From positions 62,001 through 126,000 of the forward strand of contig CANKCB010000004.1 of the NCBI GenBank assembly GCA_947480335.1: a stretch of 64,000 bases of DNA, written 5' to 3'. Both the position numbers and the translations under genes were made by a program. A model generated the notes under the pieces. It was not told the origin of the DNA. It did no database searches and saw nothing but the letters and a program-made list of their open reading frames with translations. Positions 1 through 64,000 of the stretch are shown in pieces. The DNA comes from Gammaproteobacteria bacterium. GTDB taxonomy: Bacteria; Pseudomonadota; Gammaproteobacteria; Eutrophobiales; Eutrophobiaceae. Within the stretch, counting starts at the first letter, position 1. Each line of letters begins with the position of its first letter.

Positions 1-1908
1 GTATATGTCCAGTTCATTCACCTTGTAGAGCGTACGTTGATCACGGAAGCGGACGTCCCAGCCCCAGGCTACTTTTGCCGCCTGAAAATCCTGACGGTAA
101 TCTATCGCTGCTGTGTATTTAATATCTTCGTCCTTGAATGCAATGGCGTTCACCAGACCGCTTTCTCCTGATAACACACGGTCGTTACCGGTAACCGGAT
201 CCACAACGGTAGAATCCTGCCAGCGAGCACGTATATTCAACCTGGCATTGTCCAGCGCCAGCCAGTCCAGTGGTATGGTATTTTCAACTTTCAGTCCCCA
301 GCGTCTGCCATCACCGATATTCCCCGGTGCTTCAAAGGTCGGTGACAGTGGCAACAGATCCACCACATCGGTGATCCAGTGATGAAACGCGGTTACCTTG
401 ATAACACCGATATCCCCAAAACGCTGCTCCTGACTTACTTCCAGCACCCAGGTCTTGTCCGGACTCAGGTTCGGATTACCGAGTGCAAGGTCATCGTCCT
501 GGAATACGGCCGCGCTGACAAAATCATTAAAGTCGAGCTGGGAGATTTCCCTGGCCAGTCGTAACCGGGTTTGACTGCCCTTGACTGGAGAGTAACTTAA
601 CATGCTCTGAGGTTTCATAAAGATGAAATCACGTTCCAGTTCGGCATCACCGGTCTGGGAGATTTTCGAGACTTCAGCACCGAGTCCATAATCCAGTTCA
701 AATTGACCGAGTGACCAGGTATCTTTCAGCAGAAAATCTCCGCGTTTTTCCTTGACTACAGTATTTGCTCCCGGCACCGTCTCCGCGACAGGTCCAGCAC
801 CGGTATTGACTGTCTGGGTCAAACTATTGTCCAGTTTGTTCAGTGCGCCTTCCATATTGAATTTGATCGCATGGTCTGCAATACCTTCCCAATCAAACTC
901 CAGTCGGCCTATTGATTCTGTGGTCAAGGTTCCTGTGTCAGAAATTCTGATCAGGGTTTGTTTGCCTGTCGAATTCACCACGGTTTGTGTCGATAATTCA
1001 TCCAGATTGTTCCTGGTAAAAAGCACAACTGGTCTGACAGTCAGGTCATCCGACAAGGCTCTCTCTGCATTTAAACCAATCTCAATACTGTGACTACGAC
1101 GATCATTATCAAACGTTTCTACACGCGGTGTGCTACCAACAGTCAATGGCACACGTTCAGCTCTGGTCACGTCTGTAATATCGTTGAAGCCGAGCTCTGA
1201 ATTCATTTGCAACAGCGTCTGCCCCATCCAGCCGCTGGCGTTCAGATTGCCTGACATCGTGAGGTGCTTGTTCACTGTCTTGTCATTGCGATCTTCTGTA
1301 CGAACCCCGGCACCATTTTCCGTATCACGGCTACCCTTGGTGATATGGGCATGATGATTACCTTCCAGTCCGGCGTTATAATCGATACCATTCCATTTGT
1401 CTGCCAGCGAAATGCTGCCGCCTGGCATAATGATTCCGGTATAGAAATTCTTCCAGACAAAACCTTCCCAGCGCACGGCGACGGGTGATTCTTCACGCAT
1501 GATAATATTGGCCACTACGGACTGCCCCAGCATGTCCACTCCACTTAGCTGCCCCCGAACCAGGTCAATACGAATCACGTTTCCTGCCGGTATACGACTC
1601 AGCACAGCTGAAGGTGTATCCTGTTTGACACTGGGACGTCTACCGTTGATCAATATATTGCCTACGGCAGCCGTGAATCCTCGAACACTTTCTCCATCGT
1701 CCAGCTGGAATCCGGGTAATTGCTTGACCATATCCAGCGCGGTATTGGGATGGTATTGAGCGAAAAAGATGGCTGGATACTCAACCACCTGAGCAGAATT
1801 TTCTGCTGTAGCGGCAGGATTCTGCTGTGCGTATGTGACTGGTAATAATCCGGCATACAACAGACCTAATCCGCTAACGATTGAAACGATTCTGTTACAG
1901 GTATTCAT
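1..1908 (-). CDS. TonB-dependent outer-membrane receptor, family A (partial, 3' end off window)
   Basis: The first 636 codons are present; comparison with complete neighbours (706-716 aa) suggests about 75 C-terminal residues lie outside the window. ATG at 1908 opens a signal peptide ending near the YAQQ segment, followed by the plug-domain block shared by this family (NTALDMVKQLPGFQLDDG, GNILINGRRPS) and a beta-barrel region with the shared FHHWITDVVDLLPL block. It is the last known gene of a five-gene tandem array and the only one separated from its upstream neighbour by more than 4 bp (42 bp). It has its own ribosome-binding site, TAAGGTGA, just before the ATG. The role would be TonB/ExbBD-driven uptake across the outer membrane; the ligand is unknown. 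Family assignment is firm, substrate is not. Confidence 0.9.
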   Translation of the reverse strand, partial: MNTCNRIVSIVSGLGLLYAGLLPVTYAQQNPAATAENSAQVVEYPAIFFAQYHPNTALDMVKQLPGFQLDDGESVRGFTAAVGNILINGRRPSVKQDTPSAVLSRIPAGNVIRIDLVRGQLSGVDMLGQSVVANIIMREESPVAVRWEGFVWKNFYTGIIMPGGSISLADKWNGIDYNAGLEGNHHAHITKGSRDTENGAGVRTEDRNDKTVNKHLTMSGNLNASGWMGQTLLQMNSELGFNDITDVTRAERVPLTVGSTPRVETFDNDRRSHSIEIGLNAERALSDDLTVRPVVLFTRNNLDELSTQTVVNSTGKQTLIRISDTGTLTTESIGRLEFDWEGIADHAIKFNMEGALNKLDNSLTQTVNTGAGPVAETVPGANTVVKEKRGDFLLKDTWSLGQFELDYGLGAEVSKISQTGDAELERDFIFMKPQSMLSYSPVKGSQTRLRLAREISQLDFNDFVSAAVFQDDDLALGNPNLSPDKTWVLEVSQEQRFGDIGVIKVTAFHHWITDVVDLLPLSPTFEAPGNIGDGRRWGLKVENTIPLDWLALDNARLNIRARWQDSTVVDPVTGNDRVLSGESGLVNAIAFKDEDIKYTAAIDYRQDFQAAKVAWGWDVRFRDQRTLYKVNELDIY

Positions 1909-1950
1909 ACATTCACCTTACGTAGTAAAAACAATAATGGGATACTGATT

Positions 1951-4083
1951 CTAGAAACTGCCACTCAATACAAATTTAATCCTTCGACCGGCTTCACGTG
2001 CCCGTAATATTGTAGATGACACCGGGCTTAATTCACGTTCGCCTGCATAAATAGTCCTGTCACGCTTCTCGTTATAATCCAGCAGGTTATTGCCTTCCAA
2101 GCGCATCTTGACTCCAAACCAGCGTGAGGTTTCAACAAACGCATTCAACTCAAGACCTTCGTTGAACACTTCCAGCTCATTGACCTTGAATCTTGGTCGG
2201 CTTGCCTGTGTCGCAATATCGGTACCCCAGGACAATTTGTACGCCTCTATATCCTGTCGAAATGCCGCATCGTATATATAGCGACTACCATTGTCAGCAA
2301 ACCTGACCGATGGTGGGCCACCAAAACCAATTTGCGCCGCTGATAGAACGCGACGAGCACCGGTAACCGGGTCGGTCACTGAGGAGTCCTGCCAGCGCGA
2401 TTTTATATCCACACGGGCACCCGGTATGCCAATCCATTCCAGTGGCACGGTAAATTCCAGTATCAGACCCCAGCGTTTACCATCACCTATATTGCCAGGG
2501 GCTTCAAAGGTGGAAGACAGTGGCAGCAAATCCAATACATCCTTGATCCAGTGATGAAAGGCCGTCAGCTTGATTACACCCTGTTTACTGAACCGGTATT
2601 CGTGCCCCAGCTCGGCGACCCAGGTTGTATCCGGACGCAAATCCGGATTGCCCAATGCCAGATCATCATCTTCAAAAATGGTAGCACTGATAAAATCATC
2701 AAAGTCCAGCTGTGCCACTTCACGCTGGATGAGCAGTCGCAGCTGTTGGCCAGCGACCGGCGTCCAGGTCAGTACGGATCTGGGTTTAAGGAAAAAAAAG
2801 TTCCGTGCCTGTTCCGTATCCCCACTCTGGGTAATTTTTGAAACTTCAGCACCCAGCCCGTAATCCAGCTCGAATTGATCAAGCTGCCAGGTATCATTGA
2901 TGGAAAAATCTCCGCGGTTTTCTTCCACCAGTGAATTGGCACCGGGTACATTGACTGTCACAGGCCCTTTACCAGTATCATCCGTCTGTAACAGGGAACC
3001 ATCAACCGAGTTATAGGCTCCCTCAGCATTTAACTGCAGGTTGTGGCGATCCAGTCCGGTCCAGTCAAATTCCAGTCGGGTGATACCTTCGCGGGTGACA
3101 GTCTGGTTATAGGCGATGCGTAACAGTGTCTGCACACCGTCCGCATTGACATTGCTTTGCAGGTTTTTCAGATCTAAATCATTGTTGGTGTACAGCAGGA
3201 TTGCCTTGGCCTTCAGATCTTCGGTTAATGCACGTTCTGCATTCATGCCCAGTTCATAGGCAGGAATGTTCTGGCTGTCCTTGAAAAAGACCGTGCTGGG
3301 TCGACCAGACAGCTGTGGCAACCGATCCTGGTTCTGATACTCAGGGCCGTTCTTAAAGGTAAGCTTGCTGTTAAATTGCAGACGGGTTATACCGATCAAA
3401 GAACTGGTATTCAGAAACAGATCCAGTTGTTTCAGACCGGTCTGGGTAATCTTGTCGCGACGGATCTCTGTCAGTTGACCACGGCTGTTGTAGATACTGT
3501 CGGTACCGGCCTCACCATTCGATTCACGTTCCACATTGAAGCCAATGTTATAGTCTGTCTCGTGCCAACGATCCGATAAAGACATATTGGCCGCCGGTTT
3601 CCAGGGACCTTTGTTGCTGTACTGGATATAGGATTCCCAACGAACTGACGCCGTGGAGCTGTTAGACAGAATCACATTGGCCACGATCGAACGACCCTGC
3701 AGGTCAATGTCTCGAGTCTGTCCGCGTATCAATTCAATCCGCACTACCTGGCTGGCGGGTATTCTGGCCAGCAAGGCACTGGGCGTATCCTGCTTCACAC
3801 TGGGATATTTATCGTTGATGAGTACATTACCGACTGCGCTGATAAAGCCGCGATCCGAGGTTCCATCATCCAGTTGAAAGCCGGGAACCTGCCGCACCAT
3901 ATCCAGCGCTGTATTTGGGTGATAACGTTCAAAAAAACCGGATGGAAACTCCACCACCTGCTTCGCTGGCTCGCTTTCTGCAGTGTCAGGCAACTTATCC
4001 GCCGCCTGCACTAACGGGAAGGGAATTAGCAGAAGCACTAACGACAAACTTGTTATTAACTTCCTGTGCACAATAAATTTCAT
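1951..4083 (-). CDS. TonB-dependent outer-membrane receptor, family A
   Basis: A complete 710-residue receptor. The N-terminal signal peptide (hydrophobic core SLVLLLIPFPLVQA) is followed by a short plug domain with the conserved NTALDMVRQVPGFQLDDG and GNVLINDKYPS blocks, and then a long barrel containing DDLALGNPDLRPDTTW and FHHWIKDVLDLLPL. The chain ends in Gly-Ser-Phe, and a terminal Phe is the usual signal for assembly by the BAM complex. The ATG at 4083 lies one base after the stop codon of the upstream paralog, so translation is probably coupled. It is the fourth gene of the minus-strand array. The ligand is unknown; siderophore, oligosaccharide or peptide uptake cannot be told apart from sequence. 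Confidence 0.93.
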   Translation of the reverse strand: MKFIVHRKLITSLSLVLLLIPFPLVQAADKLPDTAESEPAKQVVEFPSGFFERYHPNTALDMVRQVPGFQLDDGTSDRGFISAVGNVLINDKYPSVKQDTPSALLARIPASQVVRIELIRGQTRDIDLQGRSIVANVILSNSSTASVRWESYIQYSNKGPWKPAANMSLSDRWHETDYNIGFNVERESNGEAGTDSIYNSRGQLTEIRRDKITQTGLKQLDLFLNTSSLIGITRLQFNSKLTFKNGPEYQNQDRLPQLSGRPSTVFFKDSQNIPAYELGMNAERALTEDLKAKAILLYTNNDLDLKNLQSNVNADGVQTLLRIAYNQTVTREGITRLEFDWTGLDRHNLQLNAEGAYNSVDGSLLQTDDTGKGPVTVNVPGANSLVEENRGDFSINDTWQLDQFELDYGLGAEVSKITQSGDTEQARNFFFLKPRSVLTWTPVAGQQLRLLIQREVAQLDFDDFISATIFEDDDLALGNPDLRPDTTWVAELGHEYRFSKQGVIKLTAFHHWIKDVLDLLPLSSTFEAPGNIGDGKRWGLILEFTVPLEWIGIPGARVDIKSRWQDSSVTDPVTGARRVLSAAQIGFGGPPSVRFADNGSRYIYDAAFRQDIEAYKLSWGTDIATQASRPRFKVNELEVFNEGLELNAFVETSRWFGVKMRLEGNNLLDYNEKRDRTIYAGERELSPVSSTILRAREAGRRIKFVLSGSF

Positions 4084-4084
4084 A

Positions 4085-6205
4085 CTAGAAGCTTCCGCTC
4101 AGTGACAGAACGAATCGATAACCGATATGACGTTCCCGGTTGGCATAAAAATCAACCGGGGAATTGTCCCTGGCACCGGTAAACACGGTACGATTTCGTT
4201 GTATCGTATAGTTAAGGATATTTTCAGCTGACAGACGTATCTTGGTATCAAACCAGCGTGTAGTTTCTACAAAAGTATTGATCGCCATGTTCTCATCATT
4301 TAACTCGAGCTCATTGACTTTATATACTGGCCGCTCGGCACGCTCGGCAGCCGTCCAGCCCCAGGCCATGCGGGCCTGTTCAAAATCCTGACGATAATCA
4401 ATCCTGAAAGAATACTTGTTATTTCTGCTCAGATTGGCAAGCGTACGATATCCGCCATCGCCTGACTGGCCGGAAAAGATACGGTGTTCCCCGGTAACCG
4501 GATCCACCACACTGGAGTCCTGCCAGCGCAGTTTTACATCCAGTCTGGCACCGGTCAGTCCCAGCGTTTCCAGCGGCAGGGTATTTTCTATTTCAACACC
4601 CCAACGCCTGCCATCACCAATATTTCCCGGCACCTCAAAGGTCGGTGTCAGTGGCAATAAATCCATTACATCGGATACCCAATGATGGAACAGGGTAACC
4701 TTGATCACACTCAGCTTGCCAAAACGTCGCTCATGCCCCAGCTCGGCAATCCAGGTGGTATCAGGTTGCAGGTTCGGATTACCCAGCGCCAAATCATCAT
4801 CTTCCAGCACGACCGAGCTGACAAAGTCATTGAAATCCAGCTGCGCTACTTCACGCGCCAGCCGGATACGTGTCTGATTACCCTGATTGGGTGAATAACC
4901 CAGTACAGCTTGTGGTTTCAGGAAAAAGAAATTCCGTTCCAGTTCAGCATCACCACTCTGGGAAATCGTGGATGTCTCTGCACCCATTCCATAATCGAGT
5001 TTGAATAAACCGAGAGACCACGTGTCCTTTAAAAGAAAATCGCCGCGCATTTCTTCGACACGTGTATTAGCACCGGGAACGGCAACCGTAACCGGCCCTT
5101 GTCCCTTGTCTACAAACTGGGTCAATGAACCATCCAGTTCGTTATAGGCCGCTTCTGCATTCAGCTGTACTGAATGATCGGTTATACCAGCCCAATCAAA
5201 CTCAAACCGTCCGATCGCTTCGGTACGCTGGTTATCCGTGGACGCCTCACGCAGTTGAGTCTGTTTTGCCGTGCTATCAAAATTACGCTGGGTAGAGACC
5301 GGTTGCCGTTGCTCGCGAAACAACAACAGTATCGCCTTGCCTGTCAGCTCATCTGCCAGTTCGCGTTCGGCATCCATACCCAGTTCAAACTGTGAGTTTT
5401 TTTCCTTGTCTACCAAAGTGACCAACTCGCCAGCACCGGTAAAAGGGGCCTTGAGTCTCGGATTCAGGGTATCCCGCTCGGAGTCCGTCATATTGAATTT
5501 ACTGTTTAGTTGCAACAGGGTGGCGCCCATCCATCTGGATGCATTCAGATAGACTCCGGAGATTTTCAATCCTGACTCACTGGTATCTTCGGTTCGGGTT
5601 TCGGTTATGGTGCCACTACTGTTCAGGATTTTTTCACTGGCATACCTGCCGCTGGAATCACGTTCAACGCCCATACCAACATTGTACTCAATGCCGGCAA
5701 CTACATCCGACAGCGACATGCTTAATCCCGGTTTCAACGGTGCGGCACTGTTGTCTTCCAGAAAGGCATCCCAACGCACGGCGGTCGGAACATTTGCACG
5801 CAATATGATATTCGCCACTAATGCACGACCATGCAGGTCAATATTGCGCACCTCACCGCGTATCAATTCAATACGTTCTACCTGACTGGCCGGTATACGT
5901 GCCAGTATGGCGGAAGGTAAATCCTGTTTGGCGCTGGTATACTCATCATTAATCAATATATTGCCAACTGCAGAAGCAAAGCCCCGTATATCTTCGCCAT
6001 CGTCAAGTTGAAATCCCGGTAACTGACCAACCATATCCAGTGCGGTATTCGGTCGATAGCGATCAAAATAGTCTGCTGCATAATCAACCACCAGATTTTG
6101 CTGATCAGTAGCTGAGGCAACTGGCGGCTCTGTGATCTGGGCCAAAACGGGATCAGGTAAAACCGACGCACACAACAATAACGGATACCCCCAACGATAC
6201 ATCAT
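4085..6205 (-). CDS. TonB-dependent outer-membrane receptor, family A
   Basis: A complete 706-residue receptor with signal peptide, the family plug blocks (NTALDMVGQLPGFQLDDG, GNILINDEYTS, RIPASQVERIELIRG), a barrel with FHHWVSDVMDLLPL and a terminal Gly-Ser-Phe. Two consecutive ATG codons (6205 and 6202) could start it. The GGGAG inside the Gly-Ser-Phe-stop codons of the upstream gene is well placed to act as its Shine-Dalgarno sequence. It is the third gene of the array. The conserved blocks match its neighbours closely while the barrel segments between them diverge, as expected for paralogs with different surface loops. It should sit in the outer membrane and depend on TonB energy; the substrate is not predictable. 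Confidence 0.93.
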   Translation of the reverse strand: MMYRWGYPLLLCASVLPDPVLAQITEPPVASATDQQNLVVDYAADYFDRYRPNTALDMVGQLPGFQLDDGEDIRGFASAVGNILINDEYTSAKQDLPSAILARIPASQVERIELIRGEVRNIDLHGRALVANIILRANVPTAVRWDAFLEDNSAAPLKPGLSMSLSDVVAGIEYNVGMGVERDSSGRYASEKILNSSGTITETRTEDTSESGLKISGVYLNASRWMGATLLQLNSKFNMTDSERDTLNPRLKAPFTGAGELVTLVDKEKNSQFELGMDAERELADELTGKAILLLFREQRQPVSTQRNFDSTAKQTQLREASTDNQRTEAIGRFEFDWAGITDHSVQLNAEAAYNELDGSLTQFVDKGQGPVTVAVPGANTRVEEMRGDFLLKDTWSLGLFKLDYGMGAETSTISQSGDAELERNFFFLKPQAVLGYSPNQGNQTRIRLAREVAQLDFNDFVSSVVLEDDDLALGNPNLQPDTTWIAELGHERRFGKLSVIKVTLFHHWVSDVMDLLPLTPTFEVPGNIGDGRRWGVEIENTLPLETLGLTGARLDVKLRWQDSSVVDPVTGEHRIFSGQSGDGGYRTLANLSRNNKYSFRIDYRQDFEQARMAWGWTAAERAERPVYKVNELELNDENMAINTFVETTRWFDTKIRLSAENILNYTIQRNRTVFTGARDNSPVDFYANRERHIGYRFVLSLSGSF

Positions 6206-6209
6206 CAGG

Positions 6210-8339
6210 CTAGAAACTCCCGCTTAACTCAAATGAAACACGGAATCCACGGGTACGTTCACGAGTCTCATGCAAGGCCAGTGGAGACAATTCACGTTCA
6301 CCGGTATAGATCAACCTGTCACGTGATTCAACCATATCGAGAATATTTTCAGCGACAATTTTCGACTTCATGCCGAAGTATCGGGTGGTTTCGACAAACA
6401 CATTAAACTCGTAATCATCGTCAGCCACGTCCAGTTCATTAACCTTGAACAGCGGTCGCTCGGCACGTGTACGCACATCCCAACCCCACGCCATACGGGC
6501 GGCCTGAAAATCCTGACGAAAGTCGACGGTGACGGCAAACCGGGTATCATCATTAAACTTCAGAGGGAATATCGCACTCGGGGGAGTACGGTGTGAAAAA
6601 ATTCTTTTCTTACCGGTAACAGGGTCAGTAACAGAAGATTTTTGCCAGCGGGCATTGATATCCAGTTTCGCGTCGCGCAATCCCAGCCAGTCCAGCGGCA
6701 AGGTGTTCTCGATATTAAATCCCCAACGTGTGCCGTCACCGATATTACCCGGCGCTTCAAACGTCGGTGTTAAAGGCAGCAAATCCAGCATGTCCTTGAT
6801 CCAGTGGTGGAACACAGTCAGCTTGACCACGCTTTCCGAACCAAAGCGCTGTTCCTGACTGAATTCAGCAATCCAGGTGGAATCCGGACGGATATCGGGA
6901 TTACCGAGTGCCAGATCGTCATCTTCAAATACAGTAGCGCTGACAAAATCAGCAAAATCCAGCTGGGCAACTTCCCTGGCAAAACGTACCCGTGATTGCG
7001 AGCTCTTGCTTGCACTGTAGGTCAGTACTGTCTGCGGTTTAACAAAGAAGAAACTGCGTTCCTGTGTGGCATCCCCACTCTGTGAGATGGTCGAGGTTTC
7101 AGCGCCTACACCATAATCCAGCTTGAACTGACCCAAAGCCCAGGTGTCCTTTAACAGAAAGTCCCAGCGCACTTCCTCTACACGCGAGTTACCACCCGGT
7201 ACTGACACGTTGACCGGTCCTTTGCCAGTGTCCTCGGTTTGCTCCAGTGTTCCGTCAAGCGAATTAAATGCACCTTCGACATTCGCCTGGATATTATGGT
7301 CCGCTATCACTTCCCAGTCGAACTCTACTCTCGATATCGCTTCGGTTGAGTCAGTTTGTGTGTCTGCGATCCTCGCCAGAGACTTCACGCCTAGCGCATT
7401 GTAACGATCCAGTGTCGAGATGGTGTTTTCACCACCGTGGGTCAGTACAACAATCGCCTTGCCAGTCAGATCATCCGTCAGTTCACGCTCGGCATCGACA
7501 CCGAGTTCAATTTTGCCTGTATTGAAATCCTCACCAATATATTCATCACGCTTGATACCGCCCGTCGCTACCGGCGTACGTTTGGCAATACGCATACCAT
7601 CACGTTCCTCGCCATTGAAGTTGGCGTTAAACTGCACCAACGTCAATCCAAACCGGGTAGAGGTGGTCAAATTCCCACCGCCTCGAAGACCGGCAAGATC
7701 AGCATCATCCAGTTTTTTCTCAATCAAGGTACCCTGACCGTTGGTGGTGTCCTGAAAAGTAATATCGCCACGGGTGAAGCGGCGGAAATTCAGGCCGGCG
7801 TTGTAATCGGTTTCGCGCCAGCGATCCGATATGGAAATGCCTCCTTCAAATGTACTGAAATAATCTACGTTATAGCGCCAGACGGCTTCCCAACGAATCG
7901 CCGCAGGCGAATCAACACGCAACACGATATTGGCCACGATACCCTGACCTTGTAGATCAATATCACGAACCTGACCATGGATTATTTCTATTCGCTCAAC
8001 CAGGCTGGCCGGTATACGAGTCAGAATCAAGGAAGGTAAGTCCTGTTTGGCACTGGGTCTTCTGTCATTGATAAGAACATTCCCGGCGGCCGCACCCAGA
8101 CCACGTGAGGCGTCACCATCACTCAACTGAAAACCTGGCGTCTGGTTAATCATGTCCAGTGCCGTATTCGGTTTGTAACGGGCAAAAAAGGATGCCGGAT
8201 ATTCGACTATCAGGTCAGAGGCCGGGCTGGCCGCCGTTGAGGGTACGGCATCCGGTGTTTGTGCCAACAGCAGGCTGGGGAAAAAAACACTGATTAACAG
8301 ACCAAACATTAATTGTGATGGCATCCGAATCCTGTTCAT
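6210..8339 (-). CDS. TonB-dependent outer-membrane receptor, family A
   Basis: A complete 709-residue receptor. The signal peptide (core LMFGLLISVFFPSLLLAQ) precedes the plug blocks NTALDMINQTPGFQLSDG and GNVLINDRRPSAKQDLPS. The barrel carries DDLALGNPDIRPDSTW, FHHWIKDMLDLLPLTPTFE and a terminal Gly-Ser-Phe. Its ATG at 8339 is 3 bp downstream of the stop of the first gene of the array. The GGGAG within the last codons of that gene is about 10 bases upstream and is the only plausible ribosome-binding site. It is the second gene of the array. Its role is uptake through the outer membrane; the ligand is unknown. Confidence 0.93.
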   Translation of the reverse strand: MNRIRMPSQLMFGLLISVFFPSLLLAQTPDAVPSTAASPASDLIVEYPASFFARYKPNTALDMINQTPGFQLSDGDASRGLGAAAGNVLINDRRPSAKQDLPSLILTRIPASLVERIEIIHGQVRDIDLQGQGIVANIVLRVDSPAAIRWEAVWRYNVDYFSTFEGGISISDRWRETDYNAGLNFRRFTRGDITFQDTTNGQGTLIEKKLDDADLAGLRGGGNLTTSTRFGLTLVQFNANFNGEERDGMRIAKRTPVATGGIKRDEYIGEDFNTGKIELGVDAERELTDDLTGKAIVVLTHGGENTISTLDRYNALGVKSLARIADTQTDSTEAISRVEFDWEVIADHNIQANVEGAFNSLDGTLEQTEDTGKGPVNVSVPGGNSRVEEVRWDFLLKDTWALGQFKLDYGVGAETSTISQSGDATQERSFFFVKPQTVLTYSASKSSQSRVRFAREVAQLDFADFVSATVFEDDDLALGNPDIRPDSTWIAEFSQEQRFGSESVVKLTVFHHWIKDMLDLLPLTPTFEAPGNIGDGTRWGFNIENTLPLDWLGLRDAKLDINARWQKSSVTDPVTGKKRIFSHRTPPSAIFPLKFNDDTRFAVTVDFRQDFQAARMAWGWDVRTRAERPLFKVNELDVADDDYEFNVFVETTRYFGMKSKIVAENILDMVESRDRLIYTGERELSPLALHETRERTRGFRVSFELSGSF

Positions 8340-8342
8340 AAT

Positions 8343-10493
8343 CTAGAAACTCCCGCTCGTCAAAAATGATAATCGAACACCTTCATGTCCTGTAGTTATT
8401 TCACGAAATTCAACAACTGAAAGATTTCTGGCGCCTGTAAAACTGCTACGATCCCTCTGTTGCGACAGGTCCGGAATATTCTCTGCAAGCAGACGCATCT
8501 TGATCCCAAACCAGCGAGTGGATTCGATAAACGCATTCAGGGTAATACCTTCATCATAGATATCCAGTTCATTGACCTTGTACAACACACGTCGAGCGCG
8601 CATACCTGTATTCAAACCCCAGGCCACTCTGGCTGCCTCGAAATCCTGACGAAAATCCGCAATAAAGGCATAACGGTTTTCATCCCGAAACTTGATATAA
8701 GGTGTACCACCAAATCCCTTGTTGCCTGATAACATTCGTTGAACGCCGGTTACCGGATCCTCGACGCTGGAATCCTGCCAGCGATATTTCAAATCGAGTC
8801 TGGCTCCGGCCAGACCTGTCCACTCAAGCGGTATTGTGCTTTCCAACTCCAGCCCCCAGCGCTTGCCGTTACCAATATTGCCAGGTGCTTCAAACGTTGC
8901 CGACAACGGCAATAAGTCCAGCACATCACTAATCCAGTGATGAAACAGGGTCACCTTGACCACACTGAGCTCACCAAAACGCAACTCCTCACCTAACTCT
9001 GCTATCCAGGTTGTATCTGGCCGCAGGTTTGGATTGCCCAATGCCAGATCATCATCGATGTACACCGTTGAGCTGACAAAATCATCAAAATCCAGTTGTG
9101 CCACTTCACGTGCCAACCGTACACGGGTCTGACGTCCCTGCGAGGGAGTATAGGTAAGCACCATATGCGGCTTGATGAAAAAGAAGTCACGTTTCAGGTC
9201 GGTATCACCAGTCTGGGAAATTCTGGATTTTTCTGCACCTACTCCATAGTCCAGCTCAAACTGTCCGAATGACCAGGTATCCTTAAGCAGAAAGTCGCCA
9301 CGGAGCTCTTCAACCCGGGTATTGGCTCCGGGAACGTCAACAGCGACGGACCCGAGTCCCTTGTCGACGCGTTGATCCAGCGTGCCATCCAGTACGTTCT
9401 GGGCCGTTTCAGCGTTCAGCTGCCATTCATGATCAGTCATGCCGGTCCATCCAAACTCAAGCCGGCCAATACTCTCGGAACCTATCGTCTTTGAATCGGC
9501 AATACGATACTGCGTCTGGTTACCGGTGGTGGCAATACTCCGCTGTGTATCAATCTCATCGTATTCATCCCGGTTGTAGATAAGAATGGCCTTGCCCGTA
9601 AGATCTGTATTCAGTTTACGTTCAGCATTCATGCCCAGCTCGTATTGCAAATCTTTCCTGTCCGCATTGAATAATTCCTGGCGAGGACGGTTAATCGGTG
9701 ATTGCGGCGTACGGATAGACGTGAAAGGCTCATCCTCCGTCATACGGTCGATATTGGTATTTAATTGCACCAGAGTCTGACCCAGCCAACCCGAAGCATT
9801 CAGATTGCCGCCCAGCTTGTAGCCGGTCTCGATCGATTGTTCATCTCGTTTTTCAATGAGCAAGCTATTGCCATTAAACTTGTCACCCGTCCCGCCTTCG
9901 CCGGTCGAGCTTTTTTCGACACTGAGGCCGGTATTAAAATCGATAGCTTGCCACTGGTCAGACAGGGACACATTGCCGCGAACCGTTACCTTATCGACAT
10001 CCAGATTTTTTCTGACACCGGTTTCCCAGCGTATGGTCGCAGGTATTTCTTCCCGCAAGACCACGTTTGCCACAATGGTCTGTCCACGCAGATCAACCCC
10101 ACGCATCTGCCCCTGAACCAGCTCGATATGATCGACCTGACGTGCCGGAATGCGACCGAGTATGGCAGAAGGAGAATCTTCCTTGGCACTGGGTCTGCCT
10201 CCATTGATCAGGACATTTCCAGCTGCCGCACTGAACCCACGTTCCTCACTGCCATCATCCAGCTGAAAACCTGGCAATTGTTTCACCATGTCGAGGGCGG
10301 TCTCAGGATTATATTTACTGAAGAATGAGGAGGGATAGTTAACTGTTTGCTGTTGTGCAAGCGAGTCAGTCGTTACCGGATTTATCTGCTGGGCAGAGAC
10401 AGGGAATGTTAACAGGCTAAGCTGTAATAACAGGCTCGACAGAATGAGTCGTGAATATGCTGTCGTGTTAATTGGAAGTCTGTAAATTTTCAT
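8343..10493 (-). CDS. TonB-dependent outer-membrane receptor, family A (first gene of array)
   Basis: A complete 716-residue receptor and the promoter-proximal gene of the five-gene array. A hydrophobic N-terminal signal segment is followed by NTALDMVKQLPGFQLDDG, GNVLINGGRPSAKEDSPS and RIPARQVDHIELVQG in the plug, and by DDLALGNPNLRPDTTW and FHHWISDVLDLLPLSATFE in the barrel. It ends in Gly-Ser-Phe. The ATG at 10493 has no strong Shine-Dalgarno sequence, unlike the internal genes. The 228 bp upstream (10494-10721) must hold the operon promoter, but I could not pick out a convincing -35/-10 pair. No sigma/anti-sigma pair or TonB-ExbBD gene is nearby. Substrate unknown. Confidence 0.93.
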   Translation of the reverse strand: MKIYRLPINTTAYSRLILSSLLLQLSLLTFPVSAQQINPVTTDSLAQQQTVNYPSSFFSKYNPETALDMVKQLPGFQLDDGSEERGFSAAAGNVLINGGRPSAKEDSPSAILGRIPARQVDHIELVQGQMRGVDLRGQTIVANVVLREEIPATIRWETGVRKNLDVDKVTVRGNVSLSDQWQAIDFNTGLSVEKSSTGEGGTGDKFNGNSLLIEKRDEQSIETGYKLGGNLNASGWLGQTLVQLNTNIDRMTEDEPFTSIRTPQSPINRPRQELFNADRKDLQYELGMNAERKLNTDLTGKAILIYNRDEYDEIDTQRSIATTGNQTQYRIADSKTIGSESIGRLEFGWTGMTDHEWQLNAETAQNVLDGTLDQRVDKGLGSVAVDVPGANTRVEELRGDFLLKDTWSFGQFELDYGVGAEKSRISQTGDTDLKRDFFFIKPHMVLTYTPSQGRQTRVRLAREVAQLDFDDFVSSTVYIDDDLALGNPNLRPDTTWIAELGEELRFGELSVVKVTLFHHWISDVLDLLPLSATFEAPGNIGNGKRWGLELESTIPLEWTGLAGARLDLKYRWQDSSVEDPVTGVQRMLSGNKGFGGTPYIKFRDENRYAFIADFRQDFEAARVAWGLNTGMRARRVLYKVNELDIYDEGITLNAFIESTRWFGIKMRLLAENIPDLSQQRDRSSFTGARNLSVVEFREITTGHEGVRLSFLTSGSF

Positions 10494-10721
10494 CTATTGC
10501 TTATCTGGTAATTCCGTATCTGTAAAATGTTGTTTTATCAGGCATTACCTGCCAAATGATCCGCCCAGTGTAACATTCCGGCTTAGATACGGGCTAGAAA
10601 ATCCCCGAGTTTTCCTTAATTTGCCGAAGCTTTACTAATCAGCTGTAGTCAGGCTGTCAACCCTCAACAGTGCGTAAAGGGTATAGCAGTCTGGATAGAC
10701 TATCTGGGGGAAACTGATTAA

Positions 10722-12509
10722 CTAACTGCCAGAAACACCATGACGTAAACTGCGGATAAAATTGACGAGCTGCCAGCGTTGATCTTCATTTAACTCCTGA
10801 TCCCGACCAGGCATTGAAAGTTCCGGTATACCCCGGGTAATCCACCAGTAAATCTCCCCGTCAGTATGAACATCCAGATGCGGCGACCCCAAATCCGGAA
10901 TACGCCCACGATGGCTAATCGCCCAGGGACCATCACCCTTACCGGAGGACCCATGGCAATCCGCGCAGGTTTGCAAGTACGCTTGTTGCCCCTGGGCAAC
11001 GACAGCACTGGTAAAAGGCTGTGGATTCGTCTGATAGGTCGTGGGGTAAGTTGTAACCAGTGCGACAGAAAGCAGCAAATACAATCCGAACAGTATTCCG
11101 GCCGGACCGGCGAGTATCAGCCATGCTGGCACCTGCTCGCGTCTGGCCTGCCAGACCAGCCAACCGTAAATCACAACCAGCAAAACACCAATACCAAAGC
11201 TGATCCTGTTTGCCGGGTTATACAAAATCGAATGCATACTCAGATAGGTACTAATATCATCCGCGAGAGGTTGTTCCTGAATGATAAGTCCGGTAGTGGC
11301 CAGTATGGTTCCGGTCGCACCCATTACTGTGAGTTCCATTTGCCAGAGACCGGGTACCGGGAACGTGATATCCCCCTGATAACTGTCTGCACTTACCCTG
11401 AGAGCTTCCTGTTGATCCAGATCTAATTCAGCCTCTGGCAAGGACAAATGCAGATATACCTGAGTTGCATCACCGGGCGCCAGTGGTGCTGGCAAAAATA
11501 TTTCCATGCGCACACTGTCAAGTTTCCCTGCTACCGGTTGCATTTCCAGCCGTACAGGCTGATTTCCGACAGACAGACTCAGTGTTTGTGGGTTCAGAAA
11601 CGGGGGGGTGTCCGGAGGGGGAGAACCTAGTAACGCGGCGGCAGCCACAAGCACACCAGTTATCAGTATGGCCTCGAGCTTGATCATGCGCCCATACTTA
11701 ATCAGGACAGATTGGGCATGCATCTGGGCAACAGTATCTGTGATGTTATTCAACATGCGTCCGGTTCGCAGCAGATGAACTGACAAGACCAGTATTAATA
11801 ACATCATCAAGCCCATCTTGAATAACAAGGCCTTACCATAAAATGTGCCGTGCAATGCGGCATTACTATTAATATGAACCATTGCAAGTATGGTCCCGGT
11901 CAACACTACCACTATAAATGCCAGCAATATCAGACTATAAAGACGCTGGTCAAGTTTTCTGATGACGTCACCTAAAACCGTGCTGTCATCAATGACGAAC
12001 TGCCAGGGAAGCATGGCAAAATAACCTGTACCACCTGCCCAGATCACTACTGCCAGCAAGTGCACGAGATGACTCAGATAAGGCAATATTCCTTCTGATG
12101 CCGAATGACTGCCTGCCGCCTGAGTCATCAATATGACGATTGCACATACTGCAAGCCATGACCGAGGACTATGACCAGACAGACGGGAGAAGTTTTGAAA
12201 AAGATATAAAACGACCGGTACCAGCATCAGGTTCAGTAACCTCAACACAGAAACCGTGTCGCCAGGAAAATAGTCGAGATCAACTACTTCTACAGTTCGG
12301 TAATGGAACAGCAATTTTATTATTAAGGTGCACAGATACAACCCGCCGGCAACCAGCATGACCCGCGATATACGACGATGTACCTTCAGCCCTGCGTCCG
12401 ATTCAATACCAGCAGAACTGGGCAACCAGAGTAATGCGTAAAAGAAAGGGCCGCCCAACAGCAACAACAGGCTCAGTAAGTTGATAATATCCAGCAAGGA
12501 TGTGAACAT
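10722..12509 (-). CDS. CopD-domain membrane protein fused to a C-terminal cytochrome c domain
   Basis: The 595-residue product from ATG 12509 (an upstream TTG at 12587 would run into the preceding gene) starts with a multi-pass membrane region resembling the CopD copper-resistance domain, including HLVHLLAVVIWAGGTGYFA. A mostly soluble stretch follows, then two or more further membrane helices and a C-terminal cytochrome c domain with the heme motif CADCH and a downstream PELSMPGRD that could provide the axial Met. The heme domain should face the periplasm. It lies 16 bp after a small exported-protein gene, probably in one operon. CopD domains are linked to copper movement across the inner membrane. 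A fusion with cytochrome c suggests copper- or electron-transfer work, perhaps with the nearby cupredoxin. The precise role is inference. Confidence 0.78.
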   Translation of the reverse strand: MFTSLLDIINLLSLLLLLGGPFFYALLWLPSSAGIESDAGLKVHRRISRVMLVAGGLYLCTLIIKLLFHYRTVEVVDLDYFPGDTVSVLRLLNLMLVPVVLYLFQNFSRLSGHSPRSWLAVCAIVILMTQAAGSHSASEGILPYLSHLVHLLAVVIWAGGTGYFAMLPWQFVIDDSTVLGDVIRKLDQRLYSLILLAFIVVVLTGTILAMVHINSNAALHGTFYGKALLFKMGLMMLLILVLSVHLLRTGRMLNNITDTVAQMHAQSVLIKYGRMIKLEAILITGVLVAAAALLGSPPPDTPPFLNPQTLSLSVGNQPVRLEMQPVAGKLDSVRMEIFLPAPLAPGDATQVYLHLSLPEAELDLDQQEALRVSADSYQGDITFPVPGLWQMELTVMGATGTILATTGLIIQEQPLADDISTYLSMHSILYNPANRISFGIGVLLVVIYGWLVWQARREQVPAWLILAGPAGILFGLYLLLSVALVTTYPTTYQTNPQPFTSAVVAQGQQAYLQTCADCHGSSGKGDGPWAISHRGRIPDLGSPHLDVHTDGEIYWWITRGIPELSMPGRDQELNEDQRWQLVNFIRSLRHGVSGS

Positions 12510-12525
12510 TGGATAGAGTCCAGAC

Positions 12526-12783
12526 TTATCCAGTTGACCTGCGACGACGGGCGGATAATTGCCAATACACGGCGCCGGCTGCCCCAAGCACTACCAGCAC
12601 GCCGCCAACCATGCTCATGAGTGGAAGTTCTGCAGAACGACGGCCATAATCGTTAACACCTGTTTGGGTTGCATTCTGGCCATCGGTATACGGAATGGCA
12701 TAATTGCCATCAATCGCCCATGACGATCCCATGACCAGCGATCCCGCAATCAGTATCAGTATCCGCAGAAAGTATGTCTTCAT
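12526..12783 (-). CDS. small exported protein with C-terminal membrane anchor and poly-Arg tail
   Basis: An 85-residue protein of unknown function. ATG 12783 is preferred to the longer reading because AAGGA sits just upstream and the signal peptide (core FLRILILIAGSLVMGSSWA) then starts cleanly. After a short polar region there is one C-terminal helix (VGGVLVVLGAAGAVYW) followed by a basic tail with four consecutive Arg. That arrangement resembles C-terminal sorting tails of the PEP-CTERM / GlyGly-CTERM kind, but no recognised motif is visible. It is immediately upstream of the CopD-cytochrome c gene and shares its direction, so the two are probably cotranscribed and may act together at the inner membrane. 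Confidence 0.65.
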   Translation of the reverse strand: MKTYFLRILILIAGSLVMGSSWAIDGNYAIPYTDGQNATQTGVNDYGRRSAELPLMSMVGGVLVVLGAAGAVYWQLSARRRRSTG

Positions 12784-12920
12784 GAATCCTTGTATCTTAC
12801 TGTAAATCACCTTGTCAAGACTGCAGGTAGCAAGACGAAAAGGGTGATGATAGACTGGTTTTATTAATTGATAACCTGAACTCAGGTAAATCCAAGGTCT
12901 GGCAGTGCCAGGGGGGCAAA

Positions 12921-13346
12921 GTGAAAAGATCCGGAATCCGCATACTCACTGTAACGATAATATCCATATTGCTGTTGAGTCAGTTCCATATGGTCAGATC
13001 TTCAGACGGCGCTCCAATCATGGATCTGGGTATTTTTACCTGGTTGCAGTATCAGAAAAAACAGTTTTTCACTGACATTGTAGAAATTGCCATCAAGGAT
13101 AAAACCGTAAATGCACCTGACGTAACGGCCAGCATTTTTCAGCCTATCCTGTTTGAAAACCAGGACAAGACCAATCATCGAATCGTATTTCTACCCGGTC
13201 TTGGCAATGCGATGGATTTTGAAGTGCTGTCACCCGTAATTCAGCCGGGAGAAAGATGGGGACTGGAAATACATATTTTCGGTGTCATGACGTATCAATG
13301 CACACTACATCCCGAGGAACACGGCACCATTACGGTGAAGCTGTAG
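12921..13346 (+). CDS. exported cupredoxin-like protein
   Basis: A 141-residue protein starting at GTG 12921, supported by a GGGGGG ribosome-binding stretch four bases upstream. After a signal peptide (core VTIISILLLSQF) the C-terminal half has a cupredoxin pattern: an NH-R segment that could give the first His ligand, and near the end QCTLHPEEHGTITV, which matches the C-x2-H copper loop of amicyanin/pseudoazurin-type proteins. The position normally held by the axial Met is Glu. It is transcribed divergently from the small exported-protein/CopD genes and converges with the VWA gene 6 bp downstream. A periplasmic electron carrier or copper-binding role is likely by family; the partner is unknown. 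Confidence 0.72.
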   Translation: MKRSGIRILTVTIISILLLSQFHMVRSSDGAPIMDLGIFTWLQYQKKQFFTDIVEIAIKDKTVNAPDVTASIFQPILFENQDKTNHRIVFLPGLGNAMDFEVLSPVIQPGERWGLEIHIFGVMTYQCTLHPEEHGTITVKL

Positions 13347-13352
13347 GTCGCT

Positions 13353-14354
13353 TCAGGCAAGAAATTTCTGTACCGGCTTCAAACCGGATCCCAATACCAG
13401 TAATGCCAGCAAGGACAAGGTTCCGATCAGCATAAAAACCTGACTGATATCACTGCGATGTTTATCCGCCTGGATGCTGGCCTTCGGATCCGCTTGTGCA
13501 AGCCCTTCCCGGAGTAAGCGGATCAGACTGTCCTTGTCACCTTCCGAAAAAAACTGGCCATTGGTCTCACTGGCAATATGTTTAAGAATATCATCACGCA
13601 AGGGTATGTTTACTACCTTGCCATCCATCTCGATAAATTCATTGGTACATTGATCCCGATCCATATTCATAATTGGTGTTTCGCCGGGATTGCCAACTCC
13701 CACCGTCAATACCTTGATTCCGGCATCATGAAGCAACTGCAATGGCTCACCCAGTCCACGCGTATAATCACCACCGATATGCCCATCACTGAGCAGAATC
13801 AGATTAGTCACATTTCCATATATCTGCGGTAGCCTGGTTTTTTTCCTGGCGATGACTCCAAGCGCATTGGCCAGTTCGGTGCGTGTGGCCTGGAAGGTCA
13901 GGCCAATATGCACACCTTCGTTGATAACTTCATTCAGGTAAGAACGATCACGGGTCAGATGGGTAATCGGAAAAGCAAACCGGTCAAAGGCGAAAATACC
14001 AAAACGTGCTTCAGGTACAGCAATCAGCACGTCACGCATGATGTCTTTTGCCCGATCGAGAAATGTCATATCGCCACAGGTATGCCTGGCTTCCATACTT
14101 CTGGACACATCGACCAGAAACAATACATCACTGCTTTTACCAGACTCAATATAAGGTCTGGCTGCAACCATGACCATGGAACCAAAAAACAACCCGGTCA
14201 GCACATATCTGGCGCGGTAATAGTGTTTATGCGGCGGCTTACCCTTATAGATCGCGGCCATCATGGCCGTTCTTTGCTCGCCACGTTTCATAATCCAGAA
14301 CAACACTGGCAGTACACAAAGGAGTATCAGTGCGCTGGAAAATTCAAAGTACAT
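13353..14354 (-). CDS. VWA-domain membrane protein, MxaL/BatA-like
   Basis: A 333-residue protein with two N-terminal membrane segments, a von Willebrand factor A domain with an intact MIDAS start (LFLVDVSRSMEA), a later LLSDGHIGG metal-site segment, and a C-terminal membrane helix. VWA proteins of this type take part in metal insertion and assembly of periplasmic enzymes (MxaC/MxaL for methanol dehydrogenase) or in the Bat membrane complex. It is the last of three genes read right to left (15452-17170, 14367-15431, 13353-14354) with 12-20 bp gaps, so an operon is likely. No MoxR ATPase or DUF58 gene accompanies this copy; both occur in the related cluster at 56478-62408 and might serve both. 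Confidence 0.8.
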   Translation of the reverse strand: MYFEFSSALILLCVLPVLFWIMKRGEQRTAMMAAIYKGKPPHKHYYRARYVLTGLFFGSMVMVAARPYIESGKSSDVLFLVDVSRSMEARHTCGDMTFLDRAKDIMRDVLIAVPEARFGIFAFDRFAFPITHLTRDRSYLNEVINEGVHIGLTFQATRTELANALGVIARKKTRLPQIYGNVTNLILLSDGHIGGDYTRGLGEPLQLLHDAGIKVLTVGVGNPGETPIMNMDRDQCTNEFIEMDGKVVNIPLRDDILKHIASETNGQFFSEGDKDSLIRLLREGLAQADPKASIQADKHRSDISQVFMLIGTLSLLALLVLGSGLKPVQKFLA

Positions 14355-14366
14355 GTTTCAGCAACC

Positions 14367-15431
14367 TTACCGATCGGAAATCAGTGACTGGTGTAATCTG
14401 GTCTCGGATAGACCAACGACTAATGCTGCGAGTAAAACCAGTACGATTGCAATTATCCAGCGCAAATCGGTAACAAATTCCTGTTCTGCACCCATCAAAC
14501 GGGGGGACTCTTCCAGCTCGGAAACCAGACGATATACTTCCTGCATCTCCTCATCAGAATCTACACGAAATATACGAAAGCCAGGGTCATTAGCAAATTC
14601 ACGTGTCAGTTTTTCTGCAATAACTTCAGAAATACCTACGCCAATGGTGTAGAGACGGATTCCACTATCGCGCAAACTGTGTATAGCCAGACCCATTTTT
14701 TCCATTTCATCTTCAGCATCGGAAATCAATACGACTGCTCCACCACGAACATTTTTCTGTTTGGCAAACACCTCACGTGTCAAACGAATGGCCGCATCAA
14801 TATTTGTCAGGGATGAAAATCGTTGTAATTGAGACCGCTCATTCCTGCCGATATTATCGTCCAGCACTTCAATAAAACGGTTGCCGGTTTCAACCGTCGG
14901 CCAGCGCGCCAGAAAGGGCTCAGTGCTGAACAATATCAAACCGATGCGTGCGCCTTCAAATCGGTCAACAAAACTATAGAAGGTCTGGCGCGCGGATTCG
15001 TATCGGGACGGTACATCGGGTCCCGTAGTCCCCGCTTGCTGGTTGGTCGCAAAGTTGGCAAAGCGTGCTTCCTTGTCCAGCGTCTTTAGCGGCTGTCCCA
15101 TGGAGCGGGATACGTCTATAGCCACGATCATGTTTTTCTGCAACATCTGATCTCCGCTGGCAAACACCGGCATGGCGGTATGCAGAACCGGGGCTGCCCA
15201 TAAAAACCCCAGCAGTATTACAATTATGGACCACAACACCAGACGTATGCCGTACCAGTATTTCCCGCGCACACAGTCTTTTGAACGCAGAAATTCCAGC
15301 CCCGTCATTGCCACCGTAGTACTGTTACTCCGGTTGTTCAGCTCCCACAGTAACAACAGAAAAAACGGTACTGTCACCAGAAACAGTAGCGGCGAGATAA
15401 AACTGAATAATTCTGTCGTAGTTTCAGTCAT
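14367..15431 (-). CDS. VWA-domain membrane protein, MxaC/BatB-like
   Basis: A 354-residue protein: N-terminal membrane segments, a VWA domain with the MIDAS motif IVAIDVSRSMGQ and a VVLISDAEDE segment, and a C-terminal membrane helix before a short tail. It is the middle gene of the three-gene cluster, 12 bp upstream of the second VWA gene and 20 bp downstream of the large fused gene. By family it sits in the inner membrane with the VWA domain in the periplasm and binds a divalent cation. The pairing of two VWA proteins mirrors MxaC/MxaL in methanol dehydrogenase maturation and BatA/BatB in Bat complexes. Assignment to one or the other is not certain. Confidence 0.8.
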   Translation of the reverse strand: MTETTTELFSFISPLLFLVTVPFFLLLLWELNNRSNSTTVAMTGLEFLRSKDCVRGKYWYGIRLVLWSIIVILLGFLWAAPVLHTAMPVFASGDQMLQKNMIVAIDVSRSMGQPLKTLDKEARFANFATNQQAGTTGPDVPSRYESARQTFYSFVDRFEGARIGLILFSTEPFLARWPTVETGNRFIEVLDDNIGRNERSQLQRFSSLTNIDAAIRLTREVFAKQKNVRGGAVVLISDAEDEMEKMGLAIHSLRDSGIRLYTIGVGISEVIAEKLTREFANDPGFRIFRVDSDEEMQEVYRLVSELEESPRLMGAEQEFVTDLRWIIAIVLVLLAALVVGLSETRLHQSLISDR

Positions 15432-15451
15432 GGCAGAAAGCGATGGTACTG

Positions 15452-17170
15452 TTAAAAACCTTCCAGTATGAAATAGTCCTTGTTGTTCTTGGCATCTTTC
15501 GCATCAGTAAACTTGTCGGGCACCTCGGTCTGAAGCAATGCCTCAAGATCCATTATGGCCTGCCGCTGCAATTGTCCCGCGTTGGCCGGATCATCACCGC
15601 CTTGCACAATTTCCTGTATTGAATCGGCATAGGCATTTCTTCTTTTCTGTACCAGCTCCAGATTTCTGCGTATAGATTCGTCTTCCGGACTGATACGGGT
15701 AGCCGCCTTGAACGAGGCTTCGCTGATTGTGAGATACCGAACGCTGTCGCGCAGGATTGCGACCAGCAAGAACGGGTCTTCCATATTTAATGAATGTAAC
15801 AGCGCATCCAGAAATACCTTTTGCTCCTGGAACATGACAGCGAGCATCGCTTCCTGTTTTTCATTATTTAGTTCGGCAAATTCAGGACGTGTCGCCACGA
15901 TACCGAAATTATACAGTGCAGCAGCCTTGATACGCGGATCGTTGATACGTTCCGGCAGTTTTGAAAAATATTCATATATGTTTTCTATCGGGCCATTATT
16001 CTGTAACAGACTGATTGCACGGTTATACTCTGCCACATCTTTAGACAACCAATACTGTGGTAAGGCAGTCAGCACCAGAACCAGCATTCCACACAACAGT
16101 ATGATAGAGCTGGTAGTTACCACACCAAATTGACTGGCCACACGTTGATAAAATGTCGGATTCTGTTCCCTGAGCAACCTTTCTTCCTCCGTCAGCCTGG
16201 CAAACATATCATCCAGTATGCGACTGACGTGTGATACCGTTTCATTATCAGGTACTTCCGGCAGATAGTTTTGGTACAGTAGTTCACGAGCCTGATGACA
16301 GATATCCTTCCATTGTGCCGTATCCGGATCCTGGCCAGACCAGAACAGCACAGGACTCAGATGCAACCTGAATCGGAGCAACCCGGTAAAAATTCGTTCA
16401 CATTGATCCATGTACGCCCTGTTCGACAGGGAGTGACGATCCAGTTGACGATATTGATGCCAAAGCCGCTCTGGCTCAGGCAAACTCTCGGCCTTACGCA
16501 CCCGTCCGAAATACCATAACAAACCTGCCGCAATCAATAACAACACTAACCCCGTTGTTGACATCAACAACTGTCGTGCAATTCGTGGGTCATGTATCCT
16601 GCCCTTGTAATCCTGCAACGGAATGGCAGAAACATTCGCCGGATAGAATTCACCAATATGGATTATTGGTGCCTTGATATTGTATGACTGGATATCACGG
16701 GTAGTACTACCATTGACGGTATAATAGGCTGTCGGCGGTGCCAGCTGATAACTGCGAGTGGGTTCAACATCCACTGCCTGAACCTGTATTTCCAGTCTGT
16801 ACTCATTTATTCCATCGCCGAGCTGACGTTGTATTTCAGTAACCTGCCGTCTGTTAAACGGGAAAAATCCAATACCATTTTTGAATGCCTCAACATCAGG
16901 CGTCACAGCAGCTACACGCCAGTACAAGCTGATTCGGTAGGTGGCCAGTTCACCAATCAGGTAGCTGTTTTTATCAAATTCTGCGCTACCGGCAATATTC
17001 ACGTCGGAAGCCAGAACGGCAGGTGCGGGCTGGTCAAAGCGAAAAAAGCGATGCGGCCAACCTGAAATCGATGCCAGTATCAGCATGCTCGCAGCCACAA
17101 CAAGTAGCAGGGTTGAAATAATCGAACCGAGGATAATACGGTTGTTGATTAACCGTTTGAACTGGCCCAC
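15452..17170 (-). CDS. membrane protein resembling an MxaA-MxaK fusion
   Basis: A 572-residue protein read from GTG 17170; AGGAGG five bases upstream supports this start. An N-terminal membrane segment is followed by a periplasmic beta-rich region (about residues 45-200) like MxaA/BatD proteins. Next come a membrane helix (TTGLVLLLIAAGLLWYFG), a cytoplasmic stretch with repeated aromatic and Arg residues as in the C-terminal part of MxaA, another membrane helix (VVTTSSIILLCGMLVLVLTAL) and a helical TPR-like tail like MxaK. In the related cluster at the right of the window these two parts are separate genes (59508-60512 and 57451-58431). It heads the operon with the two VWA genes. Function is inferred from architecture only. 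Confidence 0.62.
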   Translation of the reverse strand: MGQFKRLINNRIILGSIISTLLLVVAASMLILASISGWPHRFFRFDQPAPAVLASDVNIAGSAEFDKNSYLIGELATYRISLYWRVAAVTPDVEAFKNGIGFFPFNRRQVTEIQRQLGDGINEYRLEIQVQAVDVEPTRSYQLAPPTAYYTVNGSTTRDIQSYNIKAPIIHIGEFYPANVSAIPLQDYKGRIHDPRIARQLLMSTTGLVLLLIAAGLLWYFGRVRKAESLPEPERLWHQYRQLDRHSLSNRAYMDQCERIFTGLLRFRLHLSPVLFWSGQDPDTAQWKDICHQARELLYQNYLPEVPDNETVSHVSRILDDMFARLTEEERLLREQNPTFYQRVASQFGVVTTSSIILLCGMLVLVLTALPQYWLSKDVAEYNRAISLLQNNGPIENIYEYFSKLPERINDPRIKAAALYNFGIVATRPEFAELNNEKQEAMLAVMFQEQKVFLDALLHSLNMEDPFLLVAILRDSVRYLTISEASFKAATRISPEDESIRRNLELVQKRRNAYADSIQEIVQGGDDPANAGQLQRQAIMDLEALLQTEVPDKFTDAKDAKNNKDYFILEGF

Positions 17171-17296
17171 ACCATCCTCCTGCGTTGACTGGTTATTATG
17201 TGCATTCGTTTTATTGTCAGGCTATATTTGCAAGCCACAATCTGTGTGCGTTACACGGTGGACTCAAGCCTGGAAACATCGGCTTTCTGAATAAAA

Positions 17297-17332
17297 AAAC
17301 AGAGGAACCGGTTTTAAAGGTTCCTCTGTTTT
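17297..17332 (-). terminator. rho-independent terminator
   Basis: A 14-bp stem (17296-17309 with 17319-17332) encloses a 9-base loop. On the minus strand it is followed by a T-run (the A-rich stretch 17293-17299 on the plus strand). It lies just downstream of the amidohydrolase gene ending at 17358 and upstream of the MxaA-K-like gene, so it separates these two minus-strand units. Confidence 0.88.
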
Positions 17333-17357
17333 GATCAGACTGACTACGCAATGAAAG

Positions 17358-19442
17358 TTAGTTTATAACTTTCCAGGGCGCGGCCTCATCACGGTAGATT
17401 ACCTTGCCCCCAACGATCGTAATCAGATTCTTGTTGTTTTCCAGTTCTGATTCCGGCTGCTCAAGATAATCATTTTCAATGATTGCAAAGTCAGCAAACT
17501 TGCCCACTTCCAGCGAGCCTATGTAGTCCTCTGCCAGCATGGATTCTGCGTTTGCATAGGTAAACAGCTTCAATGCCACGACTCTGTCGACCGCTTCTTC
17601 AGGTACCGAGGTCCGGCCAGCCGCACTACGTGTTACAAACAAGGGCATATGTCTGAACAGCAAATCGGGTGGTCCGGCACTGTGTGTTTCTGCGGCTACA
17701 CGTACACCGGCATCGATCAGACTCTTCATTGGAGCCAGGAACTCGTACCCTTCCGGTCCGTAGAAGGTATCGATAATGTTTGGCTCCATCGTCAAAGCCC
17801 GGCGGATCTGCATCGGGACAATAATATTGTATTTCTTCAGGCCGGCAATCACGTCAGGCTCCTTGCCCACCATCGTGCCGTGCGCCATCAAAATACGCAT
17901 CTGCTTGATTTCTTCTGCCGTAATCAAACCAGAGGCAATAGCTTCCTCAACGTAGCCAATAAACTGTCGCATACCGTGACTGCCTACACCATGCAAACCG
18001 GCAATACGCCAGCCATGCATCAGCGCGTTGTGCATACCGATAATTTCCGGCGTCCGTTTACCAGGCTCCAGGAATCCACAACGCTCGCGTTTCTTTGCTT
18101 GTTCAGCTACGTCTGGCAAACCGGGCATATCCGGGCCCAGGCAGGCAATTTCAGGAGTATCCCAGGCACCTTCAGAACCGATACCATGGTTCCATAACCA
18201 GCGGTTACCACTCTTGGGGCCAAAGGACCAATGTGCTCCCATGAACGGGTAGACGTGTTCCACAAAGTCTGGTGAATGCAGCTCATTGCGGTGCATTTCA
18301 TAGCTGTAGGCATGGCGTATAGGTAAACGACCATCGCGACGCAGCAAATAGTGATAAGCACTCAACTGATGCGGGAAGTCTACACGCGATCCAAACGCGG
18401 TTATTCCCGAACGGGCCATGTATTCAAACCCTTTCTTAACGGCATCCGCATAAACCGGAGTTGGGTACGGTTTTTTCAGTACCTGCTGTTCCCAGGAACT
18501 CTTCTCACCGGTACCAAGTATTCCACGCGGTCCGGCATTCTGGATGTCTGGACGCAAGGCGGTAACCATATCTGCAAGGCCTGGGATCATTTTTTCGGTC
18601 TCGGCCCAACCTTGGTCATTAAATACGATAAAGGCGTGGCTGCCAGTCAAGCCTTGCAAGGCCCGCTTTTGGTGGGCAATAACATCGGCAACGACCGTAT
18701 CATAACGCGGGGTCGCATCAGCAACCGTCGGCTTACGCAAGATTTCAACATCGGTAATCGTTTTTAACCGTCTGATGCTACCAGCTGGTTCGCCGTTATT
18801 ACGAATACCGGCATTAGCAGGATTATTTGGCAATGCCTTGGTCAAGCCCTCACGGGTAAAGGAGGCTTTAGCCGGATCAGGAGTACCAATCCAACCTTCT
18901 GCAATATCCCAGATGGTTGGTGTACCCTTGGGTGGGTTCGGTATCAACTCGATTCGTATCCATTCACCCGGTTTAATACCTGCCTCTTTCGCATACTGGG
19001 TAATCTTTTTATACGTTTCTTCAGCGGTCGCTTCTACCTGCACACCCATGGAAATATGCTGCAATCGCAACTCCTGCTGGGGCAGCTGGGCTTCGATTAA
19101 TTCAAACGGATGGGTATGACTTTCGATAAACCCCGGAATCAACATCTTGCCGCCCAGATCAATTACCTGGGTTTTAGGACCTTTCATCTTGGCCAGATCA
19201 GCTGCACTGCCGATTGCCGCGATTTCTTCTCCCCTGACAGCAATCGCTTCAGCTATGGTACCCGGATCATCATTCAGTTCATGTACGTTCAACGTTACTA
19301 CTTTTGCATTGGTATAAATGGTGTCCGGCCACATAACCAGCGCATCTGGTGGCGTTTGAGCACTGGTTACAGCCGTACCACTGGCAAAGATAACCGGTAA
19401 CAACAGTGATGTCAGCCAACGCTGACGGTTTTGAATAGTCAT
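17358..19442 (-). CDS. exported amidohydrolase family 3 protein
   Basis: A 694-residue protein with a signal peptide (core SLLLPVIFASGTAVTSAQ). It has the amidohydrolase N-terminal beta domain and the first metal motif ESHTHP (His109, His111) after the IDLGGKMLIPGFIESH strand. Further family blocks are HGVGSHG, AHGTMVG and ETHSAGPP, and the C-terminal domain is typical (IGSLEVGKFADFAIIEND). The family hydrolyses C-N bonds in a metal-dependent way; in this exported subgroup the substrate is unknown. It is a single-gene homolog of the two-gene amidohydrolase at 36052-38227 and serves as the intact reference for it. It diverges from the exported alpha/beta hydrolase at 19687, with 244 bp of shared upstream DNA. 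A terminator follows it. Confidence 0.87.
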   Translation of the reverse strand: MTIQNRQRWLTSLLLPVIFASGTAVTSAQTPPDALVMWPDTIYTNAKVVTLNVHELNDDPGTIAEAIAVRGEEIAAIGSAADLAKMKGPKTQVIDLGGKMLIPGFIESHTHPFELIEAQLPQQELRLQHISMGVQVEATAEETYKKITQYAKEAGIKPGEWIRIELIPNPPKGTPTIWDIAEGWIGTPDPAKASFTREGLTKALPNNPANAGIRNNGEPAGSIRRLKTITDVEILRKPTVADATPRYDTVVADVIAHQKRALQGLTGSHAFIVFNDQGWAETEKMIPGLADMVTALRPDIQNAGPRGILGTGEKSSWEQQVLKKPYPTPVYADAVKKGFEYMARSGITAFGSRVDFPHQLSAYHYLLRRDGRLPIRHAYSYEMHRNELHSPDFVEHVYPFMGAHWSFGPKSGNRWLWNHGIGSEGAWDTPEIACLGPDMPGLPDVAEQAKKRERCGFLEPGKRTPEIIGMHNALMHGWRIAGLHGVGSHGMRQFIGYVEEAIASGLITAEEIKQMRILMAHGTMVGKEPDVIAGLKKYNIIVPMQIRRALTMEPNIIDTFYGPEGYEFLAPMKSLIDAGVRVAAETHSAGPPDLLFRHMPLFVTRSAAGRTSVPEEAVDRVVALKLFTYANAESMLAEDYIGSLEVGKFADFAIIENDYLEQPESELENNKNLITIVGGKVIYRDEAAPWKVIN

Positions 19443-19686
19443 ACTTCACCCCCGAAAAAATTAATCTGATCCTTTCTGAAATCGCAAAACAAACAACCCC
19501 ATCGCTAATTAATGACTGGAATTGTCTGTATGGCAGGTACATCCCCATGTACCCATAACTATAGTATATCCCGCTTTTTAGGAATGACATACCCGGTGTG
19601 TGTATATAATATACATTCAGATGGGGATATCTGTTCGAAACCGGATTTCAGTGAGTTCCCCGCGCCGTTACAACAGGAGAACCAAG

Positions 19687-21360
19687 ATGATATACCAATA
19701 TTTTTTCCGTTTTATACTGGTTATAGGCATGTTTTACTGTACCTATGCCCTGGCAGACGACTACTCGTCCTGCAATGAATATTTGCCTGCGCTGCGTCAG
19801 ATCAATAACCATAAGGTAGGCCCGGAATCCTGCCAGATGCAGCAAATGGAACTGGAGTTTAATGGACATACCTTTATCCGGGCTGATCTGGGCCTGGATG
19901 GTACGGTAGAAGGTTATGTAACCCGCGAAGGCAATTACCGGGAGTATCTGACTAACGCACCGGATCTGGTTTTTCCGCAAACTCAGGCGTCCAAACCGGA
20001 AATACCCATTCTCGCCATCTCTCATTATGAACGCCTGAGGGGAGCAGCCATACTGCTGGTCTATCCCAAAAACCGGAAAGACTGGAATGGCAAACTGTGG
20101 GTCACCGCGCATGGCCGTGGCAGTTCCTTTCATAATGGCTCGCTTAAACTCTGGAACAAATATCTGGATCCAGCGGACCCGCTGGGTGAATTGAACAAGC
20201 TCGAACATGTCATGTTGACACAAGGTTATGCACTGGCCGTCACGATGCGAACCAGCGAGGAAAACGTCGGCGAAATCGTGTCCACGCTTGAAGACGGGAC
20301 AGTGGTCGACTGGGTCGCCTTTAACGACAGTCATTCGTATATCAAGGATTTCACCTATGTTGCAGAAAATGCGATCAATAAACGACTGGGTAAAATACCC
20401 ACCCGTACCTATTTATATGGCAAGTCAGCCGGTGCCCGGTTGGCGCGCGGTCTTAACTACTATGGAACAACCCTGAATACAGACGGCAAGGGTAAACGTA
20501 TCTTTGACGGTTTTTTAGTTGACGATGCGGCTGCCGGAACCTGGCTGCCAGTAGTCATGCACGATGGCAAAGATGTACTTCTGCAAACAGATGCAGAAAA
20601 ACAGGCTTTTGTGCCACAGCTTGAACTGGGCCATCAGGCCTACTCTGCAGTTAACGACCATGATTTACCGGATTTTGTCACGATTGGATTCCTGACCAAT
20701 AAATACAATAATGCCAGAATCCTGCTGGAGAAGGGCTTGGGTGAAAAATTCCGTTTTTACGAAATCAAACAACTCAGTCATGACGATGGTTCGGCTTTCC
20801 CCGAAGGTAAAAAAGGCAAGTTGCAGATCCTGGATTTATCTTTATTGATAGATGGAGCAGTCAACCTGCTGGATCAGTGGGTTGAAGGTGTAAAAATTGC
20901 CCCACCCTCTCGTTCTGATTATCTGTTAGTGGGTGATACCAATCAGGACGGTAAACTGGATCGTCCGGCAATCAGCTTCCCTGAGGTCGCGTGTCCACTG
21001 GGATACTTTTATCCCTATCCGAAAAGCGGCGTTGGTACGACTTCCTGGGCGGCATTTACCGGTCAGGGTCCGGAACCGCTGGACGAGAATGAAGCCTTTG
21101 TCGACATGAACCATTCTGGCACATGGGATTTCAGAGAATCACCTGAGGCTGCCTGGCAACGGTTGGGTCTGTTACAGGCCGGTGAAACACTGACGCCGCA
21201 ACGCTATATGGAATGCATCAGCAAGTCTGCAACTGAACTGGGTGATGAAGGACTCTTCAGTGCAGATACAGTGAAAAATTATATGGCAAAAGCGTCATCG
21301 AAAAATCTGAAGCCGGTATCGGACGATGAGCCTGCGTTAATTCTGTATAACAAATTCTAG
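19687..21360 (+). CDS. exported alpha/beta-hydrolase-domain protein with calcium-binding-like loop
   Basis: A 557-residue protein from ATG 19687, chosen because AGGAG lies seven bases upstream and the signal peptide (core FRFILVIGMFYCTYALA) starts there. A His-Gly-Arg-Gly segment (residues 142-145) resembles an oxyanion-hole motif. YLYGKSAGAR contains a G-x-S-x-G nucleophile elbow with Ser247. His365 in LSHDDG could be the catalytic His. Residues 417-425 (D-T-N-Q-D-G-K-L-D) form an EF-hand/dockerin-like calcium loop. It is probably a periplasmic or secreted esterase of the alpha/beta-hydrolase-domain group; the substrate is unknown. It diverges from the amidohydrolase and converges with a family A TBDR, consistent with a surface degradation and uptake role (inference). 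Confidence 0.72.
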   Translation: MIYQYFFRFILVIGMFYCTYALADDYSSCNEYLPALRQINNHKVGPESCQMQQMELEFNGHTFIRADLGLDGTVEGYVTREGNYREYLTNAPDLVFPQTQASKPEIPILAISHYERLRGAAILLVYPKNRKDWNGKLWVTAHGRGSSFHNGSLKLWNKYLDPADPLGELNKLEHVMLTQGYALAVTMRTSEENVGEIVSTLEDGTVVDWVAFNDSHSYIKDFTYVAENAINKRLGKIPTRTYLYGKSAGARLARGLNYYGTTLNTDGKGKRIFDGFLVDDAAAGTWLPVVMHDGKDVLLQTDAEKQAFVPQLELGHQAYSAVNDHDLPDFVTIGFLTNKYNNARILLEKGLGEKFRFYEIKQLSHDDGSAFPEGKKGKLQILDLSLLIDGAVNLLDQWVEGVKIAPPSRSDYLLVGDTNQDGKLDRPAISFPEVACPLGYFYPYPKSGVGTTSWAAFTGQGPEPLDENEAFVDMNHSGTWDFRESPEAAWQRLGLLQAGETLTPQRYMECISKSATELGDEGLFSADTVKNYMAKASSKNLKPVSDDEPALILYNKF

Positions 21361-21383
21361 GACACACACGGACAAAAAAAGGA

Positions 21384-21402
21384 GAGCACCTTTGTGGTGC
21401 TC
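21384..21402. terminator. bidirectional terminator between convergent genes
   Basis: A 7-bp GAGCACC/GGTGCTC stem has a 5-base loop. On the minus strand it is followed by a run of seven T (21374-21380 on plus is all A); on the plus strand by CCCCTTTCT. It sits between the convergent alpha/beta hydrolase (ends 21360) and TBDR (ends 21457). Confidence 0.85.
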
Positions 21403-21456
21403 CCCTTTCTGAACTGCCTGTTACAGTTTGCTAATAAACCGGGTACTTCGTTTTTA

Positions 21457-23586
21457 TCAGAACGAACCTACAATCTTGAACAATGCGCGTGCGCCGTTAT
21501 GACCATCTCGCAATTCACGACGTAGCACCGGTGTCAGGGATCTTTCACCGGTATAGATGGTTCTGTCACGTTTGACCCTATTATCGATCATGTTCTGTCC
21601 TTCAACACTCATTTTCAGACCAAACCAGCGTGTAGTCTCAATGAATGCCATAACATCATAGCCTTCGTCGAAAATATCCAGTTCGTTAGCCTTGTATAGA
21701 GCGCGTTCATCACGCTCGGCTACACCCCAGCCCCAGGAAACCTTTGCACTCTTGATATCCTGACGAAAATCCACATCAAACGCATATCGGTTTTCATTCA
21801 TTAATGACCAATCACCTCGGAAACCACCCTCACCGGATAGTCTGCGGTCTTCACCCGTAACCGGATCGACCACAGTGGAATCCTGACGACGTGCTCTGAA
21901 ACTGATCTGCGAACTATCCAGACCGGTCCAGTCCAGTGGTACCGTTGTTTCGACGATCATGCCCCAACGTCTGCCATCACCGATATTGCCTGGCGCTTCA
22001 AATGTTGGAGTCAATGGCAGTAAATCCAGCACATCCTTAATCCAGTGGTGGAATGCTGTTACCTTAATTACACCAACCCGGCCGAAACGACGTTCGTGAC
22101 TTAACTCGGAAATCCAGGTGCTGTCCGGGTGCAGGTTTGGATTACCAAGCGCCACATCATCATCTTCAAATACGGTGGCCGATGTAAAATCGTTAAAGTC
22201 CAGTTGTGAGACTTCACGTTCCAGTCGCAGTCGTGTCTGGTTACCCCGGACCGGAGCCCAGGTCAGCACCATGCGTGGTTTCAAAAACTTGAATGAACGT
22301 TCCAGCGTGGCGTCACCTGACTGTGAAATGGTGGATCGTTCCAAACCTAATCCAGTCTCAACATCGAGCTTGCCTATTGACCAGCTATCTTGAACCAGAT
22401 AATTCCATCGCACTTCTTCAACGCGCACATTGCCGCCTGGCACAGCGATTACTTTCGGTCCTTTACCGGTATCATCGGTAAAAACCTGTGAATTATCGAG
22501 TACGTTAAACGCTCTTTCGGCATTCGCTTCTATGGCATGGCCTTCGATTCCTGCCCAGTCGAATTCCATGCGGCCAATAAACTCCGTACTGGTGAACTCT
22601 TCATCTTCCAGCTGATAGCGGGTCTGTAAACGTGCTGCATTAAAATCACGCTGTGATACGGATGGCTTGCCATCCAGCAGGTTATACAACACGATGGCCT
22701 TGCCCAGAAATACCGGCGTCAGTACACGCTCGGCATCCATGCCCAACTCAAGACGCTTGTTACGACGTATCGTCAATATATCCTGATACGTAGTCACACC
22801 GGTCAACTGGGACACGCGTGTAGACTGTAATCCCAGATCGCGGTTTTCAATACCGGTTCTGCCGTTTAATTGAACAAATGATTTACCGATCCAGGTGGCG
22901 GCATTCAGATAGGCATTGGCATTGGGTCCATCACCCTGATCTTCGTCCGTACGAATTTCGGTCAGTTTTCCTGTGCCGTCATATTTTTTGATTACTCCGG
23001 GATCACCCAGATTGGCCCAGCGTGTGTCAAATCCGACGTTATATTCAATATCACCCAAACGATCAGCGAGTGAAATGGAGGCGCCCGGTGACCAACCGAC
23101 CAGAAAATTCTGGCGGTTTTGCAGTTCCCATCTAACGGTTGCCGGAGCATCTGTGCTCAGTACAACGTTGACAACTTCTACTTGTCCTTGCAGATCGATA
23201 TCTCTTACGCGTACACGGATCAGTTCAATGCGTTCTACCTGACTCGCCGAAATACGGCCCAGAATGGCTGATGGCAGATCCTGTTTTGCGCTTGGCCGTT
23301 TGTCATTAATCAGGATATTGCCAGCGGCTCCACCGAAACCACGTACGCCACCACCATCATTCAGGGTAAAACCTGGCACACGGTTAACCATTTCCAGTGC
23401 GGTTTTCGGTTGATATAAAGTAAAAAACTCCTTGGCAAAGGTAACGATTCCATCTGCGGTAGTAACACCTGTTTGTGCGGGCACCTCCTGAACAGGCACC
23501 GTAGTCTGTTGTGCATACAGGGGGTTACCATAAACGAAAAGTATTGAGGCAACGATGGTTGAAAGACAAAGACGCAATGAATTCAT
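21457..23586 (-). CDS. TonB-dependent outer-membrane receptor, family A (stand-alone paralog)
   Basis: A 709-residue receptor from ATG 23586. A reading from 23682 would add 32 residues that do not resemble a signal peptide, whereas 23586 has GGAG eight bases upstream and starts the signal peptide (core LCLSTIVASILFVYG). It carries the same blocks as the 1-10493 array: KTALEMVNRVPGFTLNDG, GNILINDKRPSAKQDLPS, DDVALGNPNLHPDSTW, FHHWIKDVLDLLPLTPTFE and a terminal Gly-Ser-Phe. It stands alone between the convergent exported hydrolase and a family B TBDR, and is about 11 kb from the array. It probably derives from the same duplication series. The ligand is unknown. Confidence 0.93.
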   Translation of the reverse strand: MNSLRLCLSTIVASILFVYGNPLYAQQTTVPVQEVPAQTGVTTADGIVTFAKEFFTLYQPKTALEMVNRVPGFTLNDGGGVRGFGGAAGNILINDKRPSAKQDLPSAILGRISASQVERIELIRVRVRDIDLQGQVEVVNVVLSTDAPATVRWELQNRQNFLVGWSPGASISLADRLGDIEYNVGFDTRWANLGDPGVIKKYDGTGKLTEIRTDEDQGDGPNANAYLNAATWIGKSFVQLNGRTGIENRDLGLQSTRVSQLTGVTTYQDILTIRRNKRLELGMDAERVLTPVFLGKAIVLYNLLDGKPSVSQRDFNAARLQTRYQLEDEEFTSTEFIGRMEFDWAGIEGHAIEANAERAFNVLDNSQVFTDDTGKGPKVIAVPGGNVRVEEVRWNYLVQDSWSIGKLDVETGLGLERSTISQSGDATLERSFKFLKPRMVLTWAPVRGNQTRLRLEREVSQLDFNDFTSATVFEDDDVALGNPNLHPDSTWISELSHERRFGRVGVIKVTAFHHWIKDVLDLLPLTPTFEAPGNIGDGRRWGMIVETTVPLDWTGLDSSQISFRARRQDSTVVDPVTGEDRRLSGEGGFRGDWSLMNENRYAFDVDFRQDIKSAKVSWGWGVAERDERALYKANELDIFDEGYDVMAFIETTRWFGLKMSVEGQNMIDNRVKRDRTIYTGERSLTPVLRRELRDGHNGARALFKIVGSF

Positions 23587-23728
23587 GCATTTACTCCAGA
23601 CGGGGTTAAAACAGGTGCAAACTCTACCAGTAAACCGGGCTGATTCCAAACGCATACAGCCATTTCCACTATCAATCCACAATGAATGGAATAGATCTTT
23701 GATAGACCGGTTAAACAGACAAAAAAAA

Positions 23729-23754
23729 GCAGGATGCGATTACTCGCATCCTGC
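23729..23754 (-). terminator. rho-independent terminator of the family B receptor operon
   Basis: An 11-bp perfect stem GCAGGATGCGA/TCGCATCCTGC has a 4-base loop. On the minus strand it is followed by eight T (A-run 23721-23728 on plus). It lies 22 bp past the stop of the TBDR ending at 23776 and closes the minus-strand unit coming from the right. Confidence 0.93.
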
Positions 23755-23775
23755 CTCAGATGATATACAACCAAA

Positions 23776-26526
23776 TTAGTGATAGTTATATTCGAATTTC
23801 AAACCATACGTCCTGAAATTACTCGGGCTGACGTCCCAAAGAATGGCGCCGGTATGGTCATAATTAAATTCCTTATGAAATTTCTGGACTGGTTCGAGCA
23901 GATTACGACCCCAGGCGGCAACACGCCAGACACCTTCGGCATCACCAAAGCCGACACTCAAGCTTATGTCGCCATGTCTGTCCCAAACCACATCCTTGGA
24001 GAAGTCCGTGCTGCTTGTGAAATAGCCATCTGACAAAAATCCACGCGCATTAAATGTCATCTCATAGCGATCCATGACCGGTAACTTATAATCGGCCTCG
24101 TACGTGAAGCTCCAATCAGGTGTGTATGGTGCTTTTTCGCCGCTTCGATCGATTGTCCCGTTTGGAAGACCATCACTTCCTAAAGTTCCGTCTTTATCAC
24201 AGCCCAAATCATTTCGTAATCGTTCCGCTGCATTACAGGGAGCTCCCTGGAAGTCCTTCATCACCGCATCCATTAATGCACCAGCAACACTCAGAGTCAG
24301 ACGATCCGTAGCGGCATAGTCCAGGCTAAATTCCATACCTTTGACCAGCTGGGCACCGGCATTGATGTTCGCATTTGGATCATTGACATTTCCGGTTGCA
24401 GCCTGCAGTTGCAGATCCCTGAACTCAGTCTGGAAAAAGGTCAGCTCGTAACGTGCCTGACCATCCAGCAACTTACCCTTTGACCCCAGTTCATAAGTCT
24501 CAGAATACTCGTTATTGAACGAGAAGTTGTTGTAATTTGAGTCAATCGAAGTCTGGCCGGTGTCAAACCCACCCAGCTTGAACGACTGTGCCCAGCGCGC
24601 AAACATCGAATGATTTTCAGTCGGCGCATAACGCAAGACTACCTGCGGGTCGAACTGATTGCTACCAAAGTCACCGAATTGCGGTCCCTGGGTACTAACC
24701 GGACAGAGCGCCGAATCAATTGTTCCATCCGCCTTCCTTTTTATACAGGAATATACCGGCTTGGTCACACCGACTACATTGGCACCAGTAGTACCATTCC
24801 AGTTACTCGGTGTGGTCCGAATTACGTTCCACTTGGTGGTATATAACCCGGCAGCAGCGTCATAGGGCAAATAGACATCGACCGTCTTTGGATCCGTGAC
24901 AGGAATAATAGCGGCAATCTCGGTAGCAGAGAGACCAGTCGTAACTGGCGCGCCATTGATTACCCACTGACGACCATAACCACCGGCAAAGGTATTCTTG
25001 TCGATGCTTGCGTAACGACCACCCAGATCGATGGCGGCTTTATTATCCATAAAGTTGAACGTCACTGTACTAAATGCCGTTTTCCAACGGACGTCTTCCC
25101 AGACATTGTTCATACGGATACCGGTGAGCAAATTCGCACGCAGGTTACCGGTAACATTATCCAGTGTTGTGTCCTGAACGAAAACTCCCGCCATCCATTC
25201 AAACATAACACCGGTAGGCGAGGTAAATCTCAGTTCCGTGCTCCACTGGTCAAATGCAATATGACGGATCTGGTTGTTTTCATAATAGGGTGAATCGAAA
25301 TTCTCTTCCGATGTTTCGCGATTAAATCCGCTATACGCCGTCAGCCAGTTTGCCTCTACGCCATTATCAAACCCGTAGACAAAGTCCAGGTAGGAATTCT
25401 GGTTAGTAATGGTCTCACCACCATCAATGGTATGGAAAGCATCTGTTGGCCCCATCATCGGATCATTATCATCATTGAGAAATGCCTGGCCAACCTTGCG
25501 GATATCAAGCATACCTACGTTCGCTGTCGTTTGGCGAATATTGGTGGGGACATCAAAATACGGGCCTTCATTGCTGCGGGTAACATTCGTCTTGAAACAG
25601 TCCCCCCCGTCCGTTGTCGGGAGCGGCAGGTGAGGAATGACGGTGCCTTCGCCAAGAGGTGGTTGAGCCCATACTGAAAACGGTTCACCGATTGTTCCGA
25701 GTACACCCGTTGCACCAGGTGCCAAGGGTCCATTTCTTCCATAGACCAGTGAATCACCGGTTAGACAAAGCAGCTTGCCTTCACTACCGGCGTTAATTTT
25801 CCCCGCTTCATATTTGGCCGTGATTGTAAGATCTTCGTTCGGGGTCCATTGCAGTGTGATGCGTCCGGCAGCGTCATCCTGATGCGGAAATTTATGCTGG
25901 TCGACTAAATCAATCAGGTATCCCTCAGTGGTCTGGTATTTGCCAGCAACACGGATACCTAATGTATCGGTAATCGGACCACCGACTCCAAAATTAACTT
26001 TTTTGGTATTGTTATTACCCAGTTCGAAATCAGCATTACCTTCCCACTCGGGTGTCGGCTTCTTGCTGGTGATACTGAATGCACCGGCCGTTGCATTATT
26101 ACCAAAAAACACCGGCTGTGGTCCCTTCAGGATTTCGATACGTTCTACGTCCAGATAGGCATTCTTGGCCTGATCGCCGCGTCCAAAATGGACACCGTCA
26201 AGAAAAATAGGAGTGGCCTGTTCCAGCGTCAAGGCATTTCCGGTCGTACCAAAGCCCCGGATCATGATTACAGTCTGATCCTGTTGAGGAAAAGCGATAA
26301 TGCCTGGGATCATTGAAGCAAGAGTCTCCAGATCACGATAGCCCTGCTTTCTTATATCTGCACCGGTGTAGGCCTCAATGGAGATCGGCACTTCCTGCAG
26401 TGATTGTTCACGGCGCTGTGCTGTAACCACGATTTCCTCCAACTGCTGCGCCTGCACGGCTGGAAGTCCAACCCCCAGACCGACCAGCATGGAAACCATC
26501 CCAATGCCAAGTTTTTTAGTAACCAT
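23776..26526 (-). CDS. TonB-dependent receptor, family B (iron-complex/vitamin type architecture)
   Basis: A 916-residue receptor. After a signal peptide (core MVSMLVGLGVGLPAVQAQ) it has the usual N-terminal segment LEEIVVTAQRREQSLQEVP and a full plug domain with MIRGFGTTG, RIEILKGPQPVFFGNNATAG and SKKPTPEWEG. The long barrel ends in a TBDR-type C-terminus (GLKFEYNYH). ATG 26526 has AGAGGGGA upstream. It is a paralog of the receptor at 32423-35209, with which it brackets the ankyrin/DUF1552/DUF1592-type genes, and is unrelated at block level to family A. It should be an outer-membrane, TonB-driven importer; the ligand is not predictable. Its position suggests it works on products of the exported proteins encoded just upstream. 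Confidence 0.92.
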   Translation of the reverse strand: MVTKKLGIGMVSMLVGLGVGLPAVQAQQLEEIVVTAQRREQSLQEVPISIEAYTGADIRKQGYRDLETLASMIPGIIAFPQQDQTVIMIRGFGTTGNALTLEQATPIFLDGVHFGRGDQAKNAYLDVERIEILKGPQPVFFGNNATAGAFSITSKKPTPEWEGNADFELGNNNTKKVNFGVGGPITDTLGIRVAGKYQTTEGYLIDLVDQHKFPHQDDAAGRITLQWTPNEDLTITAKYEAGKINAGSEGKLLCLTGDSLVYGRNGPLAPGATGVLGTIGEPFSVWAQPPLGEGTVIPHLPLPTTDGGDCFKTNVTRSNEGPYFDVPTNIRQTTANVGMLDIRKVGQAFLNDDNDPMMGPTDAFHTIDGGETITNQNSYLDFVYGFDNGVEANWLTAYSGFNRETSEENFDSPYYENNQIRHIAFDQWSTELRFTSPTGVMFEWMAGVFVQDTTLDNVTGNLRANLLTGIRMNNVWEDVRWKTAFSTVTFNFMDNKAAIDLGGRYASIDKNTFAGGYGRQWVINGAPVTTGLSATEIAAIIPVTDPKTVDVYLPYDAAAGLYTTKWNVIRTTPSNWNGTTGANVVGVTKPVYSCIKRKADGTIDSALCPVSTQGPQFGDFGSNQFDPQVVLRYAPTENHSMFARWAQSFKLGGFDTGQTSIDSNYNNFSFNNEYSETYELGSKGKLLDGQARYELTFFQTEFRDLQLQAATGNVNDPNANINAGAQLVKGMEFSLDYAATDRLTLSVAGALMDAVMKDFQGAPCNAAERLRNDLGCDKDGTLGSDGLPNGTIDRSGEKAPYTPDWSFTYEADYKLPVMDRYEMTFNARGFLSDGYFTSSTDFSKDVVWDRHGDISLSVGFGDAEGVWRVAAWGRNLLEPVQKFHKEFNYDHTGAILWDVSPSNFRTYGLKFEYNYH

Positions 26527-26539
26527 CAGCTTCCCCTCT

Positions 26540-26625
26540 TTAATTTATAATTGTAGAAATAAAAAAATATACTAATAAAAATAATAATAATAAAACTTAA
26601 AAATAATAAAACAAAAAAATGTTAT
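26540..26625. other. extremely AT-rich intergenic tract
   Basis: About 85 bp made almost only of A and T on the plus strand, with repeated AATAAT units, lies between the ankyrin-protein gene (stop 26631) and the downstream TBDR (start 26526). Its composition is unlike everything else in the window. It could be a promoter up-element, a curved or easily melted region, or an RNase E site in the operon mRNA. No coding potential is seen. Confidence 0.7.
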
Positions 26626-26630
26626 ATACG

Positions 26631-28298
26631 TTAGTCAACAGAACCTTTATTAACTATCTTGCCGGTAAATGGCGCAGCGCCTACTTCCAGTAGCAGATCT
26701 TCTATTTCCTTACTGGCTTTCGGACGACGGTAACGATCATCATAACGTCCAACCGGGATATTCCGGTAGTAGCGTGCTTCCGGGTCACCCATAGCAATCA
26801 TCAACGGTGTCATACCGTATCTGTCACCATGATCCAGATCCACTCCTTGTTCATCCAGAAAACGTATCATGTCTTTCCAGGCCAGAGTAACGGCAAAATG
26901 CGTGATGTTTCTGCCATCAATCTTACCAGCACCCGGACCATTTTTTGCGTCGTTCGATGTCAGTTCGGCATTTACATTGATTTTACCCAGACTGAGTACA
27001 AACTTTGCCGCGGCTATTGCCTGCTGTTCATCCCGGGCATCCTCTTCTGCACCGGCACCGGCTGCCAGCATAAATAATGTGGCACCACCAATGGTTTTCG
27101 CATCCTTGTCAGCACCATGATCCAGCAGCAGCTTCATTGATTCGATATCACCTGAGGCAGCAGCTAAAAGTAGTGGCGTGGAGCCTACTACATCGATTTG
27201 AGCAGGATCTTCCATCGCTCTGGTCTGGAATGGATTGTCCAGATGAGACCAGGAGTGTTTTACTCTTGGGTCTACCTTGGCACCATGGTCCAGCAATGCC
27301 TTGACCACTTTGGGCATGTTATGACGTTCCCAACCATATTTGTCTGTATCAGCAGGCGCCCAGTTATTTACAATCAAAAGACCTTTATGCACGGCAAAAT
27401 GTAATGGAGCAATACCATACGCATCTGCGATATCCGGATTTGCACCACGCTCAAGCAGATATAAAGCCAACTCTTCATGACCTGCCGCAATGGCAATCAA
27501 TAAGGCGCTACCTTCTTCCTTGGTTGCAAAATCAATGTCAGCTCCACCTTCGAGCAACGCTTTGGTTGATTCAATATCTCCCTGCTGGGCAGCAAACTGC
27601 AAGGCATTAAAACCACCGGTCAATTCGCGAAAACGCAAGGTATCTGGCAGGTTAGTCCCCATCGACCCAGGAGTTTCAATAAAAAATGGCGCAGGTTCAG
27701 GGATCAACTTGCTGGTCGCACCGATATTCGCACCTTTTTCTACCAGTAACTTGACGACCTCAGGATGACGCTCAGCGGCAGCCCACATTAAAGCGGTCTG
27801 GTCATACTTGTTTTCTTTCGAATTAACATCAGCACCGTTTGCCAGTAATTCACTGACTGCATCAACCGCACCACTACTGGCACAGGTCATCAGTGCCGTT
27901 TCACCAGTCCATTTGGCTTTATTAGGATCAGCACCAGCTTTTAATAGTTTGCTGACTATTTCAGAGTTCCGATTGGTGCAGGCCAGATGCAAGGGGGTGA
28001 CACCATAATCGTTAGCCGTATTCGCATCAGCACCGTCTTTACCAGAGCGAATCAACAAATCAACCATGGCTGTATCGTTATTGGTTACGGCCCAGGCCAG
28101 CGCACTGGTTCCATCTGCCTCAACTGCATTTACATCGGCATTTTCCTGAAGCAGAGAATTAACCTGATCCACTTTCCCTGCTCGCGCCGCTTCAATCAGG
28201 GCCACATCCGCATCACTGCCTATGGCCATTGACTGTATCGGACACCACAAGGCAACTGCCAATGCCAAACCGACCAGATTTCTATTCAAACGATACAT
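26631..28298 (-). CDS. exported ankyrin-repeat protein
   Basis: A 555-residue protein from ATG 28298 (GGGGGAG eight bases upstream; the TTG one codon earlier is less likely). A signal peptide (core LVGLALAVALWCPIQSMA) precedes roughly ten ankyrin repeats, recognisable by units such as GTSALAWAVTNND, GVTPLHLACTNRNSEIVSKL and GADPNKAKWTGETALM, then a short C-terminal tail. Ankyrin repeats bind other proteins. This one should do so in the periplasm. Genes for exported ankyrin proteins next to DUF1552 and DUF1592-type genes recur in aquatic Gammaproteobacteria, so a shared complex is plausible, but no function is established for it. It lies 53 bp downstream of the DUF1552 gene in the same direction. 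Confidence 0.85.
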   Translation of the reverse strand: MYRLNRNLVGLALAVALWCPIQSMAIGSDADVALIEAARAGKVDQVNSLLQENADVNAVEADGTSALAWAVTNNDTAMVDLLIRSGKDGADANTANDYGVTPLHLACTNRNSEIVSKLLKAGADPNKAKWTGETALMTCASSGAVDAVSELLANGADVNSKENKYDQTALMWAAAERHPEVVKLLVEKGANIGATSKLIPEPAPFFIETPGSMGTNLPDTLRFRELTGGFNALQFAAQQGDIESTKALLEGGADIDFATKEEGSALLIAIAAGHEELALYLLERGANPDIADAYGIAPLHFAVHKGLLIVNNWAPADTDKYGWERHNMPKVVKALLDHGAKVDPRVKHSWSHLDNPFQTRAMEDPAQIDVVGSTPLLLAAASGDIESMKLLLDHGADKDAKTIGGATLFMLAAGAGAEEDARDEQQAIAAAKFVLSLGKINVNAELTSNDAKNGPGAGKIDGRNITHFAVTLAWKDMIRFLDEQGVDLDHGDRYGMTPLMIAMGDPEARYYRNIPVGRYDDRYRRPKASKEIEDLLLEVGAAPFTGKIVNKGSVD

Positions 28299-28351
28299 CA
28301 AACGACTCCCCCGTTAATCTCTGCCTTAAGCTACAAACTGACTGCCTGGTT

Positions 28352-29686
28352 TCAGGCAGTGGTCAGTCCCTTCAGAACACCGGTCGCATCACTCTTCTCT
28401 GACAGGAATTCCTTTGGTGATACATTAGCCATTTCCATTACGGCCAGATGCAGATTGGATACCGGCTCACTGTTGTAGCGGATGTGGCGTCCACCCACAA
28501 CATTCTTCACAGTTCCACCAAACACCAGTGTCGGTACATTTGTATGCAGATGCAGGTTGGAATCACTATGTGCACCGCCAGCAACAATAATGGAATGATC
28601 CAGTAATGAACCGTCTCCTTCCTTGGTTGCTTTCATTTTGCCAATAAACTCTGCAAATAACTCAGACTGATGTAATTCAATTTTCTTCACCAGCGCAATC
28701 GATTCCGCCCTGCCCTTATGGTGCGTCAAGGAATGATGGCCGTCTTTAGCACCCAGCTCCAGATAATTTCTGTCACTTCCTTCATGTCCCAGCATAAATG
28801 TAATCATACGAGTCATATCTGTCTGGTAGGCAAGCAGCATCATGTCGAACATTAATCTGGCATGGTCAGCGAATAATACCGGTATGCCGGCAGGTCGTTT
28901 GATATTGGTATCTTTCAGACCTTCCTCACCCAGGAACTTCTTTTCGGTGACTTCAATACCACGTTCAATTTCGCGTACTGAGTCAAAATATTCTTCCAGT
29001 TTGTGCTTATCTGTGGCATTAACCGACGTCATCAGCCGTTTGACACCCTCACTGACTGAATCCAGTACACTGCTCTTCGACGCGATACGCTCACGTAATG
29101 CCTGCTGGCTCAGTGTGTCGGTATCACCAAACAAGCGCTCGAATACCAGACGCGGGTTAACCTGTCTTGGTAAGGGAGTGCTGGGGTTGCGCCAGGAAAT
29201 AGTGCTGGTGTAATAACCGGCGAGTCCATCAACATTACCACCCGCCCATTCCGGCGGATCCAGACCAAGTTCCAGAGAGGCCAGTGCTGTTTCTTCGCCG
29301 ATCTGTTTGGCAATGACCTGATCAACAGAGATGCCTACCGTATTGGTTTTCCTTGCCGGAGTCAGTCCTGTCAAATAAGAAGCGCAGGGGCCAGAGTGCG
29401 AACCCTGACCAGCTTTGACATCCAGTCCTGTTAACACCAGCATCTTGTCACGATGCGGTGCAAAGGGAGCCAGTGTCGGTGTCAATTCATAACCGGCACC
29501 TTCAGTCTTGGGATTCCAGGTTTCCTGAAACCGACCAGTTGGTAAATAAACATAACCAACACGAAACGGTAGGCTAGTGGATGCGGCAAATGCCGGTGTC
29601 ATTGCGTCCAGAAATGGCAGGGCCATCGCGGCGCCCGTTCCTTTCAGAAAGGTACGACGCGGAATCGCCTTCTTGAATATCATCAT
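28352..29686 (-). CDS. Tat-exported DUF1552 protein
   Basis: A 444-residue protein beginning with a twin-arginine signal (PRRTFLKGTGAAMALPFLDA), so it is exported folded. The body matches the DUF1552 family, with GYVYLPTGRFQETWNP near the start, SYLTGLTPARKT, MLLAYQTDMTRMITFMLGHEG and SIIVAGGAHSDSNLH. The biochemical function of the family is not established. ATG 29686 overlaps the stop codon of the upstream DUF1592-type gene (ATGA overlap), so the two are translationally coupled and probably form a functional pair. Similar pairs are known from planctomycetes and many Gammaproteobacteria. Confidence 0.88.
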   Translation of the reverse strand: MMIFKKAIPRRTFLKGTGAAMALPFLDAMTPAFAASTSLPFRVGYVYLPTGRFQETWNPKTEGAGYELTPTLAPFAPHRDKMLVLTGLDVKAGQGSHSGPCASYLTGLTPARKTNTVGISVDQVIAKQIGEETALASLELGLDPPEWAGGNVDGLAGYYTSTISWRNPSTPLPRQVNPRLVFERLFGDTDTLSQQALRERIASKSSVLDSVSEGVKRLMTSVNATDKHKLEEYFDSVREIERGIEVTEKKFLGEEGLKDTNIKRPAGIPVLFADHARLMFDMMLLAYQTDMTRMITFMLGHEGSDRNYLELGAKDGHHSLTHHKGRAESIALVKKIELHQSELFAEFIGKMKATKEGDGSLLDHSIIVAGGAHSDSNLHLHTNVPTLVFGGTVKNVVGGRHIRYNSEPVSNLHLAVMEMANVSPKEFLSEKSDATGVLKGLTTA

Positions 29687-32127
29687 GGCTGTGTTCTCCT
29701 ATTTTGAAATGGTTTGCTTTCTATAATTCCGAGAATCAATGACGACCAGGTATGGCTATCGGCCGTCGATTTATTAAATATTTCACGCACAGTAGGCTGG
29801 TCGTAATAATCCAGCTTGCGCCCAAGCGCATAGGTAAGCAGTTTGCTGATAACGGTGTGGACAAACCGATCCTGATGTTTCATTAATTGTTTGCGAAAAC
29901 CGCTGGCATCTGCAAATTCAGTACTGTCAAACAATATGCCGGAAGAATCTACTTCAGCATTGGCATCATCATACCGGGCACGATAACTGCCGATACCATC
30001 AAAATTTTCGAGCGCGAGGCCGATAGGTTCCATCATCTTGTGACAATTGGCGCAAACAGGGTTTTTCCGATGTTCAAGCATCGCCTCTTTCATCGTCAAT
30101 ATCTTGCCTTGCTTGTTTTCAGTCTGCAGTTCAGGTTGAAACGCGTCAGCGGGTGGTGGTGGTGGTGCCATATCCAGCATGTTTTCCAGAACCCATTTAC
30201 CACGTACAACGGGCGAGGTACGGCTATTGAATGAAGTAACCATCAATAATCCAGCCTTGCCCAACATACCCATCCGATCCGGATTGGTCACAGCAACACG
30301 ACGGAAATTACTTCCATAAATCTCGGGAATACCATAATGGCGAGCCAGACGATCATTCACATAGGTAAAGTCCGAGGTCAACATGTCGAGCACACTGTGA
30401 TCTTCACGCAGCATCGTTTGAAACCAGAGTTCCAGCTCTTTTTTCATCGCCACACGTAATGCACCATCAAATTCGGGGAACAAAGCCTTTTGTGGCGCAG
30501 CCAAATCCACCTTACGCAGAGCCAGCCATTGTTCACCAAAATTATTAATCAATGAATCAGAGCGGGAATCTGCCATCATTCTCTGAATCTGCTGTTTCAT
30601 TACACTCTGGTCACGCAAGCGACCTTGTTCAGCCAGCCCGAGCAACTCGTCATCCGGAATACTGCTCCACAAGAAAAATGACAATCGTGATGCCAGATCA
30701 AGATCACTTACCGGATAAACTGAACCCGGGGCAAGCTTTGCCGGCTCCTGTTCGATACGGAACAAAAATTCCGGTCCGGCCAAAACTCTTTGCATGGCCA
30801 ATTCGATACCTGCATCAAAACCACCCGCCTTTGCTCCTTTCTCGTAGAGTTCGAGCAAGCTGTTCATTTCATCCTTCTGCACAGGTCGACGATATGCACG
30901 ATGCGCTATCGTTGACAGGATATTATGGGCACAGGTCAGGTTTTCAGTAGCGGACTTTGGTGTGCAGGAAAAAATCCGTTGACGACTCGGTGTCTGACTC
31001 ACTTCAGTTTTACCGAATGGGCCAGTAATCACCACGCTGTCAACGGCTGCATCACCACCTTTGTAATTGGCCGTGTCTACCAGTTGAAGTTCGGGAGTTT
31101 CATAACCAGGAGTTTTTGCCCTGTCATCCGGGAAAGTCACACCAACCAGATGTGTACCCGCATCCATGGTAAATTTGATTTCAAAATCCTTGTCGGCTGC
31201 CATCTCATATCCGAGCTGGTCGGCATCGCCAGCAAAGTCAGGATTTTGACTCATCGTAAAAACTGGTCCAGTCCGTCCTAAAAACTTTCCGCCTACACTA
31301 AACTTATGCTCCAGTTTACGATCAAGCCGGACTTCTAATTGCTGTTCCCTGCGCAAGCCACGAATAAATCCTTCCATGTTTCTGGCAAGCTTGACGCGCA
31401 ATGTGTATTCGCCTTTCATCGGGAAATAATGCTTAACGGAGAGCCCTCCACGAGACCCAAACGGAAGGTCATCACTCATTTGGCTGCGCTGCATATTTTC
31501 TTCAGACACCGTATAGGTATCACTGACCGGCAACATATTCGATGGACCAATTGCCAGATGGCTTATCTTGCTGGCAGCCATTACATACTGTTCCATCAGT
31601 AACGGTGATACCGCGAGCACTTCAGCGATATTATCAAACCCGGCTTCCACATTATCCGGCGGTAACAGTGCATTTACATTCACTTCGATATTCAAAAGAT
31701 CGCGAACTGAATTCGTGTATTCGGTACGGTTCAAACGATGAATGGTCGGCCGACCAGGTTCCGGATTGGCTACAGCAAGCTTGTCCAGTCCATTACTCAG
31801 ATACGCCAGGACAGCCTGGTATTCCGGTTCAGTGGGTCGTACCGGCATGCCTACGGGAGGCATCGCACGCAAGGTTAACTTGGTAATCACCTTTTCCCAC
31901 AACTGGGGGTTCTTGCTTAAATCTTCGATATTGGCTTCATCAAGCAGCACATTGGCGGTCTTCAACGTACTGTTATGGCAGGTGACACAATTGCGATCTA
32001 GCAGGGCGCGAAAATCCTTGGCTGTAGAAAGTTGTTGGGCAGATACAAAACTGGTTCCAACAAAGATACAAAACAAACCGGAAGCAACAATCCGTTTGAA
32101 CATGGTATTTGATTTAACTCTGAACAT
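29683..32127 (-). CDS. exported diheme DUF1587/DUF1592/DUF1588/DUF1585 protein
   Basis: A long exported protein (814 residues from ATG 32127; ATG 32103 is an equally possible start). A signal peptide (core VASGLFCIFVGTSFVSAQ) is followed by a planctomycete-type cytochrome domain with heme motif CVTCH. Then come DUF1587 (TIHRLNRTEYTNSVRDLL), DUF1595 (IAHRAYRRPV), DUF1592 (LASRLSFFLWSSIPDDEL), DUF1588 with a second heme motif CANCH after MKEAMLEHRKNPV, and DUF1585 (LLTYALGRKLDYYDQPTV). This is the standard domain order of the family, whose role is thought to involve periplasmic electron transfer or polymer oxidation but is not proven. It overlaps the DUF1552 gene by 4 bp. Confidence 0.87.
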   Translation of the reverse strand: MFRVKSNTMFKRIVASGLFCIFVGTSFVSAQQLSTAKDFRALLDRNCVTCHNSTLKTANVLLDEANIEDLSKNPQLWEKVITKLTLRAMPPVGMPVRPTEPEYQAVLAYLSNGLDKLAVANPEPGRPTIHRLNRTEYTNSVRDLLNIEVNVNALLPPDNVEAGFDNIAEVLAVSPLLMEQYVMAASKISHLAIGPSNMLPVSDTYTVSEENMQRSQMSDDLPFGSRGGLSVKHYFPMKGEYTLRVKLARNMEGFIRGLRREQQLEVRLDRKLEHKFSVGGKFLGRTGPVFTMSQNPDFAGDADQLGYEMAADKDFEIKFTMDAGTHLVGVTFPDDRAKTPGYETPELQLVDTANYKGGDAAVDSVVITGPFGKTEVSQTPSRQRIFSCTPKSATENLTCAHNILSTIAHRAYRRPVQKDEMNSLLELYEKGAKAGGFDAGIELAMQRVLAGPEFLFRIEQEPAKLAPGSVYPVSDLDLASRLSFFLWSSIPDDELLGLAEQGRLRDQSVMKQQIQRMMADSRSDSLINNFGEQWLALRKVDLAAPQKALFPEFDGALRVAMKKELELWFQTMLREDHSVLDMLTSDFTYVNDRLARHYGIPEIYGSNFRRVAVTNPDRMGMLGKAGLLMVTSFNSRTSPVVRGKWVLENMLDMAPPPPPADAFQPELQTENKQGKILTMKEAMLEHRKNPVCANCHKMMEPIGLALENFDGIGSYRARYDDANAEVDSSGILFDSTEFADASGFRKQLMKHQDRFVHTVISKLLTYALGRKLDYYDQPTVREIFNKSTADSHTWSSLILGIIESKPFQNRRTQP

Positions 32128-32370
32128 TTCCAACAAGGGCCCCCGCCAAAACTACTGAAAATTTCTGAAAGAAAAACTGAAAAAAACCGCTACTTCAACC
32201 GATATTTAACATCAAATTACTTCTGTAAACAAGGTAATTATAGGTAATAAAAACCATTCATGATTACCAGGATTTGCGTTTGGTTTTACAAATTTCTTGT
32301 CACCAGATTTGGTGCGTCGCAACAAGAAGTTCGGATATAAACATTAATGGTTGAGATACATAAAAAAAAA

Positions 32371-32394
32371 CCGGGGTACATTGCTGCACCCCGG
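32371..32394 (-). terminator. rho-independent terminator
   Basis: A CCGGGGT/ACCCCGG stem, extendable inward through CA/TG, is followed on the minus strand by a T-run (A-run 32362-32370 on plus). It lies 28 bp downstream of the TBDR ending at 32423, so that receptor is a transcription unit separate from the DUF1592-type operon. Confidence 0.88.
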
Positions 32395-32422
32395 CTGATT
32401 ATGACGATATTACTGATTATTT

Positions 32423-35209
32423 TTACTGATAGTTGTACTGCAACTTGATGCCATAGGAAGCATACGAGTTCGGGCTCACACCGGTAATCAGCAACCCTGT
32501 CGGGAAAATATCATACTGAGGATGATATTTCTGATGGGCTTCAAACAGGTTGCGACCATACAGCGACACTGACCAGACATCATCCATATCACCAAAACCG
32601 ATGACTAGATTCAGATCGCCATGCTTGTCCCACGAGTTGGTCAGCGTAAAGCCGTTATAGTCCGAGATGTAGCCATCAGAATAAAAGCCTTTCGCATTAA
32701 AGGTGGCCTTATAGGTATCAAACACCGGCATCCAGTAATCCAGGTCGGCAACGAATTTCCACTTCGGAGTACGCGGGGCGGTCGCGCCGGTACGGTCAAT
32801 CCTGAAATCCGCAGTTGCAGTTGGTGCGGCTATGTTTGCACAACCTGAAGTGGCAATATTCACCACTTCTTCCTGGGTACAGGGTACGTTGGTAAAGTCC
32901 GTCATTTCACCGTCGAGGAACGCACCACCCAGACCAAAGGTCAGCTGATCGGTCACAGCAAAGTTATTGCTGAATTCCAGACCACGAACACGCTGTCCAC
33001 CGGCGTTCAGGTTGGCAAACGGATCATCCGGATTTGGCGTTGCAATCGACAACTGCAAGCCCTTGAACGTCAGCGTAAACAAGGTGGCATCAAACCGTCC
33101 ACGTCCATCCAGATAGCTACCCTTGGCACCGAGTTCATATGTCTCTGCCATTTCCGGACCGAAGGTATAAGCCGCCAATGTATTTGGAATGGATGTCTGT
33201 CCGGTATCAAATCCACCGGCCTTGAACGCTTCCGCATATTTACCATACAGGGTCAAATCTTCTGACGGTCTGTAGCTCAACACCACCTGCGGGTCATATT
33301 CGGTACCGCTGATGTTTTCCTTGAACGGTCCTTCACGTGCATCAAAGTTAGGCTGGGTCAAACCAATGGCATGAGCCTGTGACGGTAACCAGTTTGGCGG
33401 AATTTCACGTGAATCACCACTGGTGTAACTGCTGACACCTGGTACTTCACGTGTTGGACCCTTATCGCCAGTTGCACGCTGTGTACTGATATACAAGGTA
33501 GTCCACAAGTTGGACATATCCACCGGATCGTCCGTGAAGAATCTGACCTGGTTAGCAGTTAATTTTACTGCCCTGTCATGGGTGCCAGTACAGGCTGCGA
33601 TGATTGCCGCTGTTGGGCTGGCATTCTGGTTTACAGAATCCGGATCACATGGCTGACTGTTATATACCCAGGTCGCTCCGTAACCACGGACATAGGTGGT
33701 TTTATCCAGATTCGCCGCACGACCACCGAGTTCGATGGTAGCCTTGTTGTCCATGAAGTTAAACTTGATATCACCAAACAACGACTTCCACTCCTGATCT
33801 TCCCAGACATTGTTAAAGCGTTGAGGGGTAAGCAGGTTGGCGCGCAAGCTGGATGAAAACACGTCCAGATCACCCTGCTGATAGAATGTACCGACATACC
33901 ATTCAATCTTGCCACCCGTGGCAGAACTGACACGTATTTCGCCACTCCACTGGTCATAATCTTCTTCACGACCCTGGAAGTTGATAAAGGAATAAGCATA
34001 GCGATTATCACGTACATAGTTACGCAGATAATTTACATACGCAATGTTACCGGCAACGTTAATACCATTATCAGCGGCGTATTCAAAGGCCAATGTAGAT
34101 GTCAGGTTATCCAGATCTTCATAACCCTGAATACCCTTGTTGTCAGAATCCTGGCTAAGAACAAATCCTTCTGCGGCTTCACGTACATCAATCGAACCAT
34201 AGATTGAATTGTTTTCACGTACATAATCGGGCAGTGGATAGTATGGGCCACCGGCACTCACACCATTGGTACTACTGTAGCAATCGTGGTTAATTGGTAA
34301 CGTCAGCGGAGTACTCCAACCTTCACCAGCCGGAGGTGCAGCATAAATTGAGCGTTCATCACCTATAACACCGGTATTGCCATTTGCACCAGCTACACCA
34401 GGACCACTGCGACCAAAGATCAAATCGTCACCTTTGGTGTAACAGATAGCATTAGCTTCAGCATCTTTACGCAACCGGGCCACGTCTACCTTACCAGTAA
34501 AGGTCAGCTGCTCACTCGGCAACCACATCATGGTCAAACGACCGCCCATATCCTGAAATGCACCCAGCGGTTCGCCAGATAGAATATCTCTCAGGTAGCC
34601 AGCTGTGTCTTCATATTTACCGGCAACACGCATACGCCAGGTGTCATTGATTGGGCCACCGATACCACCGGAAACATCCGTAGTACTGTTATTGCCGTAC
34701 TCAATATCCAGATCACCTTCCCAGGTATCGCCTGGTTTTTTGCTGGTGATGTTAAAAGCACCGGCTGTGGCATTCTGGCCAAAATATACCGGCTGGGGTC
34801 CTTTCAAGACTTCAACGGACTGTACATCCATAAATGCCGTTTTCATCATCGACATTCTGGCAAAGTGCACACCGTCAACGAAAATCGGGGTAGCTGATTC
34901 AATCGTTACCAGGTTACCGGTGGAACCAAAACCACGTATGGCGATGGCCGGCCCGATAATGCTTTCTTGATCAACGTTTACAGTGGGTGAAAAGGCAGCT
35001 AATGCATTCAGGTCACGATAACCCTGTCTGGTCATTTCCTTGGCGCCAATGGCTTCCATGGAAATCGGCACTTCCTGTAATGACTGTTCGCGGCGTTGCG
35101 CGGTTACAATAATTTCTTCCAGCGCCTGTGCATGCAGCATGTTCGGGCTGAAAACAAGTATTGAAGTTATAGCGCTAATAAATGCCTTTAGGCAATTATT
35201 CATGCTCAT
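32423..35209 (-). CDS. TonB-dependent receptor, family B
   Basis: A 928-residue receptor from ATG 35209 (GGGGGT five bases upstream). Signal peptide, then LEEIIVTAQRREQSLQEVP, plug blocks IAIRGFGSTG, VEVLKGPQPVYFGQNATAG and NITSKKPGDTWEGD, and a large barrel ending GIKLQYNYQ. It is clearly a paralog of the receptor at 23776-26526; the N-terminal segment, the plug and the C-terminus are the most similar parts. The 158 bp upstream (35210-35367) separate it from the SurA-like gene and presumably hold its promoter. It is an outer-membrane importer with unknown ligand. The two receptors probably serve related substrates made accessible by the proteins between them (inference). Confidence 0.92.
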   Translation of the reverse strand: MSMNNCLKAFISAITSILVFSPNMLHAQALEEIIVTAQRREQSLQEVPISMEAIGAKEMTRQGYRDLNALAAFSPTVNVDQESIIGPAIAIRGFGSTGNLVTIESATPIFVDGVHFARMSMMKTAFMDVQSVEVLKGPQPVYFGQNATAGAFNITSKKPGDTWEGDLDIEYGNNSTTDVSGGIGGPINDTWRMRVAGKYEDTAGYLRDILSGEPLGAFQDMGGRLTMMWLPSEQLTFTGKVDVARLRKDAEANAICYTKGDDLIFGRSGPGVAGANGNTGVIGDERSIYAAPPAGEGWSTPLTLPINHDCYSSTNGVSAGGPYYPLPDYVRENNSIYGSIDVREAAEGFVLSQDSDNKGIQGYEDLDNLTSTLAFEYAADNGINVAGNIAYVNYLRNYVRDNRYAYSFINFQGREEDYDQWSGEIRVSSATGGKIEWYVGTFYQQGDLDVFSSSLRANLLTPQRFNNVWEDQEWKSLFGDIKFNFMDNKATIELGGRAANLDKTTYVRGYGATWVYNSQPCDPDSVNQNASPTAAIIAACTGTHDRAVKLTANQVRFFTDDPVDMSNLWTTLYISTQRATGDKGPTREVPGVSSYTSGDSREIPPNWLPSQAHAIGLTQPNFDAREGPFKENISGTEYDPQVVLSYRPSEDLTLYGKYAEAFKAGGFDTGQTSIPNTLAAYTFGPEMAETYELGAKGSYLDGRGRFDATLFTLTFKGLQLSIATPNPDDPFANLNAGGQRVRGLEFSNNFAVTDQLTFGLGGAFLDGEMTDFTNVPCTQEEVVNIATSGCANIAAPTATADFRIDRTGATAPRTPKWKFVADLDYWMPVFDTYKATFNAKGFYSDGYISDYNGFTLTNSWDKHGDLNLVIGFGDMDDVWSVSLYGRNLFEAHQKYHPQYDIFPTGLLITGVSPNSYASYGIKLQYNYQ

Positions 35210-35367
35210 AATACCCCCTGTTTTATAAAAAAATGTAGATTACTGGTTACGGCAGTGAACCTGCAGTTGTTGCAGATCTGGATACCTATGGTAAAAATAT
35301 CACAGCAGCAAGCTATTGAATAGTGTTTTTTACAAACAGATGACAGCACCGAGTGATACGGTTCTGT

Positions 35368-35952
35368 TTAGTCCAGTAGTTCCGGATAGACATGGGCATC
35401 AGACTGCGTACGAAGTTTTTGGATCAGATCGTTTATGTAATGGGACGTACCCACCGCATCAGTCGGTGATAGATGGCTTTCATTAATTAGAGTCTGTTTG
35501 ACCTTGCGCAGTATCAACTGCTCATGCAAATAGGTTTTAATCCGGAGATCTTCGTCCGCACTAAACGCTGGTGTGGCGCCATACTGCTGTTGCAGACCGT
35601 CAAGATAATCTGTTACTGCAGTGTTGATTTCTGGTTCCGATACCGTGATATTTCGCTGGCTCGCCAGCTGAAGCAGTAACATTTCTGCAACACGGTTTTG
35701 CAAAAACCGTTCGCGCAGATCCCGTATCTGCATTCCACTTTTGATGGGTGTGGCATCCTGTACTGCACTCATTACCATCGCTAAATCAAACTGCTGACCG
35801 AATTCACTTCGAGTCATTTGACTATTCCCAATCTGGAGCACAATCGGATCCTCGTCACCAAAGACAGTGGGTATTGCTACAGACAATAACAAACAAATTA
35901 AACAATTAATGACAGTTTGATTTGATCGGTGTTTATAAAAAAAAGCTGTCAT
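35368..35952 (-). CDS. exported SurA-N-like chaperone without a parvulin domain
   Basis: A 194-residue protein from ATG 35952 (upstream codons to 36039 overlap a terminator and do not look coding). A signal peptide (core VINCLICLLLSVAIPTVFG) precedes an all-helical region typical of SurA/PpiD N-terminal chaperone domains: a VLQIGNSQMTRSEF start, LRERFLQNRVAEMLLLQLA and ISEPEIN-like spacing (VSEPEINTAV). The peptidyl-prolyl isomerase domain normally following in SurA is absent, so it would be a small holdase. It lies between a family B TBDR and the split amidohydrolase, on the same strand. A role in folding the many outer-membrane receptors encoded here is plausible but unproven. Confidence 0.68.
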   Translation of the reverse strand: MTAFFYKHRSNQTVINCLICLLLSVAIPTVFGDEDPIVLQIGNSQMTRSEFGQQFDLAMVMSAVQDATPIKSGMQIRDLRERFLQNRVAEMLLLQLASQRNITVSEPEINTAVTDYLDGLQQQYGATPAFSADEDLRIKTYLHEQLILRKVKQTLINESHLSPTDAVGTSHYINDLIQKLRTQSDAHVYPELLD

Positions 35953-36000
35953 GGAATAAACGTCAAGAGGACTTATTGAATTGCAGGTTGGCGAAAAAAT

Positions 36001-36032
36001 CAGGGATATCCGGCTGATGCCGGATATCCCTG
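36001..36032 (-). terminator. strong hairpin, probable terminator
   Basis: A perfect 14-bp stem (CAGGGATATCCGGC with its complement) has a 4-base loop and lies 20 bp past the stop of the amidohydrolase C-half (36052). No long T-run is present on the minus strand (it continues GATTTTTTCG). It may terminate the split-amidohydrolase transcript or stabilise its 3' end. Confidence 0.75.
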
Positions 36033-36051
36033 TGTACAATGTCAGGCTATC

Positions 36052-37464
36052 TTATTTGCCTGCTTTAATCGCCGGCTTGAAATCAGGATCCTGATAGGAC
36101 ACCTTATCTGCCAGCACAGTCATAACTACCTTGTTATCTCGGATGGTCTGATTGTCGCCATCGAGGTAGGGTTTGTCAGCCACGATGAAGTCAGCATTTT
36201 TGCCTACTTCCAGACTGCCTACCTTGTTTTCTGCAAACAGGAATTCTGCTGAACGGTAGGTAAAGAGTTTCAATGCAGTAACACGATCAATACCTTCTTC
36301 CGGATTCAAGACTTCACCTTCACCAAACTTGGCAGGTGGTCCGCGTCCTTCATCCTTACCCTTGGCAATTTCACGGTTAACAAACACATCCAGAATTCCA
36401 AAGTAGGTTTTCGGATTCGGATGACCGGTTTCACTCTCGCCTACCACATTGACACCAGCATCCAGCAAGGTCTTGACCGGGCCGATAAACTTGAAGCCAG
36501 CTTCACCATAATTCTGGCGGGCATTGTCAGGTTCAATTGCCAGCGCACGGCGCAGGTTAATTGGCAGAAACAAATTGTATTTAACCATGGAGGCAACCAC
36601 ATCGGGTACCGCGCCAGTCATGGTGCCATGAGCAAATCCATGACGGGAGCCTCGTACATATTCCAATGTCAGGAATTTCGGATCCGCTTTCATGAACTCT
36701 TCAAGATGTTGCACGAACAGGCGGATAGCGTTACTGCCCACACCGTGCACACCCGCAAAACGCCAGCCGGATTTGACACCACGCATCAGCGCCTTGACCG
36801 TTGCTGAATTGAAGTCCGGGCATATTTCCAGAATTTCCTTCACCTGGCGTACATCGACACCCGGTTTGGCAGGCAAGTCATTACCCAGACAACCGCGGTT
36901 TGGAGCATCCCAATCGCCTTCACTGGCCATACCGTGTAACCACAACCAATCGTTATAGTCAGCGGTGTTCCACAGCGCACCGGCGTTATCATACAAACCC
37001 ATCGCCGCCGCTTCAGGGATCGCCTGTCTGGCCAGATCGTAGGCATAAGCAAAGCGTATCGGCAGACGTCCTTCCTGACGCATCATGTAATGGTAGGCCG
37101 TAACCTGTGCATTCGTATTCAACCTCGAACCGAACGTGGTCATGCCGCCTTTGCTGTAATAATCGTCGACCAGCTTGCGGAAACCTTCGCCATACTGGGC
37201 CGGGGTCGGCTGTTCCATCAATAACTGATCCAGATGGGAACGCAATGGGCTCTGGGTAATAATTCCTCTACCACCCGCATTCTCCATGCCGCGCGACTGA
37301 TTATTAACCGACTCTTCAAAGTCTGGCCACATTTCCAGGATTTTATCCATCGCGTTCTGGTTGAACAGCATCACACGATGACTTGCCTGAACCGGCACAT
37401 TAACAAATGTCAATGCCAGAAAAATGGCACCCAGCCCAATTTTATGCATTTTTAATATATTCAT
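36052..37464 (-). CDS. amidohydrolase family 3, separately exported C-terminal half
   Basis: A 470-residue protein with its own signal peptide (core LGAIFLALTFVNVPVQA, cleavage near residue 27) followed at once by sequence that aligns with residue 269 onward of the intact amidohydrolase at 17358 (HRVMLFNQNAMDKI against HAFIVFNDQGWAETE). It holds the later metal and active-site blocks: HGVGS (His240), AHGTMTG (His279) and GESETGHP (His348). It also has the C-terminal domain (VGSLEVGKNADFIVADKPYL), but lacks the HxH motif. AGGAG at 37472-37476 overlaps the stop codon of the N-half gene, so both halves should be made together. The active enzyme must be a complex assembled in the periplasm if it exists. 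Confidence 0.85.
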   Translation of the reverse strand: MNILKMHKIGLGAIFLALTFVNVPVQASHRVMLFNQNAMDKILEMWPDFEESVNNQSRGMENAGGRGIITQSPLRSHLDQLLMEQPTPAQYGEGFRKLVDDYYSKGGMTTFGSRLNTNAQVTAYHYMMRQEGRLPIRFAYAYDLARQAIPEAAAMGLYDNAGALWNTADYNDWLWLHGMASEGDWDAPNRGCLGNDLPAKPGVDVRQVKEILEICPDFNSATVKALMRGVKSGWRFAGVHGVGSNAIRLFVQHLEEFMKADPKFLTLEYVRGSRHGFAHGTMTGAVPDVVASMVKYNLFLPINLRRALAIEPDNARQNYGEAGFKFIGPVKTLLDAGVNVVGESETGHPNPKTYFGILDVFVNREIAKGKDEGRGPPAKFGEGEVLNPEEGIDRVTALKLFTYRSAEFLFAENKVGSLEVGKNADFIVADKPYLDGDNQTIRDNKVVMTVLADKVSYQDPDFKPAIKAGK

Positions 37465-37471
37465 CTCACCA

Positions 37472-37476
37472 CTCCT
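37472..37476 (-). promoter_or_regulatory. Shine-Dalgarno of the amidohydrolase C-half, overlapping the N-half stop
   Basis: AGGAG on the minus strand lies seven bases before ATG 37464 and overlaps the TAG stop (37477-37475) of the N-half. It shows that the C-half has a dedicated initiation site and is not a frameshift product. Confidence 0.88.
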
Positions 37477-38227
37477 ATTTCAATTCGATAACCTGTTTGG
37501 TTACTGACTGTCCATCCGGGCCCACGGTAATATGGAACCAGGTATTTTTCTTGGGGGCTTCCAGAATCGATGACGCACTGGACAGCACAAACGGATAGTC
37601 CGAAACAATCTCCGTCACGTCTTCCTTGGTGATACTGACATCACTCAGCTTGGGCGCACTCATCAGTGTGGACACATCTGCTGGTGTGGCAAAACCGAGC
37701 TCGGGATTATGTACCAGTGCGATATTAATCCATTCTGTTGGTTCCGGCTTCACCGTGGCCAGCAATACCTGCATGGCCTTGGCCACCTTGGCCATGGTTT
37801 CGTCTTCATTGGCACCAACATCCAGACTGAGTGCATAGCCAACCGGGGTATTACGTAAATGGAATATTTCGCGAGCGAAACTTTCGGCCTCACCCATCGG
37901 GTGGACATGGCTTTCAACTATACCCGGCAACACGGTCTTGCCTTGCAGGTCGACTATCTTCGTCTTCGGTCCGGCCATTTTCATCATCGCATCGTTGGTT
38001 CCAAGCGCGATGATTTTTTCGTCACGAACGGCCATCGCCTGGACTATTGTGCCCGGGTTGTCGTTCATTTTGTGTTCATCCAGCGTGACGATGGTGGCAT
38101 TAGTATAGACGGTATCTGCATACATCAGGATTTCCGCCGGTAAGGACTGGGCTGCCAGTCTTGCGCTGGACAGCGCAAGCAACAGTCCAAATAATTGAAT
38201 CAAAACTGAATACTGCCGAAGTTTCAT
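37475..38227 (-). CDS. amidohydrolase family 3, separately exported N-terminal half
   Basis: A 250-residue protein from ATG 38227 (GGGAGAGA upstream). A signal peptide (core VLIQLFGLLLALSSARLAAQ) is followed by the amidohydrolase N-terminal beta domain (YADTVYTNATIVTLDEH) and the first metal motif ESHVHP (His107, His109). It ends after a beta-rich segment (NTWFHITVGPDGQSVTKQ) with a normal TAG stop. It covers the region equal to about residues 36-250 of the intact homolog at 17358. On its own it lacks the remaining metal ligands and most of the barrel, so it should need the product of the next gene, 10 bp downstream. No frameshift repair would join the two, because the second gene starts with a full signal peptide. 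Confidence 0.85.
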   Translation of the reverse strand: MKLRQYSVLIQLFGLLLALSSARLAAQSLPAEILMYADTVYTNATIVTLDEHKMNDNPGTIVQAMAVRDEKIIALGTNDAMMKMAGPKTKIVDLQGKTVLPGIVESHVHPMGEAESFAREIFHLRNTPVGYALSLDVGANEDETMAKVAKAMQVLLATVKPEPTEWINIALVHNPELGFATPADVSTLMSAPKLSDVSITKEDVTEIVSDYPFVLSSASSILEAPKKNTWFHITVGPDGQSVTKQVIELK

Positions 38228-38550
38228 ATTTCTCTCTCCCAAACATGATGATAATTTCAGGGAGTGGTAAAGCAACCAGCCATAGGTAAAAAAACAGCGA
38301 GACTCGCCGAATGGTACCAGCCAACCGTTGATTTACAGATTCCGTGAACCGGATATCCGTTACGCCCCCTCCTGCTACTCTTATAGTCTGTGACTAAGCC
38401 TGAAGGAAGTCAACAAAACCGTATTTTTTCCTTATTGTCGAAGGCTGTCCTGATTTGCAGTCGAGCTGGAATCATTTACTCATCAGGTATCGGGACACCC
38501 AAAAAAAACTGGCTATGATCTGCACAAGACTTGTGAATCCGCCAGATCTA
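38228..38550. other. intergenic region upstream of the split amidohydrolase
   Basis: These 323 bp lie between the LigJ-like gene (stop 38551) and the N-half gene start; both genes point left. The region should contain the promoter for the split amidohydrolase. A TATAAG at about 38380-38385 (minus strand) is a possible -10 box, but no well-spaced -35 was found. No ORF or strong hairpin is seen. Confidence 0.5.
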
Positions 38551-39573
38551 TTATTTGCCTCTGGATTTCAGCAATGCATCCAGTTTTGGATATACGCGCC
38601 GGGTATTTGCTTCAAAAACCTTGTTACGGTTTTCTGGTGATAGTCCCAAAGCATCAATATAGCGCTTGGTATCATCGAACTGGTGCCCGGTCTCGGGATC
38701 AACACATTTGACCGCGCCGAACATTTCCGAGGCAAACAGGATATTGTTGATATCTATCACACGGAACAACAAATCAATGCCAGCCTGATGGTAGACACAG
38801 GTATCAAAATATACATTGCGCATGACATGGGTCGAAAGCAATGGTCGTTTAAGCATGTCAGCAAGTCCGCGATACCTGCCCCAGTGATACGGAACCGCGC
38901 CGCCACCGTGCGGAATAATAAATCTCAAATCCGGAAAATCACGGAACAGATCTCCCTGTATAAATTGCATGAACGCAGTGGTGTCTGCGTTGATATAGTG
39001 CGCACCGGTCGGATGAAAGTTCGGATTACAGGAACCCGACACATGGATCATTGCCGGCACATTCAGTTCTACCATCTTTTCATAGAACGGATACCAGGAT
39101 TTGTCAGTCAAGGGCGCACCACTCCAGTGCCCACCGGACACATCGGGATTCAGGTTACAGCCGACAAAACCCAGTTCATTGATACAACGTTCGAGTTCTT
39201 CAATGGAGTTTCGAATTGAAACACCATTGGATTGAGGTAACTGACAAACACCAGCGAAATTATCCGGAAACAGATCGACCACGCGCTTGATCAAATCATT
39301 ACATATTCGGGTCCAGGACTTAGACACGGCCTCATCACCGATATGATGCCCCATACCAACTGCTCGTGGAGAAAAGATGGTCATGTCCGCACCACGTTCA
39401 CGTATTACTTTTAGCTGATTCAGCTCGATACTGTCACGTATCTGATCATCCGATATGACCGCCAGTTTGGCCGCAGGCAAGGAAGCATTACCAAAATGGG
39501 CAATCTGTGCGTCACGAAAGTCAGTCAGTTGCTGTGGTGCCGTAGTGTAGTGGCCATGGCAATCAATAATCAT
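38551..39573 (-). CDS. ligJ: amidohydrolase family 2, 4-oxalomesaconate hydratase-like
   Basis: A 340-residue cytoplasmic protein matching LigJ in length and layout. MIIDCHGHYT carries the metal-binding H-x-H (His6, His8) and further metal-site His are in PAMIHVSG (His177) and PHGGGAVPYHWGR (His222). The C-terminal part has NILFASEMFGAV, where LigJ has a similar SE motif. LigJ hydrates 4-oxalomesaconate to 4-carboxy-4-hydroxy-2-oxoadipate in the protocatechuate 4,5-cleavage and gallate pathways. The next gene upstream is a LigK-like aldolase acting on that product, which supports the call. ACMSD-type decarboxylases are the main alternative in this superfamily. GGAGA precedes ATG 39573. Confidence 0.75.
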   Translation of the reverse strand: MIIDCHGHYTTAPQQLTDFRDAQIAHFGNASLPAAKLAVISDDQIRDSIELNQLKVIRERGADMTIFSPRAVGMGHHIGDEAVSKSWTRICNDLIKRVVDLFPDNFAGVCQLPQSNGVSIRNSIEELERCINELGFVGCNLNPDVSGGHWSGAPLTDKSWYPFYEKMVELNVPAMIHVSGSCNPNFHPTGAHYINADTTAFMQFIQGDLFRDFPDLRFIIPHGGGAVPYHWGRYRGLADMLKRPLLSTHVMRNVYFDTCVYHQAGIDLLFRVIDINNILFASEMFGAVKCVDPETGHQFDDTKRYIDALGLSPENRNKVFEANTRRVYPKLDALLKSRGK

Positions 39574-39606
39574 TGTAATCTTTTCTCCATCTGTTTCTTA
39601 ATTAGT

Positions 39607-39762
39607 AGAACCTATCTCAAAATCCAGCGAGCGCAGGTGAGACAAGGCAAAAATGGACGAGAAGGCGGAGTTTACACGACAGTTTGCCGCTTCGCAGCCC
39701 CGCATTTCGAGTCCATTATTTAACGCAGTATCACCAAGCGCAGCTATTTTGAGGAAGGTTCT
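39607..39762. mobile_element. MITE-like element with terminal inverted repeats
   Basis: A 156-bp non-coding element is bounded by imperfect inverted repeats of about 32 bases: the left end starts AGAACCTATCTCAAAAT and the complement of the right end reads AGAACCTTCCTCAAAAT. Both continue into a GCG-rich part ending GGTGA. Inside are further inverted pairs (ATGGAC at about 39653 and GTCCAT at about 39713), so the whole element can fold into a long hairpin. No transposase is encoded. Its right end overlaps the last codons of the LigK-like gene. I could not identify a clear target-site duplication or a second copy by eye. Confidence 0.72.
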
Positions 39763-40439
39763 TTCCGGTCCGGGTATTTCAGGCCCTTGGCAGCCAGCGC
39801 CGGACGCATATTATTCATGTCGAGACCCAGTTCGCCCGCCGCATAACGTTTGCGAATACCTGCCTCCTTTTCCTCACGCTGGGCAGACTTGGTAAGGATA
39901 TCAGCCGCTTCATGGCGCTCAACAATGACCACACCATCATCATCGGCAATGATCGCATCGCCCGGATGAACAATCTGTCCACCGCAGACGATCGGAATAT
40001 TCACATCTCCGACGACTTCTTTCACCGTCCCCTGTGCCGAGATGCATTTTGACCAGACCGCGAACCCCATTTCTTTCAGTTCAGCAATATCACGCACACC
40101 CGCATCAATGACCAGTGCACGTACACCCTTTGACATCATCAACGTTGCGAGCAGATCGCCGAAATAACCTGCATCTGAATACGAGGTGGGTGCCACGACC
40201 AGGATGTCCCCGGGTTTGACGATTTCCGCCGCAACATGAATCATCCAGTTATCGCACGGAGCAACAGAAACAGTGACTGCCGTTCCCGAGATGCGGGTGC
40301 CTGAATAGATCGGCCGCATGTACGGGGCCATCAGACCCTTGCGGCCCTGTGCCTCGTGTATAGTGGCTACGCCGAATTTACCGAGTTCTTTTACCGTGTT
40401 TGCATCGGTGCGGGTAATGTTTTCATAAGCGACGCCCAT
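39744..40439 (-). CDS. ligK: RraA-family 4-carboxy-4-hydroxy-2-oxoadipate aldolase-like
   Basis: A 231-residue protein of the RraA/LigK fold, close to the usual 225-230 residues. The active-site blocks are GDLLAT (94-99) and DAGVRD (112-117), whose Arg and Asp in class II pyruvate aldolases bind substrate and the divalent metal. Family members cleave 4-carboxy-4-hydroxy-2-oxoadipate to pyruvate and oxaloacetate, the last step of protocatechuate 4,5-cleavage. AGGAG is seven bases before ATG 40439. The last codons (KEPSSK and the TAG stop) lie inside the inverted repeat of a MITE-like element, so the native C-terminus has probably been replaced. It lies upstream of the LigJ-like gene, same strand. 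Confidence 0.8.
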   Translation of the reverse strand: MGVAYENITRTDANTVKELGKFGVATIHEAQGRKGLMAPYMRPIYSGTRISGTAVTVSVAPCDNWMIHVAAEIVKPGDILVVAPTSYSDAGYFGDLLATLMMSKGVRALVIDAGVRDIAELKEMGFAVWSKCISAQGTVKEVVGDVNIPIVCGGQIVHPGDAIIADDDGVVIVERHEAADILTKSAQREEKEAGIRKRYAAGELGLDMNNMRPALAAKGLKYPDRKEPSSK

Positions 40440-40557
40440 CTTGTTCTCCTGCTGGTTTTTTAGTCTTGTCGGACCTGCTTCAGATTAGGGCCAGGCTGCC
40501 GGGGTGTAGCCCTTTTTTATAGCTAATCGGGCAAACAACAACCTGGAAATGAAAAAA

Positions 40558-40583
40558 AGCCGGGACGGTTTACCGTCCCGGCT
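40558..40583 (-). terminator. rho-independent terminator
   Basis: An 11-bp perfect stem AGCCGGGACGG/CCGTCCCGGCT has loop TTTA. On the minus strand it is followed by a T-run (A-run 40552-40558 on plus). It lies 10 bp past the alcohol dehydrogenase stop and separates that gene from the LigK/LigJ genes. Confidence 0.93.
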
Positions 40584-40592
40584 GCACTCCAT

Positions 40593-41747
40593 CTAGTTCA
40601 TCCAGGGCATCAATGAAACGTGAATAACACCCTCACTGCCACCGACCGCCTTGATGGCAAGATCCGTGTCCTTCAAACCGAAACGGTGAGTCGTGATCAG
40701 GTTCAGCGGGAATCGATCCGATGTGAGCTGCTTCAATGCCAGTTCACAGGAAAGATAGTTGTGACCGCGCGCGCTCTTGATCGTAATGTACTTGTTTGCA
40801 ACCTTGCCAATCGGGAAGTCAGGGAACTGGCCAATCTCTCCCTGGATCAGCATCGTACCGCCCTTGCGCTTAAGCGCATCGATACCGAGCAGGTCCGGCC
40901 TGGTGCCAGCGCCGGCGGTACAATCGAGCGCCACGTCAACACCTTCGTTACCGGTAATATCCATAATGCGTGTGAGTGGATCTTCCTTCTGAACGTCAAT
41001 GACATAATCCGCACCGAGTTTCAACGCCACATCCATACGTGCCTTGTCCTTGGTCGTACCGGTTACAATGATCAGCGATGCGCCGGCCTGTTTGCAGGCA
41101 ACGACCTGGGACAGACCCTGCTGGCCTGGACCCTGGATCAGTACGCGGGAATAATAGCCGACGCCACAATCAAACAGAGCCCATTGAATACCATTGGACA
41201 TCGGTGTTACGACACCGGCCAGTTCAGGCGATACTCCCGTCGGGACCTTGTGTACTACTGAGTTCCAGGGCAAATACATATACTGGGCAAAACCTCCCCA
41301 CAGATGAGGATCACGGTTCGCGCTGCTATAACCATAGCGCAGCCCATTCGGGTTCTTGCGCCAATCGGTCGCCTGACACAAGCGGTATTCACCCTTGTGG
41401 CACCATTCACAGCGGAAACAGGGAACATAATGTTCAACGAAAACGAGATCGCCTTCTTTTAGTCCCTTGCGCTCAAGAAACTGCTTGCCGGCCTTGGCGA
41501 TATAACCAATGTTTTCATGGCCCATGATGACCGGGTCAGTGATCGGTGGTTTGGCGTAGAACTTCACATCGGTGCCGCAAATACCGGCCACTTCCATTTT
41601 TAGCAATGCACCGTCATCGGGAACTGCGGGCATCGGATATTCACGCAATTCGGTTTTATGGGCGCCGGTTCGTACGGCTGCCAGAACTTGTTCAGTCAAT
41701 GGATTTATCCTCTTGAGGTTGGGACAGTAATTCGTATCTGATTGCAT
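40593..41747 (-). CDS. zinc-dependent medium-chain alcohol dehydrogenase
   Basis: A 384-residue protein if started at ATG 41747; ATG 41768 is also possible and no Shine-Dalgarno decides. It has the catalytic zinc blocks AGICGTDVKFY and GHENIGYI, and the structural-zinc lobe CFRCEWCHKGEYRLC with four Cys. The NAD(P)-binding region is IQGPGQQGLSQVVACKQAGA, followed by VDVALDCTAGAG. It resembles threonine- or sorbitol-dehydrogenase-type members but the substrate is unknown. In this neighbourhood oxidation of an aromatic alcohol or aldehyde intermediate is a reasonable guess. It is the first gene of the leftward group 41747-38551 but is followed by a strong terminator, so it probably has its own transcript. 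Confidence 0.85.
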   Translation of the reverse strand: MQSDTNYCPNLKRINPLTEQVLAAVRTGAHKTELREYPMPAVPDDGALLKMEVAGICGTDVKFYAKPPITDPVIMGHENIGYIAKAGKQFLERKGLKEGDLVFVEHYVPCFRCEWCHKGEYRLCQATDWRKNPNGLRYGYSSANRDPHLWGGFAQYMYLPWNSVVHKVPTGVSPELAGVVTPMSNGIQWALFDCGVGYYSRVLIQGPGQQGLSQVVACKQAGASLIIVTGTTKDKARMDVALKLGADYVIDVQKEDPLTRIMDITGNEGVDVALDCTAGAGTRPDLLGIDALKRKGGTMLIQGEIGQFPDFPIGKVANKYITIKSARGHNYLSCELALKQLTSDRFPLNLITTHRFGLKDTDLAIKAVGGSEGVIHVSLMPWMN

Positions 41748-42171
41748 AGTAACAACTGGACTTTGCATAATCAAGATGATGTCAGTACACGCAACTTTTT
41801 CGGTACTTGCTGTACCGGAACCAGGCTGCAAGTCAGAGCATCTGTGTCAGGTATCTGGTGGTATTAACCACCTCACTTGTAATTGAATCGCCACCTGCAC
41901 TACCTGTGTCAGCGACAGAGTTTTATTTACTCTCAGGACAACAACTGATAAAATTCCTGCGCTTAAAAACGCCGGGTAAGTCTCTGCTGATACAGTCCAT
42001 TTTTCTGGTCACACCGTCTCTCCGGATTATCTGACTTAGACTTGTCTGAGAGCGGTTTGAAATACAAAAAAGTGTCATCAGAACCTAGTCCGATTCCCCG
42101 AATTCGTTTCAACAGGCCAGCTTCACCTTGCTGCCTGATCACATGTTGGCTCTTATATTAGGACGTATTGA
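41748..42171. other. divergent regulatory region with inverted and direct repeats
   Basis: These 424 bp separate the leftward dehydrogenase from the rightward transporter operon. GGTGGT-ATTA-ACCACC at 41857-41872 is a compact perfect inverted repeat. CTGTGTCAG occurs twice in the same orientation, at 41842-41850 and 41904-41912, flanking it. Such an arrangement would suit operator sites for a shared regulator, but none is encoded nearby. No gene is supported here. Confidence 0.5.
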
Positions 42172-42879
42172 ATGCAATATTACACCCTGTTGATGTTTGG
42201 ATTCCTGATAGGCATGCAGCATGCCCTTGAAGCGGATCATCTTGCAGCGGTGGCAACCATGAGTACCGGAAAAACCTCCAGGCGGGCACTTATTTTACGC
42301 GGTAGTGTCTGGGGACTGGGCCACACCTTTACCCTGCTGACGATTTGTGGCTCGCTGCTGATCTGGGGTGGTGCCATATCTGCGCATACACAGTCACTGC
42401 TGGAGTTTGCGGTTGGAGTGATGGTGGTTCTGCTTGGAATTAACGTGCTGTTCCGACTGCTACAAAAGCGACCACATTTCCATATACATCATCATGATGC
42501 CGGCATACGACACGTGCATGCCCACTCCCACCAGAATGATCTGGCTCCTCACAAGAACAGCCCGCACCCACATCCGCACCACAGCCTGGGACTGGGTCGT
42601 GCCATGTTGATCGGCATGATGCACGGTACGGCAGGATCGGCAGGCATGTTGATTCTGGCAGCCGGTAGCGGCACAGTCATGAATGCAATCGGTTATGTGC
42701 TCGCTTTTGGCGCCGGCTCAATCCTGGGTATGGCAGCCTTATCGTTTGTCGCTTCCTATCCACTCAGGTTTCTGGAAAAAAATGCAAGCTGGATTAATAC
42801 AGCCGGATTAGCCACAGTCGGATGTGCTGCCGTGATCATCGGTATGGGACTGGTTGTTGAAAACTGGTTGGCTCTCTGA
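42172..42879 (+). CDS. NiCoT-type nickel/cobalt transporter
   Basis: A 235-residue inner-membrane protein with about six membrane helices. Residues 15-30 (GMQHALEADHLAAVAT) contain the H-x4-D-H metal motif of nickel/cobalt permeases (His17, Asp22, His23). A cytoplasmic or periplasmic loop at residues 102-137 is very His-rich and likely binds metal. GMMHGTAGSAG is the second conserved block. Import of Ni(II) or Co(II) is the family role; UreH-like and export-type relatives are alternatives. The class II aldolase gene begins 3 bp after its stop, so they are cotranscribed. This suggests the metal is delivered to a metalloenzyme made from this operon. Confidence 0.83.
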   Translation: MQYYTLLMFGFLIGMQHALEADHLAAVATMSTGKTSRRALILRGSVWGLGHTFTLLTICGSLLIWGGAISAHTQSLLEFAVGVMVVLLGINVLFRLLQKRPHFHIHHHDAGIRHVHAHSHQNDLAPHKNSPHPHPHHSLGLGRAMLIGMMHGTAGSAGMLILAAGSGTVMNAIGYVLAFGAGSILGMAALSFVASYPLRFLEKNASWINTAGLATVGCAAVIIGMGLVVENWLAL

Positions 42880-42882
42880 CCT

Positions 42883-43581
42883 GTGTCTACTGGCACCTAT
42901 CAGTCTCAGGCAACGCTGGAATTGATCCAGGCCATTACCATACTTGAACGTCTGGGCATCATCGATTTTAACGGCCATTTCAGTGTACGTCTGTCGGACG
43001 GCAATATACTGATCAACTCTGGAAACTCCGTTCGCTGTGCGCTTGGTACTGACGACTTTGTCGTCGTCACTGCAGAGGGAGGTGTTGTGGATGGCGCACC
43101 GACACCACCGGCTGAATTACCCTTACATCTGGCCATTTATCAATCCAGACCGGATGTTAAGGCTGTCGTCCACGGTCATCCAGAATGGTCAACGCTGTTG
43201 TCCAGCGCGGGGCGAGACTATCAGGTAACCATGCCCCAGGGTGCCTTGCTGGGCAACGTACCTGTATTTGCCTCCCCCATGTCTGTTAATAACTCACGTA
43301 TTGCTGCAGCAGTTGCCAGCAAACTGGGGGATGGTAGAGCGGCATTGCTACGAGCACACGGTGTGGTCGTTGCCGGTAAAGATGTGCTGGAGACAGCCGT
43401 GATGGCTATTTATCTGGAATTAAATGCAGAACGCCAGGTGCGGGCAGCCATGTTTGGTGAACCCTATGTGTTTTCTGCAGAAGAATCGAATTCGTTACGA
43501 GCCAGCCTGGAAAAACGTGGCCTGTTTGAGAAATGCTGGAATTACTATCTGGCCAAATTTGGCCTGGTCAAACCGTCCTGA
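42883..43581 (+). CDS. class II aldolase/adducin-family enzyme
   Basis: A 232-residue protein starting at GTG 42883, 3 bp after the transporter stop. Metal and catalytic residues of class II aldolases are visible: Glu78 in PPAELPLH, the HGHP motif at 97-100, and His159 in LLRAHGVVVAG. Family members are metal-dependent aldolases or, in aromatic catabolism, decarboxylases such as 3,4-dihydroxyphthalate 2-decarboxylase. Given the oxygenase and LigJ/LigK-like genes nearby a decarboxylase role is worth considering, but sugar-phosphate aldolase activity cannot be excluded. The metal is usually zinc or manganese; linkage to a nickel/cobalt transporter is unusual. Confidence 0.82.
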   Translation: MSTGTYQSQATLELIQAITILERLGIIDFNGHFSVRLSDGNILINSGNSVRCALGTDDFVVVTAEGGVVDGAPTPPAELPLHLAIYQSRPDVKAVVHGHPEWSTLLSSAGRDYQVTMPQGALLGNVPVFASPMSVNNSRIAAAVASKLGDGRAALLRAHGVVVAGKDVLETAVMAIYLELNAERQVRAAMFGEPYVFSAEESNSLRASLEKRGLFEKCWNYYLAKFGLVKPS

Positions 43582-43614
43582 TATCGATGAAATTCTGCCC
43601 GGGAGTCCTGTGCT

Positions 43615-43992
43615 ATGTGTGGTGATGACGAAGAACATGATCATGAACACGGCCACCTGGACGATGCATTGTTTCATCGTTTCCTGCATCTGACGGGCGA
43701 CTATAATATCGAGGTGACGGCCTCAGCCAATGGTGCACCGGCTTCACTGGCCGATGAAAAGATTCGCACAAGCTATCTGGAAGGACTGTTCCGCGCCGGC
43801 CTGACCCGTGCAGTGAATGATGCAGCCAGCCTGCCGGAAGGAGACCGCATGGATGCTATCTCCGGGCAATCCATCGTGTTTGCCAGACTGGCCGGGATTT
43901 TGGCCGGACTGTTTCCTGCAGATTCGGATCAGTTTCACACCATTGTCAGCGCCATGATGCAGGGATATAACGAATCATCCCGACTGAATTAG
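43615..43992 (+). CDS. small His/Asp-rich N-terminus protein, unknown function
   Basis: A 125-residue soluble protein of unknown family. Its first 14 residues (MCGDDEEHDHEHGH) form a dense Cys/Asp/Glu/His cluster suited to binding a transition metal. The remainder is helical, with LADEKIRTSYLEGLFRAGLTRA and GILAGLFPADSDQFH-like segments (each under family recognition). GGGAG lies nine bases before ATG 43615. It sits 33 bp after the class II aldolase gene and 96 bp before the permease pair, in the same direction as the NiCoT gene. A metallochaperone or metal-storage role for the neighbouring transporter and enzyme is a reasonable inference. Confidence 0.7.
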   Translation: MCGDDEEHDHEHGHLDDALFHRFLHLTGDYNIEVTASANGAPASLADEKIRTSYLEGLFRAGLTRAVNDAASLPEGDRMDAISGQSIVFARLAGILAGLFPADSDQFHTIVSAMMQGYNESSRLN

Positions 43993-44088
43993 TCAGATCC
44001 TTCGTTGCTTTCAAAATCAGCTGGGCGATTGCCTGATCGAGGTGAGTTGTAACAAGTAAAAATCAATCCGTACAAAAAAAACAGATAA

Positions 44089-44679
44089 ATGACAGAACCC
44101 AGTAAAAATACCCGGATGTCAACCTTGCTGAAAGCAAGCTTTGACAAACCATTCTGGTTTTTTTTCAGTTTTGCCACACTGATGGGTACGCTTTGCTACT
44201 TTATACTCGGTCCGGATGATTTCCTGATTGCCATCCGGAACGATGTAGGCGAACTATTGGGAATATTGCCACGTATGGTTGAGATCAGGCTGTTACTGGC
44301 CGGCGTCATCTGGATGATGCCACCGGGCAAATTCGAAAGTCTGGTTGGTCGTTATCGTGGGTTCAGCGGCATGTTGCTCGCCGAGTTTGCCGGCATCATT
44401 ACTCCAGGCGGCCCATCGGCAGCCTTTCCGTTTCTGGCGATAATTGGGCGTGCCGGAGCTGACCGCGGAATTATGGTTTGCTATATCACCAGCTGGGCAT
44501 TAATTGGCGTGCAACGGATCATGGTCTGGGATCTGCCCTTTATGGGAGCGGAAAATACCTTAACCAGATTAGTTGTCAGTTTGCCGTTACCGCTGCTGGC
44601 AGGTTTGATTGCAAATCAACTGCGATTTAAACCGATCTTTGGCGGCACACCTGCATCACAGGACCAGAATCCATCATGA
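44089..44679 (+). CDS. six-helix permease, first of a paralogous pair
   Basis: A 196-residue membrane protein. After a short cytoplasmic start it has about five or six helices with the blocks GILPRMVEIRLLLAG, GIITPGGPSAAFPFLAI and YITSWALIGVQRI. The same three blocks recur in the next gene's product, so the two are paralogs and together equal one permease of the DUF318/ArsP or nucleoside-recognition (Gate) type, whose members contain two related halves. Substrate unknown. Its stop overlaps the start of the second gene by 4 bp (ATGA), indicating coupled translation and probably a heterodimer. A second in-frame ATG at 44116 is possible. It follows the His-rich protein gene. Confidence 0.75.
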   Translation: MTEPSKNTRMSTLLKASFDKPFWFFFSFATLMGTLCYFILGPDDFLIAIRNDVGELLGILPRMVEIRLLLAGVIWMMPPGKFESLVGRYRGFSGMLLAEFAGIITPGGPSAAFPFLAIIGRAGADRGIMVCYITSWALIGVQRIMVWDLPFMGAENTLTRLVVSLPLPLLAGLIANQLRFKPIFGGTPASQDQNPS

Positions 44680-45185
44680 GTACACTCACACTGGTAATGT
44701 ATGCGATTCCCGTGGTTTTATGCCTGTATGCTTTGACCCGCGCCGATAAAAGTTTCCAGAGGGGTATTGTAGATAGCCTGGAGCAGTTCATTATTATCTT
44801 GCCACGTATGACCTGTGCATTAGTCGGGGCTGAATTCATGGCCATGTTGATCCCAACCAAAATAATCAGCAACCTGCTCGGCGCGGATGCCGGTTTTTTG
44901 GGAATACTGATAGGCAGCGTGATAGGCATGATGGTGCCTTCAGGACCCGTCATCTCGTTTTCAATTGCCGCCACCTTGCTACATGCGGGCGCTTCTGTAC
45001 CCGCAATCATGTCGTTTTTAACAGCCTGGAGTCTGTTTTCAGCGCATCGGATCATCATTTATGAAGTACCCATGTTGGGCCTGCCATTTGTCCGTCTGCG
45101 TCTGACATCTGTGTTGATTCTGCCCATACTGTCAGGTATCTTGGCATTGGTTGTGGCAACCATCTTGTCCTTGCTCAGATCATGA
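44676..45185 (+). CDS. permease, second of a paralogous pair
   Basis: A 169-residue membrane protein with about five helices. Its blocks IIILPRMTCALVGAEF, GMMVPSGPVISFSIAA and SFLTAWSLFSAHRIIIYE align one-for-one with those of the preceding protein. The shared P-x-GP motif in the middle of the chain probably forms the transport path. ATG 44676 overlaps the previous stop. Together they look like a permease divided into two subunits. Nothing in either protein reveals the substrate; neighbours suggest a metal, an organic acid or an amphipathic aromatic compound. It is followed by 151 bp before the cupin genes. Confidence 0.75.
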   Translation: MSTLTLVMYAIPVVLCLYALTRADKSFQRGIVDSLEQFIIILPRMTCALVGAEFMAMLIPTKIISNLLGADAGFLGILIGSVIGMMVPSGPVISFSIAATLLHAGASVPAIMSFLTAWSLFSAHRIIIYEVPMLGLPFVRLRLTSVLILPILSGILALVVATILSLLRS

Positions 45186-45325
45186 ACCAGAACAGGTCAA
45201 TTTCCGATAATTCATACTTCCGGCACCTTATCATCATACCCCTGGACTGACAGTTTCATTCTGTCCTGGGCTGAATTAACTTGGCAGGAACTAAGACGAG
45301 TAATGTAATATATCGATACAAGTAG

Positions 45326-45332
45326 AAGGAGG
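45326..45332 (+). promoter_or_regulatory. perfect Shine-Dalgarno AAGGAGG
   Basis: AAGGAGG lies four bases before ATG 45337. It is the strongest ribosome-binding site in the catabolic region and suggests the first cupin protein is made at high level. Confidence 0.9.
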
Positions 45333-45336
45333 TAGT

Positions 45337-45897
45337 ATGAGCACGACACACACTGAACCGGAAGGCGAAAAAGAAGTAGCTTGGGAACGTTGGACCAAGA
45401 AACGTACCTTTGTCCGCGCACTGGAAGGCACCTATGGTGAACTGGTCAAGGAACTGTTTACACAGCCACGCATCTATCCAACTCAGGATCTTAAATGGAA
45501 AGGTGGCCCGCAGAATTATGGCAAAAAGGTAATCAATCCTCAGTCGGCCAAGATTGCACAATCGATTGAAACCCATATTGATGTTTATGCACCCGGTGGA
45601 CACGGCCAACGTCATGGCCACATGAACAGTGCGGTATTTTTTGTGCTAAAAGGCAAGGGTCATGATGTACATGATGGCCAACGAATCGATTGGGAAACAG
45701 GGGACGCCATGATCGTGGAAAACGGTTGTGTTCATCAGCATTTTTCCGATGACAAGGACGGTGAATGTATTGTGCTCATTATGAAAGCCAAACCATTATT
45801 CCTGTTTATGCATCTGATTTTCCAGCAGGTAGTAGAGTATCCGCCGAAAGTACCGGTACCGGGCCAGGAACACTACACACCACCGGCCTCCCTCTAG
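45337..45897 (+). CDS. single-domain cupin protein (first of pair)
   Basis: A 186-residue soluble protein. The cupin core spans roughly residues 80-150: motif 1 is PGGHGQRHGHMNSAVFFVLKG with His93 and His95, and motif 2 is GDAMIVENGCVHQHFSDD with His133/His135. The Glu usually found in motif 1 is not present at its normal place. Metal binding by three or four His is likely. Cupins in aromatic pathways include gentisate, salicylate and homogentisate dioxygenases and sugar or keto-acid isomerases. This protein is too short for the classic bicupin gentisate dioxygenase but is followed 36 bp later by a second cupin gene, so a two-subunit enzyme is possible. Confidence 0.78.
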   Translation: MSTTHTEPEGEKEVAWERWTKKRTFVRALEGTYGELVKELFTQPRIYPTQDLKWKGGPQNYGKKVINPQSAKIAQSIETHIDVYAPGGHGQRHGHMNSAVFFVLKGKGHDVHDGQRIDWETGDAMIVENGCVHQHFSDDKDGECIVLIMKAKPLFLFMHLIFQQVVEYPPKVPVPGQEHYTPPASL

Positions 45898-45933
45898 GCC
45901 CTATCCTTAATTCGACTAACGGGGACACATTCA

Positions 45934-46524
45934 ATGAGTACTAATACACCTTTTGCCGATCCGACTGAACGCCAGCGTGCACGTTCAGGAGTCAATGCCG
46001 ATTTTTATACAAAGGCACTCGAAGCATCCAAACAGTTCCGTGCTGAATACAAACAACGTAAAAAAGCCGTCAAGTGGAACGAAATGCCCATGGAACGTAC
46101 TGCGGACGGGCTAATTAAACATATTATTAATGAAGGAATGAACACGACGGAATGCTGCCTGGATATTTATATGCAGTTCATTGCCCCGACAAGTTCAACC
46201 GGTACCAGTCGCCATCTGACGGAAGAGGTGGCATTTGTCATTGAAGGTAATGGCTATGACCTGCATTATGATGTCAAATTCAAATGTGATGTAGAGTTCG
46301 AATGGCAGTGGGAAACTACACCAAAGAAATTCGAGTGGGGCGCAGGTGATTTTATCTATATCCCCCCTTACTGTGCACACAAGCGCTTCAACTCCGACCC
46401 GAAAACCGAAGCGCGTGTTGTGGTGATAAATAGCCGGATGATGAAGGCGATCGGTTTTGACTGGTTTGACCAGCTTGAACCGGCGAAAGGATTCGAAGAT
46501 CTCTGGGTACCCCCGGCAGACTAG
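45934..46524 (+). CDS. single-domain cupin protein (second of pair)
   Basis: A 196-residue soluble protein with a longer N-terminal helical region than its partner. Cupin motif 1 is SRHLTEEVAFVIEGNG (His94, Glu97/Glu98), and motif 2 is GDFIYIPPYCAHKRFN (His149). An insertion rich in aromatic residues (about 115-135) separates the two. It retains the Glu that the first cupin lacks, while the first has the His-x-His. The two therefore differ in metal site and may have different roles in one complex. A hairpin terminator follows, so the pair is probably one unit separate from the TctCAB genes. The reaction is unknown; a ring-cleaving dioxygenase is one hypothesis. Confidence 0.76.
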   Translation: MSTNTPFADPTERQRARSGVNADFYTKALEASKQFRAEYKQRKKAVKWNEMPMERTADGLIKHIINEGMNTTECCLDIYMQFIAPTSSTGTSRHLTEEVAFVIEGNGYDLHYDVKFKCDVEFEWQWETTPKKFEWGAGDFIYIPPYCAHKRFNSDPKTEARVVVINSRMMKAIGFDWFDQLEPAKGFEDLWVPPAD

Positions 46525-46533
46525 ACCTGAAAC

Positions 46534-46552
46534 GCCCGGAGCATATCCGGGC
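46534..46552 (+). terminator. rho-independent terminator after the cupin pair
   Basis: A GCCCGGA/TCCGGGC stem with a 5-base loop is followed by TATTTT. It lies 9 bp after the second cupin stop and before the TctC gene. Confidence 0.85.
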
Positions 46553-46606
46553 TATTTTAACAAACCGGAGTTCAGACTTTTTTACTATAAACACATGAGG
46601 CTACCT

Positions 46607-47674
46607 ATGATATCCAGAAGCTTGTTAATCGGACTGGCACTCGTTGGACTGGTTGGTTGTGATTCTTCCACTTCAACTTCCACGACAGACGCCGCCACAT
46701 CTGCACCGGCAACAGCCAGTGCACCGGCTGCTCCTGCCAAACCGGCCAATCCCTATGCGGGCAAAAACGTTACCTACATCGTAACGACAAATGCCGGTGG
46801 CGGCTATGACGCCTATGCCAGACTGATTGGCAAATATCTCGCCAAATATCTGGGCGCAGAAAATGTCATTATCGAAAACATTCCAGGCGCCGGTCATATC
46901 GTTGGCACCAATACGCTGTGGAAAGCCAAACCGGACGGTATGACTATTGGCACCTTTAACGCCGGACTGATCTATAACCAGATTCTGGCCAGAGATACCA
47001 TGCAGTTTGATTTGAAACAGTTCACCTGGATTGGCAAGGCAGCAGGTGAACCACGTTCTATCGTGGTGTCAAAATCGTGCCCGGTACAATCGATGCAGGA
47101 CCTGCTGAACTCGAAAGAGACGATCAAATTCTCCTCAGCCGGCATTGGCTCCGCATCCTATACCGAAACCAAACTGCTGGCTGAAGCACTGAAACTTCCA
47201 CTGGAAGTTTTGCCTGGCTTCGACGGTACTGAAGGCGAAATGTCGATGATGCGCGGAGAAGTATGCGGCCAGTTTGGCTCAACCAGCTCGCTACAACCGT
47301 TTGTGAACGCTGGAGAAGGTCATTTCATCCTGACCGTGGGTGGTACGATTGAAGGGGTTCCCAATGTCTGGGAGTTTGTGAAGGACGGCGACGACCATGC
47401 CAAAGGAATTATTTCGCTCGTTGAAGCACTGGCCAAACTGGGTCGTGTTACCGCCGCCCCCCCAGGCCTGCCAAAAGAATTGTATGAACAACTGTTGGCC
47501 GCCTACAAGTCATCACTCACTGATCCTGCGTTTTTAGCAGAAGCAGAGAAACTGGGTTACCCCATCGAGACTGGCTACGGTGAAGATGTACATACGCTGG
47601 TAGTCAACGCGCTGAACCAGTCACCTGCGACAGTCGAGTTGCTTTCACAGACGATGAAGATCGAAGAAGAATAA
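46607..47674 (+). CDS. tctC: tripartite tricarboxylate transporter substrate-binding lipoprotein (TctC/Bug family)
   Basis: A 355-residue protein from ATG 46607 (GAGG six bases upstream; an ATG at 46595 is four codons earlier). The lipobox LVGLVGC places the mature N-terminal Cys at about residue 18, so it is a lipoprotein, which is uncommon for this family whose members are mostly free periplasmic proteins. A Ser/Thr/Ala/Pro-rich linker of some 30 residues follows. The binding domain has VTYIVTTNAGGGYDAYARLIG, IENIPGAGHIVGTNTLW and FSSAGIGSASYTE, typical of Bug proteins that grip carboxylates. It binds an organic acid for the TctA/TctB permease encoded next. A hairpin separates it from tctA. 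Confidence 0.88.
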   Translation: MISRSLLIGLALVGLVGCDSSTSTSTTDAATSAPATASAPAAPAKPANPYAGKNVTYIVTTNAGGGYDAYARLIGKYLAKYLGAENVIIENIPGAGHIVGTNTLWKAKPDGMTIGTFNAGLIYNQILARDTMQFDLKQFTWIGKAAGEPRSIVVSKSCPVQSMQDLLNSKETIKFSSAGIGSASYTETKLLAEALKLPLEVLPGFDGTEGEMSMMRGEVCGQFGSTSSLQPFVNAGEGHFILTVGGTIEGVPNVWEFVKDGDDHAKGIISLVEALAKLGRVTAAPPGLPKELYEQLLAAYKSSLTDPAFLAEAEKLGYPIETGYGEDVHTLVVNALNQSPATVELLSQTMKIEEE

Positions 47675-47689
47675 TTAAACCTGTTGCGG

Positions 47690-47710
47690 TGCCCGGTGCA
47701 ATACCGGGCA
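47690..47710 (+). terminator. hairpin between tctC and tctA, probable attenuating terminator
   Basis: A TGCCCGGT/ACCGGGCA stem has a 5-base loop and no strong T-run. Hairpins here commonly stabilise or partly terminate binding-protein mRNA so that more TctC than TctA/B is made. Confidence 0.75.
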
Positions 47711-47791
47711 TCGGTAGTTCTTCTGGCAGTACAATTTGGGTATGATTTCGGGAAATTAATTCACAGCGTAAATACTTAAGGCCACTTATCT

Positions 47792-49306
47792 ATGGATATT
47801 AGCGGGATTATCGGTGCATTCTTTACAGTGGTAGGGAGCCCCTATCACATGATGTTAATTCTAATTGCTGTACCCGTCGGATTATTTTTTGGTTCTGTAC
47901 CCGGACTCGGTGGCAAACTCGGCATTGTCATGTGCATTCCGTTTGTATTTGGTATGGACGCTATTCCTGGCGCCATATTCCTGCTGGCGATGCACTCAGT
48001 AGTTCATACCAGCGGATCGATTCCGAGCATCCTGTTCGGTGTACCTGGCACAGGGGCGGACGCGGCCACGATAGTGGATGGCTTCCCCATGACACAAAAA
48101 GGGGAAGCGGGACGAGCCATGGGTGCGTCTCTCGGCGCCTCTGGCGTAGGTGGCATTATCGGTGCACTGTTCCTGCTGGCCATTATCCCATTGTTACGTC
48201 CGGTCATTCTAGCGTTCAGTCCAGCTGAATTCTTCATGCTGGCTATTTTCGGTATCACCTTTATTGCGATGTTGTCTGGCGATTCTCTCATCAAGGGTTT
48301 GCTGACCGGTTTCTTTGGATTGATGCTTTCGTTTATTGAGCTGGATCCAAATACCGGTGCACAACGATATACTTTCGATATGCTGTTCCTGTGGGACGGT
48401 ATCAATATTATTACCGTTATCCTCGGCCTGTTTGCCATTCCCGAAATGATGGCACTGGGAGTTGCCGGCGGATCAATCGCTTCTGCTGGATCCAAACCGG
48501 CCAAAATGGGCTATGCCGGGGTTATACAGGGTTTACTTGATGTATTCCGACACTGGGGATTGACCATACGTACCTCGATCATTGGCGCATTTATTGGCAT
48601 GGTACCTGGTCTCGGTGGTGATGCGGCCTCGTGGCTTTGTTATGGTCACGCGATCCAGTGTTCAAAGACACCGGAACTATTCGGCAAAGGCTGCGTTGAA
48701 GGGGTTATTGCACCGGAAACGGCCAATAATTCAAAAGAAGGTGGATCGTTGTTACCCACACTGTTTTTTGCTGTACCCGGTTCCTCCGGAATGGCATTGA
48801 TGCTGGGTGCATTTATTATGCTCGGTATCCAGCCTGGCCCGGCGATGGCAATCACCGGCATGCATTTGGTCTACACCTTGATCTGGGCACTGGTAATTGC
48901 CAATGTGCTGGCTGTGGTGATGATTCTGGCTGTAGTGCCTTTACTCGGTTATCTCAGTTATGTACGCGGAAATTTGCTGATACCGTTTGTACTCATTCTG
49001 ACTTTCCTCGGATCCTATATGGGTTCAAAAGCCTGGGAAAATATAATTCTGTTGTTTATGTTCGGTATGCTCGGTTACTTCCTGAAGAAATTCCGTTGGC
49101 CCAGACCGCCGTTCGTTATCGGACTGATACTTGGCCCGATTGCGGAGGATTCCTACCACAAGGCGATGTCACTTTGGGGGCCAAGTTTCCTGCTTCGCCC
49201 GGGCACCATGTTTATGATAGTCCTGATAGTAGCCAGTATCGTGTATTACATCTGGCGCACCCGTAAACAACTGAGCAAGCCGGGAGTAACATTCCATGTC
49301 GACTAA
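47792..49306 (+). CDS. tctA: tripartite tricarboxylate transporter large permease TctA
   Basis: A 504-residue protein with about twelve membrane helices, the standard TctA length. Characteristic blocks are FFGSVPGLGGKLGIVMCIPF near the start, HTSGSIPSILFGVPGTG, and the second-half counterpart IGMVPGLGGDAASWLCYG followed by IAPETANNSKEGGSLLPT. These related halves line the transport path. It imports the substrate delivered by TctC, driven by an ion gradient. AAGG lies ten bases before ATG 47792. It overlaps tctB by 11 bp. The gene order C-A-B differs from the common C-B-A. Confidence 0.93.
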   Translation: MDISGIIGAFFTVVGSPYHMMLILIAVPVGLFFGSVPGLGGKLGIVMCIPFVFGMDAIPGAIFLLAMHSVVHTSGSIPSILFGVPGTGADAATIVDGFPMTQKGEAGRAMGASLGASGVGGIIGALFLLAIIPLLRPVILAFSPAEFFMLAIFGITFIAMLSGDSLIKGLLTGFFGLMLSFIELDPNTGAQRYTFDMLFLWDGINIITVILGLFAIPEMMALGVAGGSIASAGSKPAKMGYAGVIQGLLDVFRHWGLTIRTSIIGAFIGMVPGLGGDAASWLCYGHAIQCSKTPELFGKGCVEGVIAPETANNSKEGGSLLPTLFFAVPGSSGMALMLGAFIMLGIQPGPAMAITGMHLVYTLIWALVIANVLAVVMILAVVPLLGYLSYVRGNLLIPFVLILTFLGSYMGSKAWENIILLFMFGMLGYFLKKFRWPRPPFVIGLILGPIAEDSYHKAMSLWGPSFLLRPGTMFMIVLIVASIVYYIWRTRKQLSKPGVTFHVD

Positions 49307-49781
49307 AGTTCTGATGAATGGCCGTGTACTAACGGCAATCGTCATGCTGGGCATTTTTTTAATCATGACCTTGCTGGCATTAGACTTCCCGACCAAAGCG
49401 AAATTAATGCCACTGTTAATCGGAATACCCGCTGTGCTGCTCGGATTGGTTCAGCTGATCATTGAATACCGAGCTGTTGCCCAGGAACTGGCTGAGGGCG
49501 GCAAACAGGCTGATGCAGAAAAAGAAGGTAAGGAGGGCAAAAAGGACGAGAAACAGATGATTATGTGGATTACTGTTTTTTTCATCACCATACTCAGCCT
49601 GGGTTTTATTTATGCCGCACCGATTCTGGTATTCAGTTTTCTCTATTTCGGCAGCAAGGAATCAATGAAAATTGCGCTGATATCCTCAGTCAGCACATGG
49701 CTACTGATGTTTGTAATCTTTGTGGAATGGTTCAAGATTTCCTTGTTCGAGGGTCTTATACCACTCTGGCTGTTTGGTTAA
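49296..49781 (+). CDS. tctB: tripartite tricarboxylate transporter small membrane subunit TctB
   Basis: A 161-residue protein with four predicted membrane helices arranged two plus two, the usual TctB (DUF1468) layout. Between the pairs is a charged linker rich in Lys and Glu (about residues 66-85). The start overlaps the end of tctA by 11 bp, so translation is coupled. TctB is the poorly conserved small partner of TctA in the inner membrane; its exact role in transport is not settled. A perfect hairpin follows, shared with the convergent Rieske oxygenase gene. Confidence 0.87.
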   Translation: MSTKVLMNGRVLTAIVMLGIFLIMTLLALDFPTKAKLMPLLIGIPAVLLGLVQLIIEYRAVAQELAEGGKQADAEKEGKEGKKDEKQMIMWITVFFITILSLGFIYAAPILVFSFLYFGSKESMKIALISSVSTWLLMFVIFVEWFKISLFEGLIPLWLFG

Positions 49782-49837
49782 TTAAATCTCTGGCGGGTTC
49801 CCTTTACAGGATTTACTCATTACTTGATTCAGACAAC

Positions 49838-49874
49838 TCAACTTACCGGTACTGATACAGTACCGGTAAGTTGA
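49838..49874. terminator. perfect 17-bp hairpin between convergent genes
   Basis: TCAACTTACCGGTACTG pairs with its exact complement around a 3-base loop. It lies between tctB (ends 49781) and the Rieske oxygenase (ends 49888). It lacks a T-run on either side but is symmetric and well placed to act for both directions. Confidence 0.82.
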
Positions 49875-49887
49875 TTCAACTATCTAC

Positions 49888-51207
49888 TTACACTGACGCG
49901 TGAGGTTTGCCTGGTTTGGCGCGCAGCGCATCTTTCGCCGCATCGTTATAAGCCAAATCACGCTTTAACAATACCGAGGCAGAACGCACCTTGTGTGATT
50001 CCGGATCCACGCCTGGAGGTATTTCACCCTTGGTCTGCAGGGCCTCCATCGCCGCAAACAATTTACGACGTGCCAACATTATCCCGCGATCTGTCGGTGC
50101 CAGCATCTCCTTGGCGCGGTCACACGTTCCGCCCCAGGCCACACGTCTGCCGGTCTTCGGGTCGATTCCTGCCATACTCTCCTGCAATGACGAATCCTGA
50201 ATGGCAATACCTTCCACACCACTGTAAGTGGAACCATTCTTTTGCGCTTCACGATCCATCAGGTAGTTATTGCCGCGATTGGCTTTCGGTACATAGGTAC
50301 CAGGTACATACTCACAGTGGATGCCCTTGCCCTGCTGCATGGACCAACGTTCCTGTTCAGTCAGTTCACGGTTGGTCTTGTAATCAAAACTCCAGGCCCA
50401 GCAACTGGTATCGTCAATCGGGATCCAGAAGTGGCCATGTACAGGGTGATCACCACGTGGTGGCACCATGGTAAAACTGGGCATCAACCACGGGGTAATA
50501 CGCCAGTAATACTGATTGTCCTCAGCGTTACGACGCGCACCGATTAATAATCCACCGTCATTATCCACAACTTCAAATACCGGCTTCAGATCCGACAGGT
50601 TATATTGGTTTCCCTTGGTACCCTTGAACAGAGGATCAGACTCAAGATTACTGCTGTGCAGGAAGGAGACATGGCTGGAATCGATTCCGCCTTCCAGTCC
50701 CTGCAACCAGTTGCTCTCCTGATAGCGTTTCGAGAAGAAGCGCTGGTTCGGTCCCACGGTGCAGGCTTCATATTCCGGTAAGGGCGGCTGTTTCGCCGGG
50801 TCACCCATATACGTCCAGAGTACCCCACCCTTCTCTACCAGCGGATAAGAGGTCAGCTTGATATTCTTGCAAAAATCCGGTGATTCGGAGGGAACATCAA
50901 CGCACTGGCCAGTTACATCAAATTTCCAGCCGTGATAGGGGCAGCGCAGACCATTATCTTCATTACGACCAAACCATAACGACACACAACGATGCGCACA
51001 GAATTCATCCATCAAGCCCAGACGACCTGAGCTGTCACGAAACGCGATCAGATATTCACACAACAGCTGTACCCTGACAGGAGGGCAATTCGGCTCCGGT
51101 AATTCCTCAGCCAGCAAGGCAGGGATCCAGTAACAGCGGAACAGGTTACCCATAGGCGTACCCGGACCGGATTGTGTGATTAAATCGTTTTTGTCTTTCT
51201 GCAACAT
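49888..51207 (-). CDS. Rieske non-heme iron oxygenase, phthalate 4,5-dioxygenase-like alpha subunit
   Basis: A 439-residue soluble enzyme. The Rieske [2Fe-2S] site is C-x-H (Cys70, His72) and C-x2-H (Cys89, His92). The mononuclear iron site is D-x2-H-x4-H (Asp176, His179, His184 in GIDSSHVSFLH). The opening (SGPGTPMGNLFRCYWIPAL) and overall length match the phthalate 4,5-dioxygenase/vanillate-type group, which dihydroxylates or demethylates aromatic acids. These enzymes need a reductase, and none is encoded in the window. It is read leftward from the 399-bp divergent region that carries three CGCTTGAAT copies. The exact aromatic substrate is unknown; neighbouring decarboxylase-like and LigJ/K-like genes suggest a phthalate- or protocatechuate-type compound. 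Confidence 0.87.
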   Translation of the reverse strand: MLQKDKNDLITQSGPGTPMGNLFRCYWIPALLAEELPEPNCPPVRVQLLCEYLIAFRDSSGRLGLMDEFCAHRCVSLWFGRNEDNGLRCPYHGWKFDVTGQCVDVPSESPDFCKNIKLTSYPLVEKGGVLWTYMGDPAKQPPLPEYEACTVGPNQRFFSKRYQESNWLQGLEGGIDSSHVSFLHSSNLESDPLFKGTKGNQYNLSDLKPVFEVVDNDGGLLIGARRNAEDNQYYWRITPWLMPSFTMVPPRGDHPVHGHFWIPIDDTSCWAWSFDYKTNRELTEQERWSMQQGKGIHCEYVPGTYVPKANRGNNYLMDREAQKNGSTYSGVEGIAIQDSSLQESMAGIDPKTGRRVAWGGTCDRAKEMLAPTDRGIMLARRKLFAAMEALQTKGEIPPGVDPESHKVRSASVLLKRDLAYNDAAKDALRAKPGKPHASV

Positions 51208-51606
51208 TGAATCAGACTCCTGTTAGCTTGCACGCTTGAATTTGACTATTTCAACCAGATTCAAGCGTTGATTACTGAAAATAATGTGACTGTCCTTACC
51301 ATAGCATTACCGCAGGTTTCCAAAAAATAAATGCGGCTGTAAATAAACACATGATATGATTTCGCGCAGACAGTTCCCGCACAGGAACATCGCTTGAATT
51401 GCATCGGATATTACCATCTATCCTTCACTGTCACAATACGACGGATGCGACGCATCAGGCCGCTTCTGTGCGAAAATCGGGCCGGAATTACTAATCTGGC
51501 GAACTATTTCAAACAGACAAATCAGAACAAAAATTACAGGGTCTGCCCACCAGTTCTGGTTGTGCAGGTCGCTGCTCACTAGCTGGTAAACGGGAGACAG
51601 AAAACC
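51208..51606. promoter_or_regulatory. divergent control region with three CGCTTGAAT motifs
   Basis: These 399 bp lie between the leftward Rieske oxygenase and the rightward PanB-fold gene. The 10-mer ACGCTTGAAT at 51232-51241 and its exact inverse at 51259-51268 form a spaced inverted repeat just upstream of the oxygenase start. The 9-mer CGCTTGAAT recurs in direct orientation at 51391-51399. This looks like a set of operator half-sites. No regulator gene is adjacent. No coding sequence is supported inside. Confidence 0.6.
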
Positions 51607-52434
51607 ATGGCTGATAAAGTAACCATTCCTCAACTGCAACAAATGAAACGCAACGGCGAGAAGATCGTTGGTGTGGTTGCATGGGACTATCATATGGCCC
51701 GTATCGCGGACCGTGCCGGAATTGATATCATTTCGGTAGGTGATACCGTTGGCATCAATATGTGGGGCCAGACCAATCCACTGGAAGTAACCATGGATCA
51801 GATGATCACTGTTACCCAGGCCGTACGACGTGGTGCCAAACGCGCACTGGTCAGCGCCGATTTCCCGTATGGGCCATTGCAAGAAGGGGTAGATTCTGCG
51901 GTACGAGCTGGTATACGCATGGTCAAAGAAGCCGGTGTGGACATGATCAAGCTGGATGGCGCGGCCGATTTTCCGGAAGCGGTCACAGCACTGACCCGTG
52001 CAGGAATACCCATCTGGGCGCAGTTTGGCATTACCCCGCAAACTGCATTGCAGTACGGTATGGATTACGCGGCCGTATCGAAACCGGGCGTTGAAATACC
52101 TGCCGCAATGAAAGACCATCTGGTCAAGGAAGCAAAAATGCTTGAGCAAGCCGGTGCGGCCCTGCTGGATTTCACCAACTCAGGTCCGGTAGTGGGTCCA
52201 GTTGTTACAGCAGCCGTTTCCATTCCGGTCATAGGAGGACTGGGCGGTGGCCCCTGGCTGGATGGAAGGGTACGACTTGCCAATACGGCCATAGGCTACG
52301 GAATCAAGTTTCTTGACGATGAGTTTGATACCTATGCCAATATTTCCCGCACAATACTGGACGCATTGACAACCATGATTGGTGAAGTTCGTGCTGCAAA
52401 ACAAATAAAAAGCGCGGCACCCGTCAAGAAATAA
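51607..52434 (+). CDS. PanB-fold (ketopantoate hydroxymethyltransferase-like) enzyme with altered active site
   Basis: A 275-residue TIM-barrel protein aligning along its length with PanB: ISVGDTVGINMWGQ, VTMDQMITVTQAVRRGAKRALVSADFPYG, IKLDGAADF, GITPQ and IPVIGGLGGG. Two metal-ligand Asp of PanB are kept (Asp46, Asp85). The third ligand Glu is Asp117, the catalytic Glu is Asp188, and the His of the PanB GH-x-GLTPQ motif is Gln139. Such changes argue against simple pantothenate synthesis and for another reaction on a 2-oxo acid, perhaps one linked to pyruvate or oxaloacetate from the aromatic route (inference). It is followed 15 bp later by an alpha/beta hydrolase gene in the same operon. GGGAGA precedes the ATG. 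Confidence 0.76.
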   Translation: MADKVTIPQLQQMKRNGEKIVGVVAWDYHMARIADRAGIDIISVGDTVGINMWGQTNPLEVTMDQMITVTQAVRRGAKRALVSADFPYGPLQEGVDSAVRAGIRMVKEAGVDMIKLDGAADFPEAVTALTRAGIPIWAQFGITPQTALQYGMDYAAVSKPGVEIPAAMKDHLVKEAKMLEQAGAALLDFTNSGPVVGPVVTAAVSIPVIGGLGGGPWLDGRVRLANTAIGYGIKFLDDEFDTYANISRTILDALTTMIGEVRAAKQIKSAAPVKK

Positions 52435-52449
52435 CCAGGAGAACAGAGT

Positions 52450-53310
52450 ATGCCAGTAGCCATTATTAACGGTATAAAGACCAACTATGAAGTTCATGGT
52501 GATGGACCTCCGCTCTTAATGTATTCACCCGGAGGCTTTGATGCTTCCATGGATAAATGGGCGGATCTTGGTGTTTATGCACGCATAAAATTACTGGAGC
52601 ATTTACCAAAAAAATATTCCTGTATCGTATTTGACCGTCGCGAAACCGGACTCTCCGGTGGACGAGTTGAAAGGATCAGCTGGGACCATTATGTAGAACA
52701 GGGCAAAGGTCTGCTGGATCATCTGGGACATAAACGCGCCCATCTTTTGGGTGGTTGTATGGGTGTGTGCCCGGTCACCGCTTTTGCCGTCAAATATCCT
52801 GCGACTGTGTCCAGCCTGGTATTGTTCTGGCCAGTCGGTGGCGCCGGTTTCCGTATTCGTGCACATGCACGTTTTGCCAGACATCTGGCCCTGGTAGAAC
52901 AACAGGGACTCGCTGGTGTGGTTGAAGCTGCCAAAAAATCAACGGCTGGATTTGGTAAGGAACCCCAGGTCGGTCCGTGGGCACCGGTAATACGCAGTGA
53001 TGCAGCTTTTGCAGAAGCTTATGCAAAGTTTAATGTGGAACATTACAAATTGATTATCGAAGGTATGTCGCAAACCCTGATCGATCGTGACACGGCTCCG
53101 GGTGCAGAACCGGAAGATTTGATGCGACTAAACATCCCGACGTTAATCATACCAGGCAAAGACATTGCCCATGCCACATCAGCGGCGCGCTATCTGGAAG
53201 AGTGTATTTCAGGCGCGGATTACTGGGATATACCACCGGCAGAACAGACCGAAGCCAATACGCCTGCACGGATTACGGATTTTCTCGACAAACATAATTC
53301 CCGGGTCTGA
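52450..53310 (+). CDS. alpha/beta hydrolase with cysteine at the nucleophile position
   Basis: A 286-residue soluble hydrolase. The fold markers are MYSPGGFDASMDKW near the oxyanion hole, FDRRETGLSG, and the nucleophile elbow HLLGGCMGVCPVTAFA with Cys103 where Ser is usual. A probable His is in IIPGKDIAHATSAA. Cys nucleophiles occur in dienelactone hydrolase and some C-C hydrolases, so the substrate may be a lactone, enol ester or ring-cleavage product. AGGAG lies upstream of ATG 52450. It follows the PanB-fold gene by 15 bp, a pairing that suggests successive steps on one substrate. It converges with the decarboxylase-like gene across a shared terminator. Confidence 0.8.
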   Translation: MPVAIINGIKTNYEVHGDGPPLLMYSPGGFDASMDKWADLGVYARIKLLEHLPKKYSCIVFDRRETGLSGGRVERISWDHYVEQGKGLLDHLGHKRAHLLGGCMGVCPVTAFAVKYPATVSSLVLFWPVGGAGFRIRAHARFARHLALVEQQGLAGVVEAAKKSTAGFGKEPQVGPWAPVIRSDAAFAEAYAKFNVEHYKLIIEGMSQTLIDRDTAPGAEPEDLMRLNIPTLIIPGKDIAHATSAARYLEECISGADYWDIPPAEQTEANTPARITDFLDKHNSRV

Positions 53311-53316
53311 TGACTG

Positions 53317-53339
53317 CCAGACCCGGTACACGGGTCTGG
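53317..53339. terminator. bidirectional terminator between convergent genes
   Basis: A 9-bp CCAGACCCG/CGGGTCTGG stem has a 5-base loop and is followed by TTTA on the plus strand. It lies between the alpha/beta hydrolase stop (53310) and the decarboxylase-like stop (53341). Confidence 0.85.
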
Positions 53340-53340
53340 T

Positions 53341-54291
53341 TTAACCAATCAAATCCAGCGTAGAGGGTGCAAACACATCCTTGAACTCGACCGGCTTACG
53401 GAGGATCTGCTGGGTGTGAGCATGTTTAATCAGCTCATTCAACACTGGCAGATTAGGCTTGATACCATAAGGCAAGGGATCATCCGTCAATTCCATCATC
53501 CGCTTGTAGAGCAAATCCATTTCTGACGGTTTTTCAATCTTGTTGTTACGCAGTTTATCCAGGTACAGTTTTTTTGATTCGGTAAAGGCATTAAAAACCG
53601 CTACCGCCACATCCGGATATTCATACAAAACCTCATCACGCACAGCAATCAGATGATTGATTGGGTAATGCCCCCTGCTCTTGAATGCCGCAATTCCCGC
53701 CTCGGTCGGATTTTCAATCATTGAGCGTATCTCCGGATCATCGGCCTTGATATTGATCGCTGCAGCAAGATCACCCGAAGCCAAAAGGCCCTCGATAGTC
53801 TTGCCTGATTCAATCGATTTCACATTGGCTGGTGGTTGATAGGCCTGCACATGTTCGTCACCTGACAAGACCCAGTTAACCTTGCTTAGATCGATACCAT
53901 ATTCATCCTGCAATACTGCCCTTGCCCATACTCCTGTCGTTACGGTATAACCGCGATTGACGCCGACACGGGTACCCTCCAGTTTACGCGGATCTGTCAC
54001 CCGACCAGGTGCATTAATATTTTGTAATATGGCTTCATGATGGAAAGCACGTACCAGAAATATCGGCAGAGCCGTAAATTTCACACCATGTTCCTTTGCA
54101 CACAGATAGGTCGTAATCGCCATTTCACAAACATCAAACTCCAGCCCACGCACCATACGGCGAAATGCATTCACCAGAACCGGTACTTCCTCAAACTCAA
54201 ATTCGAATCCTGCCGGCTTGACTGTGCCATTCTTCACAGCCGCATTATTACCCTGTGTACGGGTGACTATTTTTAACTTTGGTTTGGACAT
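53341..54291 (-). CDS. 4,5-dihydroxyphthalate decarboxylase-like protein (periplasmic-binding-protein fold)
   Basis: A 316-residue protein with no signal peptide, so it should be cytoplasmic despite its binding-protein-like fold. Blocks such as GLEFDVCEMAITTYL, LPIFLVRAFHHEAIL and LEGTRVGVNRGYTVTTGVWARAVL match 4,5-dihydroxyphthalate decarboxylases (Pht5/OphC type), which turn 4,5-dihydroxyphthalate into protocatechuate. The family also contains substrate-binding proteins of the NMT1/THI5 group. The missing export signal, the absence of ABC permease genes and the nearby phthalate-dioxygenase-like Rieske gene favour the enzyme reading. It is monocistronic, with a terminator downstream shared with the convergent hydrolase. 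Confidence 0.72.
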   Translation of the reverse strand: MSKPKLKIVTRTQGNNAAVKNGTVKPAGFEFEFEEVPVLVNAFRRMVRGLEFDVCEMAITTYLCAKEHGVKFTALPIFLVRAFHHEAILQNINAPGRVTDPRKLEGTRVGVNRGYTVTTGVWARAVLQDEYGIDLSKVNWVLSGDEHVQAYQPPANVKSIESGKTIEGLLASGDLAAAINIKADDPEIRSMIENPTEAGIAAFKSRGHYPINHLIAVRDEVLYEYPDVAVAVFNAFTESKKLYLDKLRNNKIEKPSEMDLLYKRMMELTDDPLPYGIKPNLPVLNELIKHAHTQQILRKPVEFKDVFAPSTLDLIG

Positions 54292-54545
54292 TACTTCCTC
54301 CAGAACATGTTACTAAAGGGTGATTTATAAGCTCTAGGATACGGGAAACGGGTCAGTTATGTCGAGTGTGAATTGTGCAAGCCATCATCAATTACCCACG
54401 TTTCCCCGGCCAACAATCTACAGACTAACTATCAACGAAAATTACAGAATTGAATCATTCTCCTATATGATAAGCATCACCATTGCTACACTATCCTGAT
54501 TGCAACAACTGGCCGTTTCAGCATTATCGATATGGAGAGAGAATT

Positions 54546-55277
54546 ATGAAACCCCTGTCTGAACAAGGCTGTGCCCGATGGATCGTTACATTATGCCTGC
54601 TTGGCGCAATCTTCTGCGCCAGAGTCTATTCACATGATTATACCAATCTGAATGAATACCAGATTGACCGTACCAACGAATCAATTTCTACCGGCATTCT
54701 GCAGATTCAAACGTTTATCAGTGAAATATTCAAGCAACAACATATCTCGGATAAATGGCCAGACCCGAAAATGTTATTGCTGCGTGATGACATGTTGCAT
54801 CAGCGAGAAGAAACGGCCATGGGACTCGAATATTTTCTGGCGGCCGGATTCAATACCCAGGCATCGGATCAATTACTTGCCCATCCTCTGGTTGGACGTT
54901 CTGTCGCTGCGAATCAGGTCGTAGAAAGCACCTACGCCCTGATTAACTATATCAATGCTATGGAAAGCCAGGATACCTTTATCAAGGAAGTCTATGCAAA
55001 CGGACAAGCGACCTGGATGTATAATCTGGTAACAGCTCAACGTGAAAAAATGGATATTTACCATGCCTTGTTTGTTGCGCTTCCTACACCACCAGGCACC
55101 ACAACTTTTACACCAACAAACCCAACCTCAGCCACAGCTAAAAATCCGGCTCAAGCGACAACATCTACGCCCCAAGCTGTCATGCCGGTTGTTTTATACA
55201 TACTGGGAGGGTTAGGCTTGTGTGCGCTGATCACACTTGTGTTCATTTCAGGTAAACACTCATCAGCTGCTACCTAG
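54546..55277 (+). CDS. exported hypothetical protein with C-terminal membrane anchor
   Basis: A 243-residue protein of unknown family, started at ATG 54546 because GGAGAG is seven bases upstream and a signal peptide (core WIVTLCLLGAIFCARVYS) follows. A helical domain (about 30-180) is followed by a Pro/Thr/Ala-rich linker (about 180-215), one membrane helix (VVLYILGGLGLCALITLVFI) and a short tail. The protein would be anchored in the inner membrane with the helical domain in the periplasm. It is 51 bp upstream of the methyltransferase gene, possibly cotranscribed. No function can be assigned. The 254 bp before it (54292-54545) show no gene. Confidence 0.65.
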   Translation: MKPLSEQGCARWIVTLCLLGAIFCARVYSHDYTNLNEYQIDRTNESISTGILQIQTFISEIFKQQHISDKWPDPKMLLLRDDMLHQREETAMGLEYFLAAGFNTQASDQLLAHPLVGRSVAANQVVESTYALINYINAMESQDTFIKEVYANGQATWMYNLVTAQREKMDIYHALFVALPTPPGTTTFTPTNPTSATAKNPAQATTSTPQAVMPVVLYILGGLGLCALITLVFISGKHSSAAT

Positions 55278-55328
55278 TTACAGCTTGTCAAAGCGAATTT
55301 CACAAACATTGCACCCTGTGCGCATCCA

Positions 55329-56414
55329 ATGAACCTAGATAAAGATATCTATGAGTTTAGTGAAACAGACTATTTGATAGCGAATCCGGATGTGGCAGCG
55401 GCTGTTGCAGCTGGACAGGTAGCTTCAGGATACGCACATTATATTGAATATGGCAAACAGGAAGGACGTCTGTGGGGTATCAACTCAAGGATTGGCAAGG
55501 TTTTATATGCATTAAATCGCTCCGGTCAAGGTCTGGAAATCGGTCCCAGCCATAATCCGCTGACGCCAAAAAAACACGGTTACAATGTCCACATTCTTGA
55601 TCATTTGAGTGATGAGGATTTACGTAAAAAATACGCAGGCCATGGTGTCAGCCTGGAAAATATCGAAACTGTCGATTTTGTCTGGAGCGGGGAAGATTTA
55701 TCCGAATTGATCGAAAATAAATCCTGTTACGACTGGATTATTGCCAGTCATGTAATAGAACATGTTCCTGATTTGATTTCATTCCTGCAGCAATGTGCCG
55801 TTCTGCTCAAACCCGAAGGCAAACTGTCGCTAGTCATACCGGATAAACGGTATTGCTTCGACTACTTCAATCCGGTCAGCTCGACTGGGCAGCTACTCGA
55901 CGCCTATGAGCAAAAACGGATACGTCCCAGTCCAGGCCAGATTTTTTATCATCTATCGAATGCCAGCTCCCGGAGCGGAAAAATTGCCTGGGATAGCACA
56001 GTTGATGCGACACCTGAACTTGTGCATTCATTTACCGAAGCCGATAATTTATGGCGGCGCGCAATAACTGGCATTCGGCCATTTAGCTGGCACTGCATCA
56101 AGAAAGAGCTGAAATTCTTGATCTGGCAGACTTCCCGTTATTGCCTGAACTCGCTGTTAAAGTTGAACCTCCCTAGCCGCAAAATAAATGACTTACTGCG
56201 AGGTACTAAAAAGCGCCTGCAACTGTTGTTAATGCAATTCGCTGATACAGCAGAAGAATATGTCGATGTGCATTGCTGGAAGTTTACACCGTCCAGTTTC
56301 AACCTGATCATGACCGACCTGAACATGCTGGGACTGGTTGAGCTGACTATCATTTCGGAATTTGATACGACTGGTTGGCGAGTTTTATGCCACTCTGGGA
56401 AAAGGTCTGGTTGA
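55329..56414 (+). CDS. SAM-dependent methyltransferase with N-terminal repeat motif; probable 3' frameshift
   Basis: A 361-residue protein as read. Residues 8-48 carry the DYLIANPDVAAAV and HYIEYGKQEGRLWG motif found at the ends of many surface or glycan-related proteins. A class I methyltransferase domain follows (GLEIGPSHNPLTPKK; DWIIASHVIEHVPDL; LKPEGKLSLVIPDKRYCFD), suggesting transfer to a sugar or lipid. From about 56377 the +1 frame reads GEFYATLGKGLVDD and continues to a stop at 56466. This matches the usual C-terminal end of such enzymes better than the present frame (WRVLCHSGKRSG). The gene is therefore either naturally frameshifted or carries a one-base sequence error. It converges with the mxaL-like gene. 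Confidence 0.78.
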   Translation: MNLDKDIYEFSETDYLIANPDVAAAVAAGQVASGYAHYIEYGKQEGRLWGINSRIGKVLYALNRSGQGLEIGPSHNPLTPKKHGYNVHILDHLSDEDLRKKYAGHGVSLENIETVDFVWSGEDLSELIENKSCYDWIIASHVIEHVPDLISFLQQCAVLLKPEGKLSLVIPDKRYCFDYFNPVSSTGQLLDAYEQKRIRPSPGQIFYHLSNASSRSGKIAWDSTVDATPELVHSFTEADNLWRRAITGIRPFSWHCIKKELKFLIWQTSRYCLNSLLKLNLPSRKINDLLRGTKKRLQLLLMQFADTAEEYVDVHCWKFTPSSFNLIMTDLNMLGLVELTIISEFDTTGWRVLCHSGKRSG

Positions 56415-56477
56415 TGACAAGTCGATTGATCGACTGCAACAATTAACACGGAGATTAAAAGACTGAACTACAGAAGC

Positions 56478-57434
56478 TTACACAAACCAGAGCAACATAC
56501 CCAGACTGAGCACGATCAATAACAATACAGACGCGGTATACAACGGGCTGGATGCGGCAGATGAAGATATCTGCACACCAATAAAATCACTGATTTGCCG
56601 AACGGCATTGGAACTCTCGGCACGTACGTACATACCTTTGGCTCCATCAGTCCCGGCTATCAGCGCCATCGTTTCATTATCAGGAATAGTATAGATCTGA
56701 CCATTGATATCCTGGAATCCCTGGAATGTGCCGGACTTGTCATAGACCGGTATTCCTTCTGGAATATCTGTTAAACCAGTATGTAACGCAATGATATTCA
56801 CATTCTTTGCCCTGAGGTCGGTGAGCGCCGCCGCCATATCCCCTTTTTCAAGCGTCTGTTCTCCGTCAGATACTACCAGCAAATATTTTCTGACTTTCTT
56901 GTCCAGGTATTCCGCAGGCAGGTTTTCAAACTGGGGTACTACACCCTGTAATGCCGCGCCCAGATCTGAACCGGGTTCAGTCAACATTCCAGGCGCGATT
57001 ACATATTCAATGACTTCACGTACCTGAGGCAAATTATTGTCCCAACCAAGAACGGTTTCCGGTATAGCTGTAAACGCCGTCACACTGACCATAACGCCAG
57101 CGTCAGAAGCATCCAGCGCATCCAGTATCGGTAACAATACTTTCTGGACACGTTGCATACGTGTACCAACATCTCCATGACTGCGTGGATCCGGAGCAGC
57201 TCCCATACTGAGTGACAGATCCAGCACCATTGATACCAGTATCGGCGAATCATCCACCATAAAAGTACGATCCATGCGATCCAGATACACCAGCACTGCC
57301 AGTGCAAAAACCAGCAAACTCATCAAGGGTATGGACATTGACCGTTTCAACAGTCCAGGCGCATCACTCCAGCGCAGATACCAGTAATATCCGGGCAAGG
57401 CGATAACTGCAAGGACTGATAACAGATAAATCAC
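56478..57434 (-). CDS. mxaL: VWA-domain membrane protein MxaL-like
   Basis: A 318-residue protein from GTG 57434, chosen because GGGAGA is five bases upstream and the first membrane helix (VIYLLSVLAVIALPGYYW) starts there; a longer reading to 57542 overlaps the upstream gene. After two N-terminal helices comes a VWA domain whose MIDAS site is MVLDLSLSMGA, followed by LLVVSDGEQTLE, then a C-terminal helix. It is the last gene of the six-gene cluster whose order MoxR-DUF58-A-VWA-TPR-VWA equals mxaR-S-A-C-K-L. MxaA, C, K and L act in calcium insertion into methanol dehydrogenase in methylotrophs. No mxaD follows; a convergent methyltransferase gene lies 12 bp away. Confidence 0.72.
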   Translation of the reverse strand: MIYLLSVLAVIALPGYYWYLRWSDAPGLLKRSMSIPLMSLLVFALAVLVYLDRMDRTFMVDDSPILVSMVLDLSLSMGAAPDPRSHGDVGTRMQRVQKVLLPILDALDASDAGVMVSVTAFTAIPETVLGWDNNLPQVREVIEYVIAPGMLTEPGSDLGAALQGVVPQFENLPAEYLDKKVRKYLLVVSDGEQTLEKGDMAAALTDLRAKNVNIIALHTGLTDIPEGIPVYDKSGTFQGFQDINGQIYTIPDNETMALIAGTDGAKGMYVRAESSNAVRQISDFIGVQISSSAASSPLYTASVLLLIVLSLGMLLWFV

Positions 57435-57450
57435 GCGTTCTCCCTGGCTG

Positions 57451-58431
57451 TCAGAATAGTGTTGTCGGTTCGGAGACGGAGGCAGCTTCACCTTCCGACG
57501 GGTTGGTCGGATCTCCCTCACCTGCACGTGGTGAAGAATCACCCTGACTCAACGACATCAGGAAATCAAACAGACGCTTGGCCATGTCCATATCCGGATT
57601 CAGCTGCAAACTCTGGCGCAAATATTTGGCTGCCTGGAAATAATTTTCAGGCTTGCTACTGGTCAGGAATATTTCCCACTGCAATCGTCCCAATCCGTAA
57701 TAAATCATCGCCATCATTGATTCATTTTCCGAAGCGGCATAAAGCCCCGTCAACAACACCCTGGCTGTACCGGTTTCACCAACCTGCGTCAGATACATGG
57801 CACGATTAAAGGTAACAGCCGACAGATAGCCGGTTCGGGTACGCAGCAATCTGGAAGTAGGCCAGATATACCAGGGGGGACTATCCAGCTCTGACTGTAG
57901 TCCGTCAAATTCAACCGTATAAATATCACGCAAGTCTTTCAGATTAACAGCCAGAACGGATAATTCCTCGCTTGCTGTTTTCAACAAGGGCTTGTTGTCA
58001 GTCTCACCCTGTTTTTTAAATTGCTCACTCAAGGTGAGCAGTGCTTCATAGACTTCATCCGCAATCTGTATAGGCGTGGTCCGAAACAGCTTCGCCAGTA
58101 ATTCATACTGATCCTCTACCAGCCCGGCATAATCCGCCTCGTCCTTTAAGGAGGCAATCAACGAATTAAAACTGTCCTGCACCTTTTTTTGTACCTTGCC
58201 AGTGCGTTTTTCTTCCATAAACGACAGCATTTTTTCATTGGCCTGATTTACCCGGGGAACAAAATGGGCGTAGTAAAACAGTGCCTGCATTCCTGACAGA
58301 ATCATTATCGCGGCCAGTACAGACAGAGCTACAGTCAGGTACTTTTTACGCTGTTTCAGTTTCTGCTCACGGCGTATGCGTGGATTGAGTGACAACTTTG
58401 CAGAACGTCTTGTCATAGCTTGTGTTGTCAT
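57451..58431 (-). CDS. mxaK: membrane-anchored helical protein, MxaK-like
   Basis: A 326-residue protein. A basic N-terminus is followed by one membrane helix (YLTVALSVLAAIMILSGMQA) and a long helical periplasmic region with TPR-like ends (LQLNPDMDMAKRLFDFLM). The tail after residue 300 is low-complexity. MxaK proteins of methylotrophs are shorter, so this one is extended. It lies between the two VWA genes, 2 bp downstream of the mxaC-like gene, in the order typical of mxa clusters. Assignment depends mostly on gene order, with architecture in support. In the second, smaller cluster of this window the equivalent region is fused to an MxaA-like part. Confidence 0.6.
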   Translation of the reverse strand: MTTQAMTRRSAKLSLNPRIRREQKLKQRKKYLTVALSVLAAIMILSGMQALFYYAHFVPRVNQANEKMLSFMEEKRTGKVQKKVQDSFNSLIASLKDEADYAGLVEDQYELLAKLFRTTPIQIADEVYEALLTLSEQFKKQGETDNKPLLKTASEELSVLAVNLKDLRDIYTVEFDGLQSELDSPPWYIWPTSRLLRTRTGYLSAVTFNRAMYLTQVGETGTARVLLTGLYAASENESMMAMIYYGLGRLQWEIFLTSSKPENYFQAAKYLRQSLQLNPDMDMAKRLFDFLMSLSQGDSSPRAGEGDPTNPSEGEAASVSEPTTLF

Positions 58432-58433
58432 GT

Positions 58434-59477
58434 TCAGTTCTTGCCGGAGAATGCCACTGAACTGGCCGGATGATAGAGTGTGGCAATCAGCAATATCCAG
58501 AACAGCATCAACCAGCGTGCAATCGTGTAGATATATTCAGACAGATCAATTCGTTCATGACGGACTTCATCATAGGAATAGTTCTCCAGCTTGCCGATTT
58601 CCTTCATTGCCTCGTCCAGAGTGCCTTTAGCCATATCCGCGATGGTGTACACACTACCTATCGTACGTGATACGCGTAAAAATTCACGCGCCTGGTCTGA
58701 TACTTCAGCGACATCCGAAGTAATCCAGAGCAGGTAAAATGAGACATCGAGTTTTTCCAGGCGATCCAACTGGGTTTGCAAATGTTCGGTATTGCGCGCC
58801 TCCGCATCAGTCAACAGAATGACAGCCTGGCGGTTTCTGCTGGGGTAACGCTCAAGCATATCCAGCCCCTTTTCCAGTGCCCAACGAATATTGGTCCCAT
58901 AGGTCACATAAGGATCCATATTATCCAGTTGTTCCTTAAGAAACCCAAAGTTGGAAGTAAATCCTGACATCAGATAGACCTGCGAATTGAAATAGATCAA
59001 TTCCGCCCTGTCTTCGTCCTTGTTTAAAGCCGAGATAAAAGTCAGCAGACTTTCCCTGGCGAGTTCATAACGGGCAATTTCCGGAATTGTGCTGGGGTCT
59101 TCAACCTGTCCTGAATATAAACCGGCACGACGCGGGAAGGTGGTCTTGAACTGGGTACGTAACAACGATGTGTTTTCCCTCATGGAACGCGAGGTATCAA
59201 CAACCACCAGAAAATCTCGGGCATTTTTATTCACAACAACAGAGCGAGTCGTTGAAATATCCATTAATGCCATTACCAGTAATATCAGCATGATGACACC
59301 GATGATAACGGGCAACCGATCCAGCAAACCTCCGGCAATAGCCGTATCACCGAGCAAGTTTACATCAGGAAACAATGCTCCTTTACGGCGGTTCCAGTAC
59401 ACAAGCAAAACCACTGCCGCCACTATACCGGGCAACACGGGCCACCATGTACCAACCTGGATACTGGACCAGTCCAT
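58434..59477 (-). CDS. mxaC: VWA-domain membrane protein MxaC-like
   Basis: A 347-residue protein from ATG 59477 (AGGGGAG seven bases upstream). Two N-terminal helices, a VWA domain with MIDAS FLVVVDTSRSMRE and AVILLTDAEARN, and a C-terminal helix (WLMLFWILLIATLY). It sits between the MxaA-like and MxaK-like genes. With the VWA protein at 56478 it forms the pair expected in the MxaC/MxaL maturation complex. A generic Bat-type membrane complex is the alternative reading, but the single DUF58 plus separate A and K genes fit mxa better. Confidence 0.72.
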   Translation of the reverse strand: MDWSSIQVGTWWPVLPGIVAAVVLLVYWNRRKGALFPDVNLLGDTAIAGGLLDRLPVIIGVIMLILLVMALMDISTTRSVVVNKNARDFLVVVDTSRSMRENTSLLRTQFKTTFPRRAGLYSGQVEDPSTIPEIARYELARESLLTFISALNKDEDRAELIYFNSQVYLMSGFTSNFGFLKEQLDNMDPYVTYGTNIRWALEKGLDMLERYPSRNRQAVILLTDAEARNTEHLQTQLDRLEKLDVSFYLLWITSDVAEVSDQAREFLRVSRTIGSVYTIADMAKGTLDEAMKEIGKLENYSYDEVRHERIDLSEYIYTIARWLMLFWILLIATLYHPASSVAFSGKN

Positions 59478-59507
59478 CAGTCGCTCCCCTCTGCCTGTGC
59501 CCGGCGC

Positions 59508-60512
59508 CTATCTGTCTTTCGCAGTCAGTTGTATAAAGCGATCCAGTAATTTCTTGCTCTCACCACGAGGGCTAAGCAGTATTTCGGAGAATAACTCCCT
59601 GATACTTGCCTGATCACCGGCCACCTTTTGCTGTTTACCGGACACTTCATCCTGATGTTTTACCCAGTAAAACGGGTCAACACCCAGTTTGTCTGTGCAA
59701 TACCAGACTACACAACGCCTGAGTGCATCCAACTGGTGTTCATCGTCTGTAAAAGCTCCTGAACGCAACTGTTCAAGCGGCTTCTCCCAGCGGGCATTGA
59801 CCTTTGATACGGATGCTTTTCGTTTGAAAAAACTGAATGGTGACATCAGCAAACCTCCTAATAATAAAAACAGACCGCCCGCAATTAATACAAAAGACGA
59901 ATTTCGACTATCCACTCCTGACAACGGTTGCGGGAAAGCACCGGTCGGGAAATAGGTGGGAAAGGGATCCAGCTCGCCATCTTCATTCAATGCCAGTGTA
60001 GTAGCCACCTTGACATTTTCTGGCCAGGGAGTGAATTTAACTTCATTGGTAGACTGTACAGCGCCTCCGGCATCGATCAAATCATAATGCAGGATAAATT
60101 CCGGAATCGGGTAAGTTCTGTTACCTCGACACAGTTTGGTCGTATCCGGACAACCGATAATCTGGAAATGGAACACATGCGTATCTATCGTTGGCTGCCC
60201 GCCTGAACCAGATTGTTGTACAGACTGCTGATCCTTGAGAAAGATACCTGCAGATTCCAGCCAGGTGCCGGAAAAAAACTTGCTGTCCGGCTGTTGCAGT
60301 CTGATCTTGCTCTTGTCATAACTGACCGTCATCATCAGAGACAATACATCTCCGAAATGAATGATGGTACTGTCAATCTCGGTAATACCGGCAGCAATGA
60401 CAACATTGTCATCGCGAAATACTTCCGAAACCATGTCTTTACCTGCCACGGTTGCAGACCACGACACCAGAATAACCGCCAGGCCCGCAATGAAATTACG
60501 TAGTACTGTCAC
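59508..60512 (-). CDS. mxaA: exported membrane protein, MxaA-like
   Basis: A 334-residue protein starting at GTG 60512, which overlaps the stop codon of the DUF58 gene (GTGA). A signal peptide (core FIAGLAVILVSWSATVAG) precedes a beta-rich periplasmic region of about 190 residues with one Cys pair (IIGCPDTTKLC). A membrane helix (FVLIAGGLFLLLGGLLM) and a cytoplasmic helical tail follow. MxaA is required for calcium insertion in methanol dehydrogenase in known methylotrophs. Here the role is inferred from cluster order and layout, since MxaA sequences diverge widely. It lies 30 bp upstream of the mxaC-like gene. Confidence 0.62.
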   Translation of the reverse strand: MTVLRNFIAGLAVILVSWSATVAGKDMVSEVFRDDNVVIAAGITEIDSTIIHFGDVLSLMMTVSYDKSKIRLQQPDSKFFSGTWLESAGIFLKDQQSVQQSGSGGQPTIDTHVFHFQIIGCPDTTKLCRGNRTYPIPEFILHYDLIDAGGAVQSTNEVKFTPWPENVKVATTLALNEDGELDPFPTYFPTGAFPQPLSGVDSRNSSFVLIAGGLFLLLGGLLMSPFSFFKRKASVSKVNARWEKPLEQLRSGAFTDDEHQLDALRRCVVWYCTDKLGVDPFYWVKHQDEVSGKQQKVAGDQASIRELFSEILLSPRGESKKLLDRFIQLTAKDR

Positions 60513-61423
60513 GATTTCCTCCTTCTGCGCAAACCTGTCAATCTGGCCAACTGGGGATACACATCCCGTTCCTGCCTGAGCAGCAGGTAGTCCAGTCCCA
60601 GTTTTCTGAAAAATGCCTCGAGTCTTTCCACCCGTTGTCTTTCCTTCTCGTTAATCCTGTCCACCCTTGACGGTGTCAATAATGTCAATCGTTGGGTTTG
60701 TCGTTCAGGATCCCATAATTTGATCGCGCCGATTACTTCACGGGATAATTTAAAACTGATAATCACTGGCACCAGATCGCCGGGAATCTTGCGCATCAGA
60801 CTATGCCAGCGTGAGGTAGGCGCCATTTCGGCTGAACCGGAGATTGGTGAAAAATCCGACACTATAAAAGCGATGTCATTCTTGTTGCCTCGGGCAGTCA
60901 ATCCGGACTGCTCGATAGTCTCAAGCACATCCACACCCTCTGCCCAGCGTTCATCAGCCATGCGATAACTCAGTTTCTCCAGCTGGGTCTTCAGATTGCG
61001 TTCAGCAAACTCTTCCTGCTTGTCTTTACTGTAGAAAACAGTACGCACCAGATCGCAGGCGCGCCACAATGAATAGGTCAACTGCAATAAGGCCAGATTT
61101 CGCACCGCCAATTTTGGCGGAAATGACATGGAGGCCGATATATCACAGAACAGGTTGATAGATGCCTGAACTTCCGCTTCCCATTCATTCACCCACAACT
61201 TGTCAGGTGTACTGAATTTATCTATGTCCCGAGGATTATCTTCACCAGGCTCGAACGGACGATTGCGCAGAAAGCGCATTCCTTCCCCGGCACGCCCCAA
61301 AGGGTGACGACCCGGAAGAAAGGACAAGGCGTCCATTCTGACAGGAAGTAATACTCCTATCGCTTGCAGACGCCGTTTATCCAGTATGGACTTTCTGGCG
61401 GACTGCTCTTCCTTAGTATGCAT
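60509..61423 (-). CDS. mxaS: DUF58 protein, MxaS-like
   Basis: A 304-residue cytoplasmic protein from ATG 61423 (GAGGG just upstream; a GTG at 61435 is possible). It has the DUF58 core GEDNPRDIDKFSTPDKLWVNEW and a degenerate VWA-like part with LFCDISASMSF and IAFIVSDFSPISG. DUF58 proteins work with MoxR ATPases in assembling periplasmic or membrane enzymes. It overlaps the MoxR gene by 11 bp and the MxaA-like gene by 4 bp, so the first three genes are translationally coupled. Confidence 0.78.
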   Translation of the reverse strand: MHTKEEQSARKSILDKRRLQAIGVLLPVRMDALSFLPGRHPLGRAGEGMRFLRNRPFEPGEDNPRDIDKFSTPDKLWVNEWEAEVQASINLFCDISASMSFPPKLAVRNLALLQLTYSLWRACDLVRTVFYSKDKQEEFAERNLKTQLEKLSYRMADERWAEGVDVLETIEQSGLTARGNKNDIAFIVSDFSPISGSAEMAPTSRWHSLMRKIPGDLVPVIISFKLSREVIGAIKLWDPERQTQRLTLLTPSRVDRINEKERQRVERLEAFFRKLGLDYLLLRQERDVYPQLARLTGLRRRRKS

Positions 61424-62408
61424 ACCCTCGCTCACACAGGATCAGATGTATCAACTTCTCGACATCGACAGGAAAGTTGGTCTCAATACGATGATTAAGC
61501 ATCGGATAGGCCGTAGCAAACACATCAAGCGGAACAACACGTTTGCGACCATGGAACAGAGCATGTGCACGTAATAAAGGTGGCCAGAAACTGGTTGCAC
61601 GTGAGCTGACGCCACCATTCGGGCTTATAACTTCTCGCCCAAAATCCTCGTTCGCATCCAGCGCTTCAGCTGGGTACGATTCATCATTCGGACGCGTGGC
61701 CACAATAATCGAGTTAATCAGATGAATGATATCGTCGGTCACCTCAACTTCGGTCTGGGCTATAGTCTGAATCTCGACCAGCTCTTCCTTGGACAGCACC
61801 GGGTTTAGCATCTTCAGGTTTTCTTTCAGGAAAGCCTTGGCCTCAGTTGCAATCTTGTATTCGATATGTCGTGGCGGTGAGTGCCAGTGCAGTTTTACCA
61901 GAAAGCGCTGTTTCGCTGCTGCATCCAGTTCCCATGTACCTTCCTGTGACAACGGGTTCTGGGTTGCAATCACCTGGAACGGTTGTGGCAAATGGTGAGT
62001 ACGATCGCCAATGGTTACCTGTGCTTCCTGCATTGATTCGAGCAAGGCCGATTGGGCGCGCGGGTCAGTACGATTTAATTCATCGAACAGGACGATATTG
62101 TGAAAGATGGGTCCCTTGATTAGTTCAAATCGACCACTCTCCTTGCCAACAATTTCTGCACCGAGCATATCGGACGGCTTCAACGTTGGTTGTCCTGAAA
62201 TTCTACCTACGGTAATCCCGGAAATCGAGGCAGCCAGTGCCGTTGCAAGTAATGTCTTGCCTTCTCCAGGAACAGATTCAAGTAGCATGTGTCCCCGTGC
62301 CAGTACGGTGACGACGGTCATATCCAGACCTTCTTCATGCCCCTTTACTACCTTGCCAAGGTTTTCACGAAGCGCCTGTGCCTTCGTTACGGCTTGTTTA
62401 AAGTCCAA
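61413..62408 (-). CDS. mxaR: MoxR-family AAA+ ATPase
   Basis: A 331-residue protein of normal MoxR length. It starts at TTG 62408: GGAGGGG lies five bases upstream and the next in-frame ATG would remove the N-terminal helix. Walker A is ESVPGEGKTLLA (GEGKT), Walker B is NIVLFDELNR, and sensor 1 is VIATQNPLSQEGT. MoxR ATPases act as chaperones for metal insertion and complex assembly and typically pair with DUF58 and VWA proteins, as here. It is the first gene of the six-gene leftward cluster; the upstream 304 bp should hold the promoter. The product may also serve the three-gene VWA cluster at 13353-17170, which has no MoxR of its own. Confidence 0.85.
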   Translation of the reverse strand: MDFKQAVTKAQALRENLGKVVKGHEEGLDMTVVTVLARGHMLLESVPGEGKTLLATALAASISGITVGRISGQPTLKPSDMLGAEIVGKESGRFELIKGPIFHNIVLFDELNRTDPRAQSALLESMQEAQVTIGDRTHHLPQPFQVIATQNPLSQEGTWELDAAAKQRFLVKLHWHSPPRHIEYKIATEAKAFLKENLKMLNPVLSKEELVEIQTIAQTEVEVTDDIIHLINSIIVATRPNDESYPAEALDANEDFGREVISPNGGVSSRATSFWPPLLRAHALFHGRKRVVPLDVFATAYPMLNHRIETNFPVDVEKLIHLILCERGYAY

Positions 62409-62712
62409 AAGAACCCCTCCGTTTTAATGATTAAAAGGAATGACTACCAGGATGTACACGTGCCAGAAAGCCTGTTGCAGACCCGTATGAACTGACACCC
62501 CCCACGACTCATAACTCTACATTATATTTTTTAAACATCAAAGAACAATCTCCTTTGAACAATCGTGCAAAATCGGTGCAAATCCGTGAACGGTTGTGTT
62601 TCGCATGAATGAAAAGACTGACGGTTTCCCTTTGGCATAAACGATTACCGCAGGTATGATTACGCGCGATCGTTAAATCCGTGTTTTTGTTCCATTAATC
62701 AGGGAAGTCTTG
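62409..62712. other. divergent region between mxaR-like and EamA genes
   Basis: These 304 bp contain no supported gene. Two adjacent near-copies of an 11-mer (GTGCAAAATCG at 62565-62575 and GTGCAAATCCG at 62576-62586) form a short tandem repeat that could be a binding site. Promoters for both flanking genes should lie here, but I could not assign boxes with confidence. Confidence 0.5.
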
Positions 62713-63627
62713 ATGTCTAATCCCCAACTCGGTCAATTTCTGGCAATCCTCTCAACTATCTGTTTTGCCGGAGGTGGAGTATTCGTCTCGAAGGCAGCAC
62801 GAATTCGTGGTGACAGCGGCGTATTGTTTTCAATCTTTGCCACCATGGTATTTTCCTGTGCGCTCTGGCTGATACTTGAGGAAGACAGCCGACAACTGGT
62901 CCATGATCACGACTGGTGGCAGGGTATCGCCTGGTTTGCGCTCGCGGGATTATTCGCGATGGTTTTCGGCCGATCCTTACTTTACACATCCATACGTTAT
63001 CTCGGGGTCACCCGTTCCAGTGCTCTGAAACGCCTGAATCCGTTTTTTTCGGCCTTACTGGCCTGGGTATTTCTGGCGGAGCCAATTACCCTGCTCGATG
63101 GTGCAGGTATGGCCGCGATAGCCTGTGCCTTTATACTATTGATCAAGGCCAATAAAAACTCCGGTTCACTGGATCCGGCGGCCAGTCGTCTTTCGAGTAT
63201 GAGTTATATGTGGGGAGTCGGTTCGGCACTGGCCTATGCTTTTGCCTATATTTCCCGTAAGTATGGTCTTGAAAACATTAATGCACCGGTTTTTGGAACC
63301 ATGATCAGCGCTGTCAGTGGCTTTTTATTTTTTGTAGTGGCTGCCGGTTTTGTGCGCACCTATCGAGAAAGTCTGCTGAATTTATTCAGTAATCTTAACC
63401 GCTGGCTGGTGCTTGCCGGCGTGTTTGTCTCGGCCGGGCAAATCCTGTCGTTTTCCGCCCTTTATTATGAGAAGGTTTCTACCGTGGTCATGATTAACTC
63501 AATGGAAATATTCCTGTCGTCTTTCCTCTCTGTGGTGATCTTCCGTACGGAAAAACGACCTGAGATGATGACCTATATTGCCGCTGTGATAGCAACTGTC
63601 GGGGTTGTGGTTGTTGCCGTGGGCTAA
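62713..63627 (+). CDS. EamA/DMT-family transporter
   Basis: A 304-residue inner-membrane protein with about ten helices in two EamA repeats, the usual size for the drug/metabolite transporter superfamily. The opening MSNPQLGQFLAILSTICFAGGG is the first helix (read from ATG 62713, AGGGAAG upstream; the TTG one codon earlier is less likely). The repeats are marked by RLNPFFSALLAWVFLAEP and its counterpart NSMEIFLSSFLSVVIFRTEK. It should export or import a small metabolite; the substrate is unknown. It lies between the divergent mxa-like cluster and a family A TBDR beginning 206 bp later on the same strand. Confidence 0.85.
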   Translation: MSNPQLGQFLAILSTICFAGGGVFVSKAARIRGDSGVLFSIFATMVFSCALWLILEEDSRQLVHDHDWWQGIAWFALAGLFAMVFGRSLLYTSIRYLGVTRSSALKRLNPFFSALLAWVFLAEPITLLDGAGMAAIACAFILLIKANKNSGSLDPAASRLSSMSYMWGVGSALAYAFAYISRKYGLENINAPVFGTMISAVSGFLFFVVAAGFVRTYRESLLNLFSNLNRWLVLAGVFVSAGQILSFSALYYEKVSTVVMINSMEIFLSSFLSVVIFRTEKRPEMMTYIAAVIATVGVVVVAVG

Positions 63628-63832
63628 GCATCGATTGATATGACAGGAACCATGTTTTAAGCAGCTAATACTCTCCTGATTTGTGCACAATGTTTGCACA
63701 TTTATCCATTCTGTTTTCATGCCAGACATTCCCTGGATTAGTTTCAGCTATATGTGGTTTTTCAACTACATGCTATTTATAATCATTACCTAAATTACCG
63801 TATGGTAATGGATCAAAAAAATGGGGGGGTCT

Positions 63833-64000
63833 ATGTATATTTCTGAATCCATTCGTATCACATCGTCTTCAGTTGTTGATACACATCACGCGACTGTATT
63901 TTCTATTAGCAGGGCACTTTTTCTGCTGGTGGCGATTTGCCTGGCATCACAGTTGGTCGGCGCACAGACCAATATTCCAGCAGAACTAATCGACTATCCT
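63833..64000 (+). CDS. TonB-dependent receptor, family A (partial, 5' end only)
   Basis: Only 56 codons are inside the window. ATG 63833 (a G-run lies upstream; an in-frame ATG at 63821 is possible) opens a protein with an unusually long polar N-terminus and then a signal core (ALFLLVAICLASQLVGAQ). It ends at the window edge in AELIDYP, the position where family A receptors have VEYP or VEFP before the FF-x-RY segment. This makes it a likely seventh family A receptor, in the opposite orientation to the others. The call rests on the short match only. Confidence 0.6.
   Translation, partial: MYISESIRITSSSVVDTHHATVFSISRALFLLVAICLASQLVGAQTNIPAELIDYP

Follow-up and report, generated by a model that had tools for sequence, protein, structure and literature searches.

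Introduction

Hydrolases of the Amidohydro_3 (YtcJ-like) family (PF07969; for example 3icj and 3igh) are usually single polypeptides that combine a barrel with a small beta-sandwich. Two described systems come close to a divided form of such an enzyme. AibH1H2, a heterodimeric hydroxylase related to the amidohydrolase superfamily, joins two different chains in one active complex; it comprises two subunits that each have a metal centre of their own (PMC12141560), and not one barrel divided between them. In how it works, SdhB of Euglenozoa is the nearest analogue: its gene is split in two with a predicted mitochondrial targeting peptide on each half, and its metal-cluster ligands are all kept and shared out between the halves (PMC2663770). 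In that case, however, the genes are eukaryotic and nuclear, and an Fe-S protein is cut between two domains.

Here, we analyzed a split amidohydrolase in a stretch of 64,000 nucleotides of gammaproteobacterial DNA (hereafter the window). Unlike SdhB, it is encoded by a bacterial gene cluster, carries Sec-type export signals and is cut through one barrel enzyme. It shares the whole fold (as predicted below), the His motifs and the order of elements with single-chain PF07969 members, but differs from them in comprising two exported chains, in being cut within an inserted subdomain that separates barrel strands 1 and 2, and in having no detectable strand-8 Asp. In the literature searched, which did not include most subscription journals, no amidohydrolase is described as split into halves with a signal peptide each or as exported in two chains.

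An amidohydrolase gene in two parts

The two genes occupy positions 36052-38227 on the minus strand of the window. The N-half is an ORF of 250 aa (37475..38227, with its ATG at 38227) and the C-half an ORF of 470 aa (36052..37464). Judged by position in the pair model described below, the N-half contains most of the small beta-sandwich, barrel strand 1 with the HxH motif and the inserted subdomain, and the C-half contains barrel strands 2-8 and the last sandwich strands. Read on the minus strand, the junction consists of GAATTGAAATAG, GAGTGGTGAG and ATG in succession (AAA TAG GAGTGGTGAG ATG around the N-half stop), and the N-half stop codon TAG overlaps the Shine-Dalgarno-like TAGGAG of the C-half (37472..37477). 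The C-half start is out of frame with the N-half, and each half has a separate start, ribosome site and Sec-type signal peptide.

As a reference for the unsplit form we used P0003, an intact single-chain paralogue of 694 aa located at 17358..19442 (minus strand) of the window. BLASTP aligns N-half residues 4-212 with P0003 residues 6-208 at 36% identity, and the C-half with P0003 residues 265-685 at 37% identity. A linker of approximately 57 residues, located in P0003 at the cut, is absent from both halves; the rest of P0003 is covered. The first-pass annotation of this locus had read the two ORFs as a split amidohydrolase, each half with a complete Sec signal peptide, its own start and its own Shine-Dalgarno sequence, and with the second Shine-Dalgarno overlapping the first stop codon. 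All of this held, the signal peptides on heuristic grounds, and the split proved broader than claimed, being multi-copy and present in several genomes. Its further statement that the two halves together equal the intact amidohydrolase P0003 held only in part, given the missing linker and an identity of just 36-37%.

Signal peptides were called by a hydropathy and cleavage-site heuristic alone and not by SignalP. On this basis, the N-half begins with MKLRQYSVLIQLFGLLLALSSARLAA (38150..38227, minus strand), cleaved before Q, and the C-half with MNILKMHKIGLGAIFLALTFVNVPVQA (37384..37464, minus strand), cleaved before SHR and thus exactly at the homology boundary. Among 20 complete C-halves from all loci, 19 show a basic start and a hydrophobic stretch followed by a signal-peptidase-like site directly ahead of the conserved mature start, which usually takes the form [S/A/G]HRxxLxN; the sole exception is L042, whose cleavage site is unclear. 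At the position of the cut, the linker of intact paralogues is hydrophilic, with a best 11-residue hydropathy of 0.3-1.0 versus 2.3-3.5 in the C-half signal peptides. By the same heuristic, none of the 335 internal Met positions of intact paralogues provides a signal-peptide-like start, compared to 27 of 31 halves. Since the linker of the intact paralogues offers neither a hydrophobic segment nor a signal-like Met, the second signal peptide cannot be put down to chance hydrophobicity and was gained rather than uncovered. This supports, within the limits of the heuristic, the earlier claim that a frameshift cannot create it.

Putative metal-site residues are divided between the halves

The C-half matches the Amidohydro_3 profile (PF07969) at positions 123-472 with 89.9 bits (cut-off 29.7). 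The N-half covers profile positions 1-26 with 22 bits, which is below the cut-off by itself, and the intact paralogue P0003 scores 116.7 bits. The HxH motif expected after barrel strand 1 in this family is present in the N-half as H107 and H109 (in ESHVHP; 37901..37909, minus strand) and is invariant in all ten aligned N-halves. Further His residues, expected after strands 5 and 6, are present in the C-half as H240 (VHGVG; 36745..36747, minus strand) and H279 (FAHG; 36628..36630, minus strand). Both are invariant in 16 C-halves and match VHAIG and IEHA of 3icj, respectively, in the profile alignment. The assignment of HxH to the N-half and of the remaining His blocks to the C-half, as originally proposed, is thereby upheld.

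The amidohydrolase superfamily usually carries an Asp at strand 8. In the profile alignment to 3icj, no Asp was found at the aligned place in split members or in close intact paralogues. Near the end of barrel strand 8, two residues off the place of the Asp, there is instead an acidic residue, E343 (36436..36438, minus strand), which is invariant in 16 C-halves; this register is tentative, as it rests on the profile alignment alone. As the close intact paralogues also lack the Asp, the split is not the cause of its absence. Because the canonical Asp was not found and an invariant Glu seems to stand in for it, catalysis and hydrolase activity are not assured. The pair departs from the single polypeptide usual for Amidohydro_3: at 15 loci there are two ORFs, each having its own start and signal peptide, and we therefore regard the split pair as a variant and not as an ordinary member of the family. 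Of the known curated families, none reaches its cut-off. As a separate observation, the genome of the window encodes about 20 Amidohydro_3-type proteins in 2.4 Mb, an unusual expansion.

The split recurs with a fixed cut

A search for split forms in other genomes (genus, family, phylum-wide sample; 84,980 genomes) brought the count to 15 N-halves and 20 complete C-halves from seven genomes, always cut at the same place. Split pairs occur in five of the five species examined of the genus of the window and in the gammaproteobacterial genomes G450 and G468. At the thresholds used, neither the other 48 species of the family nor 397 further genomes sampled from the phylum yielded a split form. Matches to the N-region fall into two classes, with open frames of 250-285 aa in the split form (in the genus) versus 544-755 aa in about 90 intact relatives; a single match, of 336 aa, lies outside both. 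The conserved, multi-copy nature of the split had been missed in the first-pass annotation, as had the arrays in which one N-half heads four C-halves (see below).

The genome of the window itself holds two more split copies. In the first (L002), the C-half is 64% identical to that of the window, and the N-half is truncated by the contig end save for its last residues. In the second (L006/L045), the N-half of 254 aa and the C-half of 444 aa are about 42% and 37-40% identical to the respective halves of the window. In genome G009, the contig breaks within the C-half signal peptide, which is still readable as MKTNNMIKGGLGIMVLLALSMTAQA in our reading of the frame. Wherever the contig continues, the halves are grouped N then C, and none was found standing alone in another context. 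Relatives in which each half is a stand-alone protein with other functions, which would have refuted the proposal, were thus not found.

The distance from the N-half stop to the C-half start ranges from -4 to +63 bases across loci, with differing frames. Programmed frameshifting or read-through between the halves was considered and rejected, as these distances and frames differ among loci.

Two irregularities in the dataset should be mentioned. One N-half (L039:5639-6274; G008:C1:1439644-1440375) has an in-frame TAA in the signal-peptide region next to an intact C-half, possibly reflecting reliance on a second N-half nearby or a sequencing error. The contigs of L050, L053, L056 and L057 (CAMDWI01, CAMBTO01) are titled Klebsiella pneumoniae, evidently a submission error, as the content of these MAGs fits the uncultured genus of the window.

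Phylogeny, tandem C-halves and selection

In a tree of the C-region, splits of the window kind (type A) form one clade (support 99/99) and a second kind (type B) forms another (100/100). Both types group together outside the intact paralogues at just 58/57. With such weak joint support, one or two fissions are both possible, and a single origin of types A and B remains unsettled. N-half and C-half distances correlate with r = 0.94 overall and 0.78 within type A (Mantel p 0.0005). This agreement largely reflects shared ancestry, as would be expected if the pairs are inherited together.

In two genomes, G008 (L038) and G007 (L041), one N-half is followed by four tandem C-halves. The array C-halves are 62-72% identical among themselves, each has its own signal peptide, and each is 85-90% identical between G008 and G007. 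In the C-region tree, each array C-half groups with the C-half at the same position in the other species; the array therefore predates the separation of the G008 and G007 species. The gene count is most simply explained if the single N-half binds all four C-halves, but this is inferred from sequence alone and not shown.

Both halves are under strong purifying selection, with dN/dS values of 0.022-0.074 (Nei-Gojobori). Between close relatives, we obtained 0.034 for the N-half and 0.022-0.029 for array C-halves 1-3, and the type-B and G450/G468 halves yielded 0.02-0.07 where synonymous sites were unsaturated. These values are rough, as several synonymous distances are near saturation. An N-half gene followed by its C-half gene or genes, with separate signal peptides, one fixed cut and purifying selection on both parts, is thus established at the sequence level.

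Predicted structure of a split pair

The proposed structural check, a comparison of the two mature chains with a single-chain homolog, was run as a single-chain read-through. We used the type-B pair L057, whose halves are in one frame, and read its natural DNA through the N-half stop; the model is therefore one chain and not two free chains, and its halves are about 42% and 37% identical to those of the window. The underlying alignment comprised intact paralogues and separate halves (33 rows). The prediction yielded one complete amidohydrolase fold (mean pLDDT 80.9, pTM 0.80), with a mean confidence of about 89 in the N-half and about 90 from strand 8 onwards; confidence is low chiefly in the segment that links the two halves and in some loops. 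Residues 36-682 of the model align with single-chain 3icj, the best match, over 444 of 468 residues (Z 34.2, rmsd 6.6), and with single-chain 3igh over 456 of 483 residues (Z 34.1). The barrel with small beta-sandwich expected of Amidohydro_3 is therefore present by prediction, on a type-B pair, and an interface between two chains is not shown.

As a control, the C-half of the window was modelled alone from an alignment of 17 rows. It reached a pLDDT of only 55 and a pTM of 0.51, with about 37 from strand 8 to the end, and aligned with just half of 3icj (Z 12.7). The difference between the pair and the C-half-alone models agrees with a predicted barrel that needs both chains, although the comparison is imperfect, as the models were built from alignments of unequal size and composition.

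One PDB entry deserves separate mention. The uncharacterized protein BT9727_2919 (3ggm_A, 81 aa), solved as a stand-alone protein, aligns with this family in the N-terminal HxH region only (E 5e-14) and may represent another natural fragment or split form.

Preferred reading and alternative explanations

The old, conserved, multi-copy gene fission is confirmed by these data and extended beyond the window. We further consider it very likely that the split product is a two-chain periplasmic metalloprotein, even though experimental evidence for assembly and metal is lacking. It is also likely, with less certainty, that the two genes encode obligate subunits of one periplasmic Amidohydro_3 (YtcJ-like) metallohydrolase; here association, metal and activity are all inferred, without physical evidence. 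Neither chain is predicted to close the barrel alone, because strand 1 and the HxH motif lie on the N-half, and strands 2-8 and the other His residues on the C-half. The initial proposal that the metal site forms between two separately exported chains in the periplasm is hence supported as the best explanation, while the periplasmic meeting of the chains, the metal and the activity are not shown.

The rival that survives best assumes that the halves do assemble, but into a binding, sensory or degenerate heterodimer of amidohydrolase fold without hydrolase activity. In its favour, all split members and close intact paralogues examined appear to have Glu in place of the strand-8 Asp, and no known curated family reaches its cut-off. 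Against it, neither the HxH motif nor the two further His residues vary among sequences with roughly 36-70% identity, and a scaffold without metal would not need them. We therefore regard this alternative as unlikely.

Weaker still is the view that the halves are exported to act independently of each other, for example as a reduced enzyme (C-half) and a metal carrier or inhibitor (N-half). The separate start and signal peptide on each half would fit this view, as would the 4:1 excess of C-halves over N-halves in two arrays. However, on all contigs that extend far enough, N-halves and C-halves are paired with the N-half in front. In addition, the C-half has neither barrel strand 1 nor most of the sandwich and is predicted to fold poorly by itself, which makes independent functions very improbable.

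Finally, a frameshifted, nonsense-mutated or misassembled intact gene, which is what two neighbouring gene halves usually indicate, is practically ruled out by a cut that recurs unchanged in 15 N-halves and 20 C-halves from seven genomes, by dN/dS values of 0.02-0.07 and by a second signal peptide that is absent from intact paralogues.

Genomic context and proposed assembly

After the C-half of the window lies a gene for a SurA-like exported protein (35368..35949, minus strand), a candidate assembly helper, which matches SurA_N_3 in Pfam with 34.5 bits (cut-off 27.2) and has no PPIase domain. A SurA-like gene follows most type-A pairs (window, L002, L038, L039, L041, L048 and L066). The proteins of L002, L039 and L048 have both SurA_N and PPIase domains, and that of L038 is just under the cut-off (24.5). 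L040 and L042 lack such a gene, and it is therefore not essential to the design. Upstream of the window pair (38551..40439, minus strand), we found an Amidohydro_2 protein, which we take to be LigJ-like, and a 4-carboxy-4-hydroxy-2-oxoadipate aldolase (LigK/PcmE), in the same order as near the L038 and L041 arrays. Both the window pair and the arrays also have TonB-dependent receptors nearby. Taken together, this gene context offers a tentative hint at uptake and breakdown of an aromatic compound.

Under the preferred reading of a two-chain metallohydrolase, the two precursors would be made by coupled translation and exported unfolded by Sec, and the C-chain would be trimmed to begin at [S/A/G]-H-R. 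The chains would then assemble in the periplasm around a metal bound by residues of both; in most type-A loci, the SurA-like protein from the adjoining gene may assist this assembly. A disulfide between the chains is unlikely, since in the pairs examined the mature N-half contains no Cys outside the signal-peptide region. The substrate, conceivably an aromatic amide or ester in view of the LigK/LigJ-like neighbours, would enter via the neighbouring TonB-dependent receptors. A bolder possibility is a combinatorial enzyme, in which one exported HxH N-subunit is common to a set of exported C-subunits, four of them in G007 and G008, which complete the pocket and confer several specificities, with a dedicated SurA-like chaperone for periplasmic assembly.

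If the preferred reading is correct, two chains that are exported separately routinely combine in the periplasm to form a barrel metalloenzyme, and its fission has spread by duplication into many copies. One could then test how a second export signal arises in a split enzyme, how the two chains, still unfolded, meet after Sec, and whether splitting lets one half serve several specificity halves. For annotation, the case is a warning, as such pairs resemble pseudogenes and the N-half alone falls under the Pfam cut-off.

Two further protein families were observed in the vicinity of split pairs. An exported family of about 200-260 aa without a Pfam match (AHGEG.WN.F.IDN.ND..) adjoins the type-B and G450/G468 pairs; its members include L006:319-1071, L054:8416-9102, L042:4007-4582, L048:1953-2531 and L066:3941-4591, and a protein at 54483-55277 of the window is seemingly related. 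The window also encodes four tandem outer-membrane-receptor-like proteins of ~710 aa (1951-10493) and a fifth at 21457-23682, and in L038 and L041 the gene immediately preceding the N-half encodes a protein of the same kind.
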